Assembly: GCA_021234155.1 (NCBI GenBank)
Contig: JAJEKV010000093.1
Coordinates: 1,178,001 to 1,242,000, forward strand
DNA: 64,000 nucleotides
From: Isoetes taiwanensis
Lineage: Eukaryota; Streptophyta; Lycopodiopsida; Isoetales; Isoetaceae
Reading direction: 5' to 3'
Both the position numbers and the translations under genes were made by a program. Below the pieces are notes generated by a model that worked only from the letters and a program-made list of their open reading frames with translations, was not told the origin of the DNA and did not search any database. Below are positions 1 to 64,000 of this stretch, piece after piece (the first letter of the stretch is position 1; each line of letters begins with the position of its first letter).

Positions 1-317
1 TAAAACACCACAAGGGTACTCTATTTACCACCCATGGGACCAACTAGAAGAGATGTCACCAAGTCAAGCTACTCCTCAGGAAGATCAGTATAAGAACAAG
101 CTCTTTCTACCCACCAACCACTGGTGTTACATGAACTCCTTGTAATAATATGATGAAGTAAGAAACAAGAGAAGATACTAGAAGGTAAGACTAGACTCAT
201 TATCAACATAGGAAGAAGCAGATCTAATTGTGCAGTCAGCTTAGACCCCTATGCACCTTTCTGGGCATAACCCTCGAACCGTAAGTAATCTATGGATAAA
301 CAAGCCCAATCTGGAAA

Positions 318-860
318 CTAGACTTCAAGGGCTTTCCAGAAGGTAAGGATCGCCGATTTATGAGTTGTGGTCGCAGAGATATCATGTCTCAAAGTTGTCC
401 TTCTATTTATAGATAACAACACCTTTTTTTTTTTTTTTTTTGCTTTTAAATAAAGGTCAATATCAATAAATATTGTTCCATGCAAGGCCACTCCCCCGAG
501 CAACATATCAAAATCTTCTAAAAAACTCCTACCGACTAGAGTTTTTTGCGCATCCTTCTCCTAGCAGGATTCTCCAATGGCAATTGTCTAATGCCGCTCT
601 TTGGCTGTAATGTGTATTGGAACCACCATATCTTCCTTTGAAATTTCTCGCTGATGCACTGCACCAACGGATTCTGCTACAACATCCTCTTCTGAACCAA
701 ATTTTTCAACAGCAATTGATTGATGCCAGGTGTTTGGCCACTAATTGAATTAAAGCGCCACCTTCTTCTTTTGAAATTTCGTCCTGATGAGCCCCACCTT
801 TCTTCCTTTTTTTCATCTTCACAGCATAAGGCTTGAATTCTCCTTTTCGCAAGTCCCTGG
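318..860 (-). pseudogene. Decayed coding relic with poly(A), unknown protein
   Basis: On the minus strand a reading frame can be followed from about 850 down to about 440 with one frameshift and two stops. It contains a lysine-rich start (KMKKRKKGGAHQDE), two copies of a degenerate motif resembling HQxEISKEE about 130 bp apart, and an ending near GRSFLEDFDMLLGG. It is followed by a run of about 19 A on the minus strand (T at 423-441). A poly(A) after a coding-like stretch suggests a retroposed transcript end. I do not recognise the family. No target-site duplication is evident, so retroposition is inference. The frame could also be chance. Confidence 0.3.
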
Positions 861-2727
861 ATCAGAGGTCCCGCCTCGATACCATCTTAGAGATATGAAG
901 GAAAAACAAAATATGATTGATCGGATCTGGTTGGTTGGAACAACCCCAACCGTGGCATACAGTTATATGTGCAACTGTGGCTTTTGACATGAGATGTGCC
1001 ATTTGGCTTGGATCGCCAACTTGGCAGTTAGTCAACTTGCTACATAAGCACTTTATTGATCTATTATGATCATATGTGCAACATATTTGCTTGTTTAGTT
1101 CGCGTTTTTTTCAAGAATCCATATTATTTCATGCTTTTTGCAAGTATTTTTTGGGGGTTCAATGGTTCAAGGATCCATAGCTGAGGCATCTAGGCATTTA
1201 GGTTGTAAAGAGGAGAAGGGACAAAGCAAGCAAGAATCAGTGTGAAGGGTTTAAGAGGGAAATTTGGCCGTGGGTTCAAATCCACGTTGACAATGTGCAT
1301 TTTTTTTTAGATTCACTCTGCACAAAGCTAGCTAAGCTTGAGCAGCTGTTTTTGGTTTGTGTGGAGTTGACAATAACTTGATAATAACTAGGGCATGTGC
1401 AAACAGTTGCCCCCCTTTTTTCGATATTCGGCTTCCTCTAACATTCATCTCTTCTTTTAGCTGAGCCTATTGAGCTTGTGAGAGCTTGTCACCATGGAAT
1501 AGATTGGCATCCTCGGGCGAGTGGAGCATCTTTTCGGTTATGGCATCTTCCGTTTATAGCGGCTTCGAACGATTAGTGCTGATCAAATTCCACATTTCAA
1601 CGGTTTTTTTCCGCAGAGGATCTTGTTTCTTCGAGCTTTATGGTGAGCCCACCGCCATAGCCTGATGAGGGCAGGCAGGAGCCATGGATGAGCCCACTGC
1701 CACAGTCGGTTGAGGGTAGAAGCTGCTTTGAGCATGGCCAAGGATGGCTTCATTTAGCTTCCCTGATTCATCGGGGCATTTTAACCATTGGTTGTGTTTT
1801 TTAACTTTTGTTTTTCGCCATGATGGTTTTGCACTTTGTACGTTTGTTTGTTTTGCACCATTCACATTGGAACGCTTTCTTCTTATCAAAATTCTATTAG
1901 CCATATCATGGAATACTCTCTAAATCGATGGTTTCAATCACATTTTGTAGTATATACTAATTCTGTGAAGATAAGACAATGTTAACATATCCATTTCTGT
2001 CTAATGTAAAGAACAGTTAGGTGTTGTTCTGCCCCCTCGTCCAACCCTATGTTGCCGTGTGGCCATTTTTTAGCACATTTTCATTTCCAGGAAATACAGT
2101 GACAAAATGTTCAATGTTTTTTGTGGCGGTTCTCTGCTCCAGCCATTGGATTGTTGACACGTGGTGCAGAACAACACCTAACTCTCCTCCACATTATAGG
2201 AAGCCCATTTAGGGTCCGATCACATGAAGCTCTTGACGGGATCATTTCGCTGACGGAAACTGCTTTTTTTACTTGGTGACATGAAGTTGTCGATGGGATA
2301 TGAACCGTAGAGCTATCTTCCTTCTTTTAAAGAAGAAGAGGTTTCAAAATTTGCGGTGCTAGATGAAAAATACAAGCCACGCGTGTTGAAATCGAGCGAT
2401 TCGCTGATAGGAATCCATTCAACCGAGGGTGGGAGCCTGGGGAAGCAATCCTGCCAATAGGTTTTGTTCCTATCGGTTGGGTGCATGTGACCCTTAGGTT
2501 TAGATGATTGATTGGGATTCTTCCCACGCCAACGGCTTCATGTGATCAGACTCTTTATGGCTTTCCCGCTATGTCATCAGGGGCTCCGACCGCGTGTCGC
2601 CCCTGTTTTTATTGTACAGAAAGCCCACTATATGGGCTTTCCTATATACAGAATGACAATTCTGAGATGCATGAAGCTCGTGCCACTTATTTAAAAAAAC
2701 ATCCTGATGCATTTTGAGTAAGTGAGA
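861..2727. other. No gene recognised
   Basis: Only short open frames that overlap on both strands; none shows a known domain. A tRNA B-box-like stretch (GGTTCAAATCC) lies near 1275 but has no A box or acceptor stem around it. Confidence 0.5.
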
Positions 2728-3427
2728 TGTGACGTTCCAAAGACAAGATACGGCTCCGGGGCGTGATATTGTAATCGCCATCATCACGCAGCGTACGCCG
2801 CCACCCCGACCGACGGTATGCGCCAACGTGTAGCCAAGTGGGTAGCCCCTAGGGGGCAACTTGCTAAGAATGTGCATTAGTATTAATGTGCACATTTTCC
2901 AATGTACACATTAATGTGGGCACACATTTCCATGTGGCCACTTGATGCCAAGTGGGCCATACCCATAGGTGTAATTAATGTGCACATTTTCCAATGTACA
3001 CATTCATTAATGTGCACACATTTCCATGTGAGCACATTTGGGTGCACACATTTCCATGTGGGCACATTTGGCCACCTAGCCCTTAAAGGCAAGTGGGCCC
3101 TTTTCCCCAATTATCCCACATGCCTAAAGGGGATAATTGGAAACCCTAGCCACCCCTTGTCTATTTAAGTGGGAGAACCCTAACTTGCCCATTTTCGTTT
3201 CTAGGGTTTTAGAGCTCGCTTTTGGCCGCCTCAAGAGCTAAAAAGCCTCCCCTGCACTGCCCCGAGAGAACCGCATCATTAGTTTTCCTTGATTCGAGCA
3301 TTTCAAAGGATGGTCGAAGTTCAGTCGAGGAGGAACTCAAGGATCGGGTATTTAGGCAATTTAGTAGTCTAAACCCCATTTCAGCCATCGAATCAGAGAG
3401 GGTTTAGCCTCTTAAATTGCCCATAGC
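2728..3427 (+). repeat. 5' LTR
   Basis: Matches 9596-10288. It carries internal short repeats around CACATTTCCATGTGGGCAC and a TATA-like CTATTTAAG near 3160, a plausible promoter. The stretch from about 2838 to 3215 is almost identical to the other LTR, while the first 110 bp and the last 200 bp differ at many positions. No clear primer-binding site follows it. Confidence 0.75.
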
Positions 3428-6400
3428 CACAGACGAGCTAAGGGCAACTTCTGAAGACATCAAGGTCCCGGCCAATGCACAAACAGAGATAAGGGAGAGG
3501 AGGCAGAAAAAAGGCGGACCCAAGAGGGGAAGCACAACGACAAACACCTCAACCGACAAACGAGTAGAACGGGACACCACTTGACCTATCATCAATCTCC
3601 ATCAAATGGGAAGAATATTGGTAACCAACGGCACCAAGAATGTTCTAGATGTCAACCTCCCAGGCTACCACGCCCACGAGCTCACATCGAGAAAAGAGGA
3701 TCTCAACGCCTTCAACCAACTCGACGCATTATGAGTTTCAAATGGAAGAACGCGAGACAACAAAATACGTGCATGAGGAAGATGTTAGGCATCGATGTCG
3801 CGTTAGCATCACGAGCTAGGGCCGAGGGCATAATCTTCCATCGAGGAGACAACTCATGGCGACACGAGGGCGTATAGAAACCGGAGGGAAGATCACCCGC
3901 GACCTTGCAGCCCCCAAAGAGCTCAAAGCAACGCCAACAAAAGGAGTAACCAAGCTAGGCAACAACAAAGCACCTAAGGCTAATCAGACGAAGCTTCCGG
4001 CTCCCTTGCACCAGCCAGAAGAACTTTCATCCGCTCCAAAAGTAGGAGACCATGAGGGGAGGAGACGATATCGGGGAAGGAACATCTCCAACTTGAAGGC
4101 CTATATCAAGCACTAGGGGCAAGATCAAGGAGGAGAATATTACGCTCCACAGAATTCCGGACCCGTGAACACCTAGAAACCAAAGGAAGGACGGCTTTAC
4201 TACGCCAGCCAAGGAGTGCGAGACTTCGAATGGTGAGGACCCAAAGGACGGAGGAGAGCGACCTAGCCAGCAGGTACAAATCAACGCTAAAGGCCACGAA
4301 GGAGCCATGGTAGGGGCAAGGGAGATGACCACACTTCCCAGCACGTGAGAGCCACCTCGAATGAAGCAAAGCCCAAGCAACAGGAGTCGACTCGGAAATT
4401 CAACATGCGGAGGAATGACAACACCGCCATCGACCACACCATCTCGAGTCAAGATATTCAAGAATGCCCGACCGCAGCGGCCCGTGTGACCCTACTCAAG
4501 CTCGATCAATGGCACCGCAAATCAGCAATCTTGCAACGACATAACCGCATGTAGGGACGTGGCGGTCACCGCGATTCCTCGCTAATTTAACTTACACAAT
4601 AAGGAGGAGCAGCTTTTCAAGGGATCACATCGCTTAACACTCTTCGCGAACTTGAGGTGATCAGCTCGGATCGCAACCATTTAAGCTCAACAATAGTAGC
4701 AAAGATCTCAAGGAATCCCGAGTCAACGTAACTTAAGAAGATGCAAAGAAACCGGGGTATCAAACGCGATCAAGGAGGGAAACCCTAAAGGAGTATAAAT
4801 AATTAGGTAGATCTTCGTAGTTGTTTTGCAAAAGTGGATGAATTAAAATCCCAATGTAAATGATGTCCCATATATAGTGGAGAAACATGAGTTTAAAGTC
4901 ATGTTTTACTTGATTTAGCGCTTAGATCGGGAAGCTCCTTCACTTCGACTACCAAAGGAGTAAGTGAGGAAGCACAACTATAGCCCAAGATCAAAATGGA
5001 AGAGCAAGTACGAGGGAGAACGACTGCGAGCCCAAGCAAACCTTCGACTCCAAACACCGGGGAAATGCCCTCAAGCGTAAGACTTTCGGCCACCCAATGT
5101 TAGAATAAGAGACAACACCGATCATGTCAAGATCATCAACGCGACACCAGGACATCGTCAGGGCGCAACACTACCTCTTGTAGCAGTGGCAGCACTTGAC
5201 GAACTTATGACATGAGTGGCCTCAACAATGGAAGGAGGAACACCCCGACATCAACGAGCCAACTAAGAAGGCAACATCTCGACGACCATAATCCCACCTT
5301 GTGGTAATATAGGGTGATGCGCTATGACACGTGTATTAGATGGAGATGCACTTACGAAAGGCACCGCGATGAGGAGACATGCCTTCAACAACTAGGTGAC
5401 GGCTTCGTCAGATACTCCTACCAGTAATTAGAAGAGAAGAAGCCGACCATATCTCTGACATGTGGCACGTCAAACGCCCAAGGTAGAAGCATTCGACGCC
5501 TTAACGACAAGGATAGCAACTGAAGCACCTTCGGCGAAAAGAGAGTTCAAGATAATAGCCAGGCTATTCAACGACAAGAGTATATCTAAGGCAGGTACTT
5601 CTTCAACGCAAGGGTCAAGCTGCGCAGAGATAAGGATCCATCATCCCGACAACGGAGCCATCAGGGAGGAGAGTCATGATGCCTTACTTGCCAAAGAGAC
5701 CGAAATGCATAGAAGGACAAAGGTCGAATCGAAGATGGAGAAGTGCTAGCAACCGACTTCTTCCACGAGCTTCCCAGAGGCAACAGGAGGATCAAAACTG
5801 ACGAGCACAATCAAAGTCACCGGAGGGTACCTCAAGACAAGAAGACGGCATAGCACTGTGGAACGTGACAACGTCCAAGCCATGTGATCGAGGGGATCAA
5901 ACGAAGAAGTTTGGAAGCTCGATGGAGAACCAACTAGGTGAGGGCGACCCGATGACTTGCACGCTGCCTTGCATGCAACTTGGTGAACCAAGGATGAACG
6001 ATTCAAAGAACAACTGCAGAAGAGAACAACTCCAGAGGAGTATAGCCAAAGGAATCGCGCACAGCCTCAAGAGACGCCTTCAAATAGCTTCAAGTATCAT
6101 GAAGGGGGGAACAATTATTGCCCGAGAACAGGATCAAGAAGCGATCAAAATGTCGAAGCATCAACGACAAGCACACCTTAGTTAGAATGTGATGCAAAGC
6201 GGTTGTGCCATAGCCCACAAACATCGGAGGGCCCAAGTATATCAACAAGTTACCCGAAAGTATTGTTTGAGCCGCACAAATAGGAGGATATAGATCGTCA
6301 ACACCATTGCAAGGGAGGAACACCGATGACATTGCCAAGGAGTAGGTGTCCAACTCGAAGGGAGGCACAAGGGAGACCTAATAGCTCTAGTAGTAATTGT

Positions 6401-8970
6401 AATTATGTAAGCTATATGTTGTGCATGTATAGTTCCCTTGTTATTTCTTCCCTCCCATAGCGTAACACATCAAAGGAAGAGATGTCATGCAAGTTGCAGG
6501 GGTGAAGCAATCAACATCGTCAACACTCTTCGGGCAACACGATAACGACAAGAGGACTCGACGTATGAGACATCGATGGAGTCGAAGAAACAATATCGGA
6601 TACAGAGTCATCCTTTAGCTGCCAAGACAAAGAGTTCAAGATGAAAGATCTCTTTCAACAGCGCCACTTTCAGGCATTTGAAAAGCGGCATGCAAGATTC
6701 AAATGATCAACTACACCATCAAGCCACCCGGCAATAAGAGGCTTCTAGCTTAACAAAGTCAACCTCTACATCAAAGAGGAGCCACTGTCAAGGAGACTGA
6801 AGTATCGAGCGACTCGGAAGAACGTTACCTTGCTCCTTCAAGCAGGCAACGAGTGGATGAGCTTCTAGCAAGCTCAAGGATCTAAGGCCACGGGGCCTAG
6901 TAGGTTAAATGTATGGATGGTAACATCCATATTGGGATAGAAGGCATTTCGGATATTCTCATTTGAGTGATTGCCCCAATATTGAGCTAAGCGTCAAGAT
7001 TGGGAAGGAAATGCCTAGGAGTAACTAAAATTATACACGATTGTTAACAGACATCCAACGTATTGAAACCACTTGGTGAGATTGATCTCCTCGCTAAGAA
7101 GAAATCACTACTAGGATAATTGTTGACCATGTATAAATCTAGTATCTCCAAAGAATAATCCAAAGAAAGAAAAGAAGTAATCTAACAAGTCCGCCAACTT
7201 GTTACGATGACATCAATTCGATTGGTAGGAATATTCCAAGAGTTTAAATAACTAAGAAAGGGGGAATCTCTAGAATAATAAAATAATAGTACATGCAAGG
7301 TACATCTAAAATAAGAATTATAGTAATCAAATAGTCTTTTGAGACAAAAGGAATTGTCGTCATGACAAAACCTTGTGGTTTAGAATCGTTCTAACTAAGT
7401 AGATAACCCATAATTATATTGAAATAAATGATAAGATAATATATGCATCCATCTTAGATGGTTATATATGTTAGCTAAGGCTAGTAACTTAATGCGCTAA
7501 GTAAGAAGCGTATAACCTCTTAAGGGGAGAGAATAGATATGACGTTGTGTGCAATGTCATTGAAGGGGTCTTGAGGACCATTTTCTTTTTGAAGAAAGTG
7601 GGAGGGCTCAATCTTATGATTGAACGCATTTGCAACCAATTGACTAACTTGAGTAGAATAGAGTTCACTGGGCAATGGTAGGCTTAAGCGATAGCGTAAG
7701 ATAGATAGATAGATAGCTCAGGAGGCCTTCAACGTGCGAGACCGACATGATAGCTAACTACACCAACGAAGTGGAGCAAAACCATGGGAGCAATGCAACG
7801 ACCAAGTCATCTCCAAACTACTCGACGCCGGCTCAATGAGTGGATGCGTTTTAGCCTTAGGTAAGGTATGTGCATGTATTATAAGCCTTAATGTGTCTTA
7901 TTGATAAGTTAAATATAGACCCTAATAACTGCATAGAAATTGTTGTACGTATATGTATCATAGGGAAATAAGTTAAATAACAGCGATAATGTGAAGTAGC
8001 ATGTTAATTAATCCTTCGCAAGGATGCAATTCCTTCCAAGGATAGCTATAGGTCCTTATAAATATAAATAGAAAATAGAATTCGGATATACTTAAGTGCA
8101 TCTTAGGGATATACTTCCAAGGGTAATGTAGGACCCAAGGAAGAGAATAAGAAGCACATCTAATTCTTGTGTATGATAATTAAAACCCTGTCTATAATAC
8201 AATAGGTCTAAATCAGGGTTATTGTTTAAATAATCGCGATCTAAAAGTCGTTAAATATTGCAAAGCTTAGAGTAAATATAATTGTACTATCGGAAGTAAT
8301 GTATCCGATACTATGATAATGTTAATTCATAAATATTACCTTAGGGTAATTATGTTAATCACATGCATTTAAGGAGAAAAAAAAAAAAAAAAAAAAAAAA
8401 AAATTGGCTCAGGCATGTCGATTTGTGTTTAGATTAGTTTCATGTGTAGTTAAGATTAATCTGCGACTGCGCATGCAACCTATGCTTGGTATGGATTGCA
8501 TGCGTTGTTACCGATGATGAGACCACTACGGTGATCTCTAGGGCGTGGTGTAATGTCAATGTAGGCATGACCGCGTTTCACTGACGGCAGTGGAAGGTAG
8601 ATTAGAAAGTCTACTTCCGTCCCAAGTAGAGCGACCTCGAGAGAAAGGAGGTCATTAAGGAATGCATTGATAGGAAAGGCACCTTTAGCCCCATATATGC
8701 TTTGATAGGAGGAATCTATCCTTCCCCCCCCGGGAAGGATATCCTCCTGTTGGGCAACTAGAGGTGTAGGCATGAGCGGCATATAGGCATATAGGCGCTG
8801 TCTCCACGGCCATAATGGAAGATCCACCCTCTTCCTAGGCCGGGAGATTAGCCATGCATCCATGTAGATAGGTGGGGTGGTCACCATATAACCAAAATTT
8901 TTTGTAATAATTAATAATAGGTAGTGTCGACTGCGGGCCAATAGAGCTCCGGGAGGGCAAGGAGGTCGAA
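3428..8970 (+). other. LTR-element interior, no assignable protein
   Basis: Contains many short plus-strand frames (for example 3581-3877, 3856-4116, 5462-5749, 5865-6185) rich in K, R, Q and T, without a motif I can name. They may be remnants of a gag-like region. A (GATA)n stretch sits near 7704-7720 and a 33-nt poly(A) at about 8371-8403. The 153-codon minus-strand frame at 8480-8941 has no recognisable domain. Confidence 0.4.
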
Positions 8971-9525
8971 CTCACGAAGGCTTGCAACACAAATTTTGTT
9001 ATAATGTGTTGCAAGGGATGAAGGGTACCTTAGAAGTGTAAATTTTGTATGAAATTGATAAACTTTGATAAACTTAAATGTTGTATTAAGTAAGGTTAAT
9101 AATTACCTTGCGTGGATTAAGTTATGATGTGATAAGTTAATAGGATAACTTAAATAGTAATGTCTTAAACATTACCTTAGAGTAATTCTAATAATTAAGA
9201 TAGTAAGTATGTAATTATAGATATTGTAAAATTAATGCGTGATTTTTAAGGTCGCGAAGACCGCAACACAAATTTTGTTGGAATGTGTTGCAAGGAATGA
9301 AGAGTACCTTAAATAATAATTGTATATGAAAGTGTTAAATTGTGATAAACTAAATGTTGTGATAATAGAAACTAATAAGTACCTTATTTTAGTAGAAGTT
9401 ACTTAATTGACAACTTATTTGATAATGTAATGGCGTAATAATGATTTAAAAATATTATCTTAAGGTAATCGTAATAAATGTGTAAGTATTATAGTAGTAT
9501 ATCGTTATGCATCGGGTTGATTGCG
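8971..9525 (+). repeat. Two tandem copies of a ~279-bp unit before the 3' LTR
   Basis: The phrase GCAACACAAATTTTGTT occurs at 8984 and again at 9263. The following sequences stay alignable through an AT-rich stretch with the small inverted repeat ATTACCTTAGGGTAAT. A more diverged third remnant is visible around 8290-8370. Tandem repeats in the 3' untranslated region are common in large plant Ty3-type elements. Confidence 0.7.
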
Positions 9526-9540
9526 GGTTAGGAAGATTCC

Positions 9541-9595
9541 AAGGTGGGGAGAACTAACGATCTTTGCGGGCGACATCATTTCAAGGTGGGGAGAA
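9541..9595 (+). other. Duplicated polypurine tract
   Basis: The 13-mer AAGGTGGGGAGAA occurs at 9541-9553 and again at 9583-9595; the second copy abuts the 3' LTR. The second is the expected primer site for plus-strand DNA synthesis. Confidence 0.65.
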
Positions 9596-10288
9596 TGTGG
9601 CGTTCCAAAGACGGATATCGCTCCGGGGCGATATTATTATCTTGCCCCACGCCGCATTACCGCCACCCCTCGTGACGACGCATAGCCGTGTAGCCAAGTG
9701 GGTAGCCCCTAGGGGGCAACTTGCTAAGAATGTGCATTAGTATTAATGTGCACATTTTCCAATGTACACATTAATGTGGGCACACATTTCCATGTGGCCA
9801 CTTGATGCCAAGTGGGCCATACCCATAGGTGTAATTAATGTGCACATTTTCCAATGTACACATTCATTAATGTGCACACATTTCCATGTGAGCACATTTG
9901 GGTGCACACATTTCCATGTGGGCACATTTGGCCACCTAGCCCTTAAAGGCAAGTGGGCCCTTTTCCCAATTATCCCACATGCCTAAAGGGGATAATTGGA
10001 AACCCTAGCCACCCCTTGTCTATTTAAGTAGGAGAACCCTAACTTGCCCATTTTCGTTTCTAGGGTTTTAGAGCTCTGTTTTGGCTGCCTCAAGAGCCAA
10101 AACCGCCTCCCAGAACTGGGTCGAGAGAAGCGCATCATTAGTTTTCCTTGATTCGAGCATTGGGATGGGATGGTCGAAGTTAGTCGAGGAGGAACTCAAG
10201 GATCAGGTATTTAGGCAATTTAGTAGTCTAAACCCCATTTCAGCCATCGAATCAAAGTGGGTTTAGCCTCTTAAATTGCCCATAGCAG
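9596..10288 (+). repeat. 3' LTR
   Basis: Partner of the 5' LTR at 2728. It starts TGTGGCGTTCC directly after the polypurine tract. Similarity ends after TTGCCCATAGC. The true end could lie further right if the 5' LTR has lost its last part. Confidence 0.75.
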
Positions 10289-11430
10289 CCCTCTAGAACT
10301 CTAGATAGTGAGATTCTAACTAAAGAACCTAACTCTATGATATAGATTAGATCTTGTTCTTTAGTTCTTCCGTGATGTATATGGATGATGTATCTCTGTG
10401 AACTCCTTGTATTGGGAAGGGGGTAGAGACCTAAAAGCTTGGTAGTAGATGCTCCTAGATTAGCCTCTCTAGCACACTATAGATGCGGCTTGTGCACAAG
10501 AGCCACACCGGGTTGTGGGTGAAGGGGCCAGACTGGCTTATAAGGAGGTTCGTGTTCTGACTCTTGAACGATCCCTATGGTGTGTTAGTGCTACAGGGGA
10601 TCATTGTGACTAGGTCTAATGGCTTGCCAGCTGCGTGTGGGCAAGGCATGGGCTCTCGACACTCGTGAGGTGGTGAATATGACCTTCCATTGAGTTCAAG
10701 TCGAATCACGGGGTGGCCCTCTAGTCACCTTGAGTCGGCAGATGTAGATCTACGGAGGGAGAGATCCCTACCTGCCCCATCGGAATGGGGAGATGCAACC
10801 CGGGGATATAGCCCCCTTGGCTATGCATCCCGGGCTCTGATCGAGTCCCAACACTTTTCGACCTACTACGCAAAGTTAAAGTAAGGGGAGGGGCGGATGG
10901 AGTGGACAACCCAATGCCATGTTCTTATGCCAGCCAAATCCATTGCCATGAATTCATGCGCAATGACCTCACGGAGACCCAAGCTTGTCGGTCCATCCCC
11001 GTGTCCAGGAGCCTTGGGTAGGATTTCCTCTATGCATTGTGGCGATCATTGTCTTTTGCAGATGTGATGTGCCACCCGGAAGGGTGGGTATATGTGTTGC
11101 TCTTATATAACGACATGTATGTTTACGCCTTGACTAGGTAGGCCCCCGAGGGAGGCGGGTACAATGACCCTTTCACTCTTCCCACTGGAACCCGTCACGG
11201 TTGCAGTGTTATGTGAAGGGCCCTGTATCGGCATGGAGCTGGTATGGGGGAAGAACTCCTGTTTGTATACGGTGAGTGCACCGTATACGAGTAGGGGACG
11301 TCACATGAGACATAGGATAGGTATTAGGCTTCATTTTATCAAAGAAGGTGACTATGGAGCATATTCTTTTAGGCCTACTTAGATGGATTAGATGGATTAG
11401 GTATCCGGTACATATTTTAAGCAGAACGGC
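10289..11430. other. No gene recognised
   Basis: Unique-looking DNA between the 3' LTR and the SKP1-like gene. Short overlapping frames only. The last part would hold the SKP1-like promoter, but I see no clear TATA box. Confidence 0.4.
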
Positions 11431-11431
11431 T

Positions 11432-12555
11432 ATGGCGAATATGAAGTGTGCGTACTCGGCGGGGAGATCTTCGAGGTCGAGGAGGCCGTTGCCTTTAAAT
11501 CCCTCACAATCAAGCGCATGATCGAGGTTATTAGCGTCGATAGTGTAATACCTCTGCCCATTACCAGCAAAACCCTTGCAAAGGTGATTGAGTTCAGTAC
11601 GTATAGCGTCCATATTGCTAAGCACTTTGACGACGAGAATCTCTCTTGGTACAACGATTTTTTAAATGCCAACGAGGCTACATACGTTGAGCTTGTGCAA
11701 GTTAGTCGGTGCTTTTCTTACATCTTTTATGTTGGCATAGCCGTCTGTTTTTGTGTTACGGTGTAGTTTTTGTTTATGCACTAACCATAGCTTTTTTTTT
11801 TTTTTTGGGGGGGGGGGGAGGACCGCAAAACGAAAGTGTCCTCATATTATTGTGTGTTTTGGTAGCTTTACATTGTATTTCTCACAATTGTGCATGTTCT
11901 GATAGCTTTACATTGTATTCTTTACAATTGTGCATGCTTTGATAGCTTTATATTATATTCCTTACCATTATGGATGTTTTGATAGCTTTACATTGTATTC
12001 CTTCCAATTGCGCATATTTTGATAGCTTTAGATTGTATTCCTTACAATTATGCATCTGATAGCTTTACATTGTATTCCTTACAATTGTGCATCTTCTGGT
12101 AGCTTTACATTATCTTTCTTTATCTTGTGTATTTTCTCATAGCTTTTCTTTATTATGACTGTTTCTTGGGCTATTATTTATCTACGTATGCATCTTCTAA
12201 TGTTTTTGAGGCCATTTTGTAAATAAAATTTTGGGAGATATCTTTGTTTTCTCTCATAAGTTTATGCTACTTTCTCCTGTTTATCCTCATGAAAATGTAT
12301 GCAGGCCTAATCCATGGATGTTGGCTTCATTCATAGGCTGCAAATTATTTGGATACCGAATGTCTGGTGGACCTTGATGTTCAGGCAATTGTTAACACGA
12401 TTAAAAGAAAGACTCCAGAAGAGATCGTGAGAATGTTTAAGACTAATATGACACCCGAGGAGCAGCAGGCATGTCAAGGACGATTGGTATTGGGCAAGAC
12501 TTCTTTGACCGCGGGGCCTAAGGCTGCCCCAGAAAACCAGACATGTCAAGCATGA
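11432..12555 (+). pseudogene. SKP1-like protein (SCF ubiquitin ligase adaptor), one intron, probably non-functional
   Basis: SKP1 links F-box proteins to cullin-1 in the nucleus and cytosol. Exon 1 (readable 11446-11700) shows the SKP1 start-region signature GEIFEVEEAVA and a VIPLP...SKTLAKVIEF stretch. The intron runs 11701-12336 (GTTAGT...TCATAG, phase 0). Exon 2 (12337-12555) begins AANYLD and holds KRKTPEEIVRMF and TPEEQQ, matching the SKP1 C-terminal helices that bind F-box proteins. The joined order TYVELVQ/AANYLD fits the family exactly. Problems: the likely start ATG at 11432 is out of frame by one base with the rest, and the usual WAFE ending is replaced by an unrelated tail. The intact splice sites argue against a processed copy. 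It could be a diverged working gene if a different start is used. Confidence 0.85.
11861..12145 (+). repeat. ~40-bp minisatellite in the SKP1-like intron
   Basis: About seven head-to-tail copies of a unit beginning GATAGCTTTACATTGTATTC and ending near TTGTGCATGTTTT, with scattered substitutions. It is preceded at about 11790-11819 by a poly(T)/poly(G) run. Confidence 0.85.
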
Positions 12556-12625
12556 CTGGTATTCGGCGAGACTTCTTGGACATAGGACGGAGTCCGCCGT
12601 AAAAACTAGCAGGCATGTCAAGTAC
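12470..12625 (+). repeat. Two-copy tandem duplication at the SKP1-like 3' end
   Basis: A unit of about 77 bp containing CATGTCAAG...GACTTCTTTGG is present twice. The first copy lies inside the aberrant C-terminal reading frame and the second just past its stop, which explains the unusual tail of the predicted protein. Confidence 0.6.
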
Positions 12626-13143
12626 TATTGTCAGATTTAATAGATAGCACTTCAAGAACGCCAGGGCGAATCGAGTTGTGCACTTGCGTATAATAACTTC
12701 TAGCCATTGGATTACTTTGGGAACCTGTAGATTTCAAGTGGCCATGTCTATGAGTTGTTGATGTTGTGTACTAAATCTCGTATAGCCACTCTCTCTTGGT
12801 GCTTGTATACATAAATATGGATGTGTTGTGGCTATGGATGTGTTGTGAATAACACCATGTAACTTTCGAAGGCATTGCATTATTTAGAATGACCTTAGAC
12901 AACCTGTTTACTATGTGTTGCACCTTTATTTAGAGCTACTTTAAAAGTACTTTGCTATTAAAAATACTTGCATCTTGTTAATTGTATGTGCACATAAAAT
13001 ATGAAACGTGTGTTCATGAGTCTTGCCAATTAAATATGAAACACTGCAAAAGATGAAATATGACAATTGCAAATAATGAAAGATGGGGTTAATGGATTAT
13101 CTTGAATATATGGATCCATGTGTGCCTATTGTAATATTGTAGG

Positions 13144-13643
13144 AAACAATGAGTGGAGTATTGTCTGGTTTTATGCCCTCACTTGCAGGCTGCCTGGGAT
13201 TGGGTTAGGGCTCTGTTTCAGGTGAGATTGACTAGCCAGCAGTTGCTGCTTCATGTGTATCCTGGTGCTTGGCCGCTCTTGCGGCAGCAAGCCTTGCATC
13301 TGTGCGTGGCTTGGTTGGTGTGGTTGATTTGGAAGCGGCGGTGGTTGTGGATCTTTCAGGGGATTTAGCAGCCTGCAGTCTCTCTGATTCCTCGACTCAG
13401 GTACAAGCTATTTCAAAGCTTTCTGGTGTTCCCGGGAGTAGTAGAGCGGAAGTTTGCCATTTGGCGGGACTTCTTGGGTGTTGTAGATGGTGATGGTCGG
13501 TTTGTACAGGAGTAGAGTTGCAGTTTTTCTGTGAGTTTGTTGTGGAGTGTCGAGGTATCGCTGTCTCTTTGGGGCAGTTCTCCTTCCTCCTCACTTGCTT
13601 TGTAACATTACCATTCTTTTAATATATTGATGACACAGTTCTT

Positions 13644-13675
<32 letters not shown>
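13144..13675 (+). mobile_element. 5'-truncated LINE 3' end with poly(A)
   Basis: The frame from 13153 reads EYCLVLCPHLQ and later WLVWLIWKRRW, the typical end of plant L1-type ORF2 (zf-RVT region: cysteines followed by a Trp-rich stretch). About 250 bp of untranslated sequence follows, ending TTCTTC plus a poly(A) at 13645-13675. The same layout and TTCTTC-A(n) ending appear in the LINE tail at 49549-50032. All upstream domains are missing. No convincing target duplication found. Confidence 0.75.
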
Positions 13676-13678
<3 letters not shown>

Positions 13679-13756
13679 TGCTTACAAAACAATGATCTAT
13701 GCTTAAAAAAGAAAGGACAAAGATAGAGAATTGTATGACCTGTAGGCCATATTGGT

Positions 13757-13897
13757 AAGGAGTGAGCGAGCCATTGTCCCACACTTTCATTTCTATTAAG
13801 GAGTGAGCAATCCATTGTCCCAAGCCATTGTCTGAAGCTTCTGTTCCATTAAGGAGTGAGCGAACCATTGTCCCATGCTTCCATTCCCGTTCGTAGT
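13757..13897. repeat. ~50-bp minisatellite, three copies
   Basis: Three imperfect copies of a unit containing AAGGAGTGAGCGAACCATTG and TCCCA..CTTC. Confidence 0.7.
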
Positions 13898-14579
13898 TGA
13901 CATTGTACCAAGCCAAAGAGAAAAAGTAAACTCTCTTTTTTTTTTCTTTTTAAACATGACATAGAAGAATGTTGGTGGAATTTCAAAATTAAATCATGTT
14001 CTTAGAAGGGTCTGTCTCTGAATCGTATTCCACTTCCCAGGACCCATTCTGGTAAGAAATTGCATCACCGGATTAGATTTGAAGCTTAGAAGAAGGATCT
14101 GGCTATGGCGGATTGAAGAATCTTACCTCCAGCGAAGGAACTATAGCCGTCTTGATGCTAGGATTGAACCGTATTTTTAGAATTTTGGAAGAACTCAAAG
14201 CTCGATCTGCATGTAGTATACCGGGCTTGCTGCTCAGCAATGTTCAAACCTTCATTCTAGACTCTGATTTCTACTTCAATAGCGGGTTTATAGAGCGAAG
14301 ACGAAAGAAAAATAGGCGTGCCGTCCCGAACACGAAAGAAAGAACAGGGACGAAAGTGCATAAGCCGAAGAGAGGTCAAAAACCCTACCCGTAAGGCTAA
14401 ACAAAAAAATTTGAGGACGTGGCATCATCTCCACCATTGTTACAATTGATCAAATCCAGACCGTCAGATTTAGGGCGTGGTCCATTACAAAACATTATAA
14501 TATAAGATATATATTGTTTGATTCTTCTTGATTGTTATAATTTTTATAAGTTTTAATTATATAAGTTTATCTTTCAATT

Positions 14580-15110
14580 AAAACTATAATGGTTATCAAA
14601 GAATAAACTTGATTTCCAAACTAATTTTCGTTTGAATCTATTTAGAATTAGACATTTCAAGAATATAAAAATTTCAATTTGTAGTGATTTAACAGATTCA
14701 AAATTTAGCAATCATGATAATTAAATGAAACTGATGGTTTGATAAACGATTAACTAAAACTACTATTAGAATTTCACAATTTACAAGCTTTTGCACTTTT
14801 AAAAATACTTTAAGAAAAGTTTTAGGTTGAAATTAATTAAATGATATAAAGTTATTGGTTTAATAATAACTATTGGATAATTTATTATTGATGAGATAAA
14901 ATATATTTTCATCTAATCAATAATAAACTATTCATTTTTTATAAAACATAAAAGTAATCACTTAATTAATTTCAATCTAAAACTTTCTTTAAATATTTTA
15001 AAAAGAATAGTGTTTTAATTATACAGAGTTATCTTAGATGAAAATTTAATTCTAAATAGATGAAACCGAGAATTATTTTAGAAAGCAACTTTAAACTTTA
15101 GTAAATATCA
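14580..15110. repeat. AT-rich fold-back (inverted repeat) element
   Basis: The arm from about 14600 to 14890 is an imperfect reverse complement of about 14920-15110. Matching blocks include AATCTATTTAGAATTA (left) against its complement near 15045-15060, and AAAGTTTTAGGTTGAAATTA against its complement near 14965-14985. The centre of symmetry is near 14900. This is the form of a MITE or fold-back element. A related single arm lies at about 16440-16530. Confidence 0.65.
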
Positions 15111-16780
15111 TATTTTTGATCAAATTATTAAAATCAATAAGAGCTAAAAATACATATAATATTATCATGGCATCCGTGGACTATATTTATTAGATTTGAC
15201 TAAGTCCAAATTTTGTTAAATATGTCATTATTTAATAGGCAGCGGGTAAATGGTTATGGATGTCAAGAAGAGAAACATAAATGGAGAAGAAAAAGATGTT
15301 TAGGAGAGTTACGGGGTATGTCCCTTCGTTTGTGTCAGACAAAGCAAGTGTTTTTTTAATAGTAAATGCCCCCTTACAGTTTGATGCCTAAATGTGAATT
15401 TCTTTTCTGCAGAATTGTAAACGAGATGACTCCAAAAAATTACAATGTCAAGCTTAAACAATTATTGCAATCCATAGACTCTGCAGAATTGTCGGCTGAG
15501 CACAATGACCTTCTAAAGAGCCTTCGCATCTCGTTGTTTTATCTCGTGTATTTACCCTTGCTGTGGGTGAGCCTCCATATTGTTCAATGTTTTCCTTCGC
15601 TGTGCCACATGAGCCAACGTCTTATTCAATGTTTTTCCATTTATGTGCTCAGCTCGGTCAAATGCTTCAGGTGTTCCCTTCACTTGAAGGAGACGAGCCT
15701 CTGGAATGACATGCTTTGATGCGAGTATTAAAATCAGAAATTGATGAATGAAAGATCAAAAAAGTGGCTAGACATTTCTCGCTCTGCACCAAAGCATAAA
15801 AGATATAAAAGTTATAATTGCTTGCGCTCTGCATCAAAGCATAAAGCTCTGTATAGTTAAATGTCGGTAGTGAAATTTAAAATTCTATTTACGCAAGTGG
15901 AAATATCTGGTATAGAGAGTAAAAGATGATAGAAAATAACAGAAAATATTCTTCATCAACAACAAATAAACTATATTGTAATGTTTATTTGCTTGATCAA
16001 ATATAAACTGTTTAGCATGTATATTCTAGTTCTATATAACTTATTATTCATGGCTTCTTCACGCCTATTGCTTTCATATTTAATTATGTAATTGTTTTAA
16101 GATGGGGAAGAGATCCGAGTAGGATCATGTGCTAAGATTGAAGAGATTTTATTGCAAAAAACTTCTACTTAAATGTCAAATTTTCAAAAGAGTTACAGTA
16201 TTCACAACATATGGTGTGGAAAAATGGTTGAATGACGTATATATTTTGCTTGTCATTAGAGAATAATGCAATGTAAAAATATAAGCTTCATGAGTAGCAA
16301 ACTATAAATACATATCCGAAAATGTTAGACATATTCAACTTCAATTTAAAGTAATTTGTTTATTTTTCATTGTTATTATTATATTATAATATTTCAAATG
16401 ATATAGTATTTTATTTTGTTATTTACGACAACAATAAACTAATTAAGAAATTATTCACTAACTAATTTCAACCTAAAAGTTCATTTAGAAGACAATATTT
16501 TAAGCATATATAGTTTTTTTTACAATTTATATAGATTTAAAAGTTATTAAAATTTACAAATAATAGTATATAAATGATACTAGACAAAGTTTAATAAATC
16601 AAAAGATCAGAATATAATTTAATAACAACATTACAAATATAAAGTGCGGGATCACGCGAATGCCAAGTACCGCTCCTATCAGACTCTCATGATATAGGCA
16701 GATACATGGGGTTAGGCTGGAGAGGCGGTGAGGTATCTTAAAGCGGTAAAGAAGCGGAATATGATAGAGAATCACGCAAA
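15111..16780. other. AT-rich, no gene assigned
   Basis: Mostly A/T. It includes a possible short exon-like frame near 15415-15535 (discussed under rejected items), the repeated phrase GCTCTGCA(C/T)CAAAGCATAAA at about 15781 and 15825, and a fragment similar to the right arm of the fold-back element. Confidence 0.4.
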
Positions 16781-16785
16781 GGGAG

Positions 16786-17300
16786 ATGGTAACCACCCGA
16801 CTTCAGAAAAGGGAAAACGAGCTGCGCATGCAACTGTCGCAGACTGAGGCTCTATTGGAAGAACCGAATAGGTTGCAGAATGAAATCCTCAGAAATTTCA
16901 AAGAGACACAGCACATAATTCCAATATTGTGTCAAGAGATTGATCAAAGTAGGAGCCCACATAGGCGGGATAGAAAAGGATGAAGATGCAATGGGAAAAC
17001 AAGAACTGATAGATTATTTATATATGCTCAAAAAGGAAGTAATCAGATGCAAGGCATTGGAAACACTCTTGAAGAAAACAGATCTGTAGGTAGGCAATGA
17101 TCTTAAAGCCCACTTCGAGGCAAACTGCCATCTGTTCCAATAGAGAAGGGAAGCACATGTCCTATTACTGTTAGACAGAACATAGCATTTTGCAAGCGAA
17201 CTCGACAATCTATTGGCCATCTTCGGCAACTAATCAGACTACAAACTTAAGCTGGAAGACGTGATAAATGAGAAAGAGTTCAAAGGACGGGAGGGGGTGT
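16786..17300 (+). pseudogene. Decayed coiled-coil protein frame, unknown family
   Basis: The frame starts MVTTRLQKRENEL and runs to a stop at 16981-16983. The next frame continues in sense (GKQELIDYLYMLKKEV, later HFEANCHLFQ and LKLEDVINEKEF) with several stops. Heptad-like Leu/Ile spacing indicates a coiled coil. It lies upstream of the LINE at 19.8 kb and could be part of the 5' region of that or another retroelement (some plant gag proteins begin MVTTR). That link is only a guess. Confidence 0.35.
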
Positions 17301-17953
17301 CAACATAGACGAACCAGAATTTTAGTATTCTTAATTGGTTGAATGATGTTCTTTCTTTAATATATTTTGGTATTTAGTCTAAATCCCTCGGGCGTGGACA
17401 AAACCCCTCGATCTCTTCTGAATGGAGCAATGTATAATCAAATACATTGAATGAATCTAAGGTGTAGAACGAGTATATTTTGTGTAACTCCTAACTCCCT
17501 CCATAGCATAGCAGGCGAGAGATGGCCCATAACTACTGATCCAGTAGTCAAAGCCGTCTGAAGTCGGCCCAGGGGGAGAGGCTCGAAGGGGGAAGAAATC
17601 TCGGTGGGGCAAACTCAAAGAACCACTCTTGAACGTTGAAAATTAAAGCCGTTGAGTAAAGGTTAATAAGGGAATAAAATATACAATACAATAACTTAAA
17701 CCCTAGGATTAATTCAAATTTAAAGAGCGTAAGAGAACAGAAGTGGCGTAGGAATGGAAATAGATAATGTGGATATGAGACGGCGACGAGTGGGCTGGCA
17801 TGACACCCACATCATCGGACGATAGTTCGGGCAGTAGAAACGAGTAGAAGACACGAAAGCAACCATCTATGATGGATATACACTAACAGATTATATAGGG
17901 TCTTAAGCCTAAAATAATAGAGGACTACACATACAAAAAGCGGGTAGCCGTTA

Positions 17954-18403
17954 ATGATTAACCGGGCAAGGTACGAGGGAGCTAAGGGCACAGACTGTCA
18001 GTGTAAAGCGGGTGAGACTACGATATCTTCACCGTACACGTATACGAATTGTCTATTTTGCGATAGGATTCACCATGCCCAAACCATGAAGGATGCCGGA
18101 TACAACCTGCGACTGTTGGAGGTCATGGAAGTTTTAACAGATAAAAATGACACAGTAAGGAGGCGCGACAAGGAGCGGGTGCTGATGTGCCTTAATTGGT
18201 TGCAATTGAATGCAACAATCCAGAAGTCTGCTAACTATCAACACGATCTGCTAGTCGATGATTTTGAAAAGGTATGCGTGATCTGCTGTGAAAAAAATCC
18301 GACTGAACACATATGCCGAGCACTACTTGCAAGGAATTCGGAGAAGAACAAGACAGCCGAGGAGACTTCAACAGGGAAGAAAACAGGCAGGCAGAGAATT
18401 TGA
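17954..18403 (+). CDS. Unknown cysteine-containing protein
   Basis: A 150-codon open frame with CQCKAG, a CLFCDRIHH segment and a CVICCEKNPTEHIC segment; Cys and His spacing suggests metal binding (C-x2-C followed by H-H, and C-x2-CC followed by H-x2-C). The C-terminus is rich in K, R and T. I do not recognise the family. It sits in a retroelement-rich stretch and may be an accessory frame of a LINE. Start codon uncertain. Confidence 0.35.
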   Translation: MINRARYEGAKGTDCQCKAGETTISSPYTYTNCLFCDRIHHAQTMKDAGYNLRLLEVMEVLTDKNDTVRRRDKERVLMCLNWLQLNATIQKSANYQHDLLVDDFEKVCVICCEKNPTEHICRALLARNSEKNKTAEETSTGKKTGRQRI

Positions 18404-19790
18404 GAAATTTAGGAGTCAACAAGCATCGAGGGAGCCGAAATGGTGGGAATCGAGGGGCGACTCCACATTTTGAGTTTATGTTTTGTGCTTCTATCCTTAG
18501 CCTCGTATTTCTGTTGTTTGTTTTTTCATTAGTCCTCTATCTGTCTCCTGAATATACTCAGCTGAACTTTTCTGTCTTAAGAACTATGAAATACGAGATA
18601 TGATTTTAATGACTTAATGTATGATTTTCTGAGTTCATTCCCCTGGTCAAAGAGCCGGAATTGTATAGCATAGACATTTGTACATGAACTACATGAATCA
18701 CGCAAATCTTTGGTAACCTGGGAGTTATAGGCGATACGAATAGCATAATCGCGAAGTTTTAATCTGAGAGTGATAGGAGGCGTGAGTAGCTTGGCCGTGA
18801 ACAGAAATATAACAAGAATGGAAATGTAGACAGAAAAATCTCTACTAGCAGCACAACACCGAATGGAAAACAACGAGGTGCAAACATAAAGGACACTGCC
18901 AACAGACGAAAACACGAATACGGTCGTGGGCAACAGGGAGACGTGACATGAAAAATATGGGTGGCGAATGCAATGGGAATAAAAGCCACCACAGTATGGA
19001 GGTCCAATAGCTATCAATATATGAAATCTGCAGGTGGCAAAGGAAAAAGGGAGACAAGTCATCACAACAGGAACACCCGGCGAACAAGAATAAACAAGCA
19101 AATATTTAAATGAGTAAAAGGCGGACGGAACAAGATACGGGACAGAGAGGCCCAGCCTCCACCGTACACCAGGATAGCGAGGGCTTAGACTCACCAACTG
19201 GTTATCCGGACTACTATAGGCTCAAAATCCTCATGAATGGAGTAAGTATGGGCAACACGGAAAAAGCAGCCATGAGAAAGGATATAAAGCAACTTTACTA
19301 CTATCAATAAGGAGACTGGGCTATGCTACAGACTAAGGGGTGCAACCCCTGACATAGGCCGGGATAGCGAGGGCTCGACTCTTCAACTGGTACCTGGATC
19401 ACCAAAATGACATATTAACGAAACAAATAAAATAATAAATAACAAACAAAACATCTTGGAAGTTAACTACCAAAAATCAGATTGGTACAAAGAGGGTCAC
19501 CCCCAGCCAATCAACAGGAACGATAAGGTAAAACCTATCGTCCTTACTTTCAAAATCAGGCTAAGAAGCAATAAATACTCGATTGCATACATAACAGTAT
19601 ATAGGATTCAGAAACAACAAATCGAATAATATATAGAGGTGGGTAGAATAATTATGACCATTTCAAATTCAAATTCAAATATCGCATTACGGCTGTTTCA
19701 AATAAGGGACCGTTTGGGAGACGGAATATATTGTATGGAGGGGATATAGTAACCACAACAGAAGAGCTTCAGCACAGTCAACCAGACGAG
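18404..19790. other. No gene assigned
   Basis: A 206-codon minus-strand frame (18577-19197) is rich in S, F and C with no domain and looks like a chance antisense frame. On the plus strand the phrase GGATAGCGAGGGCT recurs near 19172 and 19360. Confidence 0.4.
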
Positions 19791-19821
19791 TATCGCCACT
19801 GTGTATTACACCCAAGGATCG

Positions 19822-20768
19822 ATGGCAGATAACACCATCCTCAGCCAGCAGAAGAAGGGAGATATGGCAAGAGCACCAGTAAGTCAGCAAGATCTCAAAG
19901 ACTTCCTAGCCCAGATGAATAAGCAGTTGGAAGCTAGAATCCCAAGCATAGATGCACTCAATACGTTGGCGGAAACGGCTAATCATAACAAGATAGCCAT
20001 CTCCAGCATGGATATAAGGGTACAAGGGGTCGAGAGGACAAGCAAAGAGATGCAGCGGAGGATAAATGAGATCGAGAAAGAGAAAGCCAAGATCATGCAG
20101 AGGTTGGTTGAGTTAGAAAAGGTGAATGTTGAATTAGATACATGGAAATCCTTTGATAGAATAAAGCCGCATATCATGGAATTTGAAGAACAGAATAAGA
20201 TTAAACATGACGTTAGGTTGATAGGGGTAGTAGAGAAGCCTAACGAAGACACATACCGAGTTACTGCAGAGATAATAGAGATGGTCTTCAAAGAACACCG
20301 AAGCATAATCGTCAAAGCAATACGATCGGGCCAATGGGGCAAGGCACATGACAGCGAAGGAACGGATACTGCGCATGGGATCCAGACTGAGGAATGGAAT
20401 CAAGGTACAAGAAGCACTAACGGTAGCGTCAGGGGCTACACAGAGAATTGGCTAGAGCCAGGGAATTGAATCAGGCAGGGATACATGCGGGAGTCAGAAA
20501 TGGGAAAGTGTACCTGCACAAACGGATCAAGGATCAACCACTCCTGGGACAGGAACAGAATGTGGAGAGACTGGATGCCATAAGGTCAAAAGGACCAGAG
20601 GGTGAGGACAACAACCCCCCAATGGCGACGAAGCAAAGGCAGGATGGGGGAGCATCGGGGGGAGCACCGATGGAGAGAGTTCTCGAAGCGATACAGCCTG
20701 GGACAAAAGGAAGAAATGAAAACAAGGCCGGCAAAGACCATGTGCACCAAAATGGACATATGGTCTAG
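19822..20768 (+). pseudogene. LINE ORF1 protein, frameshifted
   Basis: From the ATG at 19822 (MADNTILSQQ) the frame encodes a long coiled coil (about residues 45-115, e.g. MQRRINEIEKEKAKIMQRL). An RNA-binding-like segment follows with HDVRLIGVVEKPNEDT, which resembles the RIIGVPE-type motif of L1 ORF1 proteins. After a frameshift near 20340-20450 the C-terminal part reappears as ARELNQAGIHAGVRNGKVYL. ORF1 proteins form trimers that coat LINE RNA. Similarity is by pattern only. Confidence 0.6.
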
Positions 20769-20849
20769 CCTCGATCACAAAAACCCGGGAGCGACCCAGA
20801 AGAACAGCTAGTGGGTCGGAACATACAGAGACCCCAAAGGAAAAGACGC

Positions 20850-21660
20850 TGACCATATGGTATTGGAATTGCACAGGATACCCATGGGATGACGGAGAGA
20901 GACTTAAGGAAACCCACAACTGCGGTATAATATGTCTGGTAGAGACATGGGAACACAACATCAAGAGACTGCCGGAGGAAGAGGGGTATCAACTATTCAC
21001 ATATTGAAAAGACAAAGATTTTAAGATAGAAAGAGGGAGCACAGGCCTAGCCTGCTATGTGAAAGAGAGTATAGCCAATAATGCATGTATTTTACATTCA
21101 GATATCAATAAAAGATACATGATGCTAAGCATACAATTGCATAACAAAAAAGGTTTTAACTCTGATTATGGCATACTACCCGCCAAACAGTGACAAGCTG
21201 GAACTGCTGGACCTGGGGAAGAGCATGATGAAATGGAAGGACCAGGGACCCATGATACTGATAGGGGATCTGAATGCCAGAACATGTCAGGAGCAAGCAC
21301 AAGTGACGGGTATAAACGAAATGGATGGACAATGGACACACACTACGAGGTCACAGGATTGGAGAAGAAGTACAGAGGACAAGGCAGAGATCAATGCCAA
21401 AGGTGGGCTACTGTTAGAGATATGCACAGCGATAGGGGTCATTATAGCCAACGGGGTACAAAAGTGGTGTGGATCCGGGGAATTCACAAGCCAGAACGCA
21501 CATGGAAAAAGCATAGTTGACTATGTGATAATAAATGACCAAGCAACGACAAGCATCTTAAGCTTCGTGCTATTGGAGTGGCCGATGAGAAGAGGGAGAG
21601 CCACAAATCAATTCAGCTAATGCTCAAACAGAGCGAAGAGGCACAGACAGATACGACATA
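20850..21660 (+). pseudogene. LINE ORF2 endonuclease domain, broken
   Basis: Pieces in order: WNCTGYPW and ICLVETWEHN (the Asn and Glu of the AP-endonuclease fold), a stop near 21005, then in another frame YYPPNSDKLELL, MILIGDLNARTC (catalytic GDLNA), HGKSIVDYVIIND, and finally ESHKSIQ in place of SDHxxI. The domain order is that of the LINE endonuclease, which nicks target DNA. Several frameshifts and the D-to-S change in the last motif make it inactive. No reverse transcriptase follows. Confidence 0.7.
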
Positions 21661-21689
21661 TAAGCAAAATAACGCGGAAACGAAAGTGA

Positions 21690-23210
21690 AAAAGTCGCAT
21701 TTAATTAAAATGGGTCTCATGCCATTCCCACTTTTTTTTTGGAACCCTGTTATTTTACACGAAAAGGACGAGGGAAACTTTTAAAACCGCATTATTGCTT
21801 TAGAAGATGCATGTTTTCCTCTAAGAAAGAAAATATTAAGGAAAATTACGTGGTCTATTTTTCTCGGTTAGCGAGTCGAGAAGATAAAGTGCACAGCTAA
21901 AACCAATGAAAATGTTATCTCTACGTAACGGAAGTCTTTGATCGCCACGAATTTTTATTCATAAATAATTTAATTACATTGTATTTTATAGTGGTTGGAG
22001 ATACCATGATGGTCGAGCTGGCACAAATATTACATCATCTTCGCACACAGACCACCTACTGAGAATAGCATGCAGAGCAAGGTCCGAGGTGTTCCAAGCC
22101 ATGAAAGCAACTTGAAGAGAATAGAAATCTGAACACGCTGGCCTGACCAATGCATGTCATCAACCTCTTCTCGTCCTCATTCTTCAATGAACGGGTCTTT
22201 TCATGGCTCTTGATCACGTCCTTTCTGTTCGCGATTTGTACTGGGAAAGGCAAAATCAAGTTAATAAAAGTGATGCTATAAATAATACAAATAAGAAAAC
22301 AACCAGTTCTAAGGGCCATTTCTGAAGAAAGTAGGTCTGAGGCCCTTTCTCGACTTGCGAGTCGAGGAAAGGGTTCGGCCTTTTCTCGACTCATGGAGTC
22401 ATGAGTCGAGAAATGTAGCTTAGAGCCAAAAAAAAGCTTTTTTTCCTTTTTTTTTAAGTAGAAAAATAAAAGTTCTTTGAGGGCCTTTCTCGACTCGCGA
22501 GTCGAGAAAGGCCCTAAGGCCGCTCTGAGAGCATTTCTCGACCGAAGTCGAGAAAATATAACAAAAAAAAAAAAAAAAAAAAAAAAAGAGAGAAGAAAAA
22601 ACACACACACAGAAAAACTTTTTTACCCCCTTTTTTTTAAGTAGGCAAAAAAAAAGTTTTTTGAGGGTCTTCAAGAAAGACCCTCAAGGCCCCTCTGATG
22701 GCTTTTCTCAACTCGCGAGTCGAAAGGCGACTCCGTGAGTGATAAACGCGATTTTCGGGGCGAGAAGTTTTTTGACATCATGCGAGCAAGGTCCGAGGTG
22801 TTCCAAGCCATGAAAGCAACTTGAAGAGAATAGAAATCTGAACACGTTGGCCTGACCAATGCATGTCACCAACCTCTTCTCGTCCTTATTCTTCAATGAA
22901 CGGGTCTTTTCATGGCTCTTGATCACGTCCTTTCTGTTCGCAATCTGTACTGGGAAAGGCAAAATCAAGTGAATGAAAGTGATGCTATAAACAATACAAA
23001 TAAGAAAAAACAAACATTTCCTTATGTCCAACTCGTTTTGAAACAAAGATCATTCAAAGTTCTAAGGGCCATTTTGCATAAAAAAAAAAAAAGCAAAAGT
23101 CAGACGAGGCCCTTTCTCGACTCGTGAGTCAGAAAGGGCCTAAGGCCCCTCTGAGGGCCTTTTTCGAGTCGAGAAATGTAGCTTAGAGACAAGGGATGAC
23201 AGGTAAGCTA
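21690..23210 (-). mobile_element. Palindrome-rich repeat family, copy A
   Basis: Defined by its inverted relative at 48690-49560. It contains repeated perfect or near-perfect palindromes around CTCGACTCGCGAGTCGAG (near 22345, 22380, 22490, 22700, 23115), A-rich spacers, and an exon-like coding block on the minus strand present twice (see 22078-23000). One end has the sequence AAGTCGCATTT...GGGTCTCATGCC near 21695-21725, mirrored at 49520-49560. No transposase seen, so it is probably non-autonomous. Outer ends are approximate. Confidence 0.65.
22078..23000 (-). repeat. Duplicated ~210-bp coding-like block
   Basis: Positions 22078-22290 and 22787-23000 are about 95% identical. On the minus strand both read NRKDVIKSHEKTRSLKN then DEKRLVTCIGQA and FRFLFSSSCFHGL, just after a CCCAG that could be a splice acceptor. 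A third, diverged copy lies at 49015-49170 in the opposite orientation. The protein family is not recognised. Conservation of the frame in three copies suggests a captured exon or a lost element gene. Confidence 0.6.
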
Positions 23211-23820
23211 TAGAACACCACGGCTTATCGCCCTTCACCTTATTCTCTTAGTAGAAATTGGTCAGACATAAGGAGTACCAATTTAGCAGAATAGGAAGTG
23301 AAAAAGTCAACAAATCAGTCATGAAATGTATTCTTTTAGTCTATCAGTTGGGGCAAGAACCAGCAAATAAAGACACTCGAATGCCGCTTATCTTGCTCAT
23401 GTAACAAAGTATGTACGATTCCCAAATGCATAATGCATAAAAACAAATAAACATATAGGCATAATGTCGTGTAACAACAATCTGCAAATTAAAACCTTAT
23501 AAACATAAAGCTCCAATACTTTATTCTTGCAATACGATGCATGCCAAATGGAAAAATGCCAACATATGTAAAATAACAATAAGTTTGCATATCATATACG
23601 CCAAGACGACATGTTTTGCTTCACCTACTTGTATATATAATGGAAACTCATTTGAAATTCATTCTCCAAATAGAAACAATGCTCACACAGACCTGGAATG
23701 AAACCTTTGATTTGCAATAGGTCGGTTGAAACATTTGTTGCAGAGAATGTGCACACATTTATATGGGTTGGATGCCATTAAATGTGTCATTATTGCTCTC
23801 ATGCAAAATATAGCATGCTG
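23211..23820. other. No gene recognised
   Basis: AT-rich DNA without domains, between the palindrome-rich repeat and the 45-bp direct repeat. Confidence 0.4.
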
Positions 23821-23865
23821 ACCAAGATGAACAGATCATAACCCTTCTAGAATAACTGTTCCATC
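23821..23865 (+). repeat. 45-bp direct repeat, left copy
   Basis: Identical over 45 bases to 31024-31068, with sequence differing immediately on both sides. The pair brackets the retroelement described below. Confidence 0.9.
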
Positions 23866-24604
23866 GCCATTTAAAGATGCATACAAACTGAATGAATCTG
23901 GCAGACCTTTTCACTTTACTGGTGCAGCAGCCAAATAGAAGAGGCCCATGGCTATTAAGGCATATAGATGGATCTGCACAGCAAAAGACTTCTACAATAG
24001 AAGATGAAACTAGTAAATCGGCTTAGATTCAAGAGTACTGGAAAGGCAGAAGCCTCTTTGAGCAGCAAATGGATAATCGGCAGCCATTTCTCGCGCCACA
24101 GGTCATAGCCTAATGTCAATCATGGAAAATGTTCAAGAACCCTAAATGTTAGGGTTGCCATTTATACCTGTTATTGTCCATAAAAATGTGTAGACGTGTT
24201 GCCATATCTACTCCCCTTATCTCCATTTCAAATGCCAAGAGAAGACCATAATCGGCTCACCTCTTTAAACGTCAAGAGTAGATCATATTTGGCTATCTAA
24301 AATTGTTAGAAGCAATAAAAGGCATTAAAAAGCCATGCAATCCAAGGAGATGACAAGTGCACACATGCAAGAGTCATTCAACTATGAAAAAATGTTAAAA
24401 GATATCACATGCATTACCAAGTCATGCAAACCAAGGAAGTGACATGCAAACGCATGTGTAGATTCAAAAAACACTTTCAAGCATAAAATAGATATTATAC
24501 AAAAGGCCCTACAAGACAAACTTGCCTTTATATGGCCATCTTGTAATCTGTGAACACCATTACTAGCTTAGGCAATCCTAACTTAGTTATACATGTTCAA
24601 TATA

Positions 24605-24779
<175 letters not shown>

Positions 24780-25549
24780 CTTCGTACCCGTGCATGATTT
24801 TGGGTCTTGTCTTAGGACACAGGTGATGTGGTTTCTACAGTGTCATTTACGTTTATTGAATGCATTATTTGTCATATTTACAAGTCTTTCCAAGGTTTAG
24901 ACTTTGGGATAATAATCTTGCGTGCACTGTCCGCTGCCTTGTGTAAATGTGGTAGTGCAACATTGAGGTGCAGTATTTGTGCTCTTAGTGCATGGTTCAT
25001 CTGGGCACTTTGCCTAATTGAACTATTTATATCGGCCCATCTTGTTGCTCCAGCTTCCGAGGTTATTTATTTTTTCATGGTTCTTGGTTTTTGTTCCTTC
25101 CTTTTTATTTTCTATTTTTATTTGTTAATTTATTTTTTTAAATTAATTTTATTTTTGATTTTTCCTTTTTCTCCTCTTGCCCCCCCTTTTCTTAGTCCAT
25201 TTCTCTGCTTGTCGGTCCTACTGGGTGCTTCTCTGCTGCTGCTTGTACGGCCTGCACCTTCAGGTTTGTTGTCTTCTTTTTTTTATTTTGTATTGTCGGC
25301 CATTTCCCCTTTAGCGGGTTCTTTATAATATTTTTTTATTGTCCTCAGTTGTTTCGTTGGTTTTCTCTTGCTACCTTTTTGTCCTTGGCCGATTCCTGTC
25401 ACTAACATTTCGTCACTGGTCGATTCTGTCATTCCTATGCCTTAAATAAAATTTCCCTCTGGTTTGGCTTCGGTTTTATGCCTTGGTCGTTTCTTCTCTG
25501 TTCTCTTCCGGTTTGCTGTAAACTTGATGGGAGATTATGTTGTAAACTT

Positions 25550-25830
25550 CTGTCTTGGGCTAATAGAGCTGGCTCTTTAGTCCTTCAGTTAATTCTCTAT
25601 CTTGCTTTCAACTGAGAGTTTGCTTTAATGGCCAGGTAAATTTTCTGACTTGGGCTTATTGAGCTGGCTCTCTAGTCTTTCAGAAAATTCTCAGTCTTGC
25701 ATTAAACATGCTGTAAATGCCTTGTAAATTTCTGGCTTGGGCTATAAGAACTGACTCTTTAGTCCTTCAGATTATTCTTTGACTCGTTAGTCCTTCAGAT
25801 GAGTCTCAATTGTGCATTCAATTGTAAATG
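25550..25830 (+). repeat. ~90-bp tandem repeats in the retroelement leader
   Basis: Three to four diverged copies of a unit with CTTGGGCTAATAGAGCTGGC, TCTTTAGTCCTTCAG and a TCTTGC ending. Confidence 0.65.
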
Positions 25831-26719
25831 AGTAAGTTATTATACAGAGGCATTATAGTGGAATCCGGTTCTATAATCCAGTAGGAGTTTGATGATTTGG
25901 AATTCTTTTCAAGTTATTCAAATCATTGTCAAGTTCTCAGAATTAGCATGTGTACGTTATTCTGCTCCCTGCAGTATAACGAAGAGTTTGCTTTTAAGTG
26001 GGAATAAATTGTTCAGGTTCATGTGATGTCATAAACTTGTGTGTAGTTATCCATCTGCTAAGTTTGGACATCGATAACAAGTGAATTGATGTGTTGGCGC
26101 CTGCAGTTCCCAAGTCTAATTACTATTCTGTTACTAACTTAAGCTCTTGGATGGTCTGCAGGTACCAGCATCAATCCTTGAACTTAGGTTTTGGATTTGC
26201 GTACAACGGTTCTACTCATTCATTCTTTCAATGTTTTAATGGACTTCTGTGCTTGCTGAATGTTTAAACCGTTTCAAATTGACTATTTCCATCTGTTATC
26301 ATTTCATATCATCATATATTTCTCTTCCCATTGAATCTAAATTTATTTTCATATTTGGATTGGGATATGTGATGGTTTTCCTATATTCTAGGTTGCTTAT
26401 TTGTAATCTAGATGGAAATTGTGATCTTTAAAACCAGTTATGAGTTTACTTTAATTCTATTTTTCACTAGAGTGCCATGAAATGTTGTGGGTTACATAAC
26501 TCTGCTGTGATTGTCTAGCTTTGTTATGTTCTGTTCTATTGTATTATGTCATGTTATGTCATATTACACACACTGTTAACACACACACGCTTCGTTGGAA
26601 GCGTCCGCCCCGTACTCTTTGGCCAGAGTACATATTTCATGGCATTCTAGTATTGCTGTAACTGTCTTTCTATATCTCCACTGGTTTTAATATTTTTCGT
26701 GTAATTGGATATATATCAG

Positions 26720-28308
26720 ATGGCAAACAGAAGGGGTGCTCCTCCCACTTGGTTCCCTGAACTCAATGAAATGGGTTATACGGATGATATCCCTGCTCCT
26801 TCTAAGTTCACGCAGCTGCTTCTTTTATGGGTCAAGGATGAAGAGTTCCATCAGTTTATAATTGAGCACCACAGGAATGCTATTGCTGCTGGTGAAAGTG
26901 TTACCTTTCTGAACACGATGGATGTCAATGGATGGAGTAACTACGTTATGTCTATGTCTCGGGCGCAGAAGCCTTTGGATATCATCAATCAGCTTTCTGG
27001 GTAATTAAATGATATGATTGATGGTGATTTTGAGGAATCCAAGCAGTGTCTGCATATACTCAACCGCCTGGAAAAGGCTATAGCCTTTAATACTCCTGGT
27101 GCGCCTTCGGTATCATCAGCTTCTGATTTCTGTTCTTTAAAGGAGCACCCTTTACTGGCTAATCGCCCCCTCAATGAGGAAGCGGTCCATATTTTAAGTA
27201 AAGAGGACGAGGATGATGAGGTACTTCCTTATGAGAAATTTCGTAAATTTTATCATCCCATTGTTCCTTCCAGGGTTGTTGAAGAGCTGGCCAATGACCA
27301 TGACAACAAAATGTGGACAATGTGGTCTCTTCAGCTGCTTGCTCCATTTAGCGTTGACCTACTAATGTTTCTTAGTGGTATCAAACTGGGAGGCATAGAT
27401 CCTGCTCATGATACTGTCAAAGTGGAGTGCATGAATGATGCTTTGTATGGGAACCGTATCCTTCAGGAGGTGACCCTTAGCCACGTCACCATGAATATGT
27501 TTGATGCACGTAGGTGTTCCAGCTCGGTAAAGCTTTATCTTAAGGGCAAACTGAACACTGGCGAAAACAGAGGTGATGAGCATTATAAGCTAATGTGGAA
27601 CTGGCACCGTCCGTACATTAAGTGTTTTTGCACCTCATCTGATGCTCAAGCTAATCAGGATGCTTGCAAAGGCGGTATTTTATGGTTTGACCATGTTCTG
27701 TGGCTTATGTTGCATCATCTTGATACTTGCTTTCCTAACTGTGATACCATTGAAGGACAATTTGCAGCTTTCATAAAATGGATGTGCAGTCCTAATACCC
27801 GACAAGCGGTTCGGGCACTCATGGTCTTCTGTTCCCTTAGGGAAATGATGCTGCATGGTGCTGCCCAGTATGCCATCAATGCTGAAAATCCGAAAGGAAT
27901 TATGGATCTATATGGCGATTACGAAGGTGCAAGGAACATTGAAAAAATGATTATGCCTCCTTCTTTCACCACTCAAGCACTGAAAGCTAGAAAAGCAGTT
28001 CCTCAGAAGCGTCAGCTGAACTTGAATGCACCTGCGCATAGCGGTGATAATACACTGACAGTGCAAAGATCCAACAAGCGCAATTATAGGGGACGTGGTC
28101 GGGGTCACTCACGGGGTGGCTTCCATAATTCTCCATTCGGTCGTGGTCGGGTACTCCTCATCAGAATAGTGGTTCGGCTTTCCATGATGCAAGGACTCCG
28201 CCTACCAATACTCATCCTGCGACTGGAACTTCAAGTAGAGCTACTACTTCTTCCTCTTCGCCTTTTATGGTTACTCCAAAGAGGCTCTTCTCCAATTTGA
28301 AACAGTGA
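26720..28308 (+). pseudogene. Retroelement ORF1, gag-like protein with RG-rich tail
   Basis: About 530 residues from the ATG at 26720 (MANRRGAPPTWF), which follows ATATATCAG. The frame is continuous except for one TAA at 27002-27004; the same frame resumes immediately (LNDMIDGDFEESKQ), and CAA to TAA would be a single change. The middle is a globular, mostly helical domain with several Cys, His and Trp residues. It is followed by a basic Gly/Arg-rich segment (RGRGRGHSRGG, about 28090-28140) typical of RNA binding. A frameshift near 28150 separates this from a Ser/Thr/Pro-rich tail that ends at 28308 (FSNLKQ). Its position ahead of a reverse transcriptase suggests a nucleocapsid-like role. No named family recognised. 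Confidence 0.55.
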
Positions 28309-28788
28309 TCTTAGCGCTATGCACGCCTGTTCCGACATTTGAAATGAGTAGAGACTGGTCATCACATGAACATCATGCTTTGGATGATCTTCTTTTTGGT
28401 TCATCATACTTTCAGTTTTTATTTTATGTTCTCAACTTGTTTACTGGATTTTAATGTGTTTGGATTCTACTGGATATGTCGTAAATTATCTAAGCTCCAT
28501 TTCCTTACATTCTTAAGCTTCTTTCTTAAGTCTGTTCTTGGTTATAGCTTATCTAAGTTTTATGTGTAGTGACATGTCTTTCATGCACTATTTTCAGTTC
28601 CTTATAAAGTGTTTTAACTATTCTATGCATGTCGTAGCTGTTATGTCTCCTTACCGCTATATGCTGGTTCACCTTGGTGGTGTGGACACGTTTTTGTTTG
28701 TGGTCCATCTTGTATAAGTGCTTCAAATTCTTTTATAACATCACAAATGTTTGGACTTTGTCCAGTCTTTTGACATTCGATTTGCAGT

Positions 28789-30878
28789 ACGTATGCTCCT
28801 TTTGATAGGTACATGGAGGAGACAATGGATGACTGGGATACCACATGCCAAAAAAAGGTCGTAATCAAACACGGCAGAAAGATCATGGTTAAGTCTGACA
28901 GGGAAAGATCTTTCTACGTCCACATTTTATATGTTAACCGTGCCATGGAACACATAAATGTACGTGGTTTGTTTGAGTATGTTCTGTCACAGTGTTCTAC
29001 GATGGATTTCTGTGATATGATGTCCCAAGTCGTATTTGGACGGCGTTACAAGGAGAGCATGTCTGCCTTATGGTATTCACCATCGGATACTTTCTGTAAG
29101 TTTTCGTGTTCTGAAATTTCGCCATGCTATTGCACCTCTTTGAAACGTTTCTTTCCATTCATTCGAGACTGTGGTCAATTTGGTTGTCATGTTTTGACAC
29201 TAGATTTGGATATTATCCATCACAAATTATTGAAGCAGGAAATGGGGAAAGGGTTGAATCATATTCCTCTGTCAAAACCGGATATTCATGAGATCATTTC
29301 GGCAATTACTGATGGGTGGAATTTGTTATATAGTATTCTTTCCTCACACTTAATACTGAGCAATTGTACCGCATTGGGAGATTATTGAAATCTACCATTA
29401 AAGCCAAGCTGAAAAAGAAGATTACAAAAGCTTCTAATTTATTGGATTGCAGTACTGCCATGGATGAATTGCACTGGTTGAAATCCCACTTGTATGTTGC
29501 CGGCATTGATAAGTCTGCCATGACACCTTCCTTCATCTGTAAACAGTACCTGAGACAGTTAGCCCTTGAGAGACTATCCAGCAGTGACTTCGTGCCATGC
29601 TTGGACTCTAATTTGAATTGGAAATCAGTAATGGATTGTGTAACTGAGCTTTCCTGCAATCTAAGTGCACTTATTCATGCTACCCATATTGAAAACCTTA
29701 AATTGCCTTATTTAATGGCTATCTTTAAGGCACACAAAAATTCCATGAGGTGGCTGACCAATGCTGCTGGTTGTGTGTTCTCGCAAATGGCATTGCTTAT
29801 TACTAAAGCCTTGCAAGCTATTGTTCCTTTATTGCGAAAGAAGTGCAATACACTTAATCAATCTGTTCTCAGATTCTTAAATGTCAAAACTAGAAGCTTT
29901 TGCGTGTTTGAGGCAATTTCGTGGAGTATCACACAAGCATTCAAACAGGCTAAACACAGTAATCCTTACCTTTGTGCTAAATTTTATGGTGATGGTAATG
30001 CGTGCTTTGAATGGAAAAAATCGGTTCCACAATCTGAAATTTGGTCGGTGGTATCTGCATCTGACTTAATTGGGTGGAATGAATGGTTACTAGCACATAA
30101 CATTGTGAGACTTGGTGACAGAGCATGGCGACAGGTGAAAGGCATCCCCATGGGCTTTTCCTGTTTACCGATTTGGTGCAACTTGTATCTAGCCTTTTAT
30201 GAGTTCCAGTTTATAGCGAAATTATCTCGCTTGGGGAGACCAGATCTTCTTTCTTTATTTGCCAACACATATAGATTTATTGATGATCTGTGCTCTTTGA
30301 ACAACGCTTACATGTTCAAGTTCTTACAGCCGGGGACTTGTGTGGATGCCTCGGATCCATTTACTATTTATCCCTTAGATCTTCTTGAGATCAAACCTGA
30401 AATGGAGGATGTGGTTCGATGTGATGAAGCATCGCATTGTACTAATGCTCATTTTCTTAGCTTGGATATACAGATTACGGACCAGGCCAGTGGTGGCTTC
30501 TTACTCTCCAAATTTGATAAGAGAAGATCTCTTCCCTTCAAGTATGCGCAATATATTTGGCTGGCATCTAACAGACCAATTAATGCAGCATATAAGGTGG
30601 TTATATCTCAAGTTTCTCCTCTATTATACTACTGCAATGATATTGAGTCATGTGTTCGAGAAATTATGATCACTATTGAAGCATTTCATAGCAATGGATT
30701 CAAAAAGGATAAGTTGTTACGCATTGTTACTAACATGCTGAAAGCAAACAACTTTCCTGAAGCTAAGTGTGACCCGTCCACGTTAATTGATCATCTCCTA
30801 TATCATAAGCATGCAGGTATGGAGTCTATCTCTTTGGTTTATCACATGCAACTAGTTTTTACAGTTTTTTCAAGTTAA
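28789..30878 (+). pseudogene. Reverse transcriptase, Penelope-like, frameshifted
   Basis: The frame is open from about 28789 (TYAPFDRYMEE; first ATG 28813). An N-terminal part has a Cys cluster (CKFSCSEISPCYC, 29095-29133), then HVLTLDLDII (29188-29217) and KGLNHIPL, which resemble the conserved block upstream of the palm in Penelope-like elements. A frameshift near 29340-29364 follows. The second part has KAHKN (29727; compare KxHK of motif 2), KGIPMG (30138-30155, motif B) and FIDDL (30276-30290, catalytic motif C). The usual Asp of motif A is not seen before CVFEAI near 29905, so the enzyme is probably dead. HKHAG followed by GTATGG near 30810 could be a splice donor. Alternatives are a cellular rvt-type gene or an unclassified reverse transcriptase. 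Confidence 0.65.
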
Positions 30879-31023
30879 TCAAGTGTAGCCTATACTTCTT
30901 GATTATTCTATTGTGGAGCAGCTGGCACACACAAACCCATGTAGGGAGTGGTGCTCAGCGTACTTCTTTGTACATTTTTGGGTCTGTGTGTATAGCTGTG
31001 AGGTGGAGGTGGGCCACACACAA

Positions 31024-31068
31024 ACCAAGATGAACAGATCATAACCCTTCTAGAATAACTGTTCCATC
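31024..31068 (+). repeat. 45-bp direct repeat, right copy
   Basis: Identical to 23821-23865. Consistent with an unusually long target-site duplication, but also with a duplicated flank. Confidence 0.9.
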
Positions 31069-31180
31069 ACCCTTCATGGAGGATGACTCTCTCCTGTCCA
31101 TGATGGCTGATCGGGACCCGTTTGTCTGGTGCCCCGCCTTTGGTTTCCAGGCTGGCCCATCTTCTCAGGGCCATGACTTT

Positions 31181-31490
31181 CAAAGTTTGAGGGGTCTGGC
31201 TCAAGGAAAGGGTGCTTAGAATCCAATTTGGGGACTCAAAACGAGGCAGAGCACCTTTTGGGGTGTGGGGTTTTGGGGGTTTCAAAGTTTGAGGGGTCTC
31301 TCGCCGCTTAAAGGGTTTAGAATCCAATTTGGGACTCGTGAAGGCGGGTGAAAGCACCTTTTGGGGGTTTGGGGGTTTTGGGGTGCCAAAGTTTAAGGGG
31401 TCTCTGGCTACCTAAAGGGTGCTTAGAATCCAATTTGGGGACTCAAGAAGGCAGAAAGCACCTTTGGGGGTTTGGGGTTTTGGGTCTAGA
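31181..31490 (+). repeat. G-rich ~103-bp tandem repeat, three copies
   Basis: CAAAGTTTGAGGGGTCT recurs at 31181, 31283 and (variant) 31387. Each unit also has AGAATCCAATTTGGGGACTC and a run such as TTTTGGGGTGTGGGG that could form a G-quadruplex. Confidence 0.85.
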
Positions 31491-33430
31491 GAGAGATTGT
31501 AAACCCTAGAGAGAGAAAGCCGTAAAGGGGCAAATCAAGGGGGTCTATGCAAGGGGAGTGGGGGCTTAGAGAGAGGGAGTAGGGCTACTGGGAGGGAGTG
31601 CCTGGGCACTAGGAGAGGGCTAGGGAGGAGGGGAAACTAGAGAGGGCTGCTTTGAGAGGGGCTATGGGAGGGCGCCATGTCGAGGCTCTAGGTGGGAAGG
31701 AAGGCATATGGAAAGCAAGCAAAAATCTAGGGAAAGGAAGGGGAGGGGAGGGAAAAGGGGGTTTAAACAAGGAAAAAGGTAAAAAGGGAAGAAGAAAACG
31801 TGTAGGGGAAATGAGAGGGGAAACGATGTCTAATACACAAAAATCTCTTATAGCCCAGTAATGCTAAGCTTGGTGTAATGCCTAATGCACATGTAATAAA
31901 TAGCAACATATGCACCTATAATGCACATTATAACTTAAAAATAATTTACCCTATCAACTTACTTACCCTTTCAACTAATAATAATACACTATATAAATAT
32001 TATGCCTACGTGACTTATTTTCAAGACTCACTCTAGTCTACGGGACTTATTTTCAAGACTCACTTCCAAGACCTATTTAATTGTTTCTTACACTCCACTT
32101 TTTTCCCCCCAATATTTGAATTTTAAAATTTGGTACACACCTTTGTGCCGCATATCCTTTTGTACCACTTGGAAAGGAGAAACCACTCTGGTCTGAAGGG
32201 GAACGGCAGAGCTGTAAGGATTTCGTCAATATTTCTCCGATTTTTCTCAACAATACTTGTAAGGATTTTGTCAATATCTCGCCGATTTCAGACAGAAGCC
32301 ATTGGGCATAAAATATTCAGCAAGAATGCAGGATCTAACTGAAAACAGGGGCTCTGCCGACAGAAAGGGCATAAAGTGAACAAGAACAACGAAAGAACAA
32401 GTTGCCCGACCAGCTTTGCTTGGTCATTGAAAAGGAAACGAAGAAAAATCATTAGGCACAATGCATTAGCCGAAAAATCATTAGCCACCGGACAGCCTGG
32501 TGTCCGAGAAAGAGAACACTATTAGCAGCGCTGCTAAATCTGGTTGACCTGGCTATGGCAGCTCTCCTTTCCCTTGTGGACTACAGAATGCTCTTGTGAT
32601 TTTTTGTCTTCTTTACTCTGCAGCAGAGCCGGAACTCGGATCGGCCTTTTGGTCCCCCTCAATTCAGCTCCCCTGTTCCTCTGGCTGCATAGACCCTCTC
32701 TGGCTACATAGACATCGGCTATATTTATGTTTCTGCATGACTGCACAAATCGGCCTCCAAGCAAAGAGCAAAGAATCGCTCCTCCAAGCAAAGAATCGGC
32801 CAAGCAAAGAATCGGCATTTGTTGTGAGCTCTCTAAGAAACAGGGAATGTAGCAAATAGAAAAGCAAGAAGAAGACGAAGACAGATCAAGCAGAAACAAG
32901 GCATGAAGCAGATGGATCAAGCAAGAAGCAGATGAGGAAGCAAGAAGCAGACAAAGATGCAAGAAGTAGGGGATCAAGATGCAAGAAGACGGGTAAGACG
33001 AAGAAGCACAAGAAAGGCCCTCCCCTGTTTTGGCCCCGCCTTGTTTCGCATCGAAGCACAAACATAAGTAGAAACACAAAAGCACAAACAGGGGATTTTC
33101 GTCGGACGCTGCTGCTGCTGCTGCAAAAAAAGATCGAAGTTCTGCAAATAAAAGATCCGAAAACTTTGCAAATGAAAGATTCCTTCCATGTGAATCCAGC
33201 CGTGGAAACGCTCTTACCAAGCCCAGCTATGGCGAACTTCGGCGACTTTCTTGCTTCGGCCATGTTCCAAAATGTTCCAGAAAAGAAGCTTCTACTGCTG
33301 CTGCTTCTACTCAAATCCAAAGAAGGCAAGCAGGTCGTGATTCATTCCATATTGAGGTGCAAGCTCTCTCCCTGAAATCTTTCCCTTTGATTCGATTCAT
33401 CCTTTATAATTGTATATGTACAGCATGAGG
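31491..33430. other. No gene recognised
   Basis: Purine-rich DNA (GGGAGGG tracts to about 31840), then AT-rich DNA, then short repeats of AAGCAAGAAGCAGA and GCAAAGAATCGGC (32760-32950). Frames of 147 and 228 codons on opposite strands overlap each other and have no domain. Confidence 0.4.
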
Positions 33431-34200
33431 GGATCTTGATAAAATCTTTAAGAACCTAGAGGAATCTAGGGGAATATTCATATGATCTTAAAGAATTTAG
33501 AGGAATCTCAAGAGAATCTTAGAGATTCTAGGAGAATCTTTATAGAATATTGGAAAACGAAAGAGAATCTACATGGAATCTTGAAAAATCTAGAGGAATC
33601 TTGGGATAATGTTTGAAAACCTATGGGAATCTTAAGAGAATCTTAGAAAATATAGGGAAATCTTTGAGAATCTAGAGGAATCTTGATAGAATCTTGGAGA
33701 ATTCAACGAAATCTTCGTAGAATCTACAATATTCTAGGAGAATCTACATAGAATATTGCAGAATCTAAAGGAAGCTTGGGCTAATCTTCAAAAATCTAGG
33801 GGAATCTTTCACGTTGGGTGTGTTTTGAAGGGTTAGCTTCATGCAGTCCCTCATATTACAAACACTTGTATATATATACAAGAAAATTAATACGTCCTAC
33901 GGCGCATTGTTCCAGCTATGTATTATATTTAGCATTCATGAAAATTCCCCTACATTCTCTTAGAATTTTCTATTTTGATTGAGGTGCTCACCCATGAGCA
34001 TTTAAAACCTTCCAAAATAATCTATTTTGGATCTGTGCAACATTTTTCCGTTAGACTTGTATATTTTCCTAGGTTCTCTTACAATTTATGAGATTTCCTT
34101 ATATTCCTTTTAATTCTTCTGGATTCCCTTACATTCTAGAAATTTCTAGAACATTTTAGAACTTTCTGGAACATTTTGAAACTTTCAAAACATCCTAGAA
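33430..34200. repeat. Degenerate short tandem repeats, AATCTAGAGGAATCTT type and TTCTAGAACATT type
   Basis: First part (to about 33820): many imperfect units of AGAATCTAGAGGAATCTTG. Second part (33940-34200): TTCTAGAACATTTTAGAAC units with GGTGCTCACCCATGAGCAT, which is the reverse complement of a phrase in the minisatellite at 39000-39760. Confidence 0.7.
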
Positions 34201-34829
34201 TATTATAGTCTACTTTATCTTAACCTTATTGTGCGGGGATTGCCGGAGGAGCAAGGCGAGGATTTGCCAGGTAAGCTTACCACCCGGTACTTGCAAAGCT
34301 CCAATTACTGATTTGGTTATCAAGAGTCCAATCGAAGATCTGAGGACCGAGCATGAGACCCTGGCCAGTTAAGTTCGGCATCTTGGATTGGGAGGCAAAA
34401 TCTTTGTTGTTGCAACGCACCGCCGCTTGAAAGGCACGCCCATATACCCGGATCCGATCTCACGCCATTGCAACAACGGGGAAAGAAGCCAAGAGTTGGT
34501 CAAGATAAGAGAGATTCGGCTGCGGAGGGGCTGCTGGTTTGGTTAATGGCAAGATGAAGGTATATGTGCCTCCTCGCCGACGGGATTATTGAGGCAAAGA
34601 AGCATTCCCTGGCTGTGACGTCGACGCAAGGCAGAGCGGTCCAGGGGCATCGCCGAGCGAGCCGTGGAGGGGGCGGATTGAGGCCTTCCACCACCGCAAA
34701 GACATCCATCGTGGTCCAGTGGAGCAGCGCCCGAAAGTTATTCCAACCACGCTAACCGCCCTCGTGCACTCGAGATGGGTCCACGGCCAGCAGCCAAGAT
34801 AGGGAAAGTGTCTTCAAGATTCTTTCCTC

Positions 34830-35645
34830 GGAATTGTAGGGGCTTCCCGTGGCGTAAGGGCAGTGGCTTGAATGGGATCGCTGACAGACATGGACATCGC
34901 CTTCCCCGCGTAGAGACATGGGAGTATGAAGGGCATCGATTGCCGCATATCTGAGGATATCGCATTTCTCACTTGCTAATGAGCCATGGCGACGCGGGTA
35001 CCAGTGGAGTGGCTTGCTACTTTAGGGGCCTTTAGCATGCAAGATCACACTTCTAAGTCCGATGCATTTAATCGCTACATGTGGGTAATGGTATTAGAGC
35101 CCGGTCATGTCCCATTGTTTTTTGCTACCGCTACATTCCCCCATGCAGTGCTCTAAGTTCTACCAGTACATGATGCATTACGTGATGTCCAGATGCCGTA
35201 TAGGGATCTCAGTATGATGACATAGACCGCTATAGACAAAGCAGGGACAAGTGTTTTTGCTTGGAGATTTCAATGCTCGTGATGGCTAGATTTGCGGTTG
35301 GTGACCTTCCAAGGTGACGATAATGTCGATCCTCTTTGGTTTGGAGACAAACCGCTATTCAAAGATACGGCACTCCCGTGATATGGTGGCTAGACCATTT
35401 GGCGTGCAACCGTCCAACTCGCCGAGGTTTTTGATATGGTAATTTGTAATGGTATGCGCCGATGGCCACACTCGGGGGTGTTACTGGCGGGAGTGATAGG
35501 CGGGATGGGGAGCTAGTGTGTTGGATTACCTTCGCTCATGTAGCAAAGACTTTTGACATGGTTACACACTTCTCCATTGGCACAAGCATGTGGGATGAGG
35601 AGGCTTTGGGATCACTACCCGCTTTATGTCACGCTGAATTGGGAG
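34830..35645 (+). pseudogene. LINE endonuclease domain, frame-broken
   Basis: Readable pieces include LLGDFNARDG (35257-35286, catalytic Asp and Asn) and DHYPLYVTLNW (35610-35642, the terminal SDHxPL motif). Upstream near 34850-34970 are fragments of the ETWEYEGHRLPHI type. Spacing between the motifs is normal for an AP-type LINE endonuclease. At least four frameshifts make it non-functional. Confidence 0.75.
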
Positions 35646-36539
35646 CACTCAATAGTGGAGACACCGCAAAGGGGCATGGAGGGTTACCGCACATCCCACG
35701 CTATCGGGGCGGGACGCGATGAATCGTGTTGGTGCGGGGAGTTGCTGTGGGTTTGATAGCTTCTACATAACCGCAAGACAGGGTGTGCATGGTCGGTGAG
35801 GGCGCCATTTGGTACCGGCCGAGGCTTCCTTTGCATTGAAGGGCCCTCCAAGGAGGGACACCGCACATTTTCCCGAGAACCCGTGGTTTGATGCGATTGC
35901 AAGGCTCTAAAGAGCCACCGCGCTTTGGTCATAGATCCACAAGATTGCGCCACAGCCCCGCAAGACTATAAGCTCTTCCTAAAAGCCAAGAAGGGGAGAT
36001 ACATGGCAAAAACCGTGAGCCGCTTTTGACATGCTTATGGCGAGCCAAAAGCTTTTATTTAAGGTGTTATACAAGAAGAAGCCGGTGGTGGTAATGTAAG
36101 TGTGGAGCAATGGATGCACCGGGCATGTGGAGTTATATGACCCCCGTGAGCTAATGCCGTGGTCCCGATCGTAGGGAGAGGTGCTTCACCACGCGGGAGG
36201 ATGTCCAGCCAGGTCTCGTGCATCCGGGCTTAATGGCAAGGCAAAGGATTTTTGTGGGCCGCAGTCGAGTCGTTGAAGTGGGGTGGCCCACTGCGGGTAG
36301 GGCCCCCCGGACGGCGATCATTAACCGTGCTCGAAAAGCAGGGCCTCCCCCGTGAGTGGATGGTTAGAAAGGTTGTTCCCCGCTCATAAAGCCGGGTAAT
36401 ACGGATGAGCCACAATTACCGGGATGATTATGGTAAGCTCGCCGCTTGCAAAGCTCCCCGGCGTGGGTGGTGGAGAAGAAACTCACCAAGTGGGCCGAGG
36501 AGGCGTGGGTGCGGCAATTGGCCGGGGCTTTTCGCCCAC

Positions 36540-37710
36540 CCACTCATCCACCATATCTTCACTTTGAGAGTGTTGATGGAGGCAAGCCGCAATGCGACAG
36601 AGACTTGTATTGCCGCTTTGTAGATTTTAAGATCGCATATGATACCGCCCCCGAGACATGCCGCGGCGAGGTTGCAAGAATTGGCGAAGTTCCACAGAGC
36701 TGCGTAATGTGGTGCACCAGCTTTATGATGGGATTTATGCCGTACTGCCTTATGAAGATCGGGCGGTAGCTAGCACTATGGGAGTTAGCGAGGGGCTGCC
36801 GTTGTCTCCAACGCTTTTGGGTTGTACATTGATAGCTTGGAGACGTGGATGCAAAGCACCATGGGGAGCCGGTGCAATTATCCGATGCGACCTCGGGGCG
36901 GTTACTATATGCGGATGATGTAAGCTTTGCTAGCCCACACGCCGGCGGTATAAAGAAGATTTGGATGCCCCAATTGGGTTACGTGGGGCAACGGGAATGA
37001 CAGTGAACTTGCACAAAACTAAGCTTCTCGCGATCCTGTCCTCGCAACACCCTATCCCGGAGTTATATTGGCTGAGGGGATGTGAAGTGGGAGATGGTGC
37101 GGAGCTTCAAGTATCTGGGAATTGATTTCACTACTAACATGCTGTGGGATGAGTGTGTGGAGAGGAGAGCCAGTGCAGGCTGGAAGGCTTTATATGCAGT
37201 GCAAAACGCGTGTTGCCGGATAGATCTCTGTGACTGGGCGAGGAGAGCACACCTGTTTAGAGCTTTGGTCGAGCCGGTGCTGCTATATGGGGTGGAGGTT
37301 TGGGGCCCAGCAGTTAGCAAAAATACATGGGATAGGTTGGAAAGGGTGCAGAAAGCTTTCTTGACATATAGCTTGGGAGTGAAGGACACCGTACCGTATC
37401 AGATTTTGTTGTATGAGACGGGGTTCTGGCCTTTACAGCATTCTGCTATGCGCAGGCATCTTACTTGCTTCCATAAGGTGGATGGGATGGATGAGCATCG
37501 CTTTGCCCACAGTCTGGCGGTTGTTAACGTGAGGCCCCCCCGGGTGAAGAGGGTATGGCACCCAGCAACCGTAGGGGGATGGTTTAGGGAGGTGGTCTAT
37601 GGATTACCAATCGGATGGTGGCACCGGGCATTCGATGCATGAGTAATGGGCAATTGGATGCGGGCTATGCCGCCACCGGTGGGATGCCTCTACTCTTGCA
37701 AAGCCCAAGA
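36540..37710 (+). pseudogene. LINE reverse transcriptase, frame-broken
   Basis: Motif A is VDFKIAYDT (36620-36646). Motif B is GVSEGLPLSP (near 36781-36810) followed in another frame by LYIDSLETWM. Motif C is LLYADDV (36902-36922). A 186-codon frame at 37082-37642 then holds FKYLGIDFTTN, the CDWARRAHLFRALVEP region, VLLYGVEVWG and ERVQKAFL, typical of the post-palm region of plant LINEs. The enzyme copies LINE RNA at the nicked target. The same clade features recur in the LINE at 50.6-53.5 kb. Confidence 0.8.
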
Positions 37711-37859
37711 CGAGCACTATCACGCCAGTTAATCCCGGCCTTGAGCATGGACCCCATCGGTACTTGAAAGCACACATCTCAGTGAAGAAACGGAGAGCTA
37801 TTGCTGCCATAAGGACGGGTTCCCATTACCTCAGAATTGAAACAGTCATTTGGGGGTGA

Positions 37860-38104
37860 ATGGCGGCACGGATCCCTGTGGAGGAAAGGATATGTCAGTG
37901 TTGTGAGATGCACGTGATAGAGGATGAGCACCATGCCCTCCAGCGGTGCCCAGCATATGCCCATGTCCGAGCAGTGCACACTGATCTTAGATGCTCTGAC
38001 ACACCGCTACATCAGTTACTTGCATCACCTATGGTAGCGCGGCTGGGAGCTTACATCCTGCAGATTTCGGCCGTCAGACTTGCTCTTCTGGGGCATGGTA
38101 TTTG
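37860..38104 (+). pseudogene. LINE ORF2 C-terminal zinc finger
   Basis: The frame has RICQCCEMHVIEDEHHALQRC, a C-x2-C...H-x4-C arrangement found at the end of many LINE ORF2 proteins, and ends at 38104. About 200 bp of 3' untranslated DNA follow before the (CTTC)n tail. Confidence 0.7.
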
Positions 38105-38351
38105 AGAGCCTACTGCTAGGGTTTTTCCTCCCAAGTGGGGGTTTTTTCATCCCGGTAGTAGGGTTCTACTGTACAGTTACATTCTTTGTTTTTGGTGTTG
38201 GGGTTTTTGGCTTTTTTGCCTGTTCTCTGCATGTACCGTCTCATAGGCCTCTGGCCTCCGTGGACGTTAAAATAAACTTCCTTCCTTCCTTCCTTCCTTA
38301 ATTAGAACATTACCCTTAAGTATATTTGAAACATAAATTATTCATAGAATT

Positions 38352-38970
38352 AATGCTTGGTCTAGTTGTTAGAGTGGGGGGTTTGGGGGGTTGAGGTCTG
38401 TGGTTCAAATCCCCCCAATAACATAGAAAATTTTAAAAGCCTTTCCTTAAGGAACGAGCATTCAATATGAGCCTTAGGATCTTAGACTCAATCAACGATC
38501 AAGATCTCACCATATAAAAGCAATATGAGCCGTAGGATCTATTACATATAATTCTCAAAGCCACGTGGACCGTAGGATGTGTCCCCAAGCCACGTGAGCC
38601 GTCGGATCTCAGACCGACGGTCAGGATCAAATCAATCTCGACCGTAGGACCATGGTACACATATTATATGTAAACTCCCAGGCCCACCTGAGCCGTCGGA
38701 TCTCGAACGGACGGCCGGATAAGCGCGAAACATAAGAACATATATAGATAGATCAAAGAAATAGTGTCCGTGTGTGAGTGAATATGTGAATGAGTAAGTA
38801 AATCCACCCTCATCAACGGTCGAAGAGGCACCAAGTGGCGTGATCTTTACCCTCCATCTCATCCTCGCATCTTAATGGGATCTTTTAAAGCTTTTTGGTT
38901 GTGGAGGGGATTCAAACCTTGGTTCGCGCCTCCAAACCCCCGTGCTTACCACTAGGCCAAGCATTGGTTT
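38352..38970. mobile_element. Element with inverted tRNA-like terminal repeats
   Basis: The left end (38352-38440) has an A-box-like CTTGGTCTAGTTG and a B-box-like GGTTCAAATCC. The right end (38882-38970), read on the minus strand, has CTTGGCCTAGTGGTAAGC and GGTTTGAATCC. The two ~90-bp ends are imperfect inverted repeats of each other. The middle contains repeated GAGCCGT(A/C)GGATCT phrases. TAATTAGAA at 38300-38308 and 38979-38987 might be a target duplication. It could be a SINE dimer in inverted orientation or a MITE that acquired a tRNA-like promoter. Confidence 0.6.
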
Positions 38971-38999
38971 GTTAAAATAATTAGAAGTTTGATCAATTC

Positions 39000-39760
39000 A
39001 AGAATAGAATGTTCTAGATAGCTCTAAAATCTTCTAAATTGTTCTGGAATGTTCCATATACTCATGGGTAAATACCTCAGTCTAAAAATATCAACTTTTT
39101 TAAACTTTTTAAACACTCAAAATAGAATGTTCTAGAATGTTCCAGATGTTCATGGGTAAGCACCTCAGTCTAAAAATGGCAAGTTTGTACAACTTTGTAA
39201 GCACTTCAGTCTAAAATTAGAAAGTTTTTTAAAACTTTGCATATGCTCAAAATAGAATGTTCCAGATGCTCCTGGGTAAGGACCTCAGTCTAAAAATAGT
39301 AAGTTTTTTGGAACTTTATAAACACTCAAAATAAAATATTTTCGAATGTTACAGATGCTTATGGGTAAGCACCTCAGTCTAAAAATAGTAATTTTTTGGT
39401 AACTTTGCAACACTCAAAATAAAATGTTCTAAAATGTTTCAGATGCTCATGGGTAAGCATTTTAGCAAAAAAATAATAAGTTTTTTCTTAAACTTGCAAA
39501 GAACTTAAAATAGGATGTTCTAGATAGCTCTAGAATGTTTTGGAATGATTTAGATGGTCATGGGTAAGAATCTGCGTCAAAAAATGCAAAGTTCTAGAAT
39601 GTTCTAGAATGTTGCAGAAGCTCATGGGTAGGCCCTCAGTTTAAAAATAGATGCTTATGGGTAGGCCCCTCATGGGTAAGCAATGTTTTAAAACGTTTTA
39701 CATACTCATGGATAGGCCCCTCAATTTAAAAATAGAAAGTTTTGAAACTTTGCAAGCTCA
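39000..39760 (+). repeat. ~85-bp minisatellite
   Basis: About eight imperfect copies of a unit with AAAATAGAATGTTCTAGAAT, CCAGATGCTCATGGGTAAGC and ACCTCAGTCTAAAAATAG. Related sequence in inverted orientation lies at 33940-34200. Confidence 0.85.
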
Positions 39761-39819
39761 ATCAAAAAATAAAAAGTTTTCAAAGTAGGCAATACTTTGG
39801 AAATGGTAGTAGGTAGGAG

Positions 39820-40060
39820 TAAGCTGCTCATGGGTGATACTCTAGAATTGTTAGTAGGTGTTCGTAGGAGATATAAGTAACCTCCTCATAGTTGATCCTT
39901 TGGAATTGGTACTAAGTGTAATTCGTAAGTAATGAGACTTTGGAATTGATAGTAGGTGCGAATGAACTCCCAATAGGTGATATGTTGGAATTGGTAGTAA
40001 GTGTAATAGGTGTGTATAAGCTCCACATGGGTGATACTTTAAGATTGTAGTAGGTACTAG
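39820..40060 (+). repeat. ~60-bp minisatellite
   Basis: Imperfect copies of CTCATGGGTGATACTTTGGA and TTGGTAGTAGGTG. A related fragment occurs at 53545-53620 just left of the MULE. Confidence 0.7.
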
Positions 40061-41116
40061 TAATAGTGCCCAACGTTGTTGGGTGAAGGCTGGGAACTTG
40101 TAAATGACATGGGAAAGTACAATATTATACTTTGCCCCGAATTCATACTTCACAAATGAAATCCAATGAAATCTAGTTCTTGCCGTCAATGTGTTAGTAC
40201 ATTTTTCTTCTTAGTACGTTTTTCGTATTTCTTTTGTTTGTTATAACTATGATTTGAACATGACATAGGGGCATTTGTTTGTTTTAACTATGATTTGGGG
40301 GCGGATATATCCATGACCACCTGATATTGAATAGAATTAAAAGCATTAAATATGGCATTTTAATACATTATACACAAAGTGATACCAAAGTAAAAGTGTT
40401 TCTTGGTAGAAAATCATCAAAGAAAAAAAGGATTCATGGATATTGGTATGTTGTAAGATCAAACTAATAGTGCATATTAAAGCACCACATTATCCTGTCA
40501 ACAAATAAGCTACCCTTATAATACGGAGGATTTCAAGCCATTAAAAAGTATTACTTGATTGTAAGCAGGCTAGGTGATATTTTGATCTCTAGTAGATTCC
40601 TCTGCTTCTAGGTGATATTTTGACCTCTAGTAGATTTCTGTTTCTGTTTCTTTCTTTAATTCTCTGTTCCAGGCACTCACCTTCATGTACTGTTGTATTA
40701 TTTTTTGTATTCCCATGTTGTTCAATTCTCCCTCAGTAAACTAACAGATGGCAAGAAAGTTGTGAACGGAAGCTTTAGTTGTGAATGCAAGCTTTGATTC
40801 TATAATTCGAGAAGACAGCCTCCACATCAAAGATCGAGAGTCCATTTTTATAGCCTATGTGGCAAATGAATTACTTGTTATCTTTTTTTTACTTTTCAGC
40901 AGGGGGAGTTACTGGATTTGGTTCAATTGGAACCTTAGGCTCTCGATTTCCAAGACAGTATAAGTGCAAATAGTCTTTGAGATGACACTTATCAGACATA
41001 CGTAGTGTTGGCGATTATCTTATCTTACCCTCGAAATAAAGAATTTCTTGAACTAATTGTCTATCTGGGACACCTTTTGGCCACATGGGAATCACAATAT
41101 AGACAGAAAACATTTG
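40061..41116. other. No gene recognised
   Basis: Short repeats only (GATATTTTGA(T/C)CTCTAGTAGATT twice near 40575-40640; TTTGTTTGTT...AACTATGATTTG twice near 40235-40295). Confidence 0.4.
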
Positions 41117-41311
41117 TCCACTCCTGATTTTTTTTTTTTTTTTTTTTTGAGGGTAAGAAAATGATATATATTAATAGGTATTATAATACATATTTCCTAT
41201 ATGTAGGAACCATAAGTAAAGAATAACAAGTACCAAATTTAAACAAGGGCCAGCCTTTGTAAGTTGAGACTAGGATCATCCCCAGGATCATCGTCATCCA
41301 CTCCTGATTTT
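41117..41311 (-). mobile_element. Short retroposed fragment with poly(A) and 15-bp target duplication
   Basis: TCCACTCCTGATTTT occurs at 41117-41131 and 41297-41311. Between them, on the minus strand, is about 150 bp ending in a long poly(A) (T-run starting about 41128). The inserted sequence begins GATGACGATGATCCTGGGG and includes DDDDPGDDPSLNL as a possible protein end, so it may be the 3' end of a host mRNA. A SINE or LINE tail is the alternative. Confidence 0.8.
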
Positions 41312-42118
41312 GGAAGCACTACTGTAACTGGCAGACGCATTCTTCTTGCTGGCTTCCATTACTTTTGTTGGCTTCCATTACATATGGGCACTACTCTATG
41401 TCTATGCCAATACCTTCACTTGCAATACCACTTATATATATCAAAGCATGGATCCTTACTGGTCCAGTTCCCATTACATATAACTTTGAATCTATGTCAA
41501 AGTGGGAAATTTAAGCCCTCTTCTAGAACATCATCTAGAGCAATTAGTATGGAGCTATCCTATGAGAACAATGGAAAGTTAGCACTAGAAAGGTGTGAAT
41601 CTACAAATTATGTATGAATTTGCAAAAGGTTATATCTTTAATTTAGATAGGACTGCTTGGCCCAGAATAGAACTGGAAGAGTCAGCTTTATTTAACTTCA
41701 GTACCTTAGAGTTCTTCAGTAACTTCAAGCCTTAGAGTTCTCCATACCTACATTTCCCAAGAGCAAAGATATCTGCAATTAACTTTTAATGTGCATAGTT
41801 CTTCACAAACTGACATTCAAAAACCATATCAAATATTTATATTCACTTCATCGTCCAGGTCGAAAATTTGCATAATTAAATGTTGTGCAGACATTAAGTA
41901 TTACTGGAGTAACAATGTCATTCTACTGTTACCTTTTGCAAATAATTATATCTAAGCTCCATTTAATTAAAGTGGGTCAGATTCTAACGTTTGGAACTCA
42001 TACTAAAAATGAAACTTATACTGACAAAATTTAAGTTTTGCATTGAATCACTGTTAGATTTTCACATCATATAAGAACTGGTTCATAATATTTTCTTACA
42101 AAATTTCCAAATAAACAG
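41312..42118. other. No gene recognised
   Basis: Frames are short and lack domains. Confidence 0.4.
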
Positions 42119-42560
42119 TTGAGAAAGTTTACAAAAACCCATAGCAGGGTGAGACCGAAAGGGGGAGGGGAGAAGTTGGGGGGAGGGAGGAAGTTCGAAA
42201 AAGGGGAAGAAGTTGGGGATGCCGAGGAAGGGGAAGGGGGTGAGGGGGGCAAAGGGGCAAATGGAAGGAAGGAAGGAAGGAAGGTTCTTTTATCGTCCGC
42301 GGAGGCCAATCGGCCTATGGGACCCAAATTACACGGGTGCAAAGAAACCTGTTACTCCGGATATCCCCCTCTTAAGAGGGAAAACCGGCCGCAAAGAACA
42401 AACCTGTTGGCGCCTGTACAAATGGGAAGGGGGTGAAGAGGGCAAAGTGGCAAAGAGGGTGGGCGAAGAGGTGGGCAAAAAGGGAGAGAGGTGGGCAAAA
42501 GAAAGGAGAGGTGGGCAAAAGGGAGAGCATAAGGGCATAAGAGCCCCAAACATAAAGCCA
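42119..42560. repeat. Purine-rich GGGGAAG/GGGCAAA tracts
   Basis: Long G/A-rich strand with tracts such as GGGGGAGGGGAGAAG and repeated GTGGGCAAAA units (42460-42530), interrupted by the LINE tail at 42266-42400. Confidence 0.7.
42266..42400 (-). mobile_element. 5'-truncated LINE tail, same family as 34.2-38.3 kb
   Basis: On the minus strand: TTTTCCCTCTTAAGAGGGGG, CCATAGGCCGATTGGCCTCCG, CGGACGATAAAAGAAC, then CTTCCTTCCTTCC. It aligns with 38128-38299 in order. Only the untranslated end is left. Confidence 0.7.
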
Positions 42561-42894
42561 ATGAATTAATAATTATTTTAAAATCAAATGCACCAATAAA
42601 TACTATTTTAAATAATATAATATAATAAATATAATTAATTAAACAACAAAAAACAAGGTGCTGCGCACGGAGGGTTGCCCTCCATGGCCGGAGAGTGAAG
42701 TGGCTTAAGTTGTAGTTGTAGACAATAGAGTGTTTGAATCGAAATTGCTATTTTAAGACATTGACATTTTGTGAACGTGTTGGTACGCATTTGCATTACT
42801 AAGTTCTGCTTAGGTGTTGAAGTGTTGTCGGAGTAGGATGTAGTTGGTGGAAAAAAAATAGCCAATACTCTCATTGATAGTTATATAAAGTAAT

Positions 42895-43192
42895 TGAACT
42901 CTCTACCAATAATTGATTCCTAGCTCTAAGATGTGTATCCAGACGTTCAAGCATTTCATGGACAACCTCCAAGGCTCCTGGGCGCTCCAATGGTGCTTTC
43001 CTACTAGCAATTAGAACGCCCTGAAATATTAAGATGCTGGCCTTCAGTTTAAAAAGAGATTACAACATATTTTCCAGAAGTAAAAGCTTACCTAACTAGA
43101 CATAACTTTGTCACCTTCTATTTCCTTAAGATTATTTTCGTGAAGTGTTGTCCCACTGCTAACAAGGTCCAGAATGGCATCCAGCACTCCAT
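42895..43192 (-). pseudogene. ATP phosphoribosyltransferase (HISN1/hisG) relic, two exons
   Basis: ATP-PRT does the first step of histidine synthesis in plastids (ATP + PRPP). Exon a (43192 down to 43092) reads [20 protein letters not shown] then [12 protein letters not shown] and a TAG where the family has Gln. The intron of 71 bp has GT (43091-43090) and AG (43022-43021). Exon b (43020 down to about 42895) reads GVLIASRKAPLERPGALEVV then HEMLERLDTHLRA. SSGTTL is the PRPP-binding loop signature. Upstream exons and the C-terminal regulatory part are not found. The stop and the missing ends make it a pseudogene. The retained intron rules out a processed copy, so it is a genomic fragment, perhaps transposon-carried. 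Confidence 0.88.
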
Positions 43193-46100
43193 CTGTCATA
43201 AATAGAACACCATCAATGAAATATGCAAATCCTTCATAACTGAGAAAGTTTGGGGCTATTAGTTGATCTGTAAGTGCTTTGGTAAAGCCGAGCTTTTAGT
43301 TTGGGGCCACGGTATCATATAGAAATGTAGTTTACAGAATAAGAGCTTATTAAAAACAAAACTGGGAACTACAATATACAGAAAGATAATGAGAATTAAC
43401 ATACCTCAACCATCTCGACCTGTCCACATCCTTCAAAAACTTGAGACAACACCATCTAGTGTGCGCACCAATTAAATATACTGCAGCGCCCATTAGATGT
43501 AAGATGGCCACTAAAAATCTTCTAAAGTTATGCCCTGCAATGTAATCATGGTAATCTTCTCCAGCATAGGCTGCATTCATGCCATCCTATTTCTGACCTT
43601 CATGTTCCAGCAGAAAGACCAAATAGACATTACAATATATAAACTCTCATTCTCATTTATAAGGAAGTTACAATATCGTAAAGTACTAGATTGATCTTAT
43701 ATGATTTTCCTGTGCATGTTTATTCCATGAAGATTCGGCAAGAACTCAAACTGGGTTTCTATCTCAGCTTCTTTCCTTTTCTCATATGATGGTTCCGCAT
43801 GCCATATCACCAACATTTTACATGTACAAACATAAGCAAGGAATATGTAACTAAAAATGGATATGATCAATATGGTTTGTCATGCATGGGCACTATAGAA
43901 CACGTGGAACCAAATTTTTTTAGGACTTTTTCATTTTGTGATGAGTCTTCCAAAGTTGGCCCTTATAATAATCATTTAAGTATTAGCACAACCCAATCCT
44001 CTTAATATCCTATAAGAACCAATCAAATAAATCCATGAACTTGTAGGAGGGTGAAATGGCATGTTTCCAACCAAATCATGTACAACGCCTAACTGCCTGC
44101 CGCCCAAGCATATCATCCTCACTCAACAAATTCCCAAAAACTCCATGGACGGTATATTCCTCCTAATTTTGTCCACCCATGTCTACAAACATTAATAACC
44201 AAATATTAAAGGCCACTATAAATGCCTCTTAAATCTCTTTGCACACTTATGCTCCCTTGTAAACTCTATGGACTATGCATAACATCACATTACTTGTAGT
44301 TACATTTTTTTTCCAAGTAAAATGAAAATTTGGCCTGAGTCTATATGTCTTTAGAATTCAATTTTTTGAATGCGTATCACCTTATTTGTAAGTAGTTTGT
44401 CATCAAAAGGAAAATTGTTATGTGGCAAAATACTAATGTTGAGTTGGTTATAAAAGGCGTGGAGACCCAAGTAAAATTGGACCCACTACAATCGCCACGC
44501 AAAAAATGTAAATATAGTCCGACTTTGTTAGAAATGTGTTGTAATACACGATGCATAGATACACCTAAAACTGCAACGGACCTAACATTAAGCCTAGGAT
44601 GGATACATACTCCATTGAGAGTTTCAAGGGATATTAAGCCTAGCATGGATACATACTCCATTGAGAGTTTCAAGGGAATAATAGGTGTTAGACACCTAGT
44701 AGTTGTTTGTGTGTGTTAATTGTATATTTATATCACAGCCTTGAATTGTGAGCGAGGAAATTGTAAGGGAAACTTGCTCTCATTTTAGTTTTACTATTGT
44801 TCATTTCTTGTACATTTGGCTTCCTTGTTGAATACGTGCATTTATCATTATAAAGCTGGTGGGACTTGTTGGGACCTTTTTGCAAAGCATTGCGATGTGT
44901 GTTAAGATACATAGCTAAGCATCAATAAGAACTTTGGTTGGATCAAATGCGGCTAGGATTTGAAGCCTCATTTCCATATAAGCATTTTCTTCTACAGAAC
45001 TTCAATGTGATTCCGCAATATGAAAGATATTTTAGTATATAAATGTGATCCAAATAGAGAATGCAAAGCTAGAATTTTGTACAACACTTCAAATGAGACC
45101 ATGCCAAAATTTGCAAGAAATGCCCTGCCGGTTGGTATATCAAACCCATGTTGCAAAGGCTTACTTTAGAAAATTCTCCTCTACTTTTGCTCCACTCACC
45201 TGGTCATGGATCAAGACTTTAGAAATACACTTTTGAAATACTTGATAAAATTGGATGAGCCAGATCACCAAGAGCTCCAATTTTCCTGTCTGTTTGTACC
45301 CCTAGGTGGTGGAAAGACTGCAAGCACATGTTTAATAAGATAACATACATCTCTTTATAATTAAACTATGCAGATAATGTGTATCCAAGGCCTTTAATCT
45401 GCCTATGCAACTTCTTAACAATTCAAAGATTACCTTAGAATAATGCTGCCAATAACTATGGCAGAAACATTCTGAAGAATCAATGCTTGAAGCAATATTT
45501 GAACTAATCTTCTTATATGCCTTGTACGTACTACTTGCACTATATTTTTGGAGCTGCTAGAAAGGCTCCATCACATGATCAAATGTGGTTTATTCTAAAG
45601 CAAACACTTAGTGCAATTTAAAAATGATTCAAATAATCGCCCACTAACACCGCAGAGATAAGCGAGGATCGTTACATGTACAAAGATGTAGATACTTACA
45701 TTAGAAATTGTCTTTGTTATCTTCATCCTCATAGCACAACAAATGCCCTTCCATGAGACCATGTAGAACATCAATGATGTTCACCAACCCAAAAGTGCAA
45801 ATTGACTTTCCATGAATTGTTCAATGCAAATGTTTCTCCTCATCTTATCCAGATGATGGTACTGGAGTGCCAAAAAAAAAAGATCCTCACAAATGTCATG
45901 ATAAATTATGGCTTTGAAGATCCATTTTGCGTGTAGTCTCTTGGAATGATTCTCTAAATCAAACCCACATATCTGCACATACCTAGCCATATTGCAATGG
46001 GACATGTGTAAGCACTTACCCAGCCATATTGCACATTTGGTCATGCTCTGCAAAAATAAACAGGATGCATGTATGCTGCAAAGACGGCTCACATTGTAAG

Positions 46101-47330
46101 TAAACAAACAATGGATAGACCATGTGGGTCTGATTTGCATGTGCTTTGAGCCCATCGCTATTCAATGTATTTTAAGATAAGGATCAACACGTGCTCGTTG
46201 GTGATCTTACTCACCTTTCTTCATATAAGGTATTTATTTATGTCTCCTGATAGACTCCTTGCTGCAAATCCTAAAAACATATAGAATCTCAGATTGAAAG
46301 AAGAGTAAATTCAAATACCTGGATGTTAAACACCACTAGCTCAGAAACCTCTGGGAATTAGCCGAGATCCATTCAGATGATTCATGCATGTGTAAGAGAA
46401 AAGCTATCCATGTATACTTTGGCAATGCCCGGATCCATGTCTTCCTAATATTTACGTGTGAATGTTTCAAAGATATTTCGATCCCCGCAGATTCATAGTG
46501 GTGGCTACATGTACCTATCCATCCTGCTCGAGGTGAATCGATGAGTCGAGATCCGCGAAAAATCTTACCGGTGTTTTGCTATCATGAATACATGCCTTTG
46601 CCTCATCTAGCTTCCACTTTGGTACAACAAAACCTTTTATTTGCCACAACGGCCCTGTTCAAAAGCCTATTATTTGCCACATCTTACATTCAATTAATGT
46701 TCACAACACCGCTAACAAAAAATTCTTCAAACCTTATTTTACCTAGGCATAAGGTCTTGAACTTTCTTGCCACCGGATAATGTGAAAGTTTGCCACTTTT
46801 AGAGCTTATACTTGGAAAAACAGAGTTACCTAAGCTTCCAAGCATCATTTCGGATGAAGTCCTACGCTCATTCTATCGATCGAGTGAAGCCACGCTTCCA
46901 AACTTAGGTTAGTACAAGATGCACAATGGCGGTTAAGCTTTACCGGCAAATGTGGATGACCTAGCATTTAAGACTTTTACGGGATAAGTTTTAGCGATTT
47001 TTGGCATATTCTAGGTATATGCTAGCATATACCATGAATATGCCAAAACTCTTACATAAACCGGGATTGCCCCTAGGGGCAACCTGACAAAATTCTGGTT
47101 CGCCAGCCACCGCAGAATGGGCAAAACCAGAACTTCGCGGGTTGTAACGCTTGCAAAAGCCAAAAGGGGCGCCCAATTCAATTCACTCCTAGGGCAAAAG
47201 CCATACCGGCCTGCGAACACCATTTCACCGCCATCCGACAACATGCTTTGGGCCCGCAAAGCTCAAACCAAATCTTTTGAAGAACAATCTTTTAGAGTGC
47301 TCGATCACATTTTGCTTTTCTGAGCAAATT
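43193..47330. other. No gene recognised
   Basis: About 4 kb with short frames on both strands. The longest (45781-46155, minus, 124 codons) has no known domain. A 46-bp tandem duplication is listed separately. Confidence 0.4.
44587..44680 (+). repeat. 46-bp tandem duplication
   Basis: ATTAAGCCTAG(G/C)ATGGATACA... is present at 44587 and 44633 with one or two differences. Confidence 0.9.
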
Positions 47331-47338
47331 GGCGCAGA

Positions 47339-47935
47339 ATGGCTAAAATTGGTTCACATGAATTTGCAATATCTGCTGGGCTCAATTTCATCACCAAGAT
47401 CATTCTATTTCTCAACATTTTAGCCGTGAGGCTTGTTACAAAAATCCCTCTGTATCTCAACAGTCTGGCCCGCCGGAAAGATTTCACCCTAAATCGCGCC
47501 TTATTAGAGCTTTTCGAGTTTAAGGCTGCAAATCCAAAAGCCGTGAAAGGACTAAGCAGCAAGGATGTAACTGTGGATCAAAACACAGGCATAACGGTTA
47601 GAATATTTTCCCATGTTTCAAGGATCCAAAAGAACCCCATCACTTTTGGGTTGTGTATTACCAAGGAGGAGGAGGATTTGCGACTCGTCTGTCCTTTTAT
47701 GTATGATATATTCTGCAGAAGGCTAGCGAGAAAGGGGCGTTGTGTTGTGGTTTCGGTGGATTATAGAAAAGCGTCCGAGAAGAGGTATCCGGCAGCACAT
47801 GAGGACAGTTTTAGGGTTCTAAAATGGCTGCAAGAAATGGGATGCAGATCTGTCGAGGTGTTTTCTATTGGGGGATTCTGCCATTAGCATGAAGAGAGAT
47901 GAAGCAGCAGATTCCTTATGCCTGATGCAAGGTTT
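47339..47935 (+). pseudogene. CXE/GID1-type carboxylesterase, frameshifted and 3'-truncated
   Basis: Plant CXE proteins are alpha/beta hydrolases (fold 3). The frame from 47339 has an N-terminal region, then GLSSKDVTVDQNTGITVRIF, a loss of frame, and YDIFCRRLARKGRCVVVSVDY with KRYPAAHEDSFRVLKWLQE. The oxyanion-hole motif HGGGF appears in another frame as VVYYQGGGGF (about 47652-47681; H replaced by Q and one extra Gly), showing two compensating indels. The nucleophile motif appears as LLGDSA in a third frame near 47865, after which similarity ends. The catalytic Asp and His region is absent. The gibberellin receptor GID1 is in the same family, but I cannot assign this copy to it. Confidence 0.85.
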
Positions 47936-48689
47936 CATAATCAGAAAAAAAGGAGCCATCCTCATCCTGATCCCTGTGATGTTTTCTTGCCACATCTAGC
48001 ATGATGCAGCCGGCCTGGTTCTGCCATAAGATCCTTGCCTTTCTTTGACATAGCCGGTTCTTTGCAGAACGCCATAGCTGGAAGGGCCATAGCCGGTGAT
48101 GGGTATCCACGATGGCAGGACTCCGAAAACAGTCCCAAAGGTATGTACCAAATTTCAAATTTCAAGTATGGGCGGGAAAAAAAGAGCGGGGGTAGATATT
48201 AATATAATAAAAAAAGCATAAGTCGAAAAAAGGGGAAGGTCTATTTTCTTATATACGTATATCTGTATATGGTGTCCATTAGCCAATACATGGGGAGGGT
48301 CCATTTTTTTCATAGAAAATACATGGGGAGGGTATTTTTTCATAGAAAATGCATAGAATAGTGTGGTTATTGGAAAATACATAATATAGGATATTGTGCT
48401 TATTAAAATATATAGTATATAGTGTCCCATTTGAAAAATCTATACTTGAAAAAAGCTATGGGTAAACATTGACATATTACAAAAAGGGAAGGATCTATTT
48501 TTTCGTATATGTATATAGAATGTAAATGCATAGGATATGGTGTGCATTAGAAAATACATAGAAAATCCCTATATGGTCCAGTTAGTCATGATTTGTGCTC
48601 CATGAGATTGGAGCTTTGCTTAGATTTTACGACATTCCCTTAGATTCTATTACATTTCATGCAATTCCCTTATATACTCTGAAAGTTCC
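47936..48689. other. No gene recognised
   Basis: AT-rich with repeated phrases CATGGGGAGGGT and ATAGAAAATACATAG (48280-48420, 48540-48560). Confidence 0.4.
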
Positions 48690-49560
48690 ACTAGGTTCTG
48701 TCGAGAAAGATCCTCAGAACTACGTTTCTCGACCTCAGAACTCTGTTTTTCACTTTGAGCTTCCTTTCTCGACCCCTCAGAATTGCGTTTTTTGCTCTGA
48801 GCTGCCTTTCTCGACTCGCGAGTCGAGAAAGGTCCTTAAAAAAGAAATCTTCTTGAAAAATAAATAGAACAAAAAAACGTTTTCCTCGACTCGCGAGTCG
48901 AGAAAGGCCCTCAAACCTGCTTTGTTCAGAAATGGCCCTCAAAACTAGTGTTTTTTTTTTTTTTGTATTGTCTGTCGCATCATTTGACTAACTTGATGTT
49001 GTCTTTTCCAGTCTAGACCGCGAACAAAAAGGACATGATCGGGAATAATGGAAAGACCCGTTCATTGAAGAAAGAGGATGAGAAGAGGTTGGTGACATGG
49101 GTTGGACAAGCCAGTGCGTTCAAATTTCTATTCTCTTCAAGTTGCTCTCGTGGCTTAGGAACACCTTAGACCTTGCTCTGCACGTTATTCCTAATAGGTG
49201 GTTTGTGTGCAAAGACGATGTAATAGTTGTGACAGCCCGACCATCATGGTCTCTTCAACCACTGTAAAATACAATGTAATGAAATTATTATGAATAAAAA
49301 TTCAGGGCAAATTAGCACTTTGTTTACAGAGAGAGAGAGCATTTTCATTTGTTTTAGCTGTGCTCTTTACCTTCTCGACTCGCTAACTGAGAAAACTAGA
49401 CTGCGTAATTTTCCTTAACATTTTTTTTCACAGAATAAAAAAGGCATCTTCTAAAGCAACAAAAGGGGTTTCAAAAGTTTGGCACGTCTTTTTTGTGTAA
49501 AATAACAAGTTTCCAAAAAAATGGGAATCGCATGAGACCCACTTCAATAAAATGCGACTT
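48690..49560 (+). mobile_element. Palindrome-rich repeat family, copy B
   Basis: Inverted relative of 21690-23210. It has the palindrome CTCGACTCGCGAGTCGAG at about 48812 and 48888, the coding-like block (DEKRLVTWVGQA, 49076-49110), and the shared end GGGAATCGCATGAGACCC...AATGCGACTT. It is shorter than copy A and has only one coding-like block. Confidence 0.65.
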
Positions 49561-50032
49561 TGCCCACTTTGCCCAATGTGTGAGCGGTGCATTGAAACAT
49601 TGGAGCATTGTTTATATTTGTGTGCAGAGTTGAGTAGTCTTAGGTCCTGGCTGCATTCTCTTTTTGGAGTATCTTTGGATAGTCAGCACTTTCTTTTGGG
49701 TATTTATCCAAATCAGTGGACTGCTTCTAAAAGGATTGCATTTCACATGGCAAAGTCTTGGCTAATATGGAGTGTATGGAAGCGAAGGCGAAGAAAAGTC
49801 TTTTATGATAAGCATATTTCTTCTCAGGTGGTACTTCAAGAAATTCGTAAGAAGTTGTATAATTGCTTTCAGATCTCCAATTGGCCTGATCGTATTAAAC
49901 TTCCAATATGGAGTGATCATCTAAAAGTGATTGATGTTTCAGGGACATTTCTTACTTCTGGAAGTACTTTGTAATATTTTGAGTGTATAATATGAAGTAA
50001 AACACGTTCTTCAAAAAAAAAAAATGCGACTT
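49549..50032 (+). mobile_element. 5'-truncated LINE with 12-bp target duplication
   Basis: AAAATGCGACTT occurs at 49549-49560 and 50021-50032. In between is the C-terminal end of an L1-type ORF2 (49561-49974). It has CPLCPMCERC and ETLEHCLYLC (zinc-binding zf-RVT pattern), a WLIWSVWKRRRRK stretch, a stop at 49972-49974, and a TTCTTC-A(n) end. It landed exactly in the end of the palindrome-rich repeat copy B, so it is younger than that repeat. The frame is still open, which suggests a fairly recent insertion. Confidence 0.9.
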
Positions 50033-50640
50033 ATCTGCTTCAGAAACAAAATTGAACTTCAAATCAACCATATTTAACCTGCTACGCTGATTATTTAGAA
50101 CTCAAAATTTATAAGCAAATAGGATAAATAATCATGCAAATCTTACATTTTTTCATTCAGCTCCCAGGCAGTAACAACTGGGATGGTCTCTTTTTTTGTG
50201 GCCGAGCTGAACATTCTGCTCCAAGCCCCTGGTGGAACTCCATAGCTTGTACAACTTATCAGAAAATAAGAATCTAAGAAAACCGTATGCTCCTGAGTAG
50301 ATACATAAAGGGGACTGTTTGGTGATTTTCTCAGAAAATACGTGCATATCTTTGCTCCGTTTTTGGATGCAGACAATCAAAAAATCTAGGGCAAGCAGTG
50401 ATGGTCCGGGAGAGGTAATGGTTCGAGAGAATAGGATTTCTCTGCTTTGGTTTTGTATGCACACAATCGAAAAATCCAGGGCAAGCCGTGATGGTCACGA
50501 GAGAATGCAATTTATTTGCCGTTGGCTTCCAGTATTGCATTAAAACACAAATCAAATCTCAGCCATTTGGATAATCCAACCTTAGATCTAAGCCGTCCAA
50601 TCTAGAGCTTGGTTCATTACAGACATTCAATAACATTATA
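50033..50640. other. No gene; ~100-bp direct duplication
   Basis: A segment with CAATC(A/G)AAAAATC(T/C)AGGGC and AGCCGTGATGGTC occurs at about 50370-50410 and 50462-50505. Confidence 0.5.
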
Positions 50641-50669
50641 ATGGGAGAATTGGGAACAATCAAGCTACA

Positions 50670-51362
50670 TTGCTTTCAGGTGAAGGTCATGTTTTGTGGC
50701 TGAATGAGCGTTCAGATGGTTTGCTTTGCTGGCCACGCCAATCACCAGATACAGTAAAGAATAAAATGGGTACGCATGTTCTTGCTCTATGTGAGTCCTT
50801 CAATTTCATTGTATACAATGGACTTGTGAGATTTTCAGGTACAAATTGTTTCACTTGCATACAACCAAATGGAAATAGTACTATTGATCTTTTGTTAGGA
50901 GAACCGGAGGCAATTGGGTATGTGACCGATTTTAAGTTCTTGGAAAGAAATCCAGATTCTGATCATGTGCCTTTTATGTTTCAATTGAATGCCCATATTG
51001 TTAAGCGTCCACCTGATGTCTCTCCTCCTCAAAAAATAAAGCTTAATTATAAACTGGCAGATAAATATGGAAACGCATTGAGTGCTAAACTAGAAGAGAT
51101 TCATTTACAGGAATCCCTAGAAGAAAAGAGTAGGAGGCTGACTGATGTAATAATTGATACATCAGGTTATATATTTGGTTATGCTCCTAGTAGGAAGAGA
51201 CGTCATAGTAAATGGTTTGACGCAGACTGCCTCAAGGCAAAAAAAGAGTGCATGAAATCTATAGATCCTCTTGTTTACAAGCAGTATAAAAATTTGGTCA
51301 AGCAAAAAAAAAAGAGATTGGAAGCGCCAACACCAGGAAAGGGTCATTCAAGAAGTGGATAG
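50670..51362 (+). pseudogene. LINE ORF2, end of endonuclease and linker
   Basis: A 230-codon frame with GTNCFTCIQPNGNSTIDLLL (around 50844-50900) and SDHVPFMFQLN (from about 50958), the last two endonuclease motifs. A lysine-rich linker follows with KWFDADCLKAKKECMK. The catalytic GDFN motif would lie upstream and is missing. The frame stops at 51360-51362; the next frame carries on from about 51330 (VIQEVDRDPRSFWNR), showing a one-base slip in an A-run near 51305-51315. Confidence 0.8.
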
Positions 51363-52361
51363 AGATCCAAGAAGTTTCTGGAACAGGTCATCTAAGAAGA
51401 CAGAAATTGGAGATATAACAAGAGATGATCTTCTCTTTTTGGTCTCAGAATTATATAGCACAGTAGATACAGGCAATTTGGATTGCGCAGGAGAAGCTAT
51501 ACCCATATTCATGGAACAAGATGTACAAATAGCCCTACAAAAAATGAAAAATGGACATGCTTGTGATTCAAGAGGTATGTCAATTGAGTTTTTTAAATGG
51601 GGAGGAAACGAGCTTTGTAGCCTCTTGGCAGATCTATGCAATGAAGCACTCTTGAGAGGATATTTCCCTACAGAATGGTGTCTAAATAGAGTTGTGCCCA
51701 TACATAAGACTGGTGATAAGGACGACATTAAAAATTATAGAACCATTCTAGTGAGCAATGTATTTGCTAAATTATTTATGACAATCTTTGGAACTTAAGA
51801 TTACATCTTTGAGGAGGAAAGAGCAAAACATAAGAGCACCGGGGACAGGCGGGGTTTTAAGATGCAGATCACTCTACCTTGGATCACCTAGTCACTTTGA
51901 GAGTGCTCACGGAAGGTGCCAAAGGTACAGGCAATAAGAGATTTTTAGCATTCATAGATCTTACTAAAGCCTTTGATAGAGTGAATCGCACGCATCTTGC
52001 TGAAAGACTTGAATTGTTGCAAGTCCCTATTGAATTGCAAAAAGCTTGTCTCTATAATGAAGTTTTGGTTGAGCTTTCTTTTCCTTTTTCGGGATCTGAA
52101 AAAATCAATAATACAATTGGAGTTAAGCAGGGCTACCCATGCTCTCCTACCCTTTTTGGTTTGCTTATAGATGAGCTCGAATGTTGGATGACAAGGCTAG
52201 GTGGCATGGGAGCAAGGCTTGGGAAATATGTATTGCAATTGCTAATGTTTGCAGATGATATAATATTAATTTCAAGGGATGCAAGTGGGTTACAGAGACA
52301 CTTGGACGTGCTTGAGTCCTTTTGTTCCTCTAAGCAAATGCAGATTAATGTAAGTAAATAA
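51330..52361 (+). pseudogene. LINE ORF2 reverse transcriptase
   Basis: Two frames with a break near 51798-51879. The first has NGHACDSRGMSIEFFKWGG and W.NRVVPIHKTGDKDDIKNY, the fingers region. The second (51879-52361) has motif A AFIDLTKAFDRVN (from 51948), motif B GVKQGYPCSPTLFGLLIDEL (near 52120) and motif C LMFADDIILIS (FADD at 52248-52259). The catalytic aspartates are all present; the frame break makes this copy inactive. Confidence 0.85.
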
Positions 52362-53253
52362 AAAATAATGGTGTTTGGCGGCAAGGATTTCACTATATTT
52401 ACAAGGGTGGTGCTCCTTGCATAAAAGGTGATGAATATAAATATCTTGGGATTGATATGACATGTAATTACAGATGGACAAGGGCGGCTCGTAAGCGCTG
52501 GGGAGGGATCTTGGGCCTTTTTATGGTATGATTTATCAATGTAGGCTTAATAATTTTGAACATTGGAGTTCACGAAGATTGCTTTTTTGGAGTTCAAGTG
52601 AAACCGGTTATTCTATATGGTAGCCAAGTATGGGGCCTGGATTATCTCAAAAAATCTTTGGAATGGCATTGAGAATGTCTTGGCGCGTTTTTATTAAGTG
52701 AGCTTGGTGCAAAGCCACAAACTCCATATTGCATGATGTTGGCTGAAACAGGGCATGTTACCCTTAGAAGTGGAAGCCCTATCGAGAACAATAACTTTTG
52801 TTAATAGGGTTCTCACAATGGAAGTGGATAGATTTCCTCATACAGCCCTTGAGCAATCCAAGGATAAGGGGTGGTATTGTGAAGTGAGAAAATGGAGTAC
52901 TAAGTGGCTTGGACATGATGTGTGGCCGAAGTCAATTAAGTACAAAGAAGTTTATGGGGAGGTGAAGGCTTGTGTCCTAAAGGAAATGTGGAAGCTTGAA
53001 CCGGGGCGGAGATGTTAAAAAAGGTTCTATCTTGATGATATAAACAATTTGGACACATATGAAGAACGAGGAGTATTTGCTTGCAAACATCAACAGAAAG
53101 AACCGCATGTTAATTTCTCAGTTGCGGTTATCATCGCATCACCTACATGTTGAAACAGGTAGATGGAATGGAACACCTCGTAATGAGAGATTTTGCCTAG
53201 GATGCCTAGACCACGAAATTGAAACAGGAGAAGCACGCGTTTTGGAATGTTAA
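52362..53253 (+). pseudogene. LINE ORF2 thumb and C-terminal zinc finger, broken
   Basis: Pieces in order: KYLGIDMTCN (about 52438), then the frame 52755-53018 (MLPLEVEALSRTITFVNRVL), then 53059-53253 with QLRLSSHHLHVETGRW and RFCLGCLDHEIETGEARVLEC. The zinc-finger His is replaced by Ala. Confidence 0.7.
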
Positions 53254-53622
53254 AACTTATGAGAATATTAGAACCAAATATGATATCTGAGCCGGGCCTT
53301 GAGAGAGCTACTAGAAATACACGCACATAAGTTAAGTGCTTATCTTAGGGATGTTTGGATGGGCGCATCTGGACATTATAAACTTATTTAATCTTATGGA
53401 TAGTTTTGATATCGGGTGCTTCGAATTGAGTGCCTATATTACGTTGCATTATATTATGTATTTTGTTTGCCATAGAGGCCTGGGGGCCTAAATGGCTTGA
53501 TGAATAAATTAAATTAAATATAGGATAGGATAGGATGAGTCGACTCCTCATATGTGATACTTTCAAATTGGTAGTCAGATATGAGTCAAATTGGTAATAT
53601 TTCGGATACTAGATAGGTGCTA

Positions 53623-54580
53623 GAGGCTCGGGATACTTTTACCCTTGATTCGGTGATCCAGGAGATAAATTTACCGGCCTCGGGATCCGGGTTCTCCGAC
53701 GGGAGGGGTCATTCGGGAGACCCGTTCGAGGTATGGGGGCGCCCGCGGCATTGAGACCATCCCGGCCGTCCAAACCCCCGTGCAATGGCTACCGATAAGT
53801 CGCCTCGTAGATCCTCAGGGATCATCCCCACGATCCCCTCCTCCGGGATCCCCGCGATTGAAGTCGATGGCTGGTAAGGGCGACGATATCCTTAGGTGAT
53901 CCCCTCTCCGGGATCCCGGGCACCCCCATCGGGATCCCCTCCTCGAGGGATCACCCCTAATGGGCGATAGCTACGGGCCGCTTATCCGCCGAGGGTGATC
54001 CCCTCCTCGGGATCCCGGGCACCGAGACCGGATCCCTCTCTCGAGGATCACCCCTAATGGCCGATAACGGCGGACGCTTTATCACGCCGAGGTGATCCCC
54101 TCCTCAGGGATCCCCCCACTCGGGCCTTGAATCCCCTCCTCCGGATCACCCCGCCGTATCTGACTTGGCCGGACCCATCGGCCCGAGGTCACCGGGCCGA
54201 GGCTGTTAACGGCGGACCCTATCCGCCCGGTGATCCCCTCCCTCAGGGATCCCGGACACCCCTGGCGGATCCCCTCCTCGGGGATCACCCCTACGTAGTC
54301 GATAATCGGCGGACGCTTATCCGGGCTGTGGTGATCACCTCCTCCGATCAACCCCGTGGTCGATAACGGCGGACGCTTATCCGCCGCGGGTGATCCCCTC
54401 CTCCCGATCGCCTAACCGGTGGGCGTCGATAACGGGCGACGCTTATCCGCCGTATTATCCTCCCAGGATCCCGGATATGAGGACGCGGAGGCGGAGCTAT
54501 TCTCCGCCGCTAGATGCACTCCGAAATGGGTTTGTCATCGGCCATTAGATCCGGTGATTTATACCTGGCCCTCAGGATCC
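53623..54580 (+). repeat. Left terminal inverted repeat of the MULE, hairpin/GGATC array
   Basis: The outer part is followed by about seven degenerate units of roughly 110-130 bp. Each has GGCGGACGCTTATCCGCC-like sequence (itself an inverted repeat, GGCGGA...TCCGCC), then GGTGATCCCCTCCTC and GGGATCCCCG..CACC. Very GC-rich, CpG- and GATC-dense. Confidence 0.9.
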
Positions 54581-54599
54581 CTACAAGCAAAGAACTTTA

Positions 54600-56030
54600 A
54601 TTTTAAAATTAAATTCTGACGGGCCATTAACCATGGTAACGCATAATCCTCGGCCCGCCACGTGGGACCTTGGGATACCGGAGGGCTGCAGAGACCTCGC
54701 CGATTTCGAAGAGTCCAAGTGCGGGCGGGGAACTCTGGTGGGTGCACGGGATTCCTGTACCACGCTGGTTTTGCGGGCGACGGCACCATTAGCGACTAGG
54801 AAGTCGTTTTACATCGTTTACCTCTGTATTACTTGAGGGTTACGGAGGTAAAATCGAATTTTCGCCCTGTTATATCAAGTTTTTACTATTTCCTACTATT
54901 CTTTACTAAATCTTCGCGTGGCTTGCGGATGGGCCGAATCCTTAAACACGGAAGTCGGCCTCAACACCCGTTTTTGGAGAATCTTTGTCTTGAAAGGCGC
55001 TTCATATGCATTCAATTCGGGCGTCACGGTGAATGAAGCGGATTCGGATCTTAGAGGTGGAGTCCCCCGGCCGTCGGGGCAACAAAAATTGGATGAAGGG
55101 GAGGAAAAATCGGTGGGGAAGAATAGAGAGGAGGAGGTGAAAGAACGAGCTTTTGTGGGCGGCTCAAGCTGGCGGGCGATTTGAATGAGGAAGGGGGCGG
55201 TAAAGGAGGGTGTTGTCATGAAGCGAGCACGATCTTGGCGTTACTTGAGCGAAGAGCCCCCGATTCTGATTCACGATCGGTGGCAAAGAGATGGAAGTGC
55301 TTAGTTGATGATCGCACCAAAAGTTACTCGGGAAGGTTGAGCTCGAAAATCCACGGGTTTCGAAAGTGCATGCCTTGGTTGATAGGTGGCGGGTTCACGA
55401 TGCTTGCCGAGGGGAGGATCCCAAACCGTATTCATTTGCCCAAATGAGCCCGCCAAGGCGAATGCCAATCGGAAGAAGAGGAGTTATGCAAAGGTTTACG
55501 TGGCGGAAGCATGGATCCGGACTATAAATATGCCCACAACCTCACCAAAAAAATTGCGGAGGGGCGGGAGACATCTTTGGAGTGGTGGCCGATGAGCAAA
55601 TTGAAATGGGTCTTTCGATAAGAGCCAAAGAAGCCTTCATTAATTTCTGGGGTGCAGAGGAAGAAAGCAAGTGAATTGGAAAGCCAACAATTTGCGGTCG
55701 AGGGAGATAAAGGCACGGATCAGGCGAGCACCAAAAATTTAATCTCGATGATGAGCTTTGGCCTCCACTAACCAAAAGCGAGGAGCAAAAGCCAATTGGG
55801 CCCGGTGATGATGTGGCGAGGAGGTGGGCTGCGGCGGCCAGTAAGCATTCGTCTCCTTTGCCTAAAACTGCCCTTTGCCTAAAGCTGCCCTTTGCCTAAA
55901 CTTTTGTGTTGCCAAAGCCGGGGCCAAAAAATTCGGAGGCATCGTGCGGATCAAAACCCCCAAAACCTCCTCCTAAATCCATGAATTCATGGCGCTAACG
56001 GATCCTGGAGGCCGAGCTCGAAGATAATAT
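54600..56030 (+). other. MULE cargo region, unassigned frames
   Basis: Several plus-strand frames (54918-55184, KLDEGEEKSVGKNREEEVKE; 55181-55447; 55386-55595) read in one direction with frame changes. They may be upstream exons of the Ulp1 gene; no domain is recognised. Confidence 0.4.
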
Positions 56031-56039
56031 TCCCAAGCC

Positions 56040-57049
56040 CGGCAAGATTATGATGTATCATTTGTACTCTGTCGATCCACATTTTCTCGATTACGTTTTG
56101 GACTACCAAAGAGGTGTTGATGCTTGTCCGTCGATGGCAGTGCCCTTCACATTAAATTTCCCCTGTGGTGGTTGAGAGCCCTTCATCAAGGTGGGCAGAC
56201 AAGTCGACAAATGTCGAGTTTTACATCCAAGAAGCCGAGGCCCTAAAATTTATGACAATCCCTTAAATTCGGGGGATGCGGAGGCGATGTGGACTTCGGA
56301 TTGCATTGGTTCTTATCTCTGTAAGTTTTAAGTTCTTAAGTTTCTTCAATTTCAGTTTTTCATTGCACTCAATTGCTCAATTGGTTTATGCAGGTAATGA
56401 TGCACTCAATTCCAATCGAGAAAAGGTGCCATCATGTGTTCTTGCATCCTCACTGCATTCGGGCTGTTCTTGAATGGAAGCAAGGCGGGTTGGCGGGGGC
56501 TTATGGCAGTTTGCCAAGCTCATCCCGACAACCCGTTTGGTAGGGAAACACGGTGGAAGATCGAAAAGCACAATTCTATTATATTTCTGTCAATCTTTGG
56601 GTGGCTTCGAGATCCTTGATTATTTAAGTTTTAAATCTATTCTAATTGCCTTTCAAATTGCTATTTCTTAGTGGCCATTGGAGCCTTTTCATCTTAGTGG
56701 TGATGGCACGGCGTGTGCTTTCGGCTTGGAAAGCCACGCCCTTGCATTACGCACCTTGATTCATATGCCCCCTTGCATGCATCTGCAGGAATTTGTGACA
56801 CCGTAAGTATTCCTCTCTAACTTTCGAAATATTTAATCTTTTGCATTATGATTGAAGCTAATTTCTTATTCATACTTGCGAGATTCCTCACGGCGTGTTT
56901 AAGAGGTGGAGGCATGAGGAAAGTGCATTGCATAATGCACCGCATTCCATTAGAAACTCCCCAAAGACACAATAATTGAGGTTGTGGTGTGTATGTCATA
57001 AATTATGTGAAGAAATTTGTTAAAGACATCGTTGGCAAGGAGGATAATG
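56040..57049 (+). pseudogene. Ulp1/SENP-type cysteine protease (C48) gene in the MULE
   Basis: Ulp1-family enzymes cleave SUMO or related modifiers using a His-Asp-Cys triad. Recognisable parts are FYYISVNLW (near 56567), GHWSLFIL (56673-56696; catalytic His at 56676-56678), and ETPQRHNN followed after a stop by GCGVYVINYVKKFV (catalytic Cys at 56983-56985, with the Gln-x-Asn ahead of it). They are separated by intron-like DNA (TTTCTTAG before the His exon, CCGTAAGT near 56800, AATGTGAGT at 57048). Upstream, MYHLYSVDPHFLDYVLDYQR (56053 on) is a plausible earlier exon. The Asp is not certain (LESH in one frame). One stop just before the Cys suggests inactivation. Confidence 0.65.
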
Positions 57050-57670
57050 TGAGTCTTTGAGTTTATGTTTCTTGTTTCTTTTTTTAGGCAAATTTTAGGT
57101 TCATGGCTAAATTCATGTTTTAATCACGGTCGATTAACCGTGATTGGTTCAAAAAGAAGACATAGATTGCATGAGGTCGGGGCTTCAAGATAATGCTCGA
57201 AACTACATGATTGCTTGGCTGCGGGGAAGTCCACCTTTTACTTACCCGGGGGTGACACGGGTGATAGCGGGATCCGGACCAGCTTCTTTGGTACATGGTC
57301 CTTGACATCTTTGTAAGGATCTACAAGTTTGTGAATGTGAATATCTCAAAAACTCCCAATGTGAATATTTTCTTGAATGTGAATATCTGGAACACTTGAA
57401 TGTAATTGTCTTGAATGTGAATATCTTCATCAAGTCTTCAATGTCAAAGCAAAAGCAATTGAATGTAATTTTGGCTTTTGGCAATGGCTCAATGCACCAA
57501 AAGAATAATGCTTCAAAGCTTCCACCATAGTTTCAACATCAAAGTTTATTATTGCCCTTTGTTCCTAGACATATTCCAATGGTTAATAATACATTCATAA
57601 TTTCAATGGTTAACATATATTAACATGTTAAATTTGTTGAATCTTGAATATATATTAACATGTTGAATCT
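57050..57670. other. Ulp1 gene 3' region with short repeats
   Basis: GAATGTGAATATC recurs four times (57330-57430) and AATATATATTAACATGTT twice (57605-57665). No coding domain. Confidence 0.5.
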
Positions 57671-57672
57671 TT

Positions 57673-57960
57673 GTGATTGTGAGGGCGGGATCGACAAGCG
57701 GCGGACGGGGGATCTCGGAGGATGGGATCTATTTTAAAGGGGTGTGTGATCGGGAGGAGGGATCACCAAGTAGGCTGAGCGGGCGGGATCCCGGGAGGAG
57801 GGATCCGTTTTCCTTTGTGTGTGATCACGGAGGGCCGGGACCAAAGTACTGGTGGGCCGCAGGATCCGGAGGAGGGATCCGTTTTAATTAATATGTGATC
57901 GGGAGGGCGGGATCACCCTAGCGGGGCGGGATCCGGAGGAGGGATCCTGCACGTATTTTA
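57673..57960 (+). repeat. Internal GGATC array 1 of the MULE
   Basis: About four units of GATC(C)GGGAGGAGGGATC with (C)GGGCGGGATC spacers, alternating with TTTTAATTAATATGTGATC-like AT segments. Same vocabulary as the terminal repeats. Lies between the Ulp1-type gene and the unknown gene. Confidence 0.85.
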
Positions 57961-58105
57961 TTACTTTTGGTACTATGGTCCAAGGCTCCATGGTCTTAAC
58001 TTGGCTAAACTCAAAACATTTTATCCCTATGGTCTTACCTTTAGAAATTGAATTCATGGCTTAACCGATTTGTACAGCGGTTAGTACAATGATTGGCTCA
58101 TGAGT

Positions 58106-58840
58106 CTATATATACTCATGCCTTGATCTTGGTAGAAAGTTGAGTTGATTGGCGGTCTCTCGGTTGAGTTCGATGCTTGATCTCTCAGTTCAATTGCTTC
58201 TTTGTTCAAGCCAAATGGTGAGGACGAACAACAAGTTTGCCGAGAGCGGTGCCATCAATGCCCATACACTTGAGGATATTCTCGTCCACTTGAATGAAAT
58301 TGAGGAGGATGTGGGCCTAGAGCTTCGCCCAACCCTGTGACATCAAAGCGTTGAGTAAGCTTCATATTCATGTTCTACTTTCATATTAATCTTTTCATGA
58401 TCCCCTCATGCTTCATGCGAGACCAGTGGAGAATGGGAATTGAGGGGAGACCCTAGGCATCTTGACTATGCTCCGGTAGTAGGCCAACCCATAGGGCATT
58501 GCTTTGGGAATTGAAGAAGTGTATTATCGAGGGCAAGGCTTTGAAGCGTTTGCTAGCTACGGATGTTATGCGGGAAGGCAACACCCTTAAAAGCTTGCTT
58601 CGAGGAAATGTATCTTTGCGCGAGGTTTGCGAAAGAAGGATCCGATCGGGGATGTCCTAGAGGGGTCCGAGCCAACCACGTGCGATATTTTTGATCACAT
58701 GATGTGGAGACTACCTGCGGTGTGCGGATGTATGGGAGGAGGTCAGGCGCGAAGCCATGGCAAAAGTGCGGGGAGGTAGATTCAGTGATTAGAATTGGAA
58801 TGTCGGTTTTAAGCCATTGTATTAAGTTCAATGTTTCAAA
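58106..58840 (+). CDS. Small MULE gene of unknown function
   Basis: A TATATATA box at 58107-58114 precedes an open frame from about 58149 (ATG choices at 58170 and 58218) with MVRTNNKFAESGAINAHTLE and DILVHLNEIEEDVG. A possible donor (GAGTAAGC, near 58351) ends this exon. The next stretch (about 58500-58650) reads LWELKKCIIEGKALKRLLAT and REGNTLKSLLRGNVSLREVC, and then WEEVRREAMAKVRGGRFSD to a stop near 58793 after a frame change. It is acidic then basic, helical, and has no known domain. Bracketed on both sides by GGATC arrays, it is a third transcription unit of the element. Confidence 0.45.
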
Positions 58841-58949
58841 GCTTATTAAAAGTAATGGTTAAGGGATATTTCAATGGTTATTCCAAGACATATGTCAATG
58901 GTTAAGGGATGTTATAAATAATATACTAACAAATTCAATCCTGTGATCC

Positions 58950-59195
58950 AGGAGAGGAGGGCGGGATCACCGAGCCAAGCGACGCGGGATCGGGAGGGCG
59001 GGATCACCCGAGCCGGGCGATGCGGGATCGGAGGAGGGATCCTCTTATAACTAGTGTGTGATCGGGAGGAGGGATCCCGTTATAACCCGGTATGTGATCC
59101 GGAGGAGGGGATCATCATGCTAGGCGGGCGGGATCGGGAGAAGCGGGATCACGGGAGCTAGGCGCACGCGGGATCAGGAGGAGGAGGGATCCCGT
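58950..59195 (+). repeat. Internal GGATC array 2 of the MULE
   Basis: Five to six units of GGGATCGGGAGGGCGGGATCAC and GATCGGGAGGAGGGATCC with CCGAGC(C/G)(A/G)GGCG spacers. Lies between the unknown gene and the 3' end of the transposase. Confidence 0.85.
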
Positions 59196-59975
59196 GCTTT
59201 TTTTATTAGTTTTTATCCTATGGTCTAAACTCTAAACATTAAACATTTAACTCAAGGTTCTAAATTATCCTAACATTTAACTCTAACAATAAACATTGAT
59301 AACATTGACAATATTTATAAGTACATAGGTGAATATTGATTTATTTATACCTCTTGTTTACAAAACTCTAAACTTGACTGAACAATTAACAAGACAATGA
59401 AGCTCATGAGGTGTCAATGAGCATTAAACAACAACAAACTCACGATGCCATTCTCACAACAGGCCCTCCATCTCAACTTGCTTCCAACTCTTCTTGGTTT
59501 CCTTGTCTTTCCTCTTCCCAATTTCTATTAGAGGCTTCAGCCTTACCAAACTATTACCACACTCCTCTTCCCTTTGCATTAGTGGGGATACATGTCATGG
59601 TTACGTTAGAGCACATTGTGGCCAACATCATCCATTCTTTCAAGCGGCGTGTCGAGTTGTCTCATGAGTGAATCAATTGCAATTAGCATGCCGGATCTTT
59701 TTCTGCCCTTGACATCACTCTAGCAATGACTTCTTGTAAAGATCTCCTTGTCTTATCGGGTTAATCCTTGCCTCCTTTTGAGAGGGAGACTCGTTCAAGC
59801 TTACAATCTCAACCACATCTTAGGTATGTGGTTTCCTCCCCCATGAGGGGCCCCATGATCCTCACATGGCCTCAAGTAGTCCATGCCCCACAAATTGACC
59901 CATATTGAGATCCAAGCACGTAAAAGATCTTGATCCCCGTCAGTTGCCCAACATTTGCATGACCTTAACTTGGTG
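59196..59975. other. Transposase 3' flank, no further gene seen
   Basis: AT-rich DNA to about 59400, then a short plus-strand frame (59411-59671) that lies opposite the transposase end and has no domain. Confidence 0.4.
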
Positions 59976-59979
59976 CTTA

Positions 59980-62104
59980 CATAAGTTGCCCTTGGCTCCC
60001 GAGGGGGATGATCGGCATGCCCAATTCTTGTGTGCCCGTTCACAAAGTATGGTCCTTGCCCTAGAGTCGTTCACTTTGCATACGCCTCACCTTCTTGAAG
60101 TTAGTGAATGTGACACGTTCATCGGCAATCTTCCTTGCACCCAATATGGCACATTGTATTATCTCTTCACGGGAGGTGTTCACCACAAACCCCTGCTTCC
60201 TTCATGGACCTAGATGACAAGAGAATTATATTCTTGCAAAATCAAAATAGGCTACAAATGATGATTAGAAGTTATACGATGTATGCCATGTGTGTCTCCA
60301 CGTTGTTGGTTAGAATGTAGAGGAGCAGTCAATCCTCCGTCCCCTGAGTGCTTTCGTTTTGAAATGCCCAGCGCCTTTTCAAGGCACAATGCCATGCCTC
60401 TATGGCTGCATTAGTCTCTTGGTTGGAGTGAGGGGTACATCCTTGTAGCCAATACCCATTGGCAAATGTTTTTGGTCCTCCTTACTCATGGCCAGCCAAC
60501 TTGGGGTATTGAGGATATTTCCTCAATAAGTCCTCCAATTTCCTAGTTGCCTCCCTCCTTCTTGCCTCCCTATACTCTTCCGCATACACATTGTCCCCTA
60601 GAGGACCGTGGTACGTACATAATGTAACCAAGTTCCTTGAAATGGTCGTTCGTGCCACCTTGTTCTTGATGTTCTTACGCAACCACTTGATCCAAGCCCT
60701 CCTCACGTGCCATATGCAAATTTGCACGGGCACACTAGGAAAAACCTTTGAAATTAAACAATGTTAGTACACTTGTGATTTGCTTCCAAGGATTAGAGTT
60801 TGACAAGTTACTTTTTCGCGGCCTTTATCTCGGCATGGGCATCATCGTAATGATGCAAGAAGGCTGCCAATCGGGGATCATCTCGGCATAAGGACTCCTT
60901 TAGTGCTTGCATCCACTTTGTTATAGCTCCACTCTTTTGAGAATTGGTAATAACGTAAGCCAATGGTAAACCATTGGAATACTCATCAAAAGAAGTGTGA
61001 AAAGATAGAACCACGCATTAAACCATACACAATAATCAAATCAACACACAATAAAAGTTGAGGAAGAACCAGCACCTCTTGTCGTTTTGTTTTGAATGTA
61101 GAGTCCATGCAAATGGCTTTGTTCTTGCCAAATTTCAACATGGACTCCCTTTGGATTGAGTCATAACTCCTAATTGAAACAAGTCTCCTTGCTCATACAT
61201 GAACACAGAATCTTGATGTTGTTGAACCCACATGTCAATGCTAGTGGGAAGATCTTCATGTAGCTTCCATGTGTTACGAACAACTCCCTTTTCAATATTG
61301 TACCGCCCCAATTTTCAACACATCATCCCTACACATGCTTTCCTGTCCATTCACTTCAAGTCTCAACCTCCACCTCTCTTCATGCATGTTCATTACACTC
61401 GTGGTGTGCCATTGGACAAGCTTAAATCTTACCCATTCCCTCAATTCTTGTGAGATCCGGGGTGCTAGCTTGAACCTAACTCCAAAGGATGGGTCAACAA
61501 ACCTACCATGGCGAGGCAAACCTTGGATATTCTTGTGATCAAACCCATAATAAGTGATATGTGAAAAGTGCGGAAGGAAATAGAGTTGCGATTGTGAAAT
61601 GGCACCGGCAGCCCCTACGTATGCCCTCTCCCCTCTCAACCCTTTTCCCACGTGTTGGTGGACGTGGTCTTTCCTCAACCACATGAGTGTTTTTTGTCTT
61701 GTCACGAGGTCCATATGAACACCAATATCTGAATTGTGCATTACAAGTTAGTATTAATCTACTAGGTGTAATCTTAATGACAAGCACCTCAAATGACTTA
61801 AAAAGCAAGATTTATAATCAAACACATAGGCGAAAGCAAACACATAATCTTGGACTCATGATTTAAAACAAAAACACATGTATCAAACCAATACCTCTTC
61901 AACGTCACATATGAATCCTTGTAGGGTCTTTTTTAACACTCTCTCGAACCTTGAACTTCTTAGATAGAAATTGGCGGGTGCTTCACAATTCCTCTGCTCC
62001 CCAAGAACGAAATCTTGGACCCGGTGCGTATGGATGTAGCAAGTCCAAACAAGCATCCGCCACCCCTTGAATATCAATTTACAAAATGCTCTTCGGGATA
62101 CCAA
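59980..62104 (-). pseudogene. MULE transposase with zinc-binding N-terminus and SWIM finger
   Basis: Catalyses cut-and-paste movement of the element. On the minus strand in order: exon frame 62104-61883 (ending FICDVEE, possible GTATTG donor), acceptor TTCAG near 61733, and a Cys/His N-terminal region with GCRCHFTIATLFPSA in one frame and PRHGRFVDPSFGVRFKLAP in another. The core follows: CMDSTFKTK (first catalytic Asp, 61103-61105), GLPLAYVITNSQKSGAI, YDDAHAEIK (second Asp, 60829-60849), ICIWHVRRAWIKWL (60692-60712), and AIEAWHCALKRRW (60368-60412). Near 60055-59985 is a SWIM-type finger (C..NWACRSSPSGAKGNLCKH). An intron probably separates 60808 and 60733. Several frame breaks are visible; some may be introns, so activity is undecided. 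Confidence 0.85.
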
Positions 62105-62559
62105 TGTAAGTTGCCATGATCAAACAGCCATTTGGAGGTGTTTGAACATATCTCGACCCTGGAAATAAGAACAAGCAGAAAATGACAACGCTTGTTTTCG
62201 GGCTATTATCTCGACCCTAAAAGCCGGAAATAAAAACATTAAACACAAAATCGTAGCGCTTCTTTAAAGCCCTTGAACTTACCTCTTCTCTCTTACGCTC
62301 TAACTCGTCCATAGTCGCGGCCCGTACCGCGCATTAAGGCTCCTCCTCCATGCCTCGCTACTTCGACATCGACCACACGCGCGAGGGGCGAACCACACTC
62401 CGGATGGTGATCCCGGAGGGTGGTCTCGAACGTCCGCGTGTTCTCATTGTATTGGTTTGTCGTGCATGGGCCGCGGGAATTCAAACTTAGACCACGATTA
62501 GTCCCCGCTATCTCTACAGGCCCAAACATTCTCATATTCGCCTCCTAATCCGCAGGGGC

Positions 62560-63419
62560 AAATGACAATGGGGATCCCGGAGGAGGGATCACCACGGCGG
62601 ATAAGCGTCCCATGGTTATCATTGAGGGGATCGAGGAGGGGATCACTGACGGATAGCGTCCGCCGCTATCGACCATTAGGGTGATCAGGAGGAGGGATCT
62701 GCGTCCGGTGCCGGGGATCCCGGGAGGAGGTGATCCTGCCGGATAGCGTCGGCGGATTATCGACCATGGGGGTGATCGAGAAGGGGATCCAAGGTCCGGG
62801 GTGCCCGGGATCGAGGAGGAGGGATCACCTCGGCGGACAGGGTCCATGGCCAAGCATCCAGTGGCCGTGACTCCTACCGATAGGGTCCGGCCAACCACGG
62901 CCTGGGTGATCCCGAGGAGGGGATCAGCGTCGAGTGCGGGGATCCCGGAGAAGGGGATCACCTCTACGGATAAGCGTCCGGCCGTTATGTCCATTAGGGG
63001 TGATCCCGTGAGGGATCCCGTGCCGGGTGCCGGGGATCCTGAGGAGGGATCACCTCGGCCCGGAGGCCCGCCAAGTATCGGCCCATTAGGGTGTGATCTG
63101 AGGAGGGATCCAAGGTCGTGGTGCGGGGATCCGGAGGGGGATCACCTCGGCGGATATCGGCCCTAACAGCCATCGGCACCGCGGGGATCCGGAGGAGGAG
63201 GATCGCGTGGAGATCCCCGAGGCGGGGATCTCTCGAGGCTGCGACGGGCCACATTACTCCGGGTTTGACCTACGGGATGGTGCAGGCCCGATGTGGCGTC
63301 TGCCAGATATCTCGAAGCGAGGGTCTCCGAAGCGGACCCGTCGAGGAGACCGGGATCCGGGAGGCCGTAAATTTATCTCCGGGATCACCGAATCAAGGGT
63401 AAAAGTATCCTGAGCCCTC
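62560..63419 (-). repeat. Right terminal inverted repeat of the MULE
   Basis: Reverse complement of the left terminal repeat, with the same GGCGGATAAGCGTCCGCC-type hairpins and GATC(C)CGGAGGAGGGATCACC units. The outer end AAGGGTAAAAGTATCCTGAG lies at 63395-63414. Confidence 0.9.
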
Positions 63420-63597
63420 CGAGGCCTCACGAACGGTGAAAAAGAGGGCGGCCCTTCTTTCTAGTCTTTATATATGTTTAAAAAAGCCGAAACCCTAATA
63501 CGCACCCAAAAGCCCTAATACCGCAGTACGCACCCAAGAGCCCTAATACCGCGGGGGAGATTAGAACCCTATCCAAGCTTCGGCCGGGCGAACCAGC
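63420..63597 (+). promoter_or_regulatory. RPS11 core promoter and 5' leader
   Basis: TTTATATATG (63467-63476) is a TATA box; the telo-box AAACCCTAA is at 63490-63498. Two more copies of GCCCTAATACCGC follow (about 63522 and 63540), giving three near-tandem CCCTAATAC elements with CGCACCCAA between them. Telo-boxes are common in plant ribosomal-protein promoters. The MULE end lies 48 bp upstream of the TATA box. Confidence 0.75.
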
Positions 63598-64000
63598 ATG
63601 GCGGACCAGGTAGGTCATCTTCCGTGCAAGATCTGGAGTCTCTTATTTTCTGTTTTGGTTTTGCACTTAAATTTTTCTTTTGTCGATCTGCAGACGGAGA
63701 GAGCTTTCCTTAAGCAGCCCAAGGTCTCCCTTACGTAAGTTCATTCTTTTAGTTCCGCGTTTCTGGTTATAGTCATATCTTAATACCTCATTTGGACTGC
63801 AGCGGGAAGAAATCTGGCAAAGGAAAGGCCCCCGGGAAGGCTGGAAATCGTTTCTGGAAGAATGTTGGTCTTGGATTCAAGACTCCACGAGAAGCTATTG
63901 AAGGTATTTGTTTTAGCTAAGTAATGTCTTTTAGCTGTTTGACAAGCCTCTTGGATAATTTTGTAGTCATGTTAAATTGACGTTTTTGTTTTGTAATTCT
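63598..64000 (+). CDS. RPS11: 40S ribosomal protein S11 (uS17), 5' part
   Basis: Component of the cytosolic small ribosomal subunit. Exon 1 is 63598-63609 (MADQ), exon 2 is 63694-63734 ([13 protein letters not shown]), exon 3 is 63803-63903 ([18 protein letters not shown] then [15 protein letters not shown]). All splice sites are canonical (GTAGGT/CTGCAG, GTAAGT/CTGCAG, GTATTT). The plant S11 start is usually [15 protein letters not shown] with GNRFWK and GLGFKTPR later, so the match is very strong. The frame is intact and the rest of the gene (about 110 residues) continues beyond the right edge, after a third intron starting at 63904. The very short first exon and the introns inside the first 20 codons are as expected for plant ribosomal-protein genes. 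Confidence 0.97.

Follow-up and report, generated by a model that had tools for sequence, protein, structure and literature searches.

GATC-pair box arrays in the termini and inner gaps of a decayed Mutator-like element as possible docking sites for an element-encoded protein

What might a short motif be doing in the inner gaps of a transposable element when it also recurs throughout the element's terminal repeats? The question is raised by a decayed Mutator-like element (MULE) at positions 53625-63416 of the window, the 64-kb stretch of DNA analyzed here. Its left terminal arm (53625-54480) contains the terminal motif (53625-53692), 12 GATC-pair boxes and hairpin spacers, and its right terminal arm (62570-63416) contains 15 boxes, hairpin spacers and the terminal motif. 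The arms are inverted repeats with 74% identity over a 755-column alignment, complementarity reaches 88% in the outermost 68 bp, and the first ~40 bases of the element ends are nearly unaltered; long terminal inverted repeats (TIRs), a hallmark of the Mutator/MULE superfamily, are thus present as arms of ~0.85 kb. In the case of the initial annotation, which had described inverted terminal repeats of ~0.9 kb built from GGATC/hairpin units, the description holds for both arms, but the hairpin units do not extend to the inner arrays. Mid-arm segments fold as RNA more stably than their shuffles (z -3.5 to -4.0, 100 shuffles each), whereas the inner arrays barely differ from theirs (z -0.3 to -2.0, 100 each) and lack the hairpin motif of the arms, and hairpin units within the inner arrays were therefore set aside as unsupported. 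A target-site duplication, which in the Mutator/MULE superfamily measures 9-11 bp, was sought at 8-11 bp and not found at the element edges with up to one or up to two mismatches; with two allowed, one or more matches arose in 36% of 300 trials that used random left flanks. Such a duplication can be lost in an old insertion, so that its absence characterizes this copy and not the family; either the copy is old or one edge has been altered. Further copies of the arms or arrays were not detected elsewhere within the window at 1e-4, and no RNA families were found in it at gathering scores.

The element lies upstream of a uS17/RPS11 gene in the interval 63417-64000 (PF16205, E 1.8e-13), whose ATG at 63598 is ~180 bases past the element end and whose best PDB matches are entries that we take to be plant ribosomes; the DNA is likely to come from a plant. 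Mutator elements favor gene neighborhoods, and this position agrees with that preference. A 28-bp repeat of about two copies (63499-63552) separates the element from the ATG. Elsewhere in the window, 2727-3427 and 9595-10286 are direct copies (92% over 705 bp, ~6.9 kb apart) that resemble the paired LTRs of a retrotransposon, and a perfect (CA) repeat, 85.5 copies long, occupies 24607-24777. Long open frames of 431, 204 and 514 amino acids at 27005-30875 gave no Pfam match, and the 514-residue frame gave no PDB sequence match, though its motifs presumably resemble those of a Penelope-type reverse transcriptase. An alpha/beta hydrolase fragment is found at 47324-47884 (Abhydrolase_3, E 1.3e-14), and LINE-like remnants at 50634-52358 comprise an RVT_1 match at 51861-52358 (E 3.9e-22) preceded by a weak endonuclease match (E 0.045).

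The gene content of the element was assessed from its decayed reading frames. A MULE transposase gene is certainly present, and broken, on the minus strand at 59946-62041, where it is recovered as five collinear tblastn pieces distributed over frames -1, -2 and -3. The single homologue among 5759 candidates, P0001, has 28% identity over 87% of the hand-joined reading (E 5e-40), and in a plain tblastn search of the window it returns the five pieces in order from 62041 to 59946, with a best E value of 4e-12 and a weakest of 0.017, the last piece being a SWIM-like stretch. For P0001 itself, the matches to PF21056, PF10551 and PF04434 fall short of the respective cut-offs, and PF10551 matches the transposase at E 2.5e-5 in the hand-joined reading, again below the cut-off, and at E 0.047 in a plain frame. 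The longest open run in this region was reached by 10 of 300 shuffles, an excess of open frame. On the plus strand, a C48/Ulp1-like gene is probably present, on a weak match: a single frame with one stop at 56878-57057 matches Pfam Peptidase_C48 at E 0.029, below the cut-off and with the stop read as X. Joined readings gave E 0.23 for a strict join and E 0.004 for a looser join that includes a guessed residue, the latter having SENP7 as its best PDB match (E 0.17), while whole plain frames gave no C48 match at E≤1. In a six-frame reading of the window, three C48 core patterns each occur once, and all at this site. The C48-side reading found no homologue at E≤1 among 4053 candidates from a database that seemed poor in plant proteins, and this side shows no excess of open frame (longest run reached by 171 of 300 shuffles). 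Pfam searches gave no match to the VANC-type domains DUF1985 and DUF287, either in the C48-side reading as joined by hand (E≤10) or in plain frames (E≤1). MULEs bearing Ulp1 genes were reportedly described by van Leeuwen in 2007 from melon, Arabidopsis and rice. A putative third gene at 58215-58792 on the plus strand, running from ATG to stop, broken, and preceded by TATATATA (58107-58114, plus strand) starting 108 bases before the ATG, remains unproven: it matches no Pfam family, has no homologue among 49 candidates, and shows no coding signal, as 207 of 300 shuffles equal or exceed its longest open run of 64 amino acids. Of the three-gene MULE with an Ulp1-type protease that had been proposed, the transposase therefore stands, the protease is plausible, and the third gene lacks coding signal.

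The box common to both arms and to the two inner arrays has the form GATC-(6-12 nt, mostly GGAGGAG-like)-GATC, and was counted as GATC-N4..14-GATC, with an interior of 4-14 nt. Inner array 1 (57684-57948) and inner array 2 (58945-59193) each contain six boxes that are G-rich on the plus strand, and their edges differ by no more than ~12 bp from the intervals originally proposed (57673-57960 and 58950-59195), whose placement is confirmed. They do occupy the gaps that flank the third-gene stretch, although to say that they lie exactly between genes goes too far insofar as that gene is unproven. With 12, 6, 6 and 15 boxes in the left arm, array 1, array 2 and right arm, these four blocks (2.2 kb) take up 39 of the 52 box spacings in the window, and one of the 13 outside them falls in the transposase region of the element. 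Their GATC counts, in the same order, are 26, 14, 14 and 30, in each block above the maximum of 500 dinucleotide shuffles (24, 9, 10 and 24; means 14.7, 3.4, 6.0 and 15.6). The boxes are also directional: all 12 inner boxes are G-rich on the plus strand, as are 13 of the 15 in the right arm (two unscored), while 9 of the 12 in the left arm face the opposite way as C-rich boxes, two being unscored and one being scored G-rich because its spacer reads GAGG too, a quirk of the scoring. The sequence GGAGGAGGGATC occurs 12 times in the window with at most one mismatch, always within the inner arrays and right arm; the left arm adds one occurrence at two mismatches and eight at three, and the DNA outside the four blocks accounts for 4 of 18 matches at two mismatches and 65 of 99 at three. 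As sequence, the box arrays are real and far above chance, and the element has a motif array in one orientation in its terminal and intergenic non-coding DNA, as VANDAL and KIU elements do.

Neither inner array is a copy of a terminal repeat. In the arms, boxes are separated by alternating short and long spacers, many of the long ones with a CGGCGGA-type hairpin, whereas the inner arrays have short spacers that are AT-rich or GC-rich, with one longer exception in array 1. CGGCGGANAAGCG occurs four times in the arms and not at all in the inner arrays, where a single CGGCGGA is present in array 1, and the terminal motif is not convincing inside. The two inner arrays resemble one another (local score 76; shuffle maximum 36 in two controls of 200) more than either resembles the arms, compared in matching orientation (scores of 43-54 against shuffle maxima of 35-40). 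Inner and arm boxes are set apart by their flanking bases, for which none of 2000 permutations reached the observed value, and by their cores (2 of 2000), figures that overstate the separation because boxes within one array are not independent. The view of the inner arrays as further arrays of the same units as the TIRs is thus correct for the GATC-pair box and unsupported for the hairpin units.

Similarity between the inner arrays extends modestly into their flanks. The left flank of array 1 (L1, 57540-57683) resembles that of array 2 (L2, 58800-58944) with a score of 36 against a shuffle maximum of 33 (57540-57675 versus 58800-58944, two controls of 500), and the right flanks score 31 against a maximum of 30 (500 shuffles). 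An AATAAA on the minus strand stands at the right edge of each array, at 57957-57962 and, past the transposase gene, at 59202-59207, and AATAAT is found on the plus strand at 57585 and 58917; within the 3 kb scanned, other AATAAA hexamers lie at 57545 and 59340 (minus strand) and at 59288 (plus strand). Because flanks and arrays are alike in the same order, we infer that the inner arrays may have arisen from a single [3' flank - array - 3' flank] spacer that became duplicated, array 1 having perhaps been at first the spacer between convergent genes. Such a duplication would have left the putative third-gene stretch with a copy of the module on either side.

In base composition the four blocks also differ from the regions between them. 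Observed/expected CpG is 1.03 in the left arm, 1.01 in array 1, 1.04 in array 2 and 0.94 in the right arm, with TG/CA at 0.54-0.75, compared with CpG of 0.84 on the C48 side, 0.71 in the third-gene region and 0.62 in the transposase, with TG/CA at 1.10-1.25. Thirty outside windows with GC≥0.5 have a mean CpG of 0.70 (sd 0.21, maximum 1.07), a comparison that is not GC-matched, since the GC of the arrays is 0.61-0.65 and the maximum in 214 outside windows is 0.596. The CpG and TG/CA values of the arrays fit low past methylation, and turnover of the arrays could be an alternative source of the same CpG signal. Their G-richness is unexceptional, as stretches at 31.2-31.6 and 42.1 kb of the window score higher, and it was dropped as a special property of the arrays.

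The closest parallel for this arrangement is found in the VANDAL elements of Arabidopsis. There the VANC protein binds short motifs and thereby undoes silencing, and VANC21 of VANDAL21 occupies introns and intergenic and terminal non-coding DNA in which a single short motif, always facing the same way, is present at high density (PMC5735166). Many of these bound regions are tandem repeats, the units of which diverge in concert (PMC5735166, PMC10398659). According to a 2026 review, a group of such elements has three coding genes, of which one is an Ulp1-bearing VANC gene termed KIU (Kaonashi) (PMC13317346). The present element is similar to these VANA-, VANB- and VANC-containing elements in having a MULE transposase, a probable Ulp1-like region (the Ulp1 domain being a feature of the KIU group), a motif array in intergenic and terminal non-coding DNA, and motifs that diverge together (PMC5735166, PMC10398659, PMC13317346), but it differs in that the VANDAL21 motif is the 9-base YAGTATTAY, found also in introns, and the box here is GC-rich with paired GATC. 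VANDALs have no TIRs or short ones of 46-174 bp (PMC6446971), in contrast with arms of ~0.85 kb here, and they feature a VANC-type domain; with no DUF1985 or DUF287 seen and with long TIRs, the element was not filed as a VANDAL.

Our preferred reading, a tentative one that we put at a probability of about 0.42, is that the box arrays in the arms and inner gaps are docking sites for a DNA-binding protein, encoded by the element, that countered its silencing. The protein would dock on the GATC-pair boxes, might be the product of the C48-bearing gene by analogy with the KIU genes of VANDALs, and by its binding would oppose silencing of the element; docking would account for one box being shared by the termini and inner gaps and being hardly found in the gene regions. 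Docking is supported by this distribution, by the single orientation of the boxes inside each inner array (although boxes within an array lack independence, and two arrays pointing one way are weak evidence), by the inner boxes forming a group apart, as if arrays diverge together, by the likeness of the flanks of the two inner arrays, by CpG values that fit low past methylation, and by the precedent of VANDAL21/VANC21 and KIU (PMC5735166, PMC13317346). Counting against it are that the evidence is one dead copy without DUF1985 or DUF287, that the box is unlike the VANDAL21 motif, that the C48 match is weak, and that the C48-side reading and the third gene have no homologue. A more specific version, which we consider unlikely, is that a TIR-bearing MULE outside the VANDALs evolved its own sequence-specific anti-silencing system, in which the GC-rich GATC-pair box, amplified in the TIRs and the spacers between genes, would be the address of an element-encoded protein with a C48 domain that relieves this element, and no other, of SUMO-dependent silencing, and in which [3' flank - array - 3' flank] modules would duplicate as genes are taken in.

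The main rival to docking is transposase binding in the TIRs, with the inner arrays as by-products: box repeats of the arms that served as transposase-binding or promoter sequences would have extended inward through slippage or recombination between arrays, and would have no role there. We find this doubtful, though it draws on the box common to arms and inner arrays, on the duplicated flank-array-flank module, which shows that such recombination would occur, and on published MULEs, whose long TIRs contain promoters as well as sites for transposase binding and in which extra TIRs, some of them internal, are found (PMC3310237). It is at odds with the restriction of CGGCGGANAAGCG to the arms, apart from the one CGGCGGA of array 1, and with inner arrays that have their own spacers and are confined to gaps, although an old by-product would still be compatible with these. 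Those multiple- or internal-TIR MULEs resemble the present element in having TIR-type repeats that are also internal and without target duplications around them, but their internal and external TIRs have at least 100 bp in common, while here the box alone is shared (PMC3310237).

The proposal that the arrays are terminators or insulators ranks third, and seems to us quite improbable; the idea is that a G-rich sense strand at gene 3' ends would slow the polymerase behind a polyadenylation signal. Both arrays do lie downstream of presumed plus-strand genes with a G-rich sense strand, and the minus-strand AATAAA at both right edges and the plus-strand AATAAT are circumstantial points in its favor. 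However, AATAAA occurs at other places in the 3 kb scanned, the G-richness of the arrays is unexceptional, array 2 is C-rich in the sense of the transposase, and the same boxes are present in the terminal arms, where Mutator promoters rather than 3' ends are located (PMC3310237). We therefore favor docking over terminators or insulators, from one dead copy, given that a probably Ulp1-bearing MULE with motif arrays at its ends and between its genes closely parallels the VANDALs. Relics of a nested separate element or a second TIR, which had also been suggested, are very improbable. Beyond the common box, this idea has a weak match of the terminal 68 bp in module 2, where 4 of 500 shuffles attained its score of 26 and 9 of 500 the reverse-strand score of 22, but in module 1 the same sequence was not detected (scores reached by 61 and 204 of 500). 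Inverted flanks were absent for array 1 (409 of 500 shuffles) and weak for array 2 (17 of 500), the duplication-like 8- to 9-mers were three at array 1, all box parts, and two eight-mers with one mismatch at array 2, and the arrays, pointing in the same direction, are not two ends of one element. These tests largely reject a nested origin, with weak signals left for array 2.

Other MULEs resemble the element in part. Grapevine Ulp1-bearing MULEs have a MULE transposase and an Ulp1-like region, with opposite orientation known, and inner arrays are unmentioned in the portion available (PMC2528002). MuDR has convergent genes between long TIRs (PMC3310237, PMC9168764), but here the second gene is probably C48-like, and inner box arrays are present. 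Hvu_Abermu of barley has three ORFs, one opposite to the transposase, and is likened to the element by layout; the accessible text does not mention arrays (PMC9168764). Our literature search, covering titles and abstract openings and few subscription papers, found no report of inner box arrays in a TIR-bearing MULE. The initial annotation's view that internal arrays would be new must be narrowed, since the intergenic arrays of VANDAL21 (PMC5735166) and internal TIRs (PMC3310237) are known; what is new is the long TIRs built of boxes that they share with inner arrays, together with the duplicated spacer module.

The function of Ulp1 genes in such elements is unknown according to the 2026 review (PMC13317346). 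If the boxes are docking sites, the reason that some MULEs retain Ulp1 genes would become testable, TIRs and spacers would use one address code, and anti-silencing by motif arrays would be recurrent among Mutator elements and not a peculiarity of VANDALs. If the arrays are instead by-products, they would still illustrate how a spacer module may be duplicated as an element grows.
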